64,000 nt of DNA from Rhodamnia argentea (taxonomy: Eukaryota > Streptophyta > Magnoliopsida > Myrtales > Myrtaceae): the NCBI RefSeq assembly GCF_020921035.1, contig NC_063152.1:32091494-32155493 (forward strand). The letters are read 5' to 3'. Each line of letters begins with the position of its first letter. Within the stretch, counting starts at the first letter, position 1. Below are positions 1 to 64,000 of the stretch, in pieces. Both the position numbers and the translations under genes were made by a program. The notes beneath the pieces were generated by a model. That model saw nothing but the letters and a program-made list of their open reading frames with translations, made no database searches and had not been told where the DNA came from.

Positions 1-903
1 ATTTAGTAAATTCAATCGAGATGAACGATCTTTGGCTATAGAGCGAGATATAAAATCTCTACCGTATAGAAAGATAAAATCACATTAGAATTCAATTTTA
101 AGGAAAAACTACGTGAGTTTGAGATATTAATCCATGCACTTAATTTAAGTATCTAGATACATATACCATTAACCTAATAAGGTACGGAAGATTTAACACG
201 GTTCATATAAATTCACAATGAATACCTAATAATTTTCTTTTGGGTGATCGAAAATGATATGGTGGACTTGACTAGGAATTACAGCCTCTAAATTGCAAAT
301 GAGAGCTCGTTATGCACTCCGTTCCTAACCTCATGTACATGTTAGATCCCATGTTTTAGAAATTTAAGCACAATGCATACAAAGATAACAGCCTGCTGAA
401 AAGTGAATCCTACTCTCGCAAACCTCTATGATCAGGCAAAGTCATTGCGAATGGTTAAAGAGAAAATAGGCTCATGGAAAGGTAAGACAGATTCTGCCCT
501 ATAGAGTTTTTTTTTTTTTAAGGTCTAAGCCCTATGGAGATTTTTTTTTTTTTTTTTTGACATGACTATTGAGAGTTGAGGTTGCTCTTTTCAGACAACT
601 TGCTCGAGGATAGACGGAGGACCATTCATACTAGCATTAGTTCAGAGACGTTATTTCGATTACATAATGGGGTAGAAATTGGAGCACCTTCTATTCCCTA
701 CCCGCTGTCGATTAAAAACTCAACTTGGGTCGAAATCAACGGTTTAACTGCTATTATCTTTGGCTTTATGGTAAGTAAATAACACCGCGCAATTTCTTGA
801 GCCTTTCTCCTTGTTTTTTTTCTCCTTGGGGTCGAAATTTCTTGAGCCTTTTCACCCCGGTGTACTCATCATGCACTATTCTGTTCAACTCATGATTGGT
901 TAA
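1..903. other. AT-rich flank, no recognised gene
   Basis: No coding pattern with family resemblance is visible. There are T-runs near 510-520 and 541-558. A 68-codon open frame at 576-782 on the plus strand shows no known motif. The part next to 904 should hold the 3' UTR of the minus-strand SPO11-2 gene. Confidence 0.5.
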
Positions 904-3841
904 TCAAATGTAATCGACCTGCACAATCTTCTTGGCAATGTACTTCCCCAAAAAATCATATCCGTGGAAGTACAGAGCTTCAATTTCGGCTCTCTGACCT
1001 GTCTCAGTCATCAATGCCAATTCCTCCTGGTACTTTTCCTGCAGAATGCCCATTTAATTAAGCAAAGCAGTTCCATTGGCTTACTTTGTGTAGTGTTTCA
1101 TCTAAGGCACCATTGCAGTGAGTTAGAATTTACCTGCAAGAGCTTTGAGGACATCAAGCTTTTTGCTATTCCAATATCTTTTGGCTTGAGAGGAAGTAAA
1201 GATTCTTCCGGTATCAGTTCCAGATCACTCCCTCGCAATCCCAACCACTTCACATTGCAAGCTGAGAGGGCAATATATTTCAAAAGAAAAAAAGAAAGAA
1301 AGAGGCAGTAAGAACTGCATTCTACTTTAAAGGATACAGATGTGCACATAAACATGGATTTCAAATGAAACTTTCATGAGTGCACCATATCGAAATGCTT
1401 CAAGACCCATTCCAATGCTCCCAAATTTAAAGGTGCACAGTATAGCTAATCCAGCTGGATTCCTTGCATATTCAGAATGCAGAAGTTTAACAGGGGCATA
1501 TTTAACTCCAGAAGGAACATCACATCACGCAGTAAAGAGGAGAAAAGGTCCCTCACCAGTCTACCAATGCCAGAATTGGCAAATTCGGAAAATTCTGGCT
1601 CATTCTGTGGAGAAAAAACCTGTATCACTTAGTAAAGCAGGCTATTGTCATAACTCTAGCAACACTGTCCTTTCAAGATATCAGCTTAGTTCTGCTAGTT
1701 GCTTCAGATTGGTTTGTTAAAGAGTGAAAGATCTGCTTAATGTGTTACCTCGTTGCAATATCTGGATACCCTTTGGCTGTAATTAGTATGCTTGGGATCT
1801 GATTGAACACATGATCGTCTACCAGCCGCTGGAATATTGCATGCTAAGCCAAGAAGATAACCTCAAAGGATGTCTCATAATTTTGTGATGGCGGAATCTA
1901 TCAGGTATTGATTTTATGAATTGACCAACCAAATTACCTTCTCTACTAGGAGGATATAGTGTGCATCAGTCTTCATAATCAAATTCTCCAGCAAATTCAA
2001 GTCACCGGATATAGGATACCCGGAAGAGCCACATGAACAGCAGTCAACAGTCTCCTTGTTTGGCTCCTAGAACATGTCCCAACGTAAGCAGTAAAGAAGG
2101 CAACAGAAATATGAATCCCCATCAAAATTCAATGGAGGTAGACTAGAGCAAATCCACATACAAAAGGCAGTATTCTTGTCAACTATGACTGCAACAACTA
2201 TATGGTTTACACAAGGAGAAGAAACCCTCCCAAGGAAACCATAGGACACTCAAGCAATTCCTTTGGTAAAGCAACATCAAGTTATGCAAATGTTCTGCTC
2301 CACTGACCAATGGTGGAAACGTTTTGGGTGTAGCCACATTGCAAAAAGATGAGAGTATCAGACATTAGGAGCGACAGTCTACTCTGATTGCAATTAAGAA
2401 TCTCTTGCAAGGCTTGTGATGAAACTACGGTCTACCAATCATCCAATTTAACGATCATACACAAGAGTGAACACAGTATTGCTAATATGCTATTTGGGGT
2501 ATCGCTGAATCACGAAATATATCCAGGAGATTCTATCTCCGAAAAGTCTTGAGAGCAGGTACCTGCAGCGACAATCTTCCAGCTACAAGTCCTCTGCTAG
2601 AGGCCATGATTCCGAGACTGTATCGGCTACACCGAAGCAATGCTACAATATCTGCCCATTTACATCCTGCACTCATCAAATGTATGCAAAGCAATCAACG
2701 GCACCATTAACTTAGGATTTGGACATCAATGCTGACCTTGGACTGCCTTATTAACTTGCAATTGGGAAGTGAAGTACTCCGATGATGTAGAAAGCAGTTT
2801 GTAGTAAAGCTCCCTCTGAGTGACTCTCTTCTCCTGAAGCAAAATCTGATAACACATCTCCATGACCTTCCAGACTGCAAAACATTCAAACCACACGTGT
2901 TATGTCAAAGGCTTTTATGCCTGCCTATTTGTAAAAGAAGCTAGGCGATCTTGATCATAGAAATTAGGAAGGTACCTCTAATGAAGCCTTTAGTGGCATT
3001 AGCTCTCATCAAAGACCTCGTGCCAAACGAGTGAGAGAGAAATATCCATGAAACATCAGTAAGTAGTCCATGATTCACTCTGCTGTTCCTCAATGTCCTA
3101 TTAATCTGCACATCCATGGATACAATTATTGAAGTTGAATAGAGAGACAGGTGATGGCATTTGAATTTTCACTTCCTCACCGGTTGCCCCAAAAATCATT
3201 ATTACATTTATCAACCTTCCATCATGTAGCTTGCTTCAGAAACAGTCCATTTCCAACGGCGGGGAGAAAAAAAAGAAAAAAGGCAGATAACTGTCCAGCT
3301 TCACAGGCACATAAAGCTCTACCATGCTTGCCATTAACACGCGTTCCGAAACTGGAAAAAACTTTTGACTGCATCAGAACGATCTCCTATTTCCCACTAT
3401 GGAAAAGGCAATCTCTAAGGGACTGAGAAAAGACAGTGAAGCAGTAGTGATGGGCTCTCGGTCTCAAGCTCGATGAAGCATATTGAAATCCTCTCACACC
3501 GGCCTTAACTCATCGCAATCAAATCAGAAGCAGAAACGTTTTTTTGACACTGCAGCAGAGAAGTTGCTACATCTCCGTTCTAATCTCAAAACAAGCGTGT
3601 GAATACCTCGTTCGCTTAGTCAAACTTAGAGACGCGATCAGGAGCCGAAACGGAGAGAAACAACACCGGAAACTACCAGGGGAAGATGCGAGATCGCAGG
3701 ATCGTGGGAAGTCAAGGTCCGGAGGAAACTGAGCACCGCGACTTCAATTCGGGCACGAGCTTCGGCGGGAGGGAGGACATCGGCGCAGCACAGCCGCTGA
3801 TCGGAGAAGAACGTCAGCGAAGACGCGCAGAGATCTTCCAT
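904..3841 (-). CDS. SPO11-2: Meiotic recombination protein SPO11-2 (topoisomerase VI A-like)
   Basis: Ten exons on the minus strand, all GT-AG: 3841-3677, 3105-2976, 2874-2737, 2651-2563, 2066-1938, 1843-1749, 1619-1557, 1462-1386, 1261-1134, 1038-904. Together they give 1149 nt, or 382 aa, close to the 383 aa I recall for Arabidopsis SPO11-2. The protein makes meiotic DNA double-strand breaks by a tyrosine transesterification, working with SPO11-1 and the MTOPVIB subunit in the nucleus. The catalytic motif TQRELYYKLL is present, with the active tyrosine at about residue 123. The Toprim acidic residues are seen in LLVEK and ALVDWNPAG. The C-terminal part holds CNVKWLGLRG and IPEESLLPLKPKD. 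The start at 3841 (MEDLCASS) was chosen because it aligns with the family N terminus. An in-frame ATG 18 codons upstream at 3895 is possible. No stop or frameshift is seen, so the gene looks functional. Confidence 0.95.
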
Positions 3842-3895
3842 TTCCGTTCTTCCCGTCTGATCGTTCTGTCCTTCGTCCTGCGGAGCGCGGGACAT

Positions 3896-4914
3896 TTGGG
3901 AGAGACGAAAGTAGGCGGAAATTGGCGCGACAGCTTCCGCGCTTGAATAGGAGAGATTTCTTATGGTATAGATGCAGCGCGTGAGCGGCACGCGAAAAAA
4001 CAAGTGGCATTTCAAGAATTTGTTTATTTTGCGAAAAATGAACGTTTTAAAAAAATATTATTTAATAATGATCACCAAGTACCAACATCGTTTAAAATAA
4101 TTAATTAATCAAAAATACTTTCATCATTAATAATAACTTATGTCTAAATATTTTCGTGAACAATAAAAATATTTTTCGTTAATTCATTTTTTTAAACCAT
4201 GCAAACGATAATTTTTACGGAATCATTTTCCAAATCATTCATGTTATTTCATGAAGAATGAATTATCTGAAAATATATTTTAAAAATAATGGCTCGTATC
4301 ACTCGACATTCATTAGCCATGAATATTTTTAGATAATGATAATTTTCGAAAAACATTTTTAAATTATTTATTTTTTGCGAAATAAGCGAAAAATTTCATT
4401 GAAAAATAGGATTTAGAATGCTTGTCACGAACAATGTGATAAATTCTATCATATCAACCGTGTAATCCAGAGAGTATTTTTTCTCGTTAAGGATTTTCTA
4501 TTACCCTCTACATTAAGGAATTTTTTTTTTTTTTTTTGGGTCCAATACATTGACTTCTTGAAGAGTTAAAAAAACGGATGTAAGCTTCTCGACTTTCACC
4601 TTACATGGATAAATAATTTTACAAATGTACCGTGCAACAAACGTGAAATTGAAGGAAAAAAAAGGAAGAAGAAATTGTCTGAAAAAACATTACATCAATA
4701 GAAAGAAAGATGACGTTGACTATAGATACAACTCCGCACACATCTACAGAGGCAAAACTGTTACATTGACCATTACACAGAGTAAAGACCTTCGCATGAA
4801 CCCGGATGGCCTATGGTGCGAACCCACTGCTAAAAACTACCAGCCGACATTAAATCCAAAATCGGTCCTTCATCTGCCGATGGGCGGTCATCGTGGCACG
4901 ATGATCTAGCTTTG
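3896..4914. other. AT-rich spacer between SPO11-2 and PIAL copy A
   Basis: This spacer holds no gene I can support. 4020-4400 is AT-rich with inverted-repeat-like motifs seen elsewhere in the window. From about 4320 onward it is similar to about 19590 onward, beside copy B, which marks the approximate left edge of the segmental duplication. A T-run lies at 4520-4537. Confidence 0.55.
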
Positions 4915-7900
4915 TCACTGGGTACCCGGCGGATACCCTAGATGACTTCTGCTACCAGTTATAGGGTTTGGACTCCGTTGGTGAGGTGGACCCGTAGGTG
5001 AGGCTGAACCCATGGCGGATGGGGGCGGAGCAGATTGAGCCTGTTGGGTTGGCCGGATAAAAGTGAGATTACTATCCAAGTGCGACCGTCCAGAAATGCT
5101 TCCGCGCATTGGACGCGTAGGACGCCAGTTTTGCTCCGCCGACAACTCCCCAGTACCGCCACCACTTGAGGGAGAGTGTACCCCAGTGTTAGCTCCTTGG
5201 TCACCTACCGATTCCCAGAAACTATCAAGTAGAGAGGACCCCATTCTCGAGGGCTGATTCTGCAACTGCACCGGAGTTTGCGCAGGCATGGCTGGTTGTT
5301 GAGCAGAAGGCCAGAACATCGATGAACCAGGTGTTTGACTGACTGGAGAAGGAGTGCGAGGAAGAATTGGTCTATTCATGCTTGGAGAATGGGTAGTGGA
5401 TGGGTTCAGAGCTTGCTGCAAGTGCGAGTTTTGGAATGTTTGGAATGGTCCAGAGGGCGTTCTAGGACGACCTTGGAGTTGACCAGGCGACGGTGGTGTT
5501 TGGAATGGTCCAGAGGGCGCTCTAGGACGACCTTGAAGTTGACCAGGAGACGGGCGCACCACCGGAGGCATTTGGACTGATTGCCCCATGGAGAATCGAT
5601 CCTGATGATAACGTTTCAGTACAAAATGTATCAGACATGATAACGTAACCTATCCGTTCTTGTTTTTCTTCCATATTAATGACAATAATTGGCTCGAGAC
5701 TTCCCAATCTAGGAACATGCAACACAAGGGAAAAACAAACCTGTATTGGTGAGCTCCGGAGCAATGCTGATGGAGGGATGTTCGAGACTTCAGGGGGATT
5801 CACAGGAGGTCTAGAAATATGCTGCTGCCTGTCCAACTGCATTCCTACGCTTCCAAAACCTTCTAGAGGCTGAGTCGTAGACATTGTAGGCCGCGGAGCC
5901 ATGGAAGGACCACCGGGCATCATCAAACTCCGTAATCGCGGCAATGGGCTTGGTGTCTGGGCACTGGCTGGGGGGGCCTGCATTCCTTCAGTTATAGTTG
6001 CATGTCTAAGTATGGAGGGCATGTTTCTATATTCATGTCCACCAGCTGTATTTACAAATGGTGACTGTTGTATTTGTAGATTATTGGGAACAGACAATTG
6101 AGTTTGCATCCTACAGTCCATGAAATTAGCATTTCCAAGAAATTGAGCATCTTGAGCTGGTGCAGGAGAAACGGCACCAGCCGATGCCGAAGTGACAATA
6201 GCAGAGGTTGCCTGAGGTAGACCCCCATGTATTTGCATCTCCTGCCCAGCGTTTGATGTTGAAGGAGTTTGAACAAATCCAGGCAAGTTATTTCCCGATT
6301 GAGCAAGTTGGGTTACAGTGCAGCCGTTGTTTAATGCAGATGGCAAAGATGGATTTGTGGGAATGCTTTGAATAAAAAAATCAGATTGCAAAGGTTTGCT
6401 ATCTTCAGGTTCAGAAGTAAAGGCTCCATCCATTTCATCATCATCCCCTGTTAGATCCAAAACATTGGGAATGGTACTTGGAGAAACAGTAGATTTTTGC
6501 TGCTCAGACCCTTGTTTAAGGCAGTTCAGGGTCTCATTGGGAGTCTCATAAAGATCATCATTGCACTCCATAACTGCCTTCCATGAACCATCAACAGTGA
6601 TTGTCACCTCAGAAATGTCATCACTCACTACTTGCAGGACCTGTCAGACAGAAAATACTGAAAATAAGAACTTCATGATTGACAGCGCACAACGATGCAC
6701 CCTAATGCTTCAAAAATACCATATGGAAGATGACAACTAGTACCAAGTTACCTTCACAATGTTTTGATCAACACGAATGTCGGTAAAGCGGACAGGTCGA
6801 TTGCAATGAGGGCAACGCCAAGATGGTTTCCTTGAATTTATGCTGAGGAAATTACTATAATCGAAACACTACAAAAGCCACGTCACAAATTGCAGAAGTA
6901 GCTGGGAAAGAGGCCAAAGTAATTCCAAGATCAAGATGAACTTTCAGATTTCATCAACACTATCTTATCAAGAAATTGTCATAACACTAAACAGTTTCGG
7001 GTTTTGAACAACAACAGAAAGATCTTTCCTTGCAACCAGCAACTTGTAATCAAGCAATGAGATGACGAAAAGCTTTATAGTTCTGCCATCAATGTACTAG
7101 GGCTATGGCAAGCCAAAATCGACATTTAAACCTTCAAAGAGCTTATGATGTCAAAAAACCACCAAAAATATGAGGCACATATGCACAGCCAATCATTTTC
7201 CGTAATAGTTTTCCGACATTCCAGAAAAACTGAGAAAATTTTCCAATAAACTATGCTTTACATTACCATCATAGGATGGTGCAATGACCACTCACCTGAC
7301 GGTGTTTGCAGAACTGTCCTTTGACAGGTAATTGGATACGGGTTCGGCTGTTTCATATGGGAAGGATACGGCATCATCAGATATAGAAATAGCTACAAAA
7401 AATGCACACAGAATCTAAAAGACGAACAATGTTGGCTATATTAATAAAACCACTTTTCAAAGGAGAAGGAAGAAAAAATCAGCAGAGGCAGCAAAAAACT
7501 AAATTTCACAGAATCAAGCTTCCAAAATGAATCATCATCCAGTTTAGTAATCCTGGAACAGACAAGTACCTAACAATGTAACTCTCACAGTGGGTATTAT
7601 AGAATCATTATCTAATAAGCAGGAAGAATTCTACATGAACTTTCTGAACGTAGTACTCAGTAGTCTTCAGAGGCATGTCCTTCACCTAATTCACTTTCCC
7701 ACAAGCAGCCCAGATCATATCTATCAAATGAGTAATTGTTATCTATTAAACACACTACAACTAACGAAGAAACAACTAATGACCTGTGGCACCGACGTCT
7801 ACCAAAGCATCTAAGAAAAGGATAACTCCCCTTCCAAATAAATTTGTCAAAGAATGGTGGTTTTACACCTTTTATTTTCATACAAATCATCCCAAACGTC

Positions 7901-10900
7901 CAAGACTTAGTTCAAATTAACACACGGTGACTCATGCTTTCATTATCCTAATGTACTTCAAATTTAGTGCATAACTAGCCCAAGCATAGACCAAGCAAAG
8001 GCAACTAAAAAAGAACCAAAAATAACATGGTAACAATGTCGACAATAGATCAGGCATACCTTATGGGGCAATTGAGACATATACGAGATGCCACCTCTAT
8101 TATGTCGGAGTCTGAAATATGGAGACAAAAGCAAGAAAAAACCATTTTATTAGGTAGTGGAACATATTGTTCTCATCGAATGAGAAAACGCAGCAACTGC
8201 AAAGCAAATTGCATCAACCGAACTTTTCTCTTGGACAACACACCTGAATCTGCTGCAGCAACGGTTGCTGGAACATAATCTAATAGCGTTGATGAATCAG
8301 GTAGCGATGCCACACTCATAAAGGCAACGATTATCACATAATGACCTTTTCAAAAATTAAAAATGTCACTTGGCGAGGCTTACTCCGAGGGAAAAAAAAA
8401 AAAAAAAGGTGGGAGGAGAAAAATATTTACTCAAGCATACCATCAAACTGGCCAACCGCTTGGAGAAGGTTTGTTCCGTATTTAAGCACTTGCGCGACAA
8501 TAGTAGGCATCTGAGGTCCAGTGTCCTAACAGCGTCCAAGGAAATAAAATATAACATTTCCGATCAAAAGAAAAGAGAAACCAAATAATTCTTTATCTCA
8601 ATTTTACTGCCTCAACAATACATTGAATTCATCTAAAGCATTAGAAAGACATGAACCATGAAGGCATTCGTTCTTCTCTCTACTCCCCTTCCATTCAGTA
8701 GAAAGCTACAAAACCAAACCAAGAAGATAACGACATTAGAATAACTCAAAAAATCACATTTAGGAAGTTAACTGAATCAGGAAAAGTCGCACCTAACTTG
8801 TGGAGGAGTTATGATACATGCAGATGTCTCTATGTTATCTGTCCGTGCTACAAGTAACCTCTGTAAGAAAGACAGTTCAGCAGCAAAAATTCTGTCATTC
8901 CTATCTCAAGATATCAGGATATCCGTTTGAAAGACTTGATGTCGAGTTTGAAATATATAGAAGGAAGAGAAAGCAGGTCGTATTATTTAAACATTACAAG
9001 CCCACAGCACAAGAATGCTCCGCATGGCTCGAAATACATATGGAGGCAATTATGTATTTATACATCAAAACCAAATGAAAAATCTAAATCTCTCAGTAAC
9101 TTAGACATGCAAATGGAAGGAGGCGGATGAAAAGATTTTTTTCATACCATCGAAAATAAAGCGACTGGGGATAGAGTGAAAATATCTGAATCATGCAGAA
9201 TTGCTATGTCAAGATAAGAAAAAGAAATGAAAAGATCAGGACTACCTGTGGATGAAGACAATAAATCTCATAGCTGCTAGCAGAAAGACGAGTACAAATC
9301 TCATTGGTTCAAATAACAGAAAAGATGTCAATATCAAGAAGTCAGACACCAAAAAGAAAATTCCCATCAGGACACCCATCAGGACAAAGGAAAAACTTGG
9401 GTCCTAACCTTACCTCTACGTTCTTTTTCCTATCTTGTTCTCTCATTTCAGTCTTTCTGAACAGAAAAACGTAAGCTCTCTCTAATTTTCTAAGAGAAGT
9501 TTCAAATAGAATCAGGAAAACATCTTTTCCCCCTTTGTGAAGAGTTAAGAGTCCCGTATGCAATAGATTATCATGATATTTATATATGTAGAGAGACTTC
9601 AGTGCAACAACCAATGCTCAGTCATTCATCTCACTTCTAGCAAATACATCATGCCAGCATGTTTCAGTTGCTCCGCGAGGCATAGCAAGAATCATTGTCG
9701 AGTTGTCTGAATGTTGCTATGTTAAGTTACATAACCACAATGGTAGATTCAGAGGTTACTTACTACTTTCTCTTCTGCAGAGTGCACCATGCTCTTACAT
9801 ATGGGAAAATCACTGACAAATGCTCCATATCCAGGCTGCAAACCAACCAGAAAAGGCAAATTTATACTGATGGTGACCCTCAATAATTATCATAGTAGAA
9901 AAAGCTAAGAGTGCTACCTCTACTTCCAGCGAAGTAAGAATTTGGCCCATCTTCAGCTGTGGATAGAATCTGCGAAAATATTATATAAAGAGAGGAAAAT
10001 AAGGAAGCAATGTGAACATCTCAGTGGCAACTGATAAATTACAATATATGAATAATTTATCACAATCCTAACAACAGAACCTTCTTCAATAAATGTAGAA
10101 TGGAAAAAGAAAATTTATTCATACTGTTCTTCAACCGGACATCTAATTCATAGAACTTGAAACATCATTCAGGTTTTGATATAAAAATTGCACTAATCAC
10201 TGACCAACTTAGGGACAACTAGACTTATGAAATTAATTAAAAGGCAAACAGCCCATAGCTACCTGGTTGAACTTAGTTCTTCTGGAAGGCTAATAAAAGC
10301 TATTCAGTCAACTGTACTATTTAACTGACAAATTAAGTATGATGGAGGAATAAAACAGTCTGATGAGAAACAAGAAGCTCCTCATGTAACAAGGACTCGA
10401 AACATATCATAATTGAGAAACATGGAAAATCACACAACCCTGAAAGACTTTACCTTGCCATAATAATTGAAACTAGGGAAAAAGAGGAAGTACTTCCAAC
10501 AGTAGTGTCTCTTGGAATTTGAAAGCTTTTCCCAATCTATACGCAATATCAGCAGTTGCAAGCAAAGTCAACAGCCCAGATTACAATTATAACAGCAAGT
10601 GGTTTAAGAACAGAGAAGAGCATACTTCATCAACAAGGGCAAGGAGCTCTTGACAATCCTTCTCTGGAAACCATTTAAATTTGCATGCATTCTACAATGT
10701 TCAACAAATAGAAATAGACTCTCATAAGATTAACAAAATAACTCATAAAAGCCACATGTTGGCTGTGAAACATAAAATTAAGGATGCTCCGAGTCAAATC
10801 AAATTAAGTACCCTAACAGAGATCATCAGAACCATTATAATTGCACGATTGAAACCATCATCTTTAAGAAGGCAGATCTAGATAACAAAGAAGAAGATTG

Positions 10901-13248
10901 GATTAGTCTTTGATAAGATAACATAGCATCACACACTAGAAGACAGTTACAGTTACAGTCACAACCAAAAGGCAAACAGTTTAAAACTCAAAAGCCAAAA
11001 TCAAGAGAATGGTGTTTCTGACTTTTTTCTTGGTTGGGATTAAATTTTTTCTTGTTTTCCTCTTAAAGAAGCCATGATTTACCATAAATGTAGTCAAGAT
11101 GAACTACTTTCTACAATTCTCATACTTAAAAGGAGATAATACTACTGTAATAATGTTGCTAGTTGTATCCAACATTTCTATGCGAATGAATCCCAAAATG
11201 CCACAAGTTAAAAAAGAAGCCATCCACACAGGCTGCAGTATACTCGTGTAAAAGCTGCTAGAAACATGAAGTTTCCTCAAAGAAAAGCAAGCTGCATATA
11301 CATCGCCTTTAATGAGAAAATCATCTTAATAAAATCAATCCATGGATAAACATAACAAGGAGCCACAAAGTTGTCTCCATAAACAGGCAAACAGCTAGCC
11401 CTGTTGCTGGGAAATGAAAGAGCATGAGGGTAATACTCTAAAAGGATGAGCACATCAAAATGTGAATGCAGACAGCTTAGTCAATCAAGAATGTCAACAG
11501 AAAATGTTCAAATCATCCTTCTCTTATCATTCCCCTTTAATGATCAATGTAGGTTATTATCATGTCCCCATACTATGTAGAATTATTGTTTCATAGCAAT
11601 GTCGGTCTTGTTGGTGGAAGCATGAATAATCAGCAGATTGTATGAACAGACACTCGCTCTTAAAATATCGGGTATCAATTGATGAGATATTTCATTAAGT
11701 ACATCTCAAAACATCGCGCTTGAGAGAGAGAGACATAGAGAGAGAGGAGCCAAATCCACAATGGGTAAAACTCTCTCTTGCATAGAGAAAGTATTTCATT
11801 TACTGTTTGCATCGATGACAAGGCTGAACAAGCCAATTACAATGTCCTGGGACAGGAATTCCAACCAATTTGGCGTTTTAGTTTCAGACTCTGATTTACT
11901 TGCTTCAACATGTGTAATTGCCACGTGATAGTATCCGATGTACAAAACACCTTCTCTTCTCGCATGAGGTGCACCCTTCTGATAGTTTTGGTAATCTGGG
12001 ACTCAAGTAAAAGCCATAGCACACATTTGCACTGTCTAGAAAGGTTCTAAAAATCTCATTCGGAGAGAAAAATGTTTTGACTTCTGTTAGCATACAATCA
12101 GCAGCATGAGGGTGCAATCTTGCCCGACAGCATGCATAGCAACAGGACTAAGAATTGGCGATCACTGCTTGGATTCAACACAAATTGCACAATTCATGAT
12201 CAACGACCTAAAAAGACATGCAGTCAATTGCCTTAATTTATTCAATCATCGTCCTAACACAATACTCTTGAATCAAAGACCTAAATAGACACGACCATAA
12301 AACAACACAAATTGCACAAAGCACGTTCTAGGCGGGCGGGCGGGCGCAAAAGAACTAAGCTTAAGTTTCGCCCCACTAGCAAGTACATATTCAAAATGTT
12401 AATCAAGCTATATTTTAGCAAAAGCAACCTGTTCACCGGCCATTTTGATGGAGCAATCAATCAATCAATCAAGATCGCTATAGGAAACACCTCGAGCAAA
12501 GAAAGTTGCAAGAAGGTGGAAAACGAAAGTCATCACAAGCACAGATTGTGACCAAACTTACCTTTTTCAGTAATGGGGGTAACTCAAGAGCTTTGGGCAG
12601 AACCTCATTGTTTGCAACAGCATAGTCAATGCCTCTGATTCTCGAAATCAATGAATCCAATGAGCCAAAAGAAAACAGCGAAACACAAAGGGGGTGAAAA
12701 GGGGGAGGACGACACAGGAATGTGGCAGAAACAAACAATCCACAAAACGTTGATACTAATATCCACCACAATCACGACACCGTTCTTTCTGACATTTATG
12801 GAGATACAATAAAAGGGGTCGGAAGTACACATGATGCTTGCGCTAAACATCCATCGAGAAAGAAGTTCAACAGAAAGTTCCCAGCTTAAACAGACTCAAA
12901 AGCTCCAGATGCTACACTACAGCGACAACTTTTAGTAGACACTGGTAAATGTTGGACTCTAACCAGGCTTTTACAGAGAACCGCTTCGACACAAATGGGA
13001 GCGTGACTAGGGACGTACCTGGCGAGAAAAAGGCACAGATTCACGAATTCCATGGGATTATCGCCAGACGGCGACGAGCCGGAGCCCTTGTCGGCGTTGA
13101 GATAGAGAGACAACCGCTGGGCGACGGCGGCCGCCTTAACTGCGTTGGCGAAAGAGCGGGAGAACCGGATCGGGGCGGCAGACGCGGCTTGCTGCGGCGG
13201 CGGCGGCGGCTGCTGAGGAGGGATCTGAGTGGCGGCTGCTCCGACCAT
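4915..13248 (-). CDS. E4 SUMO-protein ligase PIAL-type, copy A (917 aa)
   Basis: Sixteen minus-strand exons: 13248-13019, 12634-12562, 10877-10812, 10691-10626, 10536-10454, 9969-9918, 9835-9764, 8860-8793, 8705-8657, 8525-8441, 8345-8244, 8111-8060, 7347-7296, 6868-6752, 6640-5741, 5601-4915. The total is 2754 nt with every junction in phase. The family (Arabidopsis PIAL1/PIAL2) extends SUMO chains, and PIAL2 also acts with MOM1 in transcriptional silencing in the nucleus. The N terminus is proline/glutamine-rich, followed by the conserved helical region ([31 protein letters not shown]). The SP-RING spans about residues 328-389, with [26 protein letters not shown] and WRCPHCN keeping the C-H-C-C zinc ligands. 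Next comes the acidic [12 protein letters not shown] motif, a SUMO-interaction-like stretch, and a long P/Q/S-rich tail. The tail carries a 60-bp tandem duplication absent from copy B. The start codon is the first ATG of exon 1. Intact, with a paralogue at 20.2-29.7 kb. Confidence 0.93.
5441..5560 (-). repeat. 60-bp tandem duplication inside last PIAL-A exon
   Basis: Two head-to-tail units, 5441-5500 and 5501-5560, differ at only a few bases and keep the reading frame. They encode two 20-residue units of the form [11 protein letters not shown][A/T]PSGPFQT. Copy B has a single unit, so the extra unit arose in copy A after the duplication, or was lost from B. Confidence 0.93.
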
Positions 13249-13379
13249 CACTCGAATTTGGAGCGCATTCGAGAGGGAAATTTGTGCCGCAAAGTCTCTG
13301 GTGCTTTTGCGGGTTTGAATTGAACCTTCGCAGTTTTTCTTTTTATTGGAAAATTTTCGTCGGCAGTTATTTCGTGTTT

Positions 13380-15260
13380 AGCATGATTTGGATCTTTCGC
13401 AGTTAGTTTCGACATTATCTGCACTTTGGGGTGCGCATTTTTTGAAGTGGTTGGACCAGAACATGTCTGGAGCAGACATCCGTTACATAATTTTTTTTTT
13501 TTATAAATTTCACTTATGAAGTGATTTCTTTTTTTTTAATTTGAGAAGTTAAAAAAACAAATGCTACTCAACTCAAGAAATACTATGCTACGCTTGGTAA
13601 CACTTTTGGAAGTGAATTTCTGCTCTAGAAGCACCAACTTCTGAAGTAAAAATCAGTTTGGTAAAAAGTTTTACTTCTAAAAGAATTCTCTGCTTCTAAA
13701 GTAAATTTTCACTTTTGAAGTTATTGTCCCCCCAATTTGAGAAGTTAAAAAAAAAGCTACTTCTCAACTCAATAAGTACTTCTTGCCTCACCCTCATCCT
13801 CTTTTAACTACGCCTCTCTCGCTCAACCACACCTCCGACGTCTCTGCCCACGGCCTCCGACCGCCGACCTCCGCGGCCCGTCGCCCAGTGCCACCGACCC
13901 TCGCCCATCGCCGACCACCATCCACCGTCGCCCACAATTGTCTCCCGCTGGCGCCTACCGTCCCCAACCTTCGTCGACAGCAGCCGACCACCCCTCCTTG
14001 CGGACTACCGCCTCCCACTACCACCCCACCGACGACCTCTCACTACTACCACCAACCACCGCCTTTGATCTTCGCCAGCCGCCGCCGACTACCACTCGCC
14101 TTCAACCTCCGCTGATCGCCGCCAACCACCGTTTGCCAACCACAACCACCCATCGCCGTTGCCGAGTTGCCATCTCCGGCTACTAGAGTATAAAAAGAAA
14201 TTCAAAAGTAAATAATGTTTTTATAATAAAATTTATTTTTAAAGAAATTAAAAAAATTTGAAAATGGAGTAAAAAAATTTCTACTGCCAATAACAATTCG
14301 TCGTAGAAGATTTTGTGTTAATAATGTTCTAGAAGTAAAAATTTTCAGTCATTAACAAACGAGTTTCTCTAATCAGAAATCAACTTCTTGAGCAGAAATA
14401 GAAAAATCAACTTTTGCTTCACAGTGGAAGTAGAAAAATCAACTTCTGATCGTAAATTAATTTCTAAAGCAAAAATGTTGCCATGTGCGCCCTTATATGC
14501 CAAAAGAAAATCTCAAAAACTACTTCTTGGACAAAAAAAAAACCTCAAAAAGTATTGTCGCATCAATCTCTATTCATTAAACTCTCATCCTCTTTTCGAC
14601 CATGCTTGCCTTCACCAACCTCGCCCACCGACCACCGCCGACCACCGCCGCTCATGAAAACCGCCACCTATTGTCGGCCGTCGCTCATTGCCGCCCGCGA
14701 CCACCATCAACCGCTAATCATTGTTCACTATCGTCGACCGTGGACCTCCGCCGCCCAAGATCGCCACCACCCACCTCCCCGTGGTCTCATCGCTACCCAC
14801 GACCACCGCCAACCGTTGACCACCGTCGTTACCGACCACCGCACACCGCCGGCCGCCGCCAACCATCGAGCACTACTTCGCCCGCCACGACAGCCTATCG
14901 CCAACCTTCGCCGAGTCGCCGTCTCCAACACTGGAATAAAAAATAAATAATAATTTTTTATTCTTAAAAAGTAATTAATATTATTTTTAAAGAAATTTAA
15001 AAAGTTTAAAAATGAAATAGAAATTTTTCGATCACCAACAATAATTTTTCATAGAAGATTTTGTGTTAATAATGTTGCGGATGTAGAAATTTTTAACCGT
15101 TATCAAACGAATTTCTCTGATAAGAAATCAACTTCCGGAGAGTAAGTAGCAAAATCAATTTCTATTTCTGAGTAGAAGTAGAAGAATCAACCTTCGGTTA
15201 GAAGTTGATTTCTAAAGCAGTAGTGTGGTCATTCGCGCTCTTGTATAACAAATATTTATG
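13380..15260. mobile_element. Two adjacent AT-rich elements with GC-rich cores upstream of PIAL-A
   Basis: Two related modules lie side by side. AT-rich ends are rich in AGAAATCAACTTCT and CTTCTAAAG motifs, seen at about 13600-13780, 14330-14510 and 15050-15250. They enclose two GC-rich cores, about 13785-14180 and 14600-14935, made of degenerate CCACCGCCGACC-like triplet repeats. Each module ends in similar text (cgcccttatatg near 14490, cgcgctcttgtat near 15236). I read them as two non-autonomous inverted-repeat transposons inserted upstream of copy A. The open frames of up to 155 codons across the cores are low-complexity by-products. I could not fix target-site duplications. Confidence 0.6.
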
Positions 15261-15479
15261 GGGATGGAAACATGAAGCTTCATGTTTATATAAAGTCGGA
15301 TTTCGATAATTGGTGCTCCCTCATGTCTTAATTAGTGATTTATCTTCCTTCTATAGATAAAAACTAATGTTACATTTCGCTTGTCGAATCTGTGGTAGAA
15401 TTTTTCTTTCTTATTTCCATGAAAATTTAAAGAAACAAGCACTTAAGAACACTTTGTTTGTTTGAAAACCATCACTAAC

Positions 15480-16265
15480 AATAGCTTAAAAGTGGCCTGA
15501 TATCCTAAAAAAACTCTCCAAATTTAATTCTTGTCCTAATTTTACCTTTTGTCTGATAAAAAACTTCTCAGTCACAATTCTACCATAATTTTTTTTGTCT
15601 TATAAAAAACCCCAACTTTAGATACAATCCAAATTCTTCCCTAAAGTTCTTTTTGTCTCGTAAAAAAACCTTCAACTTTCGATCCAGTATCAATTTTACC
15701 TAAACTATTTTTACCTTATAAAAAGTTCTCAACTTTAGATTCAGTTTCAATTTTACTCTATTTTTTTCATAAAAGATCACAAACTTTTACTTGAGTCATA
15801 TATTTGCCTCTATTAACTCTCTGTCAAAATTGCCTTTAGTGATTTTGTGCTCGGTCTTTGACCTCTCGTGTTTGGGAATGTTCCACCTCCCGCAGTCAAA
15901 GAGCTCGCGCTCGTGATGCTTGAATACCTCGTGTTTGGGAGTTTTTGATTTCTAGTTGTAATGAGAAATTTTGGACGCATGGTTAACGAGGGCGGATATG
16001 TGACACAAATAAAAGTTTGTCATTTTTTATGAGACTATAAAAAATTTAGGGCAAAATTGTGACTGTACGGTAAAATTGGGACAAGATCTAAAGTTGAGAG
16101 TTTATGGTAGAACTATGACATAATCTAAAGTTGAGGGCTTTTTTTTTTAATGGACAAAAAAAAAATGTTTACGGTTAATTAGGATTGAAGCTAAAGTCTA
16201 AAGTTTTTTATGAAATAAAAGGTAGAATTGGATCGGGAGCTAAAGTTGGAGGTTTTACAGGACAT
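15480..16265. mobile_element. Fold-back element with ~60-bp subrepeats
   Basis: The left arm, about 15485-15790, holds several degenerate direct repeats of about 60 bp (TTATAAAAA...CAACTTTAGAT...AATTTTACC). The right arm, about 15990-16265, holds the same motif inverted (GATCTAAAGTTGAGAG...). A 150-bp core near 15840-15990 contains the text TCGTGTTTGGGA twice. No protein domain is seen. A 141-codon AT-rich open frame overlaps the right arm and continues beyond it. I judge it spurious. Confidence 0.6.
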
Positions 16266-16531
16266 TATGCTTATAATGAATTAAGTAAGGAAAGAGTTAC
16301 TCAATTCATTAGGTATTGTATGTTTCTAAACATACCAATAATTATCACAATTCTACGTGCGATAAATAAAATAGTAATCAGTCATCCATTTTCCGCGATT
16401 ATCAAACAACTTTATTTTTGTTTTCAATACTTAAATTCGATGTTTAAATTCTTTATTTTTGTTATCAATTCTATCAGAAGAGCTTTCTATCTCCTTCGCC
16501 ACAAACTCTTCATTTTTTTTTTATTCGTGTA

Positions 16532-16705
16532 TATTCTAAGCATTTATCTAATGTATTACCATTTTAAGTTTCATGGTAAAATCATTGAGGTAGATAGAAT
16601 GACGAGGTAACTTCTGTGGTAATTAAGTTCCGGACCCGAGCTAGGGATCCCAAAGATCTTGGGAGTAAGCCTTACACGCCTTTCACCACTAGATGAACTA
16701 TTGCA
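16532..16705. repeat. Segment shared with 31.16-31.33 kb
   Basis: About 170 bp here match 31162-31328 in the same orientation, including GATAGAATGACGAGGTA and AAAGATCTTGGGAGTAAGCC. Both copies lie upstream of a PIAL copy, so this probably marks the right edge of the segmental duplication. An independent dispersed repeat is the alternative. Confidence 0.65.
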
Positions 16706-16814
16706 CTGGTGTTTACCATTAAAATTTAGCCAAAAGGATAAGAGACCCGAATTATGATTAGGTCGAATTGTTGTCGGATAGACTTTGTCAATGAACGGGT
16801 TGACGTAGCGTGGT

Positions 16815-17045
16815 AATATTGGAGGAATTGTCCAAAAGTCCCTCAACATATTTTACAGTGGCCACTTTACTCATAAACATTTTGATTTGGCCAATTTAGT
16901 CTTAAACTCTTTGACGATTTTTCAATGTAGTCATCCCAATCAATTTTGGTCGGAAACCATTAATGTGGTTATTGATTGTCCTATGTGGCATGATATTGAT
17001 CAGTGCTAATTGGACAATTTTTGCAATTTTTAAACTTCTTTTGTG
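16815..17045. repeat. End of a 'CTAAACTTT..CCAATTTAGTC' type inverted-repeat element
   Basis: The phrases 'ccaatttagtcttaaac', 'caattttggtcggaaacc' and 'ctatgtggcatg' match one arm of the long-TIR element at 49.25-50.29 kb. They also resemble partial copies at 61.6-61.8 and 62.7-62.8 kb. Only one arm is recognisable here. No coding content. Confidence 0.55.
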
Positions 17046-17227
17046 ATTTTTTTTTCCACAATTCATATTCCCGGAAGGACGCAGAGATCGTAAGACACAT
17101 ATTGCCAGACTTATTATCAGTGAACCGCACATGTTCAGGAAAGATCGGACTTTATCGCTCACTTAGAGGGAGTGTATGTAATTAACATTCTGTTGTCTTG
17201 GACTCAAACTTAACATCTGCATACCCT

Positions 17228-18791
17228 TCACTTCCGCATAAGGAGAACCACAGTATGAGCTGCAATACTCCGGTTTTCTCCGAGGCTATCGGCCTACTCG
17301 TGAGTTTTCGGCTTTAAGGTTAACAGCGGTCGTATCTGCTCCGGGCAGCTCACCGAGGCTTTCCCCGATAGCTTCCTTGTGCGGGCTGACTTTTTGGTCT
17401 CTGGAGAACCAAGGTTTGCATCCAAGTTTCCATTCTCATAACTTGCTGCCTCGTGCATGAGCCGAACCTGAAGGTACCATCACACAAGCTAACATGGTTA
17501 AATTGCTAATCTTTACAAACCACAAGCAGGAGGTGGAATACAATGACTATACTACCAAAAGCTGCACAGACGAGTGTGGGAATGCACATGATAGCAGGAA
17601 CTCCCTACAACATTATAAAGCCCTCTGCGGGGGGCAAGACTACAAACTTTTAAGATCATCATCTAGCAAGTCGATTTGTTCTTAATTCTTACTATTCCTA
17701 GAGTAAAAATATTTTAAGTTCTGCTACACTTGATAAGGAGAAGACTTCAAAGGTCAGAAGTTACATGCTGGCACAGCAGGAAACAACACAGAGCCCCTTC
17801 ATGTCCTCATACAAGGATTCTGGGAAAGTATACCAACTAAGAAGAGCAAGATCATACAATGCCAACAGTAAGTTTGACCTTCTAAAACACTCGCACCTTG
17901 CAGTAAAGGAGAGAAATTTACTAGTGAAACTATCTTGATCATCTTGACCTCTGATTCATGCCTCTGAATGGGCCTAAGTACATAAGTATTCAGGTCGACC
18001 ACTACAATAGCCCAAAAAAGTATTCCACCTAAAGCTTCATTCCTTCATACACAGCACACGACACTCAAGCAGCAGATAACTACCCTCAAGCAAACAGCAG
18101 AATAAAATTAACCATGCCCAATCAAGATGGCCGGGGAAGGATCTTGTAAACAAGAAATCCCAGTGAAATGCTCAATTGATGAACTACGCAGTGCCAACTG
18201 CCATCATCTTATCAGATCACCTTCCAGGGAGAAAACAACCGTGAGAAGTCTGGAATTATTTTCAGAAAACGAAGCAGCCCCGTTACGTGGATGTTAAACA
18301 AAGAAGGGGCCGTCAGGTCAACTCACAGCTTCCTTGATGAAAACAGATGAAGGTGCACCCTTCCACTTGGGATCATTCTCAGCGAATATCTGCCCTATAT
18401 CTGGAAGCCCCAGAGCGGCCAAAATCGCATCCACCACACAATGAAACAACACATCCCCTGCAACCACAAAGAAAGCCCCAATTTGCGATCAGAAAAGAAA
18501 AGAAAAGAAAGCCCCAATGAAACAGTAATCACTCCCGAGTCGAACTTAACTCCAAACAACAACAACAACCACCACAAAGAACCCTTAATGGGAACCACCC
18601 AATGAAACAACAAGCCCGGTAATCAATCCAACACCCACTAACAGAAAAGTTTCATTCGAAACAAGCATATGACAAAAAGAAGAACGAAGAAACAAGCATA
18701 CAACAACAAGAACGAAATGATTACCATCAGAGTGAGCCTCGCAGCCTCTGTCGTGAGGTATATTGGTGCCACCAATGATCAGTGGGTACCC
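17228..18791 (-). pseudogene. ispF: ispF (MECDP synthase) pseudogene, 5'-truncated
   Basis: Three minus-strand exons keep IspF sequence and introns: about 18791-18725 (GYPLIIGG, IPHDRGCEAHSDG), 18457-18327 (DVLFHCVVDAILAALGLPDI, AENDPKWKGAPSSVFIKEA) and 17467-17228 (VRLMHEA... ending LGENRSIAAHTVVLLMRK). IspF makes 2-C-methyl-D-erythritol 2,4-cyclodiphosphate in the plastid MEP pathway. The transit peptide and the first catalytic stretch with the metal-binding DxH are missing: homology stops at 18791. The last exon needs at least two frame changes between NLDA and VSPHKEA, and has TAG in place of the lysine codon after AKTHE. Retained introns mean it arose from a genomic duplicate, not a reverse-transcribed copy. 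The function must come from another locus. Confidence 0.87.
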
Positions 18792-20161
18792 GTGTTACCC
18801 CTAAAACCATAAAATGTGGGGACATGACACGGCCGTCCTTCCACTCAAAGGACACAGTCTCAACCACAAACCCGATATCAAAGTATATATTTCCAACTAT
18901 CTCAAATGTACTCATCCAAACAGCAACTACAAAAATCGTTGATATCGCTCTCGTCCTATTAGACGAAGAACCGAAAAGGGCATTGAAAGGAATGAGGTAA
19001 GCAACCACAGCTATCAGTGAGTAGTATATCTTAGCAGATTTGATGAGCTTCCCATTTGATCAGTTGAAGATCCTCTAGTTGCATGAGAGATGAACCGAGA
19101 GGTAAGGAGACTCATGAGGGAGAAAGGAGTACACCCCCTCCAGAAGCACCCACTATGCATATTTACAAAACCATAACGAAATTCAATACTTCGATTCATA
19201 ATATACGTACTACTTCAAATATAAATCATTTACTTTCGGCGAACATTTGTACTCATACGGTCGAAATTATCAATGAATTACGCTGTCATGTGAATAGTAA
19301 AAGTACTACAATTCTCATTATTTTCAAATACGGCAGTTCATATGCATATAATTCCAAAAGCAGGTTATATATTTCCACAAAATTATATACATATTACAAA
19401 TTCTCAATATAGCATATATATGAGGTTAAAAACAAGTTTAATCTTTTCAACAACTTGTTTCCTCAATAATATCAAAATCAAAACATCAAAGGTCTATTCC
19501 ATTAGAAAATGAATGAACTAACAAATATTTCGCGAAAAATGATAATTTATGTAATTTACAACAATAATTAAATATTTATTGTCCACGAATATATTTAGAC
19601 AATGATCATTTTCGAAAAAATAATCCTTAAATTATTAATTTTTTGTGAAATAAGCAAAACAATCCAATGGAAAACTGAATTTTAGGATGCTTATCGTGAA
19701 CAATGCGATAGAATCTTATCATATCAAGGGTGTGATCCAGAGAGAATAATTTTTCTAGTTAAGGATTTTCTATTACCCACTACCTTGATTTCTTGTTAGA
19801 GTCGAAAAAAAGAGGCGAAAGCTTCTCGATTTCGATCTTTACATTGAGAAATAATTTTACAAATGGACCGTCCAACAAACATGAAATTGAAAAGGAAAAA
19901 AACCAAGAAATTGTCTGAAAAAGGATAGACCCTATCAATAGCCAGAAAGACGACGTTGACTATAGATATAACTGCGCACACATCTTACAGGGCTAAATTA
20001 TTACATCGATCATTACACCGGGTAAAGACCTGCGCATGCACCCGGATGACCTATGCCTATGGTTGCGAACACGCTGCAAAAAACTACCAGCCACCATTAA
20101 ATCCAAAATCGGTCCTTCATCTGCTAATGGGCAGTCGTCGTGGCATGATGATCGAGCTTGG
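18792..20161. other. Spacer between ispF pseudogene and PIAL-B
   Basis: 18792-19100 carries short open frames on both strands with no recognised family. 19100-19470 is AT-rich and could be old retroelement DNA, but I cannot assign it. From about 19590 to 20160 the sequence is similar to about 4320-4914 downstream of copy A. No gene is supported. Confidence 0.5.
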
Positions 20162-23100
20162 TCACTGAGTACCTGATGGGTAACCCAGATGACTTCTGCC
20201 ACCAGTCATAGGATTTGGACCCCGAGGGTGAGGCTGAACCGTAGGTGAGGCTGAACCCACAGCGGATGGGGCTGGAGTAGCTTGAGCCTGTTGGGTTGGC
20301 CGGATCACAGTGAGATTATTATCCAACTGCGACTGTCCAGAGATGCTTCCGCGCATTGGACGTGTAGGACGCCAGTGTTGCTCTGCCGACAACTCCCCAG
20401 TACCGCCGCCACTTGTGGGAGCATGTACCCCAGGGTTAGCTCCTTGGTCACCTGCTGATGCCAAGAAACTATCAAGTAGAGAGGTCCCCACTCTCGAGGG
20501 CTGATCCTGCAACGGCACCGGAGTTTGCGCAGGCATGGCTGGTTGTTGAGCAGAAGGCCAGAACCTCGATGAACCAGGAATTTGACCCACTGAAGCTGGA
20601 GTGCGAGGAGGAATTGGTCTATTCATGCTTAGAGAATGGGTAGTGGATCGTGGATTCACCTGGTTCAGAGCCTGCTGCCGGTGCGAGTTTTGGAATGGTC
20701 CAGAGGGCGTTCTAGGACGACCTTGGAGTTGACCAGGAGACGGGCGCACCATCACAGGCATTTGGACTGATTGCCCCGTGGAGAATCGATCCTGATAGTA
20801 ACGTTTTAGTAGAAAATGTATCAGACAAGAAAACATAACCTTTCCGTTCATGTCTTTATTACATATTAATGACAATAACTGGCTGGAGTCTTCCCAATCT
20901 AGGAACATGCAACAAGGGAAAAACAAACCTGCATTGATGAGCTCCGGACCAATGCTGATGGAGAGATGTTCGAGACTTGAAGGGGATTCACAGGATGTCT
21001 AGGAATATGCTGCTGCCTCTCCAAGTGCATTCCTCCACTTCCAAAACCTTCTAGAGGCTGAATTGTAGACATTGCATGCTGCGGAGACATGGAAGGACCA
21101 CCCGGCGACATCATACCCTGTAATCGCTGCAATGGGCTTGGCGTCTGAGCATGGGCTGGGGGGGCCTGCATTCCTAGAGTTGCATGTCTAAGTATGGAGG
21201 GCATACTCCTATATTCATTTCCAACAGCTGTATTTACAACTGGTGACTGTTGTATTTGTAGATTGTTGGGAGCAGACAAATGAGTTTGCATCATAGAGTC
21301 CATGAAATTAGCATTTCCAAGAAATTGAGCATCTTGAGCTGGTGTGGGAGAGACGGCACAAGCCAATGGCGAAGTGGCAATAGGAGAGATTGCCTGAGGT
21401 AGACCCCCATGTATTTGCATCTCCTGCCCAGCGTTTGATGTTGAATGAGCAAGTTGGGTTACAGTGCGACTGTTGTTTAATGTAGATGGCAAAGATGGAT
21501 TTGTTGGAAGGCTCTGAATCAAAAAATCAGATTGCAAAGGTTTCCTGTCTTCAGGTTCAGAAGTAAAGGCTCCATCCATTTCATCATCATCCCCTGTTAG
21601 ATCCAAAACATTGGGAATGGTATTTGGAGAAACAGTAGATTTTTGCTGCTCAGACCCTTGTTTAAGCCAGCTCAGGGTCTCATTGGGAGTCTCATACAGA
21701 TCATCATTGCACTCCATAACTGCCTTCCATGAACCATCAACAGTGATTATCACCTCAGAAATGTCATCACCCACTTCTTGCAGGACCTGTCAGACAGAAA
21801 ATACTGAAAATAAGAAATTCATGATTGAGAGCGCACAGAGATGCACCTTATTGCTTCAAAAATACTATATGGAAGATGACAACAAGTACCAAGTTACCTT
21901 CAGAATGTTTTGATCAACACGAATGTCGGTAAAGCAGACAGGTTGATTGCAATGGGGGCAGCGCCAAGATGGTTTCCTTGAATTTATGCTGAGGAAATTA
22001 CTATAATCGAAACACTACAAAAGCCACATCACATATTACTGAAGTAGCTGGGAAGGAGGCCAAAGTAATTCCAAAATCAACATGAACTTTTAGCCTTCAT
22101 CAACACTACCATATCAAGCAATTGTCATGACACTTTTAACAGTTTCGGGTAATGAGCAACAACAGAAAGATTTTTGTGTACAACCAGCAACTTGCAATCA
22201 AGCAAAGAGATGACGAAAAGCTTTATAGTTCTGCCATCAATGTACTAGGGCTATGGCAAGCCAAAATCGACAATTAAACCTTCAAAGAGCTCATGATGTT
22301 AAAAAACCACCAAAAATATGAGGCACATATGCACACCCAATCATTTTCCCTAATATTCTCCCGATGTTCCAGAAAAACTGAGAAAATTTCCAATAAACTA
22401 TGCTTTACATTACCATCATAGGACGGTGAAATGACCACTCACCTGATGGTGTTTGCAGGACTGTCCTTTAACAGGTAACTGGATACGGGTCCGGCTGTTT
22501 AATATGGGAAGGATACGGCATTATCAAATATAGAAATAGCTTCAAAAAAATCAACACAGGAATCTAAAGATGAACAATGTCGGCTATATAAATCAAACCA
22601 CATTTCCAAGGAGAAGGAAGAAAAAATCAGCATAGGCAGTAAAAACCTAAATTTCATAGAATCAAGCTTCCATGATGAACCATCATACAGTTTAGTAATT
22701 GTGGGACAGACAAGTACCTAACAATCTGTAAGTAATGTGCACAGTAGGTATTATAGAATCATTGTCCCATAAGCAGGAAGAATTTGACATCAACTCTCTA
22801 AAGGCAGTAATCAGTAGTCGTCAGAGGCACGTCTTTCACCTAAGTTTACTTTCCCACAAGCAGCCCAGATCATATCAATCAAATGAGTAATTGTTATCTA
22901 TTAAACATACTATAACTAAGGAAGCAACAACTATGACCTGTGGCACCGACATCTAACAAAGCATGTAAGAAAAGCATAATTCCCCTTCCAAATAAATTTG
23001 TCAAAGAATCGTGGTTCTACACCTTTTATTTTCATATCATCCGAAAGTCCAAGACTTACTTCAAATTAAACACACGGTGACTCATCCTTTCAGAATCCTA

Positions 23101-26100
23101 ATCTACTTCAAATTTAGTGCATGACTAGCCCAAGCATAGACCAAGCAAAGGCAACTAAAAAAGAACTAAAAATAACATAGTAACAATGTTGACAACATTG
23201 GATGAAAAAAGAAAAACAACGTTGACAATACATCAGGCATACCTTATGGGGCAATTGAGACATATACGAGATGCCACCTCTATTAAGTCGGAGTCTGAAA
23301 TATGGAGACAAAAGCAAGAAAAAACCATTCTATTAGGCAGTGGAACATCTTGTTCTCATCGAATGAGAAAATGCAGCAACTGCAAAGAAAATTTCATCAA
23401 CCAAACTTTTCTCTTGGACAACGCACCGGAATCTGCTGCAGCAATGGTTGGTGGAACATAATCTGATAGTGTTGATGAATCAGGTGGCGATGCCACACTC
23501 ATAAGGGCAATGATTATCACATAATGACCTTTTCACAAAATTAAAAATGTCACTTGGCGAGGCTTTCTTTAAGAAACCAAACAAAAAAGGTGGGAGGGGA
23601 AAAATATTTACTCAAGCATACCATTGAACTGGCCAACAGCTTGGAGAAGGTTTGTGCCGTACTTAAGCATTTGACTGACATCATTAGGCATCTGAGCTCC
23701 AGTATCCTAACAGCATCCAAGGGAATAAAATATAACATTTCCGATTAAAAGGAACAGAAAAACCAAATAATTCCTTATCTCAATTTTATTGCCTCAATAA
23801 TACATTGAGTTCCTCTAAAGCATTCAGAAAGACACGAACCACAGAGGCATTGGTCCTTCTCCCTACTCCGCTTCCATTCAGTAGAAAGCTACAAAACCGA
23901 ACCAAGAAGATAATGACATTAGAATAACTCAAACAAATCACATTTCGGAAGTTAACTGAATCAGGAAAAGGTCGCACCTTACTTGTGGAGGAGTTACGAT
24001 ACATGCAGATGTCTCTATGTTATCTGTCTGTGCTACAAGTAACCTCTGCAAGCAAGACAGTTTGGCAGCAAAAATTCTGTCATTCCTATCTCAAGATATC
24101 TGTTTGAAGGACTTGACGTCAAGTTCTAATTTTACAGAAGGATGAGAAAGCAGCCAATATCCATGCCAGGAAATTAAAAACATAAATTCAATAGCCCAAA
24201 CAGGATGTCCAAATAAGAACATCTATGCTTTCGCGACTGGTGCAACAGCCCCTGGAGCAACAGCAAGCACCAGTTTGACTTGGGAGGTGGTGATTTAGTG
24301 TCTTCAATCCATTAGGAGTACCCTCACGAATGAAAGTAGGACAGATATTTGAATGCTCGCTCAAGTTAGTGGGGGATCTACGAGATTATCTAATAGCACC
24401 ATTTGATGAGATATATGAACAAGAGGCTTCGAGAAAACTAGCGTTTTCTGAATTATATGAAGCCAGTTAGCAAACAGCGAATCTGTGGGTATTTGAACCC
24501 GAGTATCCAGGAAAAAGCAGAATATTTGATGTAAGAACAGGAGATCCTTTTGAACAACCTGTTATAATAGGAAAGCCTTATATCTTGAAATTAATTCATC
24601 AAGTTGATGATAAAATACACGGACGTACCCTGCAGCTCGTACTGTTTGTTGACCATAATTCATGAGCCCAGTTACCATAGGGAACATATCGTAAGGATCT
24701 ATCAATAGTTTTATGTTTGTTTCTTTCTCTTATTTGATATTTGAGAGAAATCGTAAATCTAGAATATCCTATTCCTTTTTCTTTCCTTTACAATGAAAGG
24801 AGTTGGAAAGAAGTTGTTAATAATAGATTACCGAGAGAAATGGGCAAAAGAAATTTCCATCCAAGATTTAATAATTCATCGACTCCCGGGAAAGGGTAGA
24901 AGAATGGGACCTATTCTGGGACATACAATGCATTACAAGCGTATGTTCCCTAAACCTTACGGAGTAAGACATGGATTTCTCAATAAGATAGATCCTTTTG
25001 ATTACATGATGTCCATTTCTATAGATAAGATAGATCAATCAGATCATATCTTCATGTACAAAATACAAATATTTGGTTATCGATACATACGATGTCTTTT
25101 TTCTGACAATGGGATGCACCCTAGTACATGTTCCTCGACGCCGAGGACATCCCCCAAGAGCGGGGGATTTCATGACATTTCTGATTGGTTGTATTGTGTT
25201 TCTAATCAGTTCTACCATGAATTAGTTAATGATCATCAATAAGCGAACTAGCATAAGAAGATGGATTCGAAATCCTTTATTTTTCATGTCAACCAAATCA
25301 CTCTTTTGATAGTGGAAAAATAAATTTCTTTATGACACAAATAATCCACTTGACTTAAAACACATATGTAGGCAATAATTTATGTATACATCAAAGCCAA
25401 ATGAGAAATTTAAATATCTCAATTACTTATACATGCAAAGGGAAGGAAGCAAATGAAAAGATCTCTTTTATTCTATCGAAATTGCAGTGACTCTGAACAA
25501 AGTGCAAATATCTCAATCATACAGAATTGCTATGTCAAGATAAGAAAAAGAAGTGAAAGATTCAGGACTACCTGTGGCTGAAGACTATAAATCTCATAAT
25601 TGCTAGCCAAAAGACGAGTGCATATCTCATTGGTTCAAATTATAGAAAAGGCGTCAACATCAAGAAGTCAGACAACAAAAAGAAAATTCCCATCAGGACA
25701 AAGGGAAAACTTGGATCCTAACCCCACCTCTACATTCTTTTCCTATTTTATTCTCTCGTTTCAGTCTTTCTGAACAGAAACATATAGGCTCTCTCTAATT
25801 TTCTAAGAAAAGATTCAAATAGAATCAGGAAAACATCTTTTCCCCCTTCGTGAAGAGTTAAGAGTCCTGCATGCGACAGATTATCATGATATTTTTTATA
25901 TGTAGAGACACTCCAGTGCAGCAATCAATGCGCAGTCATTCATCTCACTTTTAGCAAACACCTCATGCCAGCATGTTTAAGTTGCTCCTCAATGCATAGA
26001 AAGAATCATTGTTGAGTTGTCTGAATGGTGCTATGTTAAGTTTACATAACTATACTGGTAGATTCAGAGGTTGCTTACTATTTTATCTTCTGGAGAGTGC

Positions 26101-29100
26101 ACCACACTCTTAGATATGTGAAAATCACTGACCAATGCTCCATATCCAGGCTGCAAACCAACCAGAAAGGCAAGTTTATAGTGATGGTGGCCCTAAAAAA
26201 TTATCATAGAAGAAAATGCTAAGAGTGCTACCTCTACTTCCAGCGAAGTAAGAATTTGGCCCATCTTCAGCTGTGGATAGAATCTGTGATAATATAAGAT
26301 AAAGAGAGGAAAGTAAGGAAGCAATGCCCTGAATGATCAGTGGTAAAGAAATTAAGATCAACCTGAACATCTCAGTGGCAACTGATAGTTACATAGACCC
26401 TTCTTCAATAAATGTACAATGGAAAAGCAAATGTATTCATACTGTTCTTCAACTGAACATCCAATGCATAGAACTTGAAACAACATTCAGGTTTTGATAT
26501 AAAAATTGCACTTACAAGCGACAAACTAAGGGACACCTAGATCTATGAAATTAATTAAAAGGTAAACAGCCCATAGCTACCAGGTTGAACTTAGTTCTTC
26601 TAGAAGGCTAATAAAAGCTATTCAATCAACTGTACTGTTTAACGGACAAATTAACTATGACAGGAACAAATCACTGTCTGATGAGAAACAAGAAATGCGG
26701 CTCAGCATGCAAGTAACACCCCCCCAAAAAAAAAAAAATAAATAAATAAATAAAAAGGACTTGAAACATATTATAATTGAGAAGCATGGAAAATCACACA
26801 ACCATTAAAGACTTTACCTTCCCATAATAATTGAAACTAGGGAAGAAGAGGCAGCACTTCCGACACTAGTGTCTCTTGGACTTTGAAAGCTTCTCCCAAT
26901 CTATATGCAATATAAGCAGTTGCAAGCAAAGTCAACAACCCAGTATTACAATTATAACAGCAAGTGGTTTAAGAACAGAAAAGAGCCTACTTCATCAAAA
27001 AGGGCAAGGAGCTCTTGACAATCCTTCTCTGAAAACCACTTAAATTTGCATGCACTCTACAATGTATAACAAATAGAAATGGATTCTAATGAGATTAAGG
27101 AAATAACCCATAAAAGCCACTTATTGGCTGTGAAACATAAAATTAAGGATGCTCCGAGTCAAATCAAATTAAGTACCTTAACAGAGATCATCAGAACCAT
27201 GAGAATTGCAAGATAGGAACCATCATCTTTAAGAAGGCAGAGCTAGATAACACACAAGAAGATTGGATTAGTCTTTGATAAGATAACATAGCATCAAACA
27301 CTAACAGATAGTCACAGTCACAACCAAAAAGCAAACAGTTTAAAACTTAAAAGCGAAAAGCCAAAATCGAGAGAATGGTGTTTCTGACTTCTTTCTTGGT
27401 TGGGCTTAAATTTTTTCTTGTTTTCCTCTTAAAGAAGCCATGATTTACCGTAAATGTAATCAAAATGAACTACTTTCTATAATTCTCATAGTTAAGAGAA
27501 GATAATACTACTGTAATAATGTTGCTAGTCACATCCAACATTTTTATGCAAATGAAAACCAATATGCCCCAAGTTAAAAAAGAAGCCATCCACACAGGCT
27601 GCAGTATACTCGTATTAGAGCCACCAGAAACATGAAATTTCCTCGAAGAACAAGCAAACTGCATATATGCCGCCTTTAATGAGAAAATCATCTTAACAAC
27701 CTCAATCCATGGATAAACATAATAAGGAGCCACAAATTGGTCTCTGCAAACAGGCAAACAGCCAGCCCTGTTGCTGGGAAAATGAAAGATCATGAGGGTA
27801 ATACTCTAAAAGGATGAGCACATCAAAATGTGAATGCAGACAGCTTAGTCAGCCAAGAATGTCAACAGAAAATGTTCAAGTCATCCTTCTCTTATCAATT
27901 CCCCTTTAATGATAAATGTAGGTCTTTATCATGTGCACATACTATGGAGAACTATTGTTTCATAGCAATGTTGGTCTTGTTGGTGGAAGCATGAATAATC
28001 AGCAGATTGTATAAACAGACACTCAATCTTAGAATATCGGGTATCAATTGATGAGACTTACATTAAGTACATTTCAATCGCGCATGAGAGAGAGAGAGAG
28101 AGAGAGAGAGAGGAGCCATATCCAAAGTGGGTAGAACTCTCTCTTACATAGAGAAAGTATTTCATTTATTGTTTGCATCACTGACAAGGCTAAACAAGTC
28201 AATTACAATGTCCCGTGACAGGAATTCCAACCAATTTGGCGTTTTAGTTTCAGATCATATGGTCTCTGATTTACTTGCTTCAACACGTGTCATTGCCACA
28301 TGATAGTATCTGATGTACAAAACACCTTCTCCTCTTGCATGACGTGCAGCCATTTCATAGTTTTGGTAATCGGGGACTCAAGTAAAAGCCATAGCCCACA
28401 TTTGCACTACGTCTCGAAAGGTTCTACAAATCTCATTCAGAGAGAAAAATGTTCGGAGTTCTGCTAGCAATAAAATCAGCAACATGAGGGTGCGATCTTG
28501 CTGACAGCATGCATAGCAACAGAACTAAGAAATGACGATCATTGCATGGATTCAACAATTCATGATCAATACCCTTAACTTATTCAATCATCGTCCTAAC
28601 ACAATACTCTTGAATCAAAAACCTAAATAGACACGACCACAAAACAACACAAATTGCACAAAGCACGTGCAGGCGGGTGTGCGCAAAAGAACTAAGCTTA
28701 AGTTCCGCCTCACTAGCAAGTACATATTCAAAATGTTAATCAAGCTACAGTTTAACAAAAGCAACCTGTTCACATGCTATTTTGATGGAACAATCAATTA
28801 ATCAATATCGCTATCGGAGACCCAGCGAGCAAACTTAGTTGCAAGAAGAAGGTGGAAAGCGAAAGTCATCGCAAGCACAGTTTGTGACCAAACTTACCTT
28901 TTTCAGTAATGCGGGTAACTCATGAGCTTTGGGAAGAACCTCATTTTTCGCAACAGCATAGTCAATGCCTCTGATTCTCGAAATCAATGAAGCCAGTGAG
29001 CCAAAAGAAAATAACGGAAGACAAAGCGGGTGAAAAAAGGGGAGGACGACAGAGGAATGTGGCAGAAACAAACAATCCACACAATGTTGATACTAATATC

Positions 29101-29658
29101 CACATCCACCACAATCACGACACCATTCTTTCTCACATTTATGGATATACACTGAAAAGGGTCGGGAGTACACATGATTGTTGCAAAACATCCATCGAGA
29201 AAGAAGTTCAGCAGAAAGTTCCCAGCTGAAACAGACTCAAAAGCTCTAGATGCTACACGATAGCCACAACTTTTAGTAGACACTCGGGCTATTCGACGTT
29301 AACGAGGATGCTACGCTAAATCCTCCCCCAGGCTTTTACGAAAAACCGCTTCGACACACGTGGGAGTGTGACTTGGGACGTACTTGGCGAGACAAAGGCA
29401 CGAATTCAGGAATTCCATGGGAATATCGCCAGATGGCGACGAGCCGGAGCCCTTGTCGGCGCTGAGATAGAGAGACAACCACTGGGCGATGGCGGCCACC
29501 CTAAATGCGTTGCGGACAGAGGGGGAGAACCGGATCGAGGCGTCAGACGCGGGCTGCTGCGGCTGCGGCTGCTGCTGCTGCTGCTGCAGCGGCGGCGGCG
29601 GCCGCGGCGGGGGGGAAGGGAGCTGCTGAGGGACCTGAGTGGTCGCTGCTCCGATCAT
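20162..29658 (-). CDS. E4 SUMO-protein ligase PIAL-type, copy B (899 aa)
   Basis: Sixteen minus-strand exons mirror copy A one for one: 29658-29384, 28970-28898, 27242-27177, 27056-26991, 26900-26818, 26283-26232, 26150-26079, 24045-23978, 23888-23840, 23706-23622, 23528-23427, 23294-23243, 22494-22443, 22014-21898, 21786-20929, 20791-20162. The total is 2700 nt, all in phase. Fourteen exons have exactly the length of their copy A counterpart or differ only in exons 1, 15 and 16 by multiples of three. Exon 1 is longer because of a P/Q-rich expansion encoded by CTG/CAG-like repeats. Exon 15 lacks 14 codons and exon 16 lacks the 20-codon repeat plus a few. The SP-RING at about residues 343-404 keeps CKHHQCFDYSNF and [12 protein letters not shown] is closer to the family consensus at some positions (VAQTDN, PVCFTD). 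The donor of exon 1 is AA|GTACGT. Intron 7 carries a plastid-DNA insertion. Confidence 0.93.
24154..24222 (-). pseudogene. psaB: Plastid-derived psaB fragment in PIAL-B intron 7
   Basis: The minus strand reads [19 protein letters not shown] followed by HGYW over 23 codons. This matches the stretch near the C terminus of photosystem I subunit PsaB ([20 protein letters not shown]), with a few substitutions. It begins exactly where alignment to copy A intron 7 stops, so 24153/24154 is the left border of the insertion. It is a nuclear relic with no function expected. Confidence 0.8.
24300..24626 (+). pseudogene. rpoB: Plastid-derived rpoB fragment in PIAL-B intron 7
   Basis: 109 codons match the plastid RNA polymerase beta subunit near its C-terminal third: [63 protein letters not shown]. 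One in-frame TAG replaces the lysine codon after YEAS, and there are several substitutions, so the copy has been decaying in the nucleus. Homology stops after KIHGR, where the next plastid piece begins. Confidence 0.92.
24627..24687 (-). pseudogene. ndhI: Plastid-derived ndhI 5' end in PIAL-B intron 7
   Basis: The minus strand from ATG at 24687 reads [19 protein letters not shown], which is the N terminus of NdhI, the iron-sulphur subunit of the plastid NDH complex. It abuts the rpoB piece with no spacer. ndhI lies in the small single-copy region and rpoB in the large one, so these are not neighbours in a plastid genome. Confidence 0.85.
24688..25116. other. Rest of the intron insertion, probably organellar
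   Basis: This AT-rich DNA lies between the ndhI and rps12 pieces and is absent from copy A. Part of a 149-codon plus-strand open frame (24793-25242) crosses it. The frame continues through the antisense of the rps12 piece, so it is not a real gene. I suspect plastid spacer DNA but could not name the source. Confidence 0.4.
25117..25218 (-). pseudogene. rps12: Plastid-derived rps12 exon 1 fragment in PIAL-B intron 7
   Basis: The minus strand reads [20 protein letters not shown] followed by [11 protein letters not shown], matching the 5' exon of plastid ribosomal protein S12 with few changes. The first codons of the real gene are missing or altered, and homology ends after CTRV. The insertion as a whole ends near 25345-25360, where alignment with copy A intron 7 resumes. 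Confidence 0.85.
28086..28112. repeat. (GA)n microsatellite in PIAL-B intron 2
   Basis: A run of GAGAGA is longer here than at the matching place in copy A (near 11720-11745), where it is short and interrupted. Confidence 0.8.
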
Positions 29659-29781
29659 CACTCGAATTTCGAGCGCATTGGAGAGGGAAATTTGTGTCGC
29701 AAGATCTCTGGTGTTTTGTATGGTTTTGTGGTAGTTTCTTTTCGGTACGGCTTTTGGGTTTTTTTTTTCTTTTAAATTTTT

Positions 29782-30789
29782 AAATAAGGGCTTGGGTGCG
29801 TGACTGCGTGGGCTCATTTTTTCAGAGGTGAAATTTATTTTAAATATAAATTTAAAGTGAAATTTATTTTAAATAATAGTTTAAAGTGGCATAACTGTCC
29901 AAATAAAGACGTGAAATAGTCATGTGGTCTCAGAAAAGCCAACCTTAGGAGTATTTTCGTTATTTATCTTTACGATTTTTTCCCTTTTTTATATTTTAAA
30001 AATTAAGAAAATGGCCAAAAAAAAATAAAAAAGTTAAAAACAGATCCATCGTCTTCATCACCTTCCCATAGCCAACCGCCGAGACCAACATGGACGACGA
30101 CCACCACCTATGTACACCAAGCCACCACCGGTGGGGCGCCGGCGATGATCAGCAGGGTCATTGACACCTCGACAAGGGTCAACGACCTTGCCGACCAAGG
30201 CCCTCGCCAAAATTGAGAGAGGGCCACAACCTTCTCCTAGATCGGCCCTCACCCAGTGTCATTGACACCCCACCGATCATATGGCTGCGGCCATAGGCGG
30301 GAGACTACCGACGAGAGGGAAGATTTGTTGGCGGCGTTGGCAAAGGGCCAACGGGAGGAGGGGGTGAGGAGGGAGAAAATGCACAACTTCCGGGGTTCAT
30401 GTTGGGATTGACGAAGGGAACGAGTAGAAAAGATAGGGCCTCGAGGTGGTCGCTACGGTGCGAGGCAAAGCGGAGACTCCGGCGAGGGCGATGGTGACGG
30501 TGGTGGTGGTGGTCTTCCATGGTGGGTTGCGGTTGTTGGATGTGTGAAACTTCAAGGTGATTAAGATGATGGAATCTTTTTTTCAATTTTTTTTTAACTT
30601 TTTAAAAAACAAAAAAAAAATCATAAAATTAAATGACAAAAATGCCTGTGAAGTGAGACCTTTTCCGAGACTACATAACCACTTCATGCCCTTATTTGAC
30701 AAAATAATGGCACTTTGAACATTTATTTAAAATAAGATTCACTTTAGGCCATTATTTGATAAATGAGGGCATTTCAAGCTCTTATTTGA
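29782..30789. mobile_element. Inverted-repeat element with GC-rich core upstream of PIAL-B
   Basis: About 200 bp arms are inverted copies of each other: AAATAAGGGCTTG at the left matches CAAGCTCTTATTTGA at the right. The arms continue through GTGGTCTC..AAAAG, and GATCCATCGTCTTCATCACC also has an inverted partner. The core, about 30050-30550, is GC-rich with no recognised domain. Copy A lacks it: its upstream text GGGTTTGAATTGAA..TTCGCAG is continuous at 13311-13345, while in B the matching piece is displaced to about 30818-30850. Similar GGCTTTTGGG text flanks both ends. The left edge is about 125 bp from the copy B start codon, so it may affect its promoter. Confidence 0.8.
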
Positions 30790-30959
30790 TTTTTTTTTTT
30801 TGGGTTGAATGTATGGCTTTTGGGGTTTGAATTGAATTTTTTCGCAGTTTTTTTTTTATTATTGGAAAATTGAATTTTGGTGGGCAATTCTTTCATTTTT
30901 AGCATATTTTGGACTTCTTTTCCTCTTCTTTTTTTTTTCCCTCAGAGGCGGTTGTGTGT

Positions 30960-32100
30960 TAAGTCCTAAACCTTGTCGTAAAAAAGCAATGGAATGCTAA
31001 AACTTTCAAAAAGTGCAATCAATGACTCACTTGCACTTTCATGAAAAGTTTTTAGTTGATTACGCTTTTTGAAAGTTTTAGGATTCGATTGTACTTTCGT
31101 AACAAAATTTAAGATTTTTAGTGTATTTATCTATTATGTTATTATTATTACCTGTTAACATTCTTATTCTAAGCCTTTATCCAATTTATTGGCGTTTTAA
31201 GTATAAAATCATTGGGATAGATAGAATGACGAGGTACTTATGCGGTAATTAAGTTTCTAATCTGAGCTAGGGATCCAAAGATCTTGGGAGTAAGCCTTAC
31301 AAGCCTTACGCCACTCGATCAAGTAATGTGGCCGGGTTTAAAATGATCACGCGTATTATCTACAAAATGAATGAACAAACGTTTAATTTTTATCGTCCAC
31401 AAAAGTATTCATACATAAGTCGTTGTCGATGATGAAGATATTTTTCATTGGCTAATTATTTTAAACAATATGAGCGATCATCACCGGAAACATATTTTCT
31501 AGATCATTCATTTTCGAGAAACAAACGGAGCCTTAGACTTACCTATTACCCATATGTCAACTTGAATTTTCGTTGAAAATTTGTAACTCAAGTGGGATGC
31601 ACTCGTGGCAAAGTTGAATAATTCGCATAGTATCTTTCAACCGGGGGTACGTCGCCGACATGTCGGTTCAAAGACATTGTGCGAAGCACATGTCGACGAC
31701 GCATGAGCCAAAGCTCCGATGATTCACCCTGGCGCCGGACGCTACTATACAACTCTACTTAGAGGTAACCATCAGAAAACGACGTGGAGTCTACCTTTTC
31801 CATCATCTCTTTCTAATTTAAGAGAAAATATTTTTCTTCCCTTCATCCAAAAGGAATAATCCCGAAATTTACGTCCAAGAGTTCAAACAAAGCGGTTTAA
31901 TGACTTTGCTCGGGTTCAAGAAAATTAATAATGTTGAGAGCCTAAAAAGAAAGAGGGTGATTATTATTTCTAAGGAAGTAAATGAACGAGGATCTTTTTT
32001 TTTTTTTTAAGGATAATTGATTAATAAAGAAATAAAACCTTTTTTTTTTTGGTCGGAGAAATAAAACATTAAAAATGGGGGAAAAAACCAATTCAGCTTA
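30960..32100. other. Intergenic DNA with small repeats
   Basis: About 30970-31130 holds a short imperfect inverted repeat (TCAAAAAGTGCAATC / GATTACGCTTTTTGAAAG). 31162-31328 matches 16532-16705. 31352-31535 is AT-rich and ends in GAAACAAACGGAGCC, the end motif also seen in the element at 41.2 kb. 31540-32100 shows nothing recognisable apart from T-runs near 31998 and 32040. Confidence 0.5.
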
Positions 32101-32270
32101 TTTGCTTGCGCGCGTGCTTACGTGGGCCGGACCATTCCCATTTGTGGATAATGCCACGCCAAAAAGCGCACGACGCGTTGCTCGACACCCGGTGGCGCGT
32201 GCATCTGATCATACTGCACCCCTCCGCACCGGAAAACCCACAACCCCGCCTCTCTGCTTTTCCCGAAAAC

Positions 32271-32278
32271 TATAAATA
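32271..32278 (+). promoter_or_regulatory. TATA box of the 670-aa protein gene
   Basis: TATAAATA lies 263 bp before the start codon and is followed by a CT-rich, AUG-poor stretch typical of a plant 5' leader. Transcription should begin near 32300-32310. Confidence 0.7.
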
Positions 32279-32356
32279 CCTCCCAATTTCCCCAATTTCG
32301 TGCCCTAGAAACCATCTGTCCTCTCTCCCTGTCGTCTCTTTTACTTCGCCGCAAAA

Positions 32357-32455
32357 ATGCGCTCTCGACACCCGACCTCCATCGCCGCTCGGTCGTCTCC
32401 ACCCTCCCGTCGAATTCCTCACTCGCCGATGCTTCTGTCGCCGTCCGCCTTGTAA
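32357..32455 (+). other. Upstream ORF 1 (32 codons)
   Basis: This ATG-to-TAA frame in the probable 5' leader has the context AAAAATGC. The peptide is basic and serine/proline-rich. It ends 79 bp before the main start. Translation is not proven. Confidence 0.5.
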
Positions 32456-32495
32456 CCTGGCCGGCCCTTTCTTCTCGTTAGATCGCCCGGGATCT

Positions 32496-32534
32496 ATGGT
32501 GCTAGGGTTTCCAGGCCTCGTGGGAGGGCCGTGA
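32496..32534 (+). other. Upstream ORF 2 overlapping the main start (TGATG)
   Basis: A 12-codon frame (MVLGFPGLVGGP) ends in TGA, whose final A is the A of the main ATG at 32534. This arrangement can couple termination to reinitiation and may limit translation of the downstream protein. Confidence 0.55.
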
Positions 32535-35500
32535 TGGACGCGGTGGAGCTTCCTTATCCAGTTGATGTTGCGGCGGCTGCAGTCTCTAAGCTTATGGGGT
32601 CGGACGGGTTTGTCAGTAGAGCTGGCGTTGGCGTCGCGGCGAAGAAGGTCGAACCTCGCGGCAGCGATTCGGACCGCGTGGTCGGGATTCCTCCGATCAG
32701 GCCGTGCGGCATGGCTGCTGACAAGAAAGGTGAGTGTCTTTTTGGGTTCATTTCTTTCGGTTGGGCGGTTTTGATTCCTCCAATTGCTTGTATAATCCGT
32801 TTTGAGATTGTATAGCTGGAGAGAAGGGTTGGAGTAGTCTAGAGAGTTTAAAAGCCAGAGGGAGGGTTTACTTTCTTTCTGGATTCGGTTTTATCAATTA
32901 TGTGCAAAAATTAGTGGTTCATGCTGTTTGATTTACTCGTTTGTGCTTCCTCTGGGGAGATTGGATAAGTTCCGAGTCTATGTGAAGGCAAAACGGCGGC
33001 TCTACCTGGAGTTCATGCTTTTCAGATTACTTAAGTCGCTTTACTAACTGATGCTAATATGATAAGTTTGCTCACTAGTGGCTATTTTAACTGTTAAGAG
33101 AAAAACAAAAAAGAGCTGGCGGAAAGGGTCCTTACGTAAAGTGATTTGACTTTCTGCTGGATTGCCTTTGGTCGCAGTCATTTACATCCCCAGCGCGCAT
33201 CTTTCCCTTTCCTCGCTGGTAAATAGACCGGATATTATTCCTCTATGAAAAATGGACATTGCAGTTTTTCGTGGTCTATTATTCTGATCTTTTTGGTTGT
33301 TAGTTAAAAGTCTGGCCTTCATCATTATTTGGATGTTCTGTGAGAGAAATAGAACAACCATTCCTTTGAAAATTTTCTATGAAATTGAGTTGCTTTCCTC
33401 TTATTAGTTCTCATTGAAGGGTTACCTTGTTCTATCATTATCTTTCCAGATGTGGCAACTCCTGTAAATGCTTTGGACATGCCTTCCCAGCATAAAAGTA
33501 CGGAAGCTGAAAATTATAGGCATAATCATCTGCTGCCGGATTTGCATAATAAAGACGTAACTCAGGATCTTCCCAGGACTGATGTGAGTTTTGTTCGTAG
33601 CCCTGGTTCTGAAGATGTTCGATTGCCATGGAAAGCAGGGAAAGTTTCAAGGAACAATAATACATGCTCCAAGAGAGCACGGAGTACTCAAGTTGAAGAT
33701 GCTTCAGCAATTACTTTAGCTGATGAAGTTAAGGGATTGAAAGATAAATCTTTGACAAGAAGTGGCTCTTTAGGTAATTGTTGATATTTCCAATGTCAAA
33801 AGTAGAAGCAATGAGTTGCCGTTAACACATATATGTGCCCGAATAAGTTAACTTTTAACTTTAGGAACTTGAATGTCCCAAGATAGTAGTACTTTTGCTG
33901 TCTAAATTGAAGTTCTTTTGGTCATACTCTAATCCAGCCTTTTCAGTTGCTAATGCTCTATTCAATGGATGAGACTTCAGCTTTCTATAGTATGTTGATG
34001 TTAGAGGGTTAACTTCGATAGTATGGGTGTACATGGGACACAATTTGAAAGTGTTGACTGTAAGCGTGTAAGTCAGATTCCCTTGGCGTTCGTATTCACA
34101 AGGCATTTTTTGATTGCTGATAAGAGGATTTCTTCAGTGAAGCATACTCTCTGGATGGTCTGAATATGAATTTTTACCTAATTTTTGCAGCCTTCTAGCT
34201 ATATGCTAGTTCATAAATTTAGCAGGAGATGCATATCATGTATCTTGAGTTAAAGTCAAAGGAAACCATATTTTCCATGATAGAGATCAGAGAATTTCCT
34301 TCTGTTTTAGGTTCTGCCACTTCCTTTTATTAAAATGTTTTCTATTACGGTTAAAAGTATGCCAGATACTTCTTCCCATGTAATGGCGTCATGGAATGTG
34401 TCATACCTGAAAGGTTGTTTGAGTAATGGTTTAGTTTGACATTATTGAAGGTTTGTACTGTCATTGCTTGTATAGTTAGTACGAATCTATATTTTTTCGT
34501 ACGAGCTAGTACTGATTATGTTTCAACTTTTATGTGCTGTTGCACCACTTCTCAGAGAAAAATCATTTGGGGAAACAGAGGACTGTTGGCAGTAAACGGG
34601 GTGATAGAAGAAACAGCAAAGCCCCTGTCAAGAATAGATATGACTCTTTCGTGATGAGGCCTTGTTCTTCAAGTTTCACTGTCTCTCCAGGAGGAAGCAA
34701 TTTTCTAGGTACAGCTATTCTACATTTTAATCATAGCTTTACCCATTCAGAAAAATTTAAACCAGTTTTCATCTTTGGCAGAGGAGTGAGATTACTGTAT
34801 TGCCAACAGCCAAAGCATTTCAAATGACTCTTATCTTCTTATAGTATTGTTAATAAGTTTATTGTCTGCAAGCCTGCTTAAGAGTGAAACTGGACTCTTG
34901 GCTTGCACTTCAAGAAAAGAGTGGAAGCTGAGAACTGAGTAATGAGCAATTGCATGTTCATAGGCATGGCAGTTTCAGACATAGGCACTGGAGAGTCTTT
35001 TTGATTCTTAATAGTTTGAAACAAAGCATGCCAACTCTGGTTGCGGAACTTTTTCGCATGTTGGTAATTTCCTTGTAGAAGGTGCTGTTTTGGATATAAG
35101 CTTGTTAAGAAAATGTTGTGTGTTCCCCGAAATTAGAGTTTTGTGCATTGAGGGATTTTTTCGATCGCCAGAAAGAGAGGTAGTTAATAGATGCTGTTGT
35201 ACTTCATTGGAAATGAATATCCTACTCCCCCTTGTCCATTCCTGTGGACCAACCAGTACCCATGCACTCACCATAATTTTTACCTTTCATATGTGACTAC
35301 TCCAAAGTTACAGATGCACAGGATATATTGACTGAACCAATACGTATCTTTGCTATTTATAGGAGTTATATCTCAGCTATTTCCACAGGAAAGCAAAGAT
35401 CATCATCATCTACTATCACCGAGTGTACTTATTTTCATCTTGATATTCCCAAGTTCTTATCGCATAACTAGTGCCATGGTGAATGCTTAAAGAAAGTCTA

Positions 35501-38500
35501 ACAGATGCTTCAAAGATTTTTAAAGGCCTAAATCCTTAAGGACTCTCAATCTGCATCTCCTTAATCATTTTTCCTAATACTATGGGAGAATGCATGGATT
35601 TGCTATGTTTTTCAGTTGGCCAGCTTCTCTGGACTGAGGTGTTTTGGGCAAGAGCATCTACTGTAGTTCTATCAGGGTTTCATTCCTGCGGACTCTAAAA
35701 CTACAGCTTTGCCATTTATCCTAATTCTATTGGAGGAAACCTGGATTTGCTAAAATCTTCATTTGGCTGGCTTTTCTGGACTAAGGCTAGTTCTTTCAAT
35801 GTTGCGCTACTTGATGTTTAGGCGAGAGCATTCTGATGTAGTTCTTGCATGATGTACTGCACTAGGATTTGAGTTGTTCTCATTGCTGGTTAATATAATT
35901 CTCTTCTGAGCAAAATTGAAAACCAGAAATAACTAAACAACAGAGTGACTTAACTCATCAAAATTATAAAAAAGGAGTGGCATAAGCTACTGACGAGCTA
36001 TTCCTCCGATCTACCATGCTAGTGTTTGGCTTTTCAAGTGGCATATAATAAGTGTTAGTGCTAATGTGGCACAAAATAGTAGCTTGGTTTGCTGGTCACC
36101 TGTCCTTTATTTTCAGTTGGCTCTGTCGCTTACAGTTTCTGAAATGTGATGTTTTAAGAGGTATTAAAATTGATTTAACGTGGACATCCTATTAATGACA
36201 GGGTTCTATGGTCTGAAGTCAGATAATCGTGATATTACAAAGCTTGTGGATGACCTGTCATTGATTGACATCCTTGAGGGTACATGCAAATGCCCTAGTT
36301 TAGGCAAAGAGAAAGGGAAGAAATCAGCTAATGCGGATGATAAATTAACTCAATCAGTTAGAAAGGCATTCTCTGTGCTTCAGCCCCTGAGGCGAGGCCA
36401 ATCCCAAAATATTGCTGAGATAGACATTTGCGAAGACAAGAAAATGTCCTCTGTGTTAAGCTCCGTGTCCATTGCAGAAAGTGGTGCTGAGGGTGATTTC
36501 AGGGAAACGTACTCGGTTGACCCCTCTTCATCCAATGAGGTAGGTTTGGAGGAGTATTTATAAGAAAAGGAAAATTTCTCGAACTTTCATTTTGAATTTT
36601 CGCAGGGAGAGTGCACATACTTGAGCCGTCTTTGATCTCTATGCATGTGGACTTTTTGCATATGTAACTTGACCAATTATTCTTCATGCTTTTGATATTG
36701 ATCATATAAGTCTTTGCTATGGAATTGATGGCATATTTCTGCTCGAACAAACATAATTAGTCTAATATGTGGTGGATTTGTTGTACTAGTGAACATCTTA
36801 GGATTTGGGTTGATACAGTGAGAGCTGACCAGTTACCCGGTTTTTTTCCTCTAATTCTGTTCATAACAACCAGGGCCCCTGTGGTAAGCCAGAGACCTCT
36901 ATGGATCCTCTTGATTTGCCACTTTGTACTCCAAAAGACCTATGGGGAAGATTGTCACTTCCTCAAACTAAAGATTTGGACTCCTTGCTCCTGGATGCTG
37001 CAAAACCTGCTTTATCTTCAAAGAGCATGTCTGATCTACGTTCAGGCAAGCAAATAGTTCGCCGAGGTTGCTTGCCGCCTTTTGCATGGTCACATGCTTT
37101 TAATGGACATGCTCGGAATAATTCTGATGCCGCTAGATTGTCCATTAGTAGGAGTACTTGCCAGGGTAGATGGGTAAGGGTAGCAAGTCCTGTGATTTTG
37201 GCTGCAAATTCAGCTGATTGTTATACAGACTTGGACTCTATCACCTATAACGAGGGTTTGGTTCCCTCTGTAAAAAGAAAAGCAGGGATTTTGGCAAGTA
37301 AAATTGCTTCTCGAGAATGTTCTGGGATTCCGCCGTGGGACTGGGCATCATCTTCTTCTGCTACTTGCTCTTTTCCCTCCAACCCAACTCTGGGTAAGAC
37401 ATTCTGGCATTGTTCAGATTCTATAGGTTCTATAAGTTTATCCTCTTGCTCCTTCTAACAGCCTTTGTTTGGTTAAATGGAGCAGCGCAATCTAGACTTG
37501 AGACAGAAAATGAGATTCATGGTATGATTCAGTTACCATTTGCATTATTAGGAAATATAGCATCTATCTTCTTGGTTTGTTCGTCTGCTAACACATGATT
37601 TTATGTATCTGGGGACGACAGGTATAGAATAAGGATGTTGTAATAGATATACACGAATTATGTCGTATATTGGAGGATAATATGTTAAACATAGTTTTAT
37701 ATATTTAAAGTAGGCACTACGTAACTATAATCTCTATGCAATATTTTGATGTTTGATGGTCACATATGATTCGCTGACTCTAGACAGTGTGATGGGAGGA
37801 ATTTTAAACATCTAAAAACTGTTGCCAAAATTTTGTATAATGCATAACTAGAGCTGGTAAGCAATAGAATGATCGAGTTATGTGGATTTCAATGACCACT
37901 CTCTCATTAGTTACGGGACCTCAGTTAATCATAGTGGTGGACCACCATTACCAGTTGGAAAATTATTCTATCAATCAAGAGTTTCTTTTGCAAACCAAGC
38001 AGAAAAGATAGGAAAGAAAAAGGCCTTTGCCACTTTTTTTTTTTTGGTCTAAGCCTTTCCCGTTTTGTTAACATGGAGTCTTGTGCACATTTTCGAAGTT
38101 TGGAAAAGAGATTTCAGGTCATTTGAGGTCGAAAGAACTTCTGAAAATCTTATTGCCAGAGGGTCTAATTCATCTGTGCAGCTCCTTGAGGTTGTTTTAT
38201 TTTCTTTAGTGTTAAGTGGCATGTGATGAGGGTTGCGTGCTTTTTCTTATCTTTGAGGCCTCCTCAAAGAGAGAGTAGTGTTGAGAGTTGTTAATAGAAA
38301 TACACTGAGGTGTTTACCTCTATTAGATGTTTCATTCCTGCATTTATCCCCAGAAACTGTTTCTGTTACATGACAGAGAGCCGGTGCCCAAGTCTGTTAG
38401 CTGCTGCACGAACCTTGTGTGGTATTGCAAGCAAGGAATCTCGGGGGCCTCTGCTGAAGTGGTCAAGAAAGCCTTTGCAAAAGGCGCTCAAACCTCGGAA

Positions 38501-38858
38501 GTTGAAGTTGAGCAAAAATTGTGAGGAAGCCCTTGTGACGCCAAAATCAGAGACCAAAGATGTCGCCAATAGTTTGGACCGAATACCGTTGTCGAAGAAG
38601 CCAAAGCTCTCCAACATGGACATCTGCTTTTCTAAACCTTCAATGAGTTGGTCTACCCCCAGATCGAGCAGATCATCACCAAGCAGGTCAGTCAGGGACG
38701 TTGTTGCTGAAGCTAGACATTCCATGACTAGCATCTCAAAGCAAGCGAGCATGTTGCCACCCGTGGCACGGGTTTTTGATAAGGCTTATGACAGCCAGCA
38801 GAAGCCCAAAACGTCCATGCCGTTGTATTGGAGCAGAGGCAGGGACGGTCTACACTGA
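32534..38858 (+). CDS. Plant protein of unknown function, 670 aa, six exons
   Basis: Exons with GT-AG borders: 32534-32729, 33450-33773, 34556-34708, 36202-36539, 36874-37393, 38377-38858. They total 2013 nt and every junction is in phase. I do not recognise a named family. The N terminus MDAVELPYPVDVAAAAVSKL and the tail show the conservation style of a real plant gene. The middle is polar and charged (LVDDLSLIDILEGTCKCPSL, KDLWGRLSLPQTKDLDSLLL), followed by GIPPWDW in exon 5. Exon 6 has a basic segment (KWSRKPLQKALKPRKLKLSK) with NCEEA, then a serine-rich stretch (STPRSSRSSPSRSVRD). There is no signal peptide or membrane span. The many K/R clusters could be nuclear localisation signals, but this is inference. 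The TATA box and two upstream ORFs lie in the promoter and leader. Confidence 0.8.
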
Positions 38859-39624
38859 CTCACCCTCTCCTCCAATAAGGTCCAATTTGCACTGTATTTA
38901 CTGTTTTAAGATTGGGGGTGGGGAAAGGAATGGCCGGATTTTGTACATATGTATTGTCGAAATTGTGAAACGGTCGAAATAGAAGATGCCCCCTCTAGGA
39001 TGTGGAAGCGGGTAATGTTGTAACCTGTAACAATTATTAGGTTTCGCCAACAAGTTTAGCATACTGAGATGAATTGTTTGCCGCCCCATGTAAAGCATTT
39101 CAAGTGGCAGTTGAATTCTTACTCTTCTACCCGAGATCCTCTCGACAGATTGCTGCTTCAATTTTTGTTTGGTCGGCGCCATTGCAATGGCTCATCACTC
39201 TTATTCGTTACTATAAAGTGTCAAGGACGTGCTTAGAGGAACGCCACATGATGACGATACAGAGAGAATGGCGGTGCCATCTTCTGATTTCGAGTAGTTA
39301 AATTACAGCTTAATTAGGGCAACATGTGAGTAGTATTCCCCCACTTGCGTTGGCAAAATTTGGTCGAATCTTGTGATGGGTGGACCAGCTAATCCTAGGA
39401 GAAAAGTCACAAATGTGTCAAATCAACCGAGAAAGGATGCATTTTCTGCTATTCTATTCTTGCACTCATTCTTTTGGTACATTTTTTAAGCTTCTCTCTT
39501 TCACGGTTGAACCAACACCAGATACAGAGTCTCATAAGAAGTTCCGAAACAACTTTCATTGAAAAGTCATCATCACACCAGTAAATGAATTTAAATACCA
39601 GCATCTTGGAACAGTGCACGACAT
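38859..39624. other. Spacer with 3' UTR of the 670-aa gene
   Basis: The first part should be the 3' UTR of the upstream gene. I see no further gene before the tRNA. Confidence 0.5.
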
Positions 39625-39697
39625 GGGGATGTAGCTCAGATGGTAGAGCGCTCGCTTAGCATGCGAGAGGTACGGGGATCGATACCCCGCATCTCCA
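39625..39697 (+). tRNA. tRNA-Ala (anticodon AGC)
   Basis: A full cloverleaf of 73 nt has a 7-bp acceptor stem (GGGGATG with CATCTCC), D-arm GCTC...GAGC, anticodon arm CTCGC-TTAGCAT-GCGAG with AGC at the anticodon, and a T-arm CGGGG-ATCGATA-CCCCG. There is no intron, and CCA is not encoded. The A box (TAGCTCAGATGG) and B box (GGATCGATACC) are intact, so it looks functional. Confidence 0.96.
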
Positions 39698-39703
39698 TTT
39701 CCG

Positions 39704-39707
39704 TTTT
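39704..39707 (+). terminator. Pol III T-run after tRNA-Ala
   Basis: TTTT begins 7 bases after the tRNA 3' end, the usual Pol III stop. A longer T-run lies near 39720. Confidence 0.7.
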
Positions 39708-39846
39708 CCCGTAATCTCTCTTTTTAACTGCTGCTGCTGCTTCTTCTCCTCTTCGTTTTTGAGCACGTTCGACTTGATTTTTGATCCACAGTTGCCAAAG
39801 CAAAGGGCCATTGCCAACTTCTCTCTTGTTCTCTCATTCTCATTCC

Positions 39847-40688
39847 TTAGGAGAACATTTGATCCAACAGCAGAACAAGAGCCATGGCGAAACCGCAGTT
39901 GAACCCCGGCCGCACGACCAGCACGAACACCTCCGTCCCGAACGATCCCCCGCCGAGATTGGCCTCTTTCCTCTTGATTTCTGCCACCACGTCCCGCGAC
40001 GACTCCTCCAGCACTTTACATGACCGGTTCGCGTATGACCCCTCGATCACGTACTCTCGTGCCTTACCCGGCACGGCGTGGCACACATACGCGATCGCAT
40101 TGGACGCAGCACCAAAGACGCCAACCCGCTTCCTCACGCAGCAAATAGGCTTCTTCTTTCTTGATAGTTTGCCAGATTTGTAAGAAGGTCCGCCGTCGCC
40201 TACCTCGCCTTCATAGACCAGCCAGTCATCTAGCCTCGCGAGTAGTTTCTGCATTTCATGTCCCGAGAGAAGATGGCTGAGTCCATACACTTGCGATATT
40301 AGCGGACATCATCAGCATATGGAGAAAACATGTCCACTACGCTACCCTAACCTACCTTGAGACGGCGGAGGGTGAGGACGGATTTGCCAGCGCCGTCCAT
40401 GAGAATGACCTCCCGTGGACGACCGCCGCCGTAGCTGTCGACTCGGTAGACTATGTCCCCGCGCGAGTCGATCACCGTGAAGCCATTACAGTTGATCAGG
40501 AGCGACTTCCTCCACACCGTGAAGGAAACGCAGGCCTCTTGCGCGTTATTATCGCGGCGGGGTTCTCCGATCTGGTGTCGATCCTCGTTCGGGATTGTCT
40601 TGATCGAGGATGCGAGGCGTTTGCGTTCATGCTCGAACTGCAGCTCTTCGTGGACGGTTCTTGACAAGTATTTCAAGAACAGGAACAT
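39847..40688 (-). CDS. LURP-one-related (LOR) protein, 244 aa
   Basis: Two minus-strand exons, 40688-40356 and 40248-39847, are joined in phase 0 across a 107-bp intron. The family has a Tubby-like beta-barrel fold, and the founder LURP1 takes part in defence against oomycetes in Arabidopsis. The role of other members is mostly unknown. Conserved blocks are present: TVWRKSLLINCNGFTVIDSR, IVYRVDSYG, EVILMDGAGKSVLTLRR, DDWLVYEGE, YVIEGSYANRSCKVLEE, IKRKEANLGGGSFGTEVF and the C-terminal ALVLLLDQMF. The length suits the family. No defect is seen. A TATA-like ATATAAGT lies upstream at about 40757-40766. The gene is convergent with tRNA-Ala. Confidence 0.92.
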
Positions 40689-40756
40689 CTTCCTCGTCGG
40701 GTGGGTCTCTGTGTTGGAAAGCTCGGAGTGGCGAAGAGGAGTCCCGGTCTGAGGTT

Positions 40757-40766
40757 TACTTATATT
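40757..40766 (-). promoter_or_regulatory. TATA-like element of the LOR gene
   Basis: The minus strand reads CAATATAAGTAA about 70-80 bp before the ATG at 40688, a normal plant distance with a short leader. Confidence 0.5.
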
Positions 40767-41177
40767 GAGGTTGATATGTGGACGGAATGTTTGAGGTTCG
40801 AGTCACATGTCATTCACAGATGAGTTGGCATATCAATGACAATTTCGTGCCTTGTGAAATCAGATCAAACGTTCGACTAAAAAAAAATCAGATCAAACGT
40901 CAAGTCAGCTGTAGTCGTCGGTGTAAAAACTGTCGTGATATAATGAGAAAGCTAAACAGGTATTGCGATAAAATTAGCACGAAATCACCGAAAAACTAAG
41001 CGAAGAAGAATAAAGAATATCATAGTTTCATCCCTCGAGTACTTCCCATATTTAGACCAATCCTAAAGCAAATCCACAAATATTATTATCTTATAATCTC
41101 TTACAAGAAACTCCCTCAGAAAACTCATAAAGAGAATCCGATAGTCCTCTTGTTTGTCCTGCAGTATATGATATTAA

Positions 41178-42182
41178 GGCTCCGTTTGTTTCACGGAAAA
41201 TATTTTTTCGGAAAATATTTTCCTCAATTTCCGGTGTTTGGGGGGCGGAAAATGAGCGGTCAACGGAAAACATTTTCCGGTCAACAAAAAAAACCTTCTA
41301 AAACTAAGGAAAATGATTTCCTCATTTTGAGAAGAGGAAAACATTTTCCACACTTTTCATTCCTCCTCTCTTTCAACTATTTTTTCTTTTTAATTATTTT
41401 TTTGCTTTCTTTTCGTTTTTTATTTATTTTTTTAAAATTCGAAAATTTTATTTTTTATTTTTCTGATAAAATTTATTTTTTAATTACTTTCTTTATTTTT
41501 TTATTTTTTCATCTTTTTTTTTAGTATTCCTTCTTCTCCCTCGGCTGGTTGTCGGCCACGACCAGGTAGCTCGATGGCTTCGGCCTCAAGCAAGGAAAGC
41601 TATTGCGAGGAAGCGAGCCATGACGTCCGTCCCGAACTCCTTTTGCTCCACCCGGAGCTCGGCGGTGGACTCGACGCGCAGACAACAGCGGCCTTCCTGG
41701 TCCTAAGGCTCACCGCCCGACGTAGTTGACGTCGACGAGTGGGTCGGCAAGGCATTCGACGGCCGATTCCGGGTCGCCGCCGAGGGTGGCCTCTAGGAGG
41801 CTTTGCGAGACCTCCGCGGCGCAATCAACGGGGACCACCCGCTTCCCGATGAACGCCGATAGCATCGCGGGCCGGGGCGGCACCGTAGCTCCGAGCACCG
41901 TCGCCTCATGCTTTCTTTGCGCAACGCCTCTCTCCTTCGGGGTTTCTCTCTCTATCTCTAGAAACGCGAGCTAAGAGAGAGGGGACTTCAAAAGAAGTGA
42001 GCGCCAGAGTTTGTTTTGAAGAAAAAAATAAGACGAATTTTCCTTATCAAACGGCGAAAAATATTTTCTAGAACTTTTTCAAGTTTTTGCCAAACATCAG
42101 AAAAGGAAGTCACTTTCCTGGAAAATGACTTCCCGGAAAACATTCTCCGAGAAGGTCATATTTTCCGTGAAACAAACGGAGC
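41178..42182. mobile_element. Pack-type TIR element inside the Copia 3' LTR
   Basis: Terminal inverted repeats of about 25 bp begin GCTCCGTTTGTTTCACGGAA at the left and end with its complement at 42182. More inverted GGAAAATGA/GGAAAACATT motifs follow inside. The outer parts are AT-rich. About 41540-41960 is GC-rich and contains a recognisable host gene fragment. A clear target-site duplication was not found (ATATTAAG at left, ATAAAGTA at right), so the superfamily is open. Confidence 0.8.
41588..41871 (-). pseudogene. Captured fragment of an ankyrin-repeat protein gene
   Basis: The minus strand reads MLSAFIGKRVVPVDCAAEVS, then QSLLEATLGGDPESAVECLA and DPLVDVNYVG. After a frame change come AVSLRTRKAAVV and, in a further frame, RVESTAELRVEQKEFGTDVM. 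In order these match the N-terminal region of a plant ankyrin-repeat protein family as I recall it (FSGKQVFPVDYEAEVSQRLL..ALECIADPFVDVNF..SRKTEVV..SEVRVEYEEFKTDVTALF). At least two frameshifts break it, and no ankyrin repeats follow. GC content is far above the surrounding element, as expected for captured exon DNA. Confidence 0.78.
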
Positions 42183-42260
42183 ATAAAGTAAAACCCATTT
42201 TCAACAATCTCCACTTGACTTGATGTTTATGCCAAGTTATAGTGCTCAATATCCACATTA

Positions 42261-43135
42261 GGGCTTGTTCAGTTTAGCTTTGGGGAAATATCTTTGGGAA
42301 AATGCAAATATCTTTAGACTAAATGGGATGGCAAAGTGTATTTTAAAAACACATTGAAAAGTAATTTTGACGTAAATGTCGTTTGGTGAAAAAATATACT
42401 TTGTAAAGTATTTTTACTTTTTTAAAAAAAAAGAATTTTTGCTATTTTTTAAAAAAAATTTAAACTACTTGCATCGGCCAATTGCCGACAGTTGACGGGT
42501 GGCGGTGGGCGGTGATAATGAGCGGCGGTTAGCGGTCGACGAGCAACAGCGGGCGACGGGTGGTGATCGATGGGTGACGGCAATTGAAGGATGGGCGTGG
42601 GCGGCGGCGGGCGATGGTAGTGAGCGGCCAACGGGCAGCAGTCGACAAGCCACGGCGGGCGGCGGTGATGAGCGGCGGGTGGTGGTCGATAGGCATCGGT
42701 TGTCGGTCGGCCATGGTGAGCGGCGGGTGGCGGTAGTGGTGAGCAGCATTCGACGGGCGGCGGTAGTGAGCGGCGGGTGGCGACCGGCGGTCGATCGGTG
42801 GCAGTGATGGACGACGGCGGTGGCCGGCAGCGGTGGTGGGCGGTGGGCGGCGAGTGGCGATCGTCGGGAGATGGAGGGCGACGGTCGACTAGCGATGGTG
42901 GGCGGCGGCAGGTGGAGGTGACAAAGTTAAAAGAAAAAAAATTAATTGCATTCCGGAAATGCAACTTTTCAAAGTACCTCCGAAGCTACTTTGGGTTAAA
43001 GGCCTTTATGGGCCTTTAGAAATACAATTGCATTTTCTCAAAGTTAAGCAAAAAAATAAATCAAACACTATTTGCATTTGGCTAAGCGACTTTAGAGCCC
43101 CAAAATCCTTTGGAAATTCTGAGCCAAATAGGCCC
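42261..43135. mobile_element. PIF/Harbinger-like MITE with GC-rich core
   Basis: Ends read GGGCTTGTTC at 42261 and, inverted, GGGCCTATTT at 43135. They are flanked by the trinucleotide TTA on both sides (42258-42260 and 43136-43138). A 3-bp TTA target site and GGGC ends suit the PIF/Harbinger superfamily. The core, about 42480-42915, is GC-rich with degenerate GGCGGCGGGTGG and CGACGGG repeats, unlike the AT-rich ends. Open frames of up to 171 codons cross it on both strands but are low-complexity. It lies between the Copia 3' LTR and the gag remnant. Confidence 0.82.
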
Positions 43136-43899
43136 TTAACTTTCCAACGCCCAAGGGCGCTTACCCATCACATAAGTCTATTAAACCCCAATTGAGCTTA
43201 GGCTTGTCTAGAGAAAAGAACTCCGTCCACAAGTTCGTAGAATTCTCCACCGCAAGACGCTTCTTTACAATCAAATCCTCTTCCGACATGCTAATTCTGA
43301 CGTAGAAATTGCGATCATCGATGAACTTAATTCTCTAGTGATGTCGACTTCTACCGAACATTACATCAATTGGATGTCGCAGCCAACATCACTTGCCAAG
43401 TCATTAGAACACCATGTCCCTTAATGACATCTTCCAAAACACAACACTACTAACAGAAGCAAAGGCATAATTGCTCGATAATCATTTATCTTTCAAGATC
43501 CTTGCATGACCCGGTTCTCAAATCTAGTTACCACCATACTACATGAACTACATCTTCCGAAACATACCTAACGTCTGTCTTCCTCAATAAAATCAGGACG
43601 ATACATTTTACAATATCACAATATGTATACCTAGATTAATCTTATACATTATCTTAATTGTATGTGATAGATCAAGCACAATAACTCGGACAACCAATAA
43701 TACTAGCATGTGAAGCATCGGACAGGTGCTACACCACCATCTATGTACACAATGACAGACTAGACAATTTATAATAAGCAGTATGCAAGGTACTTACAGA
43801 ATTTCTTAACTGCATGTTGAAGCATCTTTACACTTTTCTAGTGCAACTCATTTGAGTCACTCGTAACATTTCAATAGGCTCTCTCTGCATCTCCATACC

Positions 43900-45097
43900 T
43901 AAAGCCATTTCTATCGCACCCAAATTATATATTTCAATGTATGGATACAACCGTTGCTCTATCTCATCCACCCTCACTCACCTCGAAGCTTCATTAATTG
44001 TGACTTCGGAAAAACCGTCAACTTCTATGGAATCTAGCGAATCTACGGACACTATCACATCTATTATACTCCAAACATCTCTAGGCCTTCTCTAAAGCTC
44101 TACCTATTTCTAAACACCATCCAAATCTTTCTCCCCCATTTCTACCTCGAATAACCAAACCTTGCATTGTATATTGCATTAAGTTATCTTCTCATAACTT
44201 CTTTTGCCACTCATTAGAAAACAATGCGAAATTTACCTCTTCCAAGTTAATCATAGTGTGCTCCCGTAGTAGTGAAAAGTGCTCAAAAGAATCCTGTAGA
44301 GATGCTTTTACATTCCTTGTTTCTCATCATGTAAGGCATCTTTGACATTCTTTAAGTCCATCACGAGTTTATTAAACTTATATAAATGGGCTCTGATGGA
44401 TGTGCCTTCAACCATCCGGAATTTGAACACCTTTTTTAGGGGAAAAGTACATTAGAAGTGTCATAACTTTTGTACGGCGTTTATTTGAGTGCCATAACTT
44501 TCAAAAATCGTTCACTTGAGTGCCATGTTGACGTGGACGCCGGAAAAGCTGACGTGGCATGCCGGAAAGCCGACATGGGGTGTTAGAAAGCCGACGTGAC
44601 ACGCCGGAAAAGTTGATGTACCACTCAAGTGAACGATTTTTGAAAGTTATGGCACTTAAGTGGACGTTTTGAAAGTTATGGCACTAAAGTGAACGCCGTA
44701 CACAAGTTATGGTATTCACGGTGTACTTATCCCCCTTTTTTAGCATATACAAGTGATTGTTCAAATTGTCTATCAAATAAAGCGCCTCAAGTTTTGCCCA
44801 TAACATTGTGACATCCTCCTTTTCAACCACTTCAATCAATACCTTATATGATAGATTCAACAAGATTGCTTTTTTGCCTTCTCCATCAACTCTACTTTAT
44901 CGACCTCTTTTATCATCTTTGACAATTTTGCTCTTGCCATCCAATCCCTTTGCCAAACCTTGGGTTGTTAGCATGGCACACATCTTAATGCTCCACAACC
45001 TAAAGTTGTTTCTCACGTTGAACTTCTCAATCTCAAATCTCAAATCTTGCTCCAAACATAATTGCAACAACAATATTTCTATACGGTGATCGGACAA
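43900..45097 (-). pseudogene. Copia gag remnant, split by a MITE
   Basis: The minus strand begins near 45097. FEIEKFNVRNNFRLWSIKM and LTTQGLAKGLDGKSK match Copia Gag. Then come ILLNLSYKVLIEVVEKEDVT and LWAKLEALYL in another frame. After the 296-bp MITE the match resumes with FRMVEGTSIRAHLYKFNKLV followed by MDLKNVKDALHDEKQ. Further on come LEEVNFALFSNEWQKK and GLVIRGRNGGER. Several stops and frame changes prevent any product. Confidence 0.82.
44439..44734. mobile_element. 296-bp MITE in the gag remnant, 8-bp target duplication
   Basis: Ends are GGGGAAAAGTAC and, inverted, GGGGATAAGTAC. The 8-bp sequence CTTTTTTA is repeated exactly on both sides (44431-44438, 44735-44742), which suits hAT-type insertion. 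Inverted arms carry the phrase GTGCCATAACTTTCAAAAAT. GACGTGG/CCGGAAA motifs form the core. Related text occurs at about 49015-49130. Confidence 0.9.
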
Positions 45098-45152
45098 GCA
45101 AAAATCCTAAATTAATTTTGGAAACCCTAACCCTAGCTCTGATACCAATTCT

Positions 45153-45580
45153 TGTAATATAACACGGAAGCTAACCAGATTTTGCAATTACATCGATGCG
45201 AAATTACCAGAGAAATAAATGAGATGCATTAAAGAATATCAAAAATTTACATAGTTTAGTCCAAGTGTCAATACCTACTCCACGGGAAGAGCAAGTAGTA
45301 AATAATCCACTAATATTCGGAGGTTCACAGAGTTATAATTGCTCACATGAGTGTTTTTCACATCTAGATTAAACTCAAAGCAAATACACATGTATTATCT
45401 TACAATCTCTCATAGAGAACTCACTCGGAACACTCACATATTGAAAATTTGATACTCATCTTATTTGCCATCAAGTAAAATGTACATGTATTTGTATATA
45501 AATATCCAAAATAGCATAGCTGGTTTAAGAAACCTACTCAAATTACGACGCCCGGTCAAATTAAAGACATATTTTCAACA
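45153..45580 (-). repeat. 5' LTR of the Copia element
   Basis: 428 bp, TG...CA ends, next to the primer-binding site. Compared with the other LTR it keeps about 130 bp that the 3' LTR has lost. The two have clearly diverged, so the insertion is old. Confidence 0.85.
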
Positions 45581-45586
45581 AAAAAC

Positions 45587-48500
45587 GATCCTAGACATTG
45601 ACATGACCCAAGTTCCCTAATTTTCCATCCACGGATTTAGACATCGCATGATGGACCTCTCCCTAAAATCCTAACCTCAAGTTCACTGTATCAAGGGTTC
45701 CACCACACGCACCAATGCCACGATCTCGCTCTAAGCCTAACCGGTAGGTTCGGACGGGGGCAAGAGCTAATAACTAACAATTTGTTACAATGATCATGCT
45801 CGATTTACATTGTAATTCACACGGGATGAGCCTCCGCCGACGCGACACGTGCATGGTCGTCTACATCGCGTGAAAGATTCCATGTCACTGGCCTCTTTTA
45901 CTTTGTTCACTTTATTTTCCTTTTTTCGATGAGAGTTAGGTTAAGGTGTGTTTGTTGGTTGGGGGAAGGTGCTGAGATTAGCAAGAAAGAGACAAGAGAA
46001 AGGGCATCGAGAAGATCTGGGGAAGAGTGAAATCCAAGAGAACTGCTGGTGGTTGTTACCGCCATGGGGGCTTTCTTTATTCTCCTTTTATGTGCTGAAG
46101 TTTTGCCCTAATAAAGTCAAAAGTTGGACTGGAGATATTTCTCTTGGATCTTTCGAAGGCGACCTCGTTGCATGAACGGAAACAACGTGTTTTGGTCTTT
46201 TTAATTCTTGCCATTTTGTCTCTGGTTTGATTACTACATAGAGAGAGACAGAGAGAAACGAGGCTGCAATGCATTCGCCGGTCCAAAGTTCACAGCCTAA
46301 AAAGTTGGAAAAAGTGTCTGCCAGTTAGAAAATCGAGGCTTCTCGTGAAATTCCCACATGGAGAAAATTCATACGGCTTGGATTTTTTTAGATCTTTCGA
46401 ATGGCCATATTCTAGAATTTGGACGAACTCGGCATAAAAATCAGTCGAGGAAAACATTTTTCCTTCTGCATTTAGACTAATTATGCTGAGAATCAAGATT
46501 ATTTTGGCTCGTGAAATTCAATGTTCTAGAATTTGGACGACCTTATCGTTGTTAAAGTACAACCGTAGAAGATAAATGTTTCCCTTCTCCGTCTATATGA
46601 ATTAATCCGAAAATTATGGTTATTTTGACTCGTGACTTATAATATTCTAAAAATTTGAACGATCTTATCCTTGTTAAAATATAAACATTAGTAGAGGATA
46701 AATTTTTCCCTCCTCCGTTTATATGAATTTACTCGAGAATTCAGGTGATTTTGACTAGTGAGTTACGATTTGTCGCATAGAATGCTCGAGTTTTCTGTCA
46801 GAGAAGCAATTAGATATATTGCACAATAATAATCTGGCATCAAGTACTACAATACCAAATAGACTGTTGTTGTTGTTGTTTCTAGAGTTTGGGTGAGCTC
46901 CATTGGCAATGAGGAACTTGTTAAAAGAATGTCACAGAATTAAGTGATTAATCAAGGAACTTAATAGATTCTAGTACATTTAATGAACTTACAAAAGGTC
47001 CATAATGAGGGGTTTGAAAATTGAAACTTACTTTTCTTATCGACAAGTGTTTACAAAATGATATTCGTTATTTTTAGAATAATACGATGACAAATGCCAA
47101 CAGCATTCTTATTTGGACAATGACATTAGCCACGTCAGTTTTGTTGCGAGCAGCCGACCATGATCAATTTCATACCAACCTTCCTTCCTCTCAATCATTC
47201 AATCCTCTCTCTTTCTCTCCATTACAGCAATCTGTAATTTCCAATATGTCCTTCTAAACTTTCTGGGTTTTCAATCCCTTTTGACATACGAATCTTGACC
47301 CATTTTAGAAAGGCTAGATACACTGACGAGCGTGCATGATCGATGCGCCTTCACCCCGGCACCGCCTCGCATTGGCTCCTGTTGCTGCTCTTCCATCGAT
47401 GTCAGGATCTTACCTGTTCCACTATCGAAATGGAAAGTGTTGGAATCAATGGAACCACTCTTTTTCTAGGGTTTCTGCTTAATTTAATGGAAGTTCCTTG
47501 TTTAGTCAAGGAAGACAGCCAGAACCAGACAAAGGTGTGAAAATCCTTTCCTGATTTGAATAGTGAACTTCCTGTACAACTTGACTTGTGTCTCTTTTTT
47601 GTGATGATCCGTGATCTAATTAAGTATTTTATCAATCATGGACACGCGGCCTCCTCTGTGACCCTTCATGTGGATTTTTTTGGAGGGGTCATATTGTACC
47701 CTTCATGTGGATTTTTATTTATTGAGTTTTGATAAGATGATGATGGTGCAAATCTTTGGAATGAGGCCTTCACCACGGGCACATTTGCAAATTGAAAAGC
47801 ATCCGTCAGATCTGTAGCATCATATAGAGAGGAGAGTAAGTTATTTCGATCTAGGAATAACGACATAACTGATTCATGACCTTTGATATAATATATAATA
47901 TAGTCTTAGAATTTTTACAATGTTTAATGTTGTTCCTGAATTTTTTGTACATATTCAGTTTAGATCCTGAATCATATGAACTATATAAAAATATTCGACG
48001 GTTTTCATCTAGTTCAAGAACTAAATTGAACATGTATCAAAATTTCAAGATTACATTGAACAATTTAAAAGTTCGAGAATAATGTTGCATATTGAATTAA
48101 AGTTCATAGACCACATTAAACAAATTTTAAAAAAAAGAGGAACGTACGTCGGTTTCCGCAACGTTCACCATTCTCTTCCAAAAACGCTCTCAAAGGACAG
48201 TACCTCTTCCGAGACTCTCTCGCACTCGAACGGACAACGATTTCTCACAAGGCATTTCCGAGGCATTTAGTCTGCGAATAACGGGTACATTCCATTGCGT
48301 GATAGTATCCCGATCAGTGATGTAAGTTTGTGATTCCGTTGAAGATGTTTCGTATGTTTTTCCGCACGTTCATTTGGTTATAGAATTGGAATTCGTTTCG
48401 TCAAATACCAGCCTAGGATTACTCCACAAAATAATGCTTAATCTTAAAGAGTATCGGGCTATGGTCCGATCCGATTGTCGGCAAAGCCCAGTCTTCTGCT
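45587..48500. other. Gene-poor stretch
   Basis: No family could be recognised. Short open frames at 45948-46175 and 47343-47540 lack motifs. A three-unit tandem repeat occupies about 46370-46770. A TTG microsatellite lies near 46866-46881, and 47200-47220 is CT-rich. Confidence 0.5.
46370..46770. repeat. Three tandem units of about 115-120 bp
   Basis: The phrase TATTCTAGAATTTGGACGA recurs in diverged form starting near 46409, 46523 and 46643. Each is followed by TTTTTCCNTCTNC...TATGAATTNA and ATTTTGNCTCGTGA. AT-rich and non-coding. Confidence 0.8.
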
Positions 48501-48529
48501 AATGGAAACCTAATTCTGCGCTCCGAGTT

Positions 48530-49006
48530 TTGCAAAAACCTCGTCAATCCTTTATTGTGTATCAATGCCAAACCCCTAGCTACTTTAGCTCCCGTGGGTT
48601 TTCAATAGCAGGAGGAGTAACATTTAGCCACTCAGGTGTGCTTCGTCTCCTCAAAACAGAGCATACAAGGGCCTGTCGAGGATGTTGGACGGCCCCTGAT
48701 GATTCCGTTTTCAGAAGACTCGTGGCTGCTTGGTGGCTCTATTGGGCCAGCCACCACAGCCCGACGCTCGAGGTCAGAGTCGACATGCCGAAGAGCATTC
48801 GTCGATCCCCGGGGTCGCAGATTAAGCATGATGTGAAGGCCAATTTGCATTTCTCGCGTCTCTGGGGCGGCTTCCTCAACATCTTCTCCGAGAATCTCAC
48901 CGCTATAGAACGCCAACCGAGCTCCAATATTCTCCGTAACTTCGGCTCTCGGCCAGGGGCCGTAGGTTTTGCGCTCTCGAGCATCGATCACATCTCCTCA
49001 GGATAA
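48530..49006 (+). other. 158-codon open frame of unknown nature
   Basis: This is one of the longest open frames in the right half, in a locally GC-richer patch. The opposite strand is also open for 119 codons (48991-48632). I recognise no domain in either reading. It may be a captured or decayed gene piece, because inverted-repeat DNA follows directly at 49015. Confidence 0.25.
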
Positions 49007-49248
49007 AAACAGCATGAGTGCCATAACTTTAGTAAGCATAATTTGTCTTTTTCGCTCACTTAAGTGTCACAAATTTAAAAAATCGATCACTACCTCGCCC
49101 GAAATCCGATGTGGACGCCGGATAATATAAGCGAAAATAACCCGAAGCTTTTGTTTGTTAGGATTTTTCTTTTTGAATTATTACAGTCGAAATTGGTTTT
49201 ATAACGAGGAAATCGAGTATCCCAAACTTCGTACAAAATATGGATCCG

Positions 49249-50290
49249 TGGGGAAAAGTATTAAAAAAGTTTTAAACTTATTGCATTGGTATCAATTCAG
49301 TCTTAAACCTTTCAATTGGACCAATTTAGTCGTAAACCTTCTTGCATTGGTATCGATGCAGTCCATCCGGCCAATTTTGACCGGAAATCGCTAAAGTGGA
49401 CTCCGACAGTGCCACGTAGGATAATTTCCGCTGAAATGAATATTTTTAAATAATAATTTTTATAAAAAATATCTTTTTAACCACTTTTTTTCCTTTTTCC
49501 CCCCTAAACTTTTGCCCCTTTCCTTCTCTCTTTCTCTGCAACCACTCTTGACCTCCGTCTCTGTTTCTCTTCTTTTTTGTCTCATCTCTTGATCCCGAAT
49601 TCGAGCTTTTATTTTCTTTGAAAATCTTCGAAGTTAAGGCTGAGATTCAGCCGTGGTATCATAGTATCACTGCGAAGACTGTTGTGCACTCGTGCTCACT
49701 AGAAACGCCAAAGAAAACCTGCAAAAGAAATCGTCTTTGAAAGAATCCAGATCTGGTTTGGGTTAAAAACTTATAACGTCTGTGAAAGAATCCAGCCGTG
49801 AAGATGCGAGAACGTAAGGGGCGGACTGGTGGTGTGCCGGTGAAGCCTGAAGAGGTGCGGCGGTGGGAAAGGCAAGCACAGGAGCTTGCGCGTCACTAGA
49901 AATCGTCGACGACGCTGGACCGAGCGTTGCGGAGGCCTCGCCCTGGATTGAACTGATCTGGGCTCGTGCGGTCAGTAGCTATGGAGGTCGCCGGAGGTTG
50001 TAGCTGAACGGCGGCGCTCCCAACAAAAGGGAAGGGGCAAAAGTACAGGACAAAAAAAGGAAAAAATAATTTTGTTAAATAAATATTATTTAAAAATATC
50101 CACGTCAGCGGAAATTCTCCTAGATGGCACCGTCAACATCCATGTCAGCGATTTCAGGCCAAAATTGGCCGGATGGACTAAATCGATACCAATACAAAAA
50201 GATTTAGGACTAAATTAGTCTAATTGAAAGGTATAGGACTGAATTGGTACCAATGCAATAGGTTTAGGATTTTTTTGGGACTTTTCCCTG
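49249..50290. mobile_element. Long-TIR non-autonomous element, ~1.04 kb
   Basis: Arms of about 200 bp are inverted copies. The left (49249-49450) has GGGGAAAAGTATTAAAAAAG, TTGGTATCAATTCAGTC and CCACGTAGGATAATTTCCGC. The right (50085-50290) has the complements and ends AAAAGTCCC-like. A second inverted pair, AACTTTTGCCCCTTTCC and GGAAGGGGCAAAAGT, frames a GC-richer core of about 49520-50030. No transposase is present. Confidence 0.82.
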
Positions 50291-51161
50291 GATCCGTGTG
50301 GCTTTCTCTTATGTAGGCAGTTCTGTCTCATACTTTGCATTGTTAAAAGGTCTGTTGGCCACAGAAGGTGATGAGGTTTGCATGGATCTATATGTCTAGA
50401 TGCAGAGCATTCTCAAGGGAAATAGGCTGCAGACTTCTATGGGCCTGCATGGCAACAATTTTAATTCTTTGATTATGTTCTCGAGAATAAAAAAATAATG
50501 AGAAACATGTTTGGTAACGTAAATAATTCTGATTCTGATTCTATTCTTGAGAACAGTTTTGGAACAAAAATAAAAATAAAAAAACGTTGATTAAAAAAAA
50601 AAAAATCACTTTTTCGAAACACAAAACGGTATGAAGTCTCATATCTCTCACTTTTCCCATTTAGTTCTCTCATCACTTTTCCTTGACCTAAACTAAATAT
50701 TTTTTGCAGTTAGCAAACACACTCTAATTCTCTAAAACTCATCCAGGAAATAGAATTAGAAAAAATCGATTCTAATTGAAATCACATTTTCGGGCAAGAA
50801 TCGTCGCCACGCAGGCCCTACAAGTACTTGATGGAAGATGACAAGGATGAAGTGGGTAGAAATAATTAAGTTCGATTGCAGTCCTTTGCTGATTAATTTG
50901 AAAGATGATTTCTTTTGTGATATAGTCAATAAATGGAAATTCTGTACGTCATAACATAGTTACCCTTCCTATATAATCTGTGTTATCGAAGGTGTCTAAT
51001 CAGTCGAACTGTTTATCTCTGTATGATAAATTATCTTATCCGCTAACAAGTATCGTTAACATATCAACTGACTTGCCCCCAAAAATCCTAGTTGTTAGAA
51101 GAACAAGAGGAATGACAAAGCCATTTGATTTTTTTTGTTGTCCTCTTTGTCTGCTTTCTGA

Positions 51162-53208
<2,047 letters not shown>

Positions 53209-54480
53209 TTAATCCCCATGTGCCGGGTCATTTCTCTGCTTTAACTTGTGCTATACAGGGAGGGGGTCAGAAGCGGAGATCCCTCCGGAAAGATATTCTA
53301 GGGGTTTGTTTTCACTTTGTTGCCTCCATTCTTCTCCTCTCCTGGATGTAGTTTCACCGAGAGTGAGTGCCTGATGATAGTACAGAGTTGAGTAGCCGAG
53401 TTTCTAGTTAGGGCGACTTAATGCCGTATCATGCTGAGAAATCGGGTATGAAGAGATTAGCTATTTCTCATCATGTATGAAGAGATCGGGCAAGGGTCGT
53501 TGAGGCCCGGCCAGGGGAGAGTATATATGGAGGGAGCAGAAAGAAAATTAAGGACTTCAGTGAAGATAGATGGCTTACAAGCTTCACAGTTTCAGAGTTA
53601 AATGCCATGGAGTGGAGCAGAACTGTTGGAATCAGCTCCCTGGGTGAAGTTTGAATTTGTGGTTGGATGATTGTACTATGGATAAACTCAGCGAAACTTC
53701 TTCATCGTCATTTGTAACTTAATACAAATAAGGACTTCATTGATACATGATGTTTTTGCCGACCTGTCCTCTTCCCTTTTCGCCTGTTCATTATCTTATC
53801 CATCTTTGTCCTTATAATGAAGTCGAAGGATCTAAGAGCAGACACTTCAAATAGAACACCAAACGAATTGTTCTGACATGGCGCGACAGAATGTTATTAC
53901 AGTCACAAATGCAGCTCAGATGTTTTACTTAGGTTATTCCGTTGCAGTCTGTAGAACTGTCCCAAAGCCTTCGTGCTTTTTGACCGGCGAAAATCACCTT
54001 TTGCATAACAGAGGAACTCGAACTATGCTAATCGGCAATTTCCGGAAATTCATCAAAGTGTCAGGCTCGGGAGGCATCTTCCGAGTGAACCTACAGAACC
54101 AAACGCCAGTGTGAGTGCAATAGAACTGAAAAAACTGATGATGGATTCAGAGTTGAAGTTTTGGTTCCTCACAGGAAAGAGCATCTCTTCTTTGAAGCTC
54201 ACAGTTCTGAGCTACAACTCTCCTCTGCTTGTTGTCATCTCGTCCAATATCTCGGCATCATGGAAGTCTTCTTTGCTCTCCTCATTAACAGAATCAGACG
54301 GTCTTGCGTCTAAGTACACATTGAATGAGAGGTTTCGGCAGCGGTATGGGGTTGCAGTGATTTCCTTGTACTCGCCGGCATTGAACTCCTAAAGGTGATC
54401 GTGCTTAAACAGCTTGGGAAGAATGAACTGCCTTATGCTTATAAGAAGGAAGAACGGCAATGGGAACAATATGCCGGTGA
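53209..54480. other. Spacer downstream of the BSK pseudogene
   Basis: Open frames at 53878-54114 and 54111-54392 (78 and 93 codons) have no motif I know. Nothing else is supported. Confidence 0.4.
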
Positions 54481-54494
54481 TAGGCATCACATCA

Positions 54495-54680
54495 CCCCAA
54501 AACAGACGAGAAGATCCTCGCCAGCCCAAAGTCCGATATCGGGTTCATGTCATCATCCAGCAAGATAGCCTTGAGGTCCGTGTGGATGATTTTGGCATGA
54601 GAAGCCTCGTGTAAGTACTGAAGCCCCTGAGCGACTCCACCAATGATCTTCAAGCGAGTCTTCCAATCCAGTCGAATTGG
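54495..54680 (-). pseudogene. Receptor-like kinase catalytic-loop fragment
   Basis: The minus strand reads [20 protein letters not shown] then [16 protein letters not shown] and [12 protein letters not shown]. It resembles cysteine-rich or S-locus-type receptor kinases (usual HRDLKASN...[14 protein letters not shown]). The catalytic HRD arginine is threonine, codons after DLKA are missing, and a residue before ISDFG is lost. No other kinase part adjoins it. Confidence 0.8.
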
Positions 54681-54734
54681 ACATGAATTATTTAAGTAAA
54701 AAACAATAATTAGTGAATATTCTCCAAACAAAAA

Positions 54735-55215
54735 AAAAATAAATGGAAAATTGCACGTGCATTTTACGTGCAATTTTCTCTGCCTTGATTAGGGGCATTT
54801 TCATCCCAAATCACCAAAGTTTAATCTATTTGGCGTGTGTGAGAGAGAAGATCTAGTAAGACATGAGACTGTAACTTCATTCAATCTTGACAGAATCAAG
54901 TGTTGTATTCTCAAAATTACATTTTCATTCAATCTTGATGATACCTAAATTAAAACATGAGACCGTAACTTCTTATCCCCTATTGAAACCTTACTATTAA
55001 ATTAGAGCTTATAGATTGGTCACTTATATTTTTCTTTTTCATAAGTTCATCAATTTCAGTTGGATACACTTAAAATAAACGAATTCCAAATGTAAAAAAA
55101 AAAAATAACATGTGCATTTTTCGTGCAATTTTCTGTCGCTTGGCCAAGGGCATTTTCGTCTCAAATCATCAAAGCATAATCTGTCCAGTGCATGTAAGAG
55201 ATAGAAGCTCTATGT
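54735..55215. repeat. Direct repeat pair of about 110 bp
   Basis: 54749-54850 and about 55100-55200 share GTGCATTTT.CGTGCAATTTTCT, AGGGGCATTTTC(A/G)TC and TCAAATCA.CAAAG. They are in the same orientation about 350 bp apart. They could be the ends of one small element or a local duplication. Confidence 0.65.
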
Positions 55216-55357
55216 CTATAGAGTGCATATATTTGTGCAACTTCTTCCTCCGCCGGAGTACGACTAGGAACATTTTGAGGTTGGTCGGAAAAAGGAAAAG
55301 TATTTGGTGGGCTAGTTTGAGGGAGCTCTACTAGTAGTTCGACAGACACTATCATCC

Positions 55358-55528
55358 ATGGGAGACATTCAGACTGAGGTGCGCGTCCCGCCTTACCACG
55401 GCCATGGTAAGGGTCATATTAAGGCGGTAGTCGCCGTCATACTAGCCTTCATTGCATTCCTTGGAGGCATGTACTTCCTTATACAGGTGGAGGCATTGCT
55501 ATTAGTCTCCCGCGGCAGCGCCAGCTGA
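55358..55528 (+). pseudogene. Small single-span membrane protein ORF, probably frameshifted
   Basis: ATG at 55358 opens a 56-codon frame: MGDIQTEVRVPPYHGHGKGH then a hydrophobic span IKAVVAVILAFIAFLGGMYF. The frame ends at 55528 after a poor tail. In the +1 frame the same DNA continues to a TAG at 55614 with SPAAAPAEVHAEAPAPMEVE and LADLVSNPGESSPESS. This smooth Ala/Pro/Glu-rich continuation makes one indel near 55495-55510 likely. Family unknown to me. Confidence 0.55.
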
Positions 55529-55616
55529 GGTGCATGCTGAGGCACCGGCGCCTATGGAGGTCGAGCTTGCGGACCTAGTGTCCAATCCGGGAGAGTCGTC
55601 ACCGGAGTCTAGTTAG

Positions 55617-58600
55617 GTTATATTTCTATGTAGTTTTAGTAAGATTAGTTGTACAACCTGTTGTTTATAAATCTTGGATTGTCCTTATGACATTGCCGTA
55701 CCGGCTATGGTTCAGGGCATGGATATGGCCATGTTGTTCAAACTCAAACCTCATGCTGAAATGTGTTCTAATATGTGCACAGAATACAGATGTCTAAAAC
55801 GTTTGCTCTTGCCACAAAGTAGCCATTATATGCCGTGACAGAACCTTGGAAGGCTCAAGCCATCAAGTTAGTTTTACTTTTCTACAGAGTATCAGTAGGC
55901 TCAGGTCATCAAGTATTTTTACTGTTGGGAAGTGAGCACTTGATGAAATGGGCTTTTGTTTCATTTCTTTCTGTCTAAGCTTTTCCCCAGAGTAAGGGGG
56001 CTGACTTCGACCTCTGTCCTCTCACTGTATGCACCACATTTCATTTATGGTGGAAGGTCATTAGACTTGTACTTTTTGCAGCTTAAGATAAGAAAGGGAA
56101 ACAAATCTTGTTTAGAATCTGGATCTCTTTGATTGGGACTTTTTTGCCTTCTTTTCCTGAATAAGTTGGAACTAAATTTTGAGCAATGACCAGAACAACT
56201 TCTGCTGCTGTATAGGATACTTCAGCTGCAAAAATTATGTGGTGTCTCGTACTTTTCCTTTTTGGTGGGGCCAAATGGTGTCTCATGCTGCCAATATGTC
56301 TCCTGGTGGTAAAGATATGAGCCTTAGCTATAGTATGCTAAGCATTTATTTCACATCTCTTTTGACTTTCTGGTTTCAGGCAAGTAATTGTGATTGTGGT
56401 GCAGAGCTGTCTATGGCGTCATAAGATGTTAACTCAAACGATGCTATATGTTGGAAATTGCTTTCAGATTCTGTTGCTTCTCTGCTGCTTTTGTCATTCC
56501 CATATGTGCTCCATCGTGAGTTCACAGGTTTAACTCTCCATGTTAAATTGAGCAGAAACAGTTGCTGAAAGATGCAGCTCTTACATTGTTCCCCCATCAT
56601 TGGTGAGAATGTCTTTTGGTAGCATGACCTGTGACATATTGACGTAAGATAAATTCAACCGGAAATCAAATGATTGTAACAGGATGTCCCCAAAGGTTAA
56701 TCACTTCAGTGAGGAGAAAAGGTTTGCTCGAAAAGAAAATCAAACGAGCGGTAGAAACCATGCCATCTGCGAACCACAGGCCAGTAGCCACTTCTCTAGC
56801 AACAAACAGAAGAGAGTTTGATGAATTTGGTTTTGTCCCAAGATCCACTGGCTTCGCAAGCAAGGCGTGATCAAGCAAATTGGGGAAGGCAGCCAGAGGG
56901 TAGAAGCTTGATACTAAGAGAAAAAGAGGAGACTCGATAGGTGCTGAATTAAATGCCAAGAATCAAATGACCCACTGGGGAGCTTAATAATTGTTTCCCT
57001 TTGTGATGGCTATTGATGGATCAACCTCATCTTTACCTGGTACTGTGAAACCAGTTTCAAGATCCAGGCTGGAAGATCAAATGCAGGCGGGTGGTTCTTC
57101 ACATGGGGGTCATGGTTTTTGCTCATAAGACGCATTGTGAAAGAAGCGTGGAAGTCCTCCCTGATGCAACTTCTACCGAGATTGAACAGAGCATGAACAA
57201 AAGTGCCTCTCAGTTCATATCCTCTGCTCAAAGGGACGGGCGTCTCAACTGCTCTCGGCTCTGGAAATCTCTCGGAACATGATAGAGGGAAGTCACGTGT
57301 TCTAGACCATGCAAGAAGGAAGGAACATTCAGGTTTTTTAGTTGTGCTTGAAGTTTGAATGTGCGAGGATATCTTATGAAGGGGCTACTATTCCGTTTGG
57401 TAATAAACTTATACAGAACACTTCCTTCCAACCTCTAATTCCGTTGTGTTTCTGAGATTTGGTCTTTCATTGAGGTCTAAGGTCCATGGATTCGAAATCC
57501 ACTAAATGGTTTTATGGTGCCTGAAGTTCTGTTGAAGATCTAAATGGAAGATCTGAATTTCGCTCCAGATATGCTTTGCTGCAAATACGTAAATTTAAGA
57601 GTGAGCCTCTAAGATGATGAGAAAATGAAAATCTAAATATTGGGACCTAAGCCACCAAACTGTAATCTCTTAAGTCTTAATTCAATTTAAGAGCAATGTT
57701 TCAATTACTCGAGCACTTCTTGAATTGTTATACATAGAGGTGTTTGTAATATCAACGATGTCGAGGTGACTAATATGGCTTGATGTAGTCATTGGCTCCT
57801 GGTTTGATCTATCGCATTCAACTCTATCGTCAATTCTTCGAGCTACAGCAAATGAAAGAACCTCTCTCCTGAGACAGTGCGAGAAGTCTCTTCATGTGAC
57901 ATATTGTGTTCATACTCTGTGGGATCTGTTTGAAGGTACCTTGTCAAGCTTGCTAAGGTGCTCCTCTTTAGGTTTTCCCAGTCTTTTCACTGGTGTTAGG
58001 ATTGAAACCGCCCACTGACACTGACATGTATTTTTGGAACCAATGCTTGTTTGCTTGTTTGCCTGTACAGGAATAGTTTTGCTCCAAAGCCTTTGCACCT
58101 TGACATAGCTCTTGGAAATATGCAGCAGAAAGAAGGTACGCACCTTTCCGATCGAACATTCCAGTTTTAATCCCTTTGCATCTTCGTAAGTGAATGAGCA
58201 AATGACGGGCGGCTCTATGGATGGACATCAGCAGCCAGAGCTAGTTGCTTCCAAAGAAGTTGGCACAATCGTCTAATGAGCCCTCCAAAGTTCCTCATCT
58301 GGCAAATCCACTTGATAGACTGAATAATTTGGCCAAACTGAGAGAAACTACCTGGCTTCAGCAGCTGGAAATCTGTTGGAGATTAGTGGCAAATCTTCTT
58401 TAGGTGCTCTAACTGCTTATTATGACTTGATTGATTCCCGAACTTGAGAGAACGAGTCGAACTCGACGACTGTGTTCAAGATTAAGAGAGAACGAATGAA
58501 GGGTACCTGAGCATGGCACAGGTGCGATTCTGATTCATTCAGATGGCGTTCATTCAGTCATTCTTCCTATCACTTATTTTTGTCCTTTCGACATGGAATT

Positions 58601-58820
58601 TCGACATTTTTCAAACAGTACACGAAATCAGATCGCATTAAGCAGTTACTCGAAGAAACTGAGAAGTTTCTTCAGAAGCTTTGGTTCCAAGCTACGAGAG
58701 GAAGAGGCCAAGGCGGTGGAAAAACGCTGTGACAATGATATTGATGATGAACAATCCTTTTAAGTGCATTGGGCGAGAGTGAATCGGCTATTGAGAATGA
58801 AGATGATTGTGGCAAGGCAA
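55617..58820. other. Stretch without recognised genes
   Basis: Several short open frames occur on both strands (for example 56666-56959 and 57010-57231 minus). The plus-strand reading VPHLANPLDRLNNLAKLRET lies near 58290-58350. None shows a family I can name. Decayed coding DNA is possible. Confidence 0.4.
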
Positions 58821-59260
58821 AAGTATGTCACTTTTTATATTTTGTTTGGTAAACAATATTTCTTGTAATTTTATTATTTATTATTTTTTTTTTTTTTTTT
58901 TCTTCATCGGTCGCTAGCGAGGGCGTAAAGGGCCTCGCCTCGCCCGTGGTTGGAGGCACCGCGAAGCCCTTGCCTAGGGCCTTCGCGGCCGGCAAGGAAC
59001 ATGAAAATATAAAACGAAGGAGAAAAAGGAAAATAGAAATAGAAATAGAAATAAAAAGAAGATAATAACAAAAATCCAAGTGGAACTTTTGTTTATATAT
59101 AAAATTCCACGTCGGATGAAAAATTAAGTAAAAGATCAACTTATGTCGATTTGCCGGAAACGACATTTAAATAATCGATCTTACACCGATGTGGCATTTA
59201 AGTTGGTAAAAAAAAAATATTGTAACTCTCAAGTGAACATGGTACAAAAGTCAATGCACT
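58821..59260. other. Low-complexity and repeat DNA
   Basis: Contains a T-run at 58887-58902, a GC-rich patch at 58905-59000, an (AATAGA)n-like microsatellite near 59030-59056, and a segment at 59100-59210 with GCCGGAAACGACATTTAAAT-like text that resembles other small elements in the window. Confidence 0.5.
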
Positions 59261-59501
59261 TTTACCGTTCTTGTTTGGCAATCTTTCGTGCTTCAAAACA
59301 ATCCAAACAAATCTTTCCTCTTTGCAAATTGAGAAACCCTGGCAATAATATGGTGGGCCATTTTATCCGGGCCTAATTTCAGTCAATTAGCTTGCGGGTT
59401 CAAGCAACGCAGGCGGGCCTGCCTTCGGTACAAATTAGGTCGGCCTCGGGGAAAGGCACGATAATTACAACAAACTATAGTGTTTTTTTTTTTTTTTAAG
59501 A

Positions 59502-60074
59502 AGTAGGGTGACGATTCCCAACACGACACGACAACACGATTAGAACACGATAAGAAATTAATGGATTTGAGTTGAGGTTAATCATGCCCGAGTCAGCTTC
59601 GTGTCAAAGCATTCGCATGGGTTGGTGTTAGCACGACATGTGTATGGCCAGCTTCGACACGATTAGGTAAAAAAACCGTTCTTTTCATGTCATTCACGGT
59701 TATGATCTTAAATAGATGATACCTCCTTAATTATTAGCGACATTTTTTTTAAATTTGATTTGATGATATTTTGGTGTCGGATTATTACGAAATTAGAAAT
59801 GTATCTTATGAAAAAAAAAACAAGGATATTTCGTGTTAGGTTCGCATTGGCAGGTTGATTTCACGTCGCGGCGGGTCATGCAATCACATCGACTAATCTA
59901 CCCATTATTTCATTGTGCAACACGGGGTTGTAATTTGTCAACTTGTTAATTTTCAGATCGCGTTCGTGTCACATAAATCGACATGATAAGCTTTATTGTG
60001 TCGTATGTGGGTTGACCTATCTTTTAATGTTACCTTAACGGACACGACCCGTTATCACGATTGCCACCCCTAGT
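59502..60074. mobile_element. Inverted-repeat element rich in CACGAC motifs
   Basis: It starts TAGGGTGACGATTC and ends with the inverted near-copy GATTGCCACCCCTA. Inside are many ACACGACACGA and GTGTCG words, some inverted. About 570 bp with no coding content. Flanking duplications are not clear. Confidence 0.65.
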
Positions 60075-61600
60075 TAGAAGAAAAAGTAAAACCCATTTGG
60101 CAGAATACCAATTCTTTATAATATTTAAATGGTAAACCACGTGTTCATTTAATAACTTAGCCTTTCGGATCGAGGTTTCTAATATGGCATAGGAGCCGGA
60201 AGATTCGAGCCAATCTGTTCAGATCCCTAATTCGCCTCCCTTTTTGTCTTGGTCAATGCAAGCCCTCGCATGAGCATGTATGTATTTTTTTTTTTCCATA
60301 TCCGAATATCAAGCCACTTATCTAACAGTTTTAGACATTTGAATCCGATTTTCCAATACCATTGGCGTTGTGGGTCAAGAACGATAACGCATTGCAAAAC
60401 CATTGAACTAAAACCCAAGTTTTTAAAGTTCATGGCATGCCAAGATTGGAGAAATTGTCAATAAGTGGACGTACTTGAAGAAAAATCATTCAATCATATT
60501 CCTAACTTCAAAAACACTCCACACCTTCCTTCTGGAATAAGGAAACATAATAATCATTGACAAATCGCTTTCTAGTCCAAAAAAAAAAAACAAAAAGAAA
60601 AGTAAATGCATGCACTATATGACCTATGCTAATCTATGGTGAAGTACAATCAAATGAATCGTGACAAAGTCCTTACCTAACCAAAGATAGATGACGAACA
60701 TCTGTGCGGGTCTCTATACATATCCTCACTTTCAGTAGCAGAAGCAAAGACCGAAACGTCGTCGTTAGTATGAGGTGAGCGTTTTTGTGTAAACCTGGGT
60801 TACAGCTAACGTTCACCAACTCCCTCTTTTGGACAAGAACGCCAATGACCGAGATGATCTGACTTCTAGACACGACTCTAGAGATTCGACCGAGTATTGT
60901 CGAACTGATCTTGCTTTGATGCTGGTTTCTTTTTCCATGTCGGATTCACTTTCACGTGGTCGTGTAGTTCTCGATCCTTCAACATCCTTTGTTGACAAAA
61001 AAATGAATTGCTTGTGTATAGGAGAGTTGTTTCGACTGAAGATCCGCACACGTAAGGCGTTCTTTATGATATCTCGACTTGAGAATAACCGGGTCCTGGC
61101 CTCCGGGAAGGAGCCTCGGGGCGGGACTCCCGGACCCTAGGGGCGTGACTCGAGACCAAGGCTGCCGGGAAAGTGGACGAAATGAGGGCCCGACGGCACG
61201 TCATTCCGAATTAAAGAGCTTTGCTACATGGACTGAGAAAAGAGTTTGAAACTGTGCCGATAGTCGACTCCCTCTCGAGGGCGCTCCGGTGATTTTCATG
61301 AACTTCGAGGGTGGCTTTCTAGAGAGAGAGAGTCGGATCATTTTCGATCCAGCGAACTCGGACCGAGTAGATTTGTTTTTCTAGATTACAATGTTTAGTC
61401 AATCTATACAATCGTTAATGAGTACTATGTTCATAGATTGTGATCACTTGATATCAGATATCGTTATCAATGAATATTGTTTATGACATAATGACTATCA
61501 GCTCTCAGATATACTTCGTGGTGAAGCATGCAAGACAATGGTACTGGAGTCCACCCCACCTTTAATAGTATAATGAATTTTGTTGAGCCATGCTAATTTA
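60075..61600. other. Stretch without recognised genes
   Basis: A 103-codon plus-strand frame (60829-61140) reads ANDRDDLTSRHDSRDSTEYC and on, with no known motif. A GC-rich patch at 61080-61200 holds CGGGACTCCCGGACC-like inverted words. No gene is supported. Confidence 0.35.
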
Positions 61601-61629
61601 TCATTCATTGTATATGTCTGCAATATTTT

Positions 61630-62800
61630 GACACGGCAGGAAATTGTCACAAATCATAAACTTATTGTCCGAATGCAATTCCGTCCTAAACTTTCTAGTT
61701 TTATCAATTTAGTCATAAACTTCAACTCAAAATTTCAATATAATCGTTCCGGCCAATTTTTCGAAGGAAATCACCGACGTGACAGTGTGCCACGTAGGAT
61801 GGATGGCAATGACGGGACCGCTACGTCGGCGATTTTCGGCGAAAACTAATGACAGGATCGCGAACGACGAATGGCATCATTTCGACCGGTTCATATCACA
61901 CGAACGACTCATTATTCCTTGAACATCGGTTTTCAAATCGCGGTCAATTCCGTTGAATTCCGACACACCCACGACGTGAGCAACTCACGTGGAGGATAAT
62001 AATAATAATAATAAAAAAAAGCAACACAATTGTGCGAATTTGTTGATTGTCCGATGAAGATTATGCATGGTGCACTTAGTTATCGTCAAAGGATAAATAA
62101 ACATGCTTTCTTTTTAATGAATGAGTGAACATTCCTACCATCGGGAGTTGGTGAGCCGTTGACTCGGGCAGCCGGTTGGGCCCGAGGCAATTCTGGGCTT
62201 CATACTCAAAAGGACCTTCTAGAAGCCCAACTGTTTCCCACCCACTTTCGACCCCCGGCACGGATGGTGCAAAACAATTCCAAATGCATGGTACTCGTGC
62301 CGCCGAACTGTCCCACTACTTTTTGTGGGCCCACTGGACATCCTATGATGCTCCGAGATGTTTTTTATTATTATTATTTGTTTATAGGTGATCTCGGAGC
62401 ACCACGTCCGCATCCTAACCAATCACAGCACGCGAAGTGTTACCGACCGAAGAGGAGGAACACGAACACGTGGCTGGCTAAGAAAAGCATATTCTCCTCC
62501 CTTAACAAGTTGTACTCACTTGATTAATGTGTGTTCCTTATTTCACGAAACTACGACTTAGGGTCGAGAGCCCTTCCCCAGGGGGCCCTCGGTGGCCAGT
62601 ACGGCTGCCGGCCCAAACCCTAAAAAAAGAAAAGAAAAAAAAGATTGAAAAGAAGTTATTAAAAATAATTCAAAATTTATTTAAAAAATTACCACATCAA
62701 CGTCGGCGGCGCCACGTCGGCCAAAAAAAAAAAGTTTAGGACTGAATTGACACGATTACAATAGATTGAGGTAATTTTCTCGAAAAAAAAATTATACCAA
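61630..62800. repeat. Two partial 'CAATT(C)AGTCCTAAAC' type element ends
   Basis: 61640-61855 (GCAATTCCGTCCTAAACTTT, CCACGTAGGATGG) and 62690-62775 (inverted: CAATTCAGTCCTAAACTTTT, CGTGGCG) face each other. They could be the two arms of one 1.15-kb element or two separate relics. The interior shows short open frames only, and a GC-rich patch at 62560-62620. Confidence 0.5.
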
Positions 62801-63424
62801 AGTACCGTTTTTCAAGGGGAAGGGACTCAAAGTTTAGCAACCGATACATAAAATGCAGTTCGATTTAGTGAATATTTTTCTAAGTTGTTTTCTGCCAATT
62901 TCTACTAATTTCCCGAGTTAACTTTGTTTGAGGTGCACGAGAGTAACGAAAATTAGCTAAAACATAGATGCATCATAGAGAAAAAAGTTCGCAGTCACTA
63001 CCGCCGCGAACACCGTCGGAGTTGTTGAATCCATGTATTTGATGGCCACGGCAATTGTCATCAGCATTATGCTTTCATAGTTGCTTTTAACTTAGATAAA
63101 GGACCTTGCTATTGCTCTTAAAACTCTTAACTTGAGCATCGTCAACTTGTACAGGAAGTCGCAAAACGAAGGAGACAACTGAATGTAATGCAAGCAAGTC
63201 TTAAGTTGAAGTGATTCAAGAATTCAGATCACAATTCTTATACGCGACTAAATTGCATGGAAATCTGATTACATCAACATAGTAATCTAGAAGTAACCCA
63301 ACAATATCTCCAAATTCTAAGTCACATGCAAAAATGATGACTCTTAATTAATATGACGAAAGACATTTTGGTTGAGCCAGGATCATAAAAATTGGAGGGA
63401 AAAAATCATAAAAAAAGATGAACA

Positions 63425-64000
63425 GTAATGAAAAAAGTGTTAGGGCTAGCGGCATCACCGAGAGAGGGATGAATAGATGATTTCAAGGGATTTTAAGAAA
63501 TAAATGGGGAATATAAGTATGCTTAGAGCTTTGTTCAGACGATGCTATCTAGTAAGATCCAAGATATCTTGAGATACAGCGGTGTGCACAATTTTGCTAT
63601 CACAATATATAAACATAGAGATTAAGGAAAAGAGATGTGCACAGAGGATTTATAGTGATTCAGCTTTGTTCAATCCTACGTCCACTTCTTCACGATGACA
63701 CCCAATCATTTGGATTCCACTAGTGAATGACTCAGATGTGATAACTTGATGAATAGACTTCCCATCTAACACTCTTACACTCACATGTTCTCATTTAAAT
63801 GTTACATATTGGATCAAAAGTATATAAATAATGTGAAGCTCTCTTGATCTTGAAAATGGACGTAGGCTTTGTTCAAGCATATGTCCACTTCTTCATGGTG
63901 GCAACCAATCGACTGGATTTCACTAGTGAATAGCTCGGATGTTATAACTTGGTGAATAGACTTCTCGTCTAACACTCTTACACTCGAATGTTCTCCCCTA
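63425..64000. mobile_element. Partial LTR with internal direct repeats, cut by window end
   Basis: From about 63440 (TGTTAGGGCTAGCGGCATCA) the text looks like the start of a plant LTR, with the usual GAGAGAGGGATGAATAGATG phrase. Two direct units of about 125 bp, about 63668-63793 and 63861-63996, share CACTTCTTCA, CACTAGTGAAT, AACTTG.TGAATAGACTT and CTAACACTCTTACACTC, about 193 bp apart. The element runs past the window. Confidence 0.55.

What the first reader, a model, noticed from the sequence alone, without database searches (positions are those of the whole stretch)
24154..25350. Mosaic plastid DNA insertion inside a PIAL intron
Within about 1.2 kb, pieces of psaB (minus), rpoB (plus), ndhI (minus) and rps12 exon 1 (minus) lie end to end. 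In plastid genomes these sit far apart, ndhI even in the small single-copy region. The insertion is missing from the paralogous intron of copy A, which gives a clean pre-insertion reference and precise left border at 24153/24154. Joining of unlinked plastid fragments at one site points to end-joining of several fragments during one repair event.
Basis: partly seen in the sequence, partly recalled or inferred. Interest (0 to 1): 0.78.

Follow-up and report, generated by a model that had tools for sequence, protein, structure and literature searches.

The report
Shuffled chloroplast DNA inside a gene
About 1.2 kb of plant nuclear DNA, inside an intron of one of two duplicated genes, is a patchwork of roughly ten short chloroplast DNA pieces joined together, most likely during repair of a broken chromosome; this is a clear example of a kind of insertion already known in plants.

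Summary
Window 24154-25333 (1,180 bp) is tiled by ten plastid-type pieces: psaB(-), psaA(+), rpoB(+), an ndhA-ndhI piece(-), rpl23(+), probably the trnV-UAC intron(-), one unnamed piece, rps12 exon 1(-), a spacer upstream of ndhF, and a spacer between matK and trnQ. Pieces are 48-330 bp, in both orientations. Two neighbours here, rps12 and the ndhF spacer, lie 56 kb apart in a plastid contig of the same assembly, and the next piece is on another contig. No place listed elsewhere in the assembly runs more than 19 bp past a junction. The paralogous intron (copy A) lacks the insert and has about 30 bp that B lacks. Seven scored joints share 0-4 bp. The four pieces with a true plastid reference are 4.4-6.8% diverged from it. 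At least five other loci here join non-neighbouring plastid pieces. This is a complex NUPT, most likely made by end joining at a double-strand break: a known kind. The right border is 25333/25334, not 25350. One event versus several, and joining before versus at the break, remain open.

The parts
24154..24223 (-). piece 1: psaB (near residues 649-671)
   Evidence: peptide matches PsaB, E 4.3e-6, and Pfam PsaA_PsaB; DNA 91.5% to NUPT L044
24218..24300 (+). piece 2: psaA (near residues 486-507)
   Evidence: peptide matches PsaA, E 0.0024; DNA 90.6% to NUPT L045 over 24238-24300
24300..24629 (+). piece 3: rpoB, with a frame change and a stop
   Evidence: peptide matches RpoB, E 2.4e-29; DNA to NUPTs L005, L033, L034; frames
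24625..24876 (-). piece 4: ndhA 3' end (24791-24876), spacer, ndhI 5' end (24625-24687)
   Evidence: 94.4% to plastid contigs C23:72408-72658 and C40; ORF order in C23; frame; weak ndhI profile match, E 0.012
24876..24945 (+). piece 5: rpl23
   Evidence: 96.7% to L042 over 24876-24936 and 90% to C7:884538 up to 24945; the longer frame of L042 matches Ribosomal_L23, E 3.7e-15; the window peptide alone gives no PDB or Pfam match
24944..25012 (-). piece 6: probably trnV-UAC intron next to its 5' exon
   Evidence: 97.1% to L041, which carries a tRNA 5' half beside it (name by eye; Rfam gave no match)
25012..25116 (.). piece 7: unnamed plastid-type sequence
   Evidence: 91.3% to L040 and 84.5% to L043; related stretches in L047, L048, L049
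25117..25206 (-). piece 8: rps12 exon 1 (BLAST span 25114-25211)
   Evidence: 93.9% to C23:22992-23089; chloroplast S12, E 1.1e-13; strict break points
25203..25250 (+). piece 9: spacer between trnL-UAG and ndhF (rpl32-ndhF spacer by recall)
   Evidence: 93.8% to C23:79508-79555, upstream of the ndhF frame
25249..25333 (+). piece 10: spacer between matK and trnQ, probably trnK-rps16
   Evidence: 91.9% to C35:3646-3731; trnQ at 7248; matK side by eye
24153..24154 (.). left border, nuclear DNA to psaB
   Evidence: alignment to copy A
25333..25334 (.). right border, piece 10 to nuclear DNA
   Evidence: alignment to copy A
8977..9018 (.). matching place in copy A, no insert; about 30 bp here are missing from B
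19574..29717 (-). copy B of the duplicated PIAL-like gene region (MIZ/SP-RING exon at 21868-22014)
   Evidence: zf-MIZ E 7.4e-08, 32.5 bits, just under the 33.5 cut-off

Best explanation
It is a complex NUPT (nuclear insertion of plastid DNA). Plastid DNA reached the nucleus as short fragments drawn from many parts of the plastome. Several were joined end to end, with 0-4 bp of shared sequence at the scored joints, and used as filler when a double-strand break in this intron was repaired, with loss of about 30 bp of target. It has since decayed. Shown: the ten pieces and their order, the unlinked source of those with a plastid reference, the empty site in copy A, and the short overlaps. Inferred: a double-strand break, end joining (classical or microhomology-mediated), and one event.
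For: Pieces tile 24154-25333 with ends that abut or overlap by a few bases. Seven of nine internal joints have a usable source on both sides, with overlaps of 1, 2, 1, 1, 0, 4 and 2 bp (the second counted strictly). With 11 joints from four other loci the mean is 1.83 bp over 18 joints, against 0.79 for random plastid joins, P = 0.0008; blunt joints are 3 of 18 against 52% expected. Two further joints that I had left out, both blunt, bring this to 33 bp over 20 joints, P = 0.0016; without the doubtful L007 joint P = 0.0012 over 17. No identified piece is continued by another piece, so none was split by a later insertion. The four pieces with a plastid reference diverge by 5.2, 4.4, 6.8 and 6.2%, 25 substitutions in 464 bp. 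Copy A shows the empty site. Published complex plant insertions have the same signature (PMC6215612, Results and Discussion read; PMC7037861, passages).
Against: For the window's seven joints alone the excess overlap is weak: P = 0.056, or 0.019 if the rpoB-ndhI overlap is counted as 4 bp. Two internal joints and both borders were not scored. Some sources used for the joints are other NUPTs, not plastid DNA, because the plastid contigs are partly withheld. The C-to-T excess that I recall as usual for methylated NUPTs is absent: 8 of 25 changes, against 9 of 25 in reverse. No outgroup shows that copy A is ancestral.
Confidence: 0.86

Rival explanations
1. Template switching: a repair polymerase copied short stretches from several plastid DNA molecules in turn, rather than ligating free fragments.
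For: Short pieces and 0-4 bp overlaps also fit this. At L038 a plastid stretch (C43 5469-5599) is followed at once by an inverted piece that covers it again (C43 5826-5304), so one template region was used twice.
Against: Among the nine named pieces of the window no source region is used twice, and the sources are spread over the plastome. Many plastome copies per cell also allow reuse by ligation.
Confidence: 0.12
2. Stepwise build-up: a hotspot where single plastid fragments were inserted one after another over a long time.
For: A fragile site cannot be excluded from one genome. The 250 bp right of the insert differ by 17.6% between copies A and B, second highest of 33 windows (mean 9.8%, range 5.2-18.4%).
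Against: No identified piece is interrupted by another, no nuclear DNA is seen between pieces, and the four datable pieces have similar divergence. PMC6215612 reports no recurrent cases among rice mixed insertions.
Confidence: 0.07
3. Transfer of an already rearranged molecule (recombined plastid DNA, plastid DNA in the mitochondrion, or a copy of another nuclear mosaic).
For: Some plastid contig stretches read N and the long searches scored only part of their candidates, so a hidden copy cannot be fully excluded.
Against: Pieces with a plastid reference are far apart or on other contigs; C14 is not among the matches; no listed place runs more than 19 bp past a junction, and that one (C11:9026850) reads there by eye as trnV-like sequence.
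Confidence: 0.05

Closest known systems
Complex NUPTs (several plastid fragments), class (d) in Portugez, Martin and Hazkani-Covo 2018, PMC6215612
   Same: several plastid fragments from distant places and both strands, abutting, with blunt or microhomology joints
   Different: pieces are short here (48-330 bp), ten in 1.2 kb, and a tandem paralogue gives the empty site; that paper did not consider terminal junctions for want of similar genomes
Mixed mitochondrial-plastid insertions (numins), PMC6215612
   Same: joint structure and proposed mechanism
   Different: no mitochondrial piece found here
Shuffled NUPT clusters of Moringa oleifera, PMC10789010 (abstract and passages read)
   Same: shuffled pieces, up to 11 integrants per cluster
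   Different: clusters there are pieces less than 5 kb apart, not edge-to-edge joins
New plastid-to-nucleus transfers in tobacco, as told in the review PMC7037861 (passages); the original, by recall Lloyd and Timmis, was not held
   Same: mixtures of plastid segments end-joined at microhomology
   Different: those are recent experimental events; this one has decayed by about 5%

Membership tests
complex NUPT | lies in nuclear DNA | tested here: met
   window is G000:C3:32091494-32155493, on a 35.9 Mb contig; inside a gene region with a paralogue
complex NUPT | two or more plastid fragments not contiguous in the plastome | tested here: met
   C23 positions 22,992, 72,408, 79,508 and C35 position 3,646; others by protein identity
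complex NUPT | joints blunt or with short microhomology | tested here: met
   0-4 bp at the 7 internal joints scored, of 9
complex NUPT | empty site with small target deletion, no target duplication | tested here: met
   copy A alignment, about 30 bp missing from B; no outgroup
complex NUPT | methylation-type C-to-T decay (recalled; usual, not defining) | tested here: not met
   8 of 25 against 9 of 25 in reverse
numin (mixed mitochondrial and plastid insertion) | at least one mitochondrial fragment | tested here: inconclusive
   C14 (probably mitochondrial) is not among the matches; piece 7 is unnamed
transposon-borne capture | target-site duplication at the borders | tested here: not met
   piece 1 and piece 10 lie directly against intron without a repeated target; no direct repeat of 60 bp or more in 15000-35000; shorter terminal repeats were not searched

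The most novel reading that the evidence does not exclude
In this species plastid DNA repeatedly enters the nucleus already broken into pieces of roughly 50-500 bp and joined into dense mosaics by a recurring step before integration, active over a long time (mosaics about 1-5%, 5% and 5-10% diverged from the plastid), so that such mosaics are a regular product of one fragmentation-and-joining process rather than rare accidents.
Probability: 0.2. Interest if true: 0.5.

Novelty: new member of a known kind. Interest (0 to 1): 0.3.

Why it matters
It is a clean, base-level example of a dense plastid mosaic with a paralogous empty site. The same assembly holds more joined plastid pieces of different ages, so the genome would suit a census of piece size, joint type and age, which could separate ligation of fragments from template switching.

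Tried and rejected
Direct repeats around the insert: none of 60 bp or more in 15000-35000. RNA-mediated origin of the rps12 piece, because it first seemed to end at the exon 1 boundary: rejected, since the plastid base at 25116 differs and the strict break lies about 3 bp inside the exon (boundary by recall). Mitochondrial origin: C14 is not among the matches. A shared junction at C11:9026850 (19 bp past 25012, 85%), and at four C3 copies that run about 14 bp past 25250 (79%): short, poor extensions; the C11 one was read in L046, the C3 copies were not fetched. Naming piece 7: five relatives were read and it stayed unnamed; L047 joins it to plastid sequence of the ndhF frame, L049 by eye to ndhK. 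Rfam on L041 and L046: nothing. Window rpl23 peptide in PDB and Pfam: nothing; solved through L042. My first reading of piece 4 as an ndhG-ndhI spacer was wrong; the C23 order shows ndhA.

Full report
The window lies on a 35.9 Mb contig of a 346.7 Mb assembly of an unnamed plant. Two copies of a gene region lie in tandem: A about 4308-13307 and B about 19574-29717, 81-89% identical in blocks. Copy B has extra sequence between 24153 and about 25345 that A lacks. Base-level alignment puts the insert at 24154-25333 and shows about 30 bp of A that B lacks.

The insert was searched against its own genome. Hits tend to stop and start at the same places, and these cut the insert into ten pieces. Searches scored 40 of 99 and 40 of 102 candidates, so their lists are partial. 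Four pieces match plastid contigs of the same assembly: the ndhA-ndhI piece (C23:72408), rps12 exon 1 (C23:22992), the spacer before ndhF (C23:79508) and a spacer between matK and trnQ (C35:3646). C23 reads, by eye, from ndhJ through rbcL, accD, petA, rps12 and psbB to ndhF, with withheld stretches read as N. psaB, psaA, rpoB and rps12 were named from solved structures. rpl23 was named through a longer relative, L042. Piece 6 is probably the trnV-UAC intron, from a tRNA 5' half beside it in L041 (by eye). Piece 7 is unnamed but lies beside plastid sequence in L040 and L047.

Joints. Seven of nine internal joints have a usable source on both sides, with overlaps of 1, 2, 1, 1, 0, 4 and 2 bp. 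The script gave 4 bp for the rpoB-ndhI joint because both sources differ from the window at one base; I count 2. Random joins of the plastid contigs give a mean of 0.79 bp. The window alone is borderline (P 0.056; 0.019 with the 4 bp value). Eleven joints from L038 (5), L040 (4), L032 (1) and L007 (1), where hits end within 15 bp of each other, give a mean of 2.0 bp (P 0.002), and all 18 give 1.83 bp (P 0.0008). On checking I found two more joints of that sort that I had left out (L040 1177/1190, with about 12 bp between hits, and L034 1607/1608); both have no overlap, and with them the result is 33 bp over 20 joints, P 0.0016. The L007 joint may be an internal deletion rather than a joint of two fragments; without it and without the two additions P is 0.0012 over 17. 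Joints whose source on one side is unknown, such as those of piece 7 in L040, L047 and L049, were not scored.

Age. The four pieces with a plastid reference carry 25 substitutions in 464 bp, 5.4%, with no piece standing out. A and B differ by 5.2-18.4% over 33 windows of 250 bp, exons included, mean 9.8%, so about 5% per copy. If rates are equal, the insert is about as old as the duplication. It is not in A, so it arose in B after or around the duplication, unless A lost it, which cannot be tested without an outgroup.

Generality. Of 22 nuclear loci fetched by similarity to the insert (L004-L008, L031-L034, L038-L050), at least five join plastid pieces that are not neighbours in the plastome: L032, L034, L038, L040 and L047; L049 does so by eye. 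L038 and L040 are dense; L034 shows only two pieces. This is a lower bound, since much of the plastid reference is withheld, and the sample is not random. Matches of L038 are 95-99% identical to the plastid (one weak 49 bp match at 80% left aside) and those of L040 90-95%, so such mosaics formed at different times.

Known context. Complex NUPTs with fragments from distant places and both orientations, joined blunt or by microhomology, are described in PMC6215612 (Results and Discussion read). The review PMC7037861 says integrated fragments are usually mixtures of plastid segments end-joined on microhomology (passages). PMC3989485 and PMC10789010 describe mosaic and shuffled clusters (passages). 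The finding is thus a new member of a known kind. After checking, confidence in the best explanation was lowered slightly, from 0.88 to 0.86, because the pooled joint statistic weakened and the search lists are partial.

Noticed in passing
L038 (G000:C6:23201187-23204284): young plastid mosaic of at least eight pieces at 95-99% identity, with one plastid stretch used twice in opposite orientation next to itself
   Followed up: partly
L040 (G000:C9:22326538-22329629): older dense mosaic with plastid matches of 40-167 bp at 90-95% identity; shares piece 7 with the window
   Followed up: partly
window 25345-25594 and 24102-24153: intron beside the insert differs by about 17% between copies A and B, against a mean of 9.8% over 33 windows
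   Followed up: no
window 25012-25116; L040, L043, L047, L048, L049: one unnamed plastid-type stretch recurs at several loci with different neighbours
   Followed up: partly
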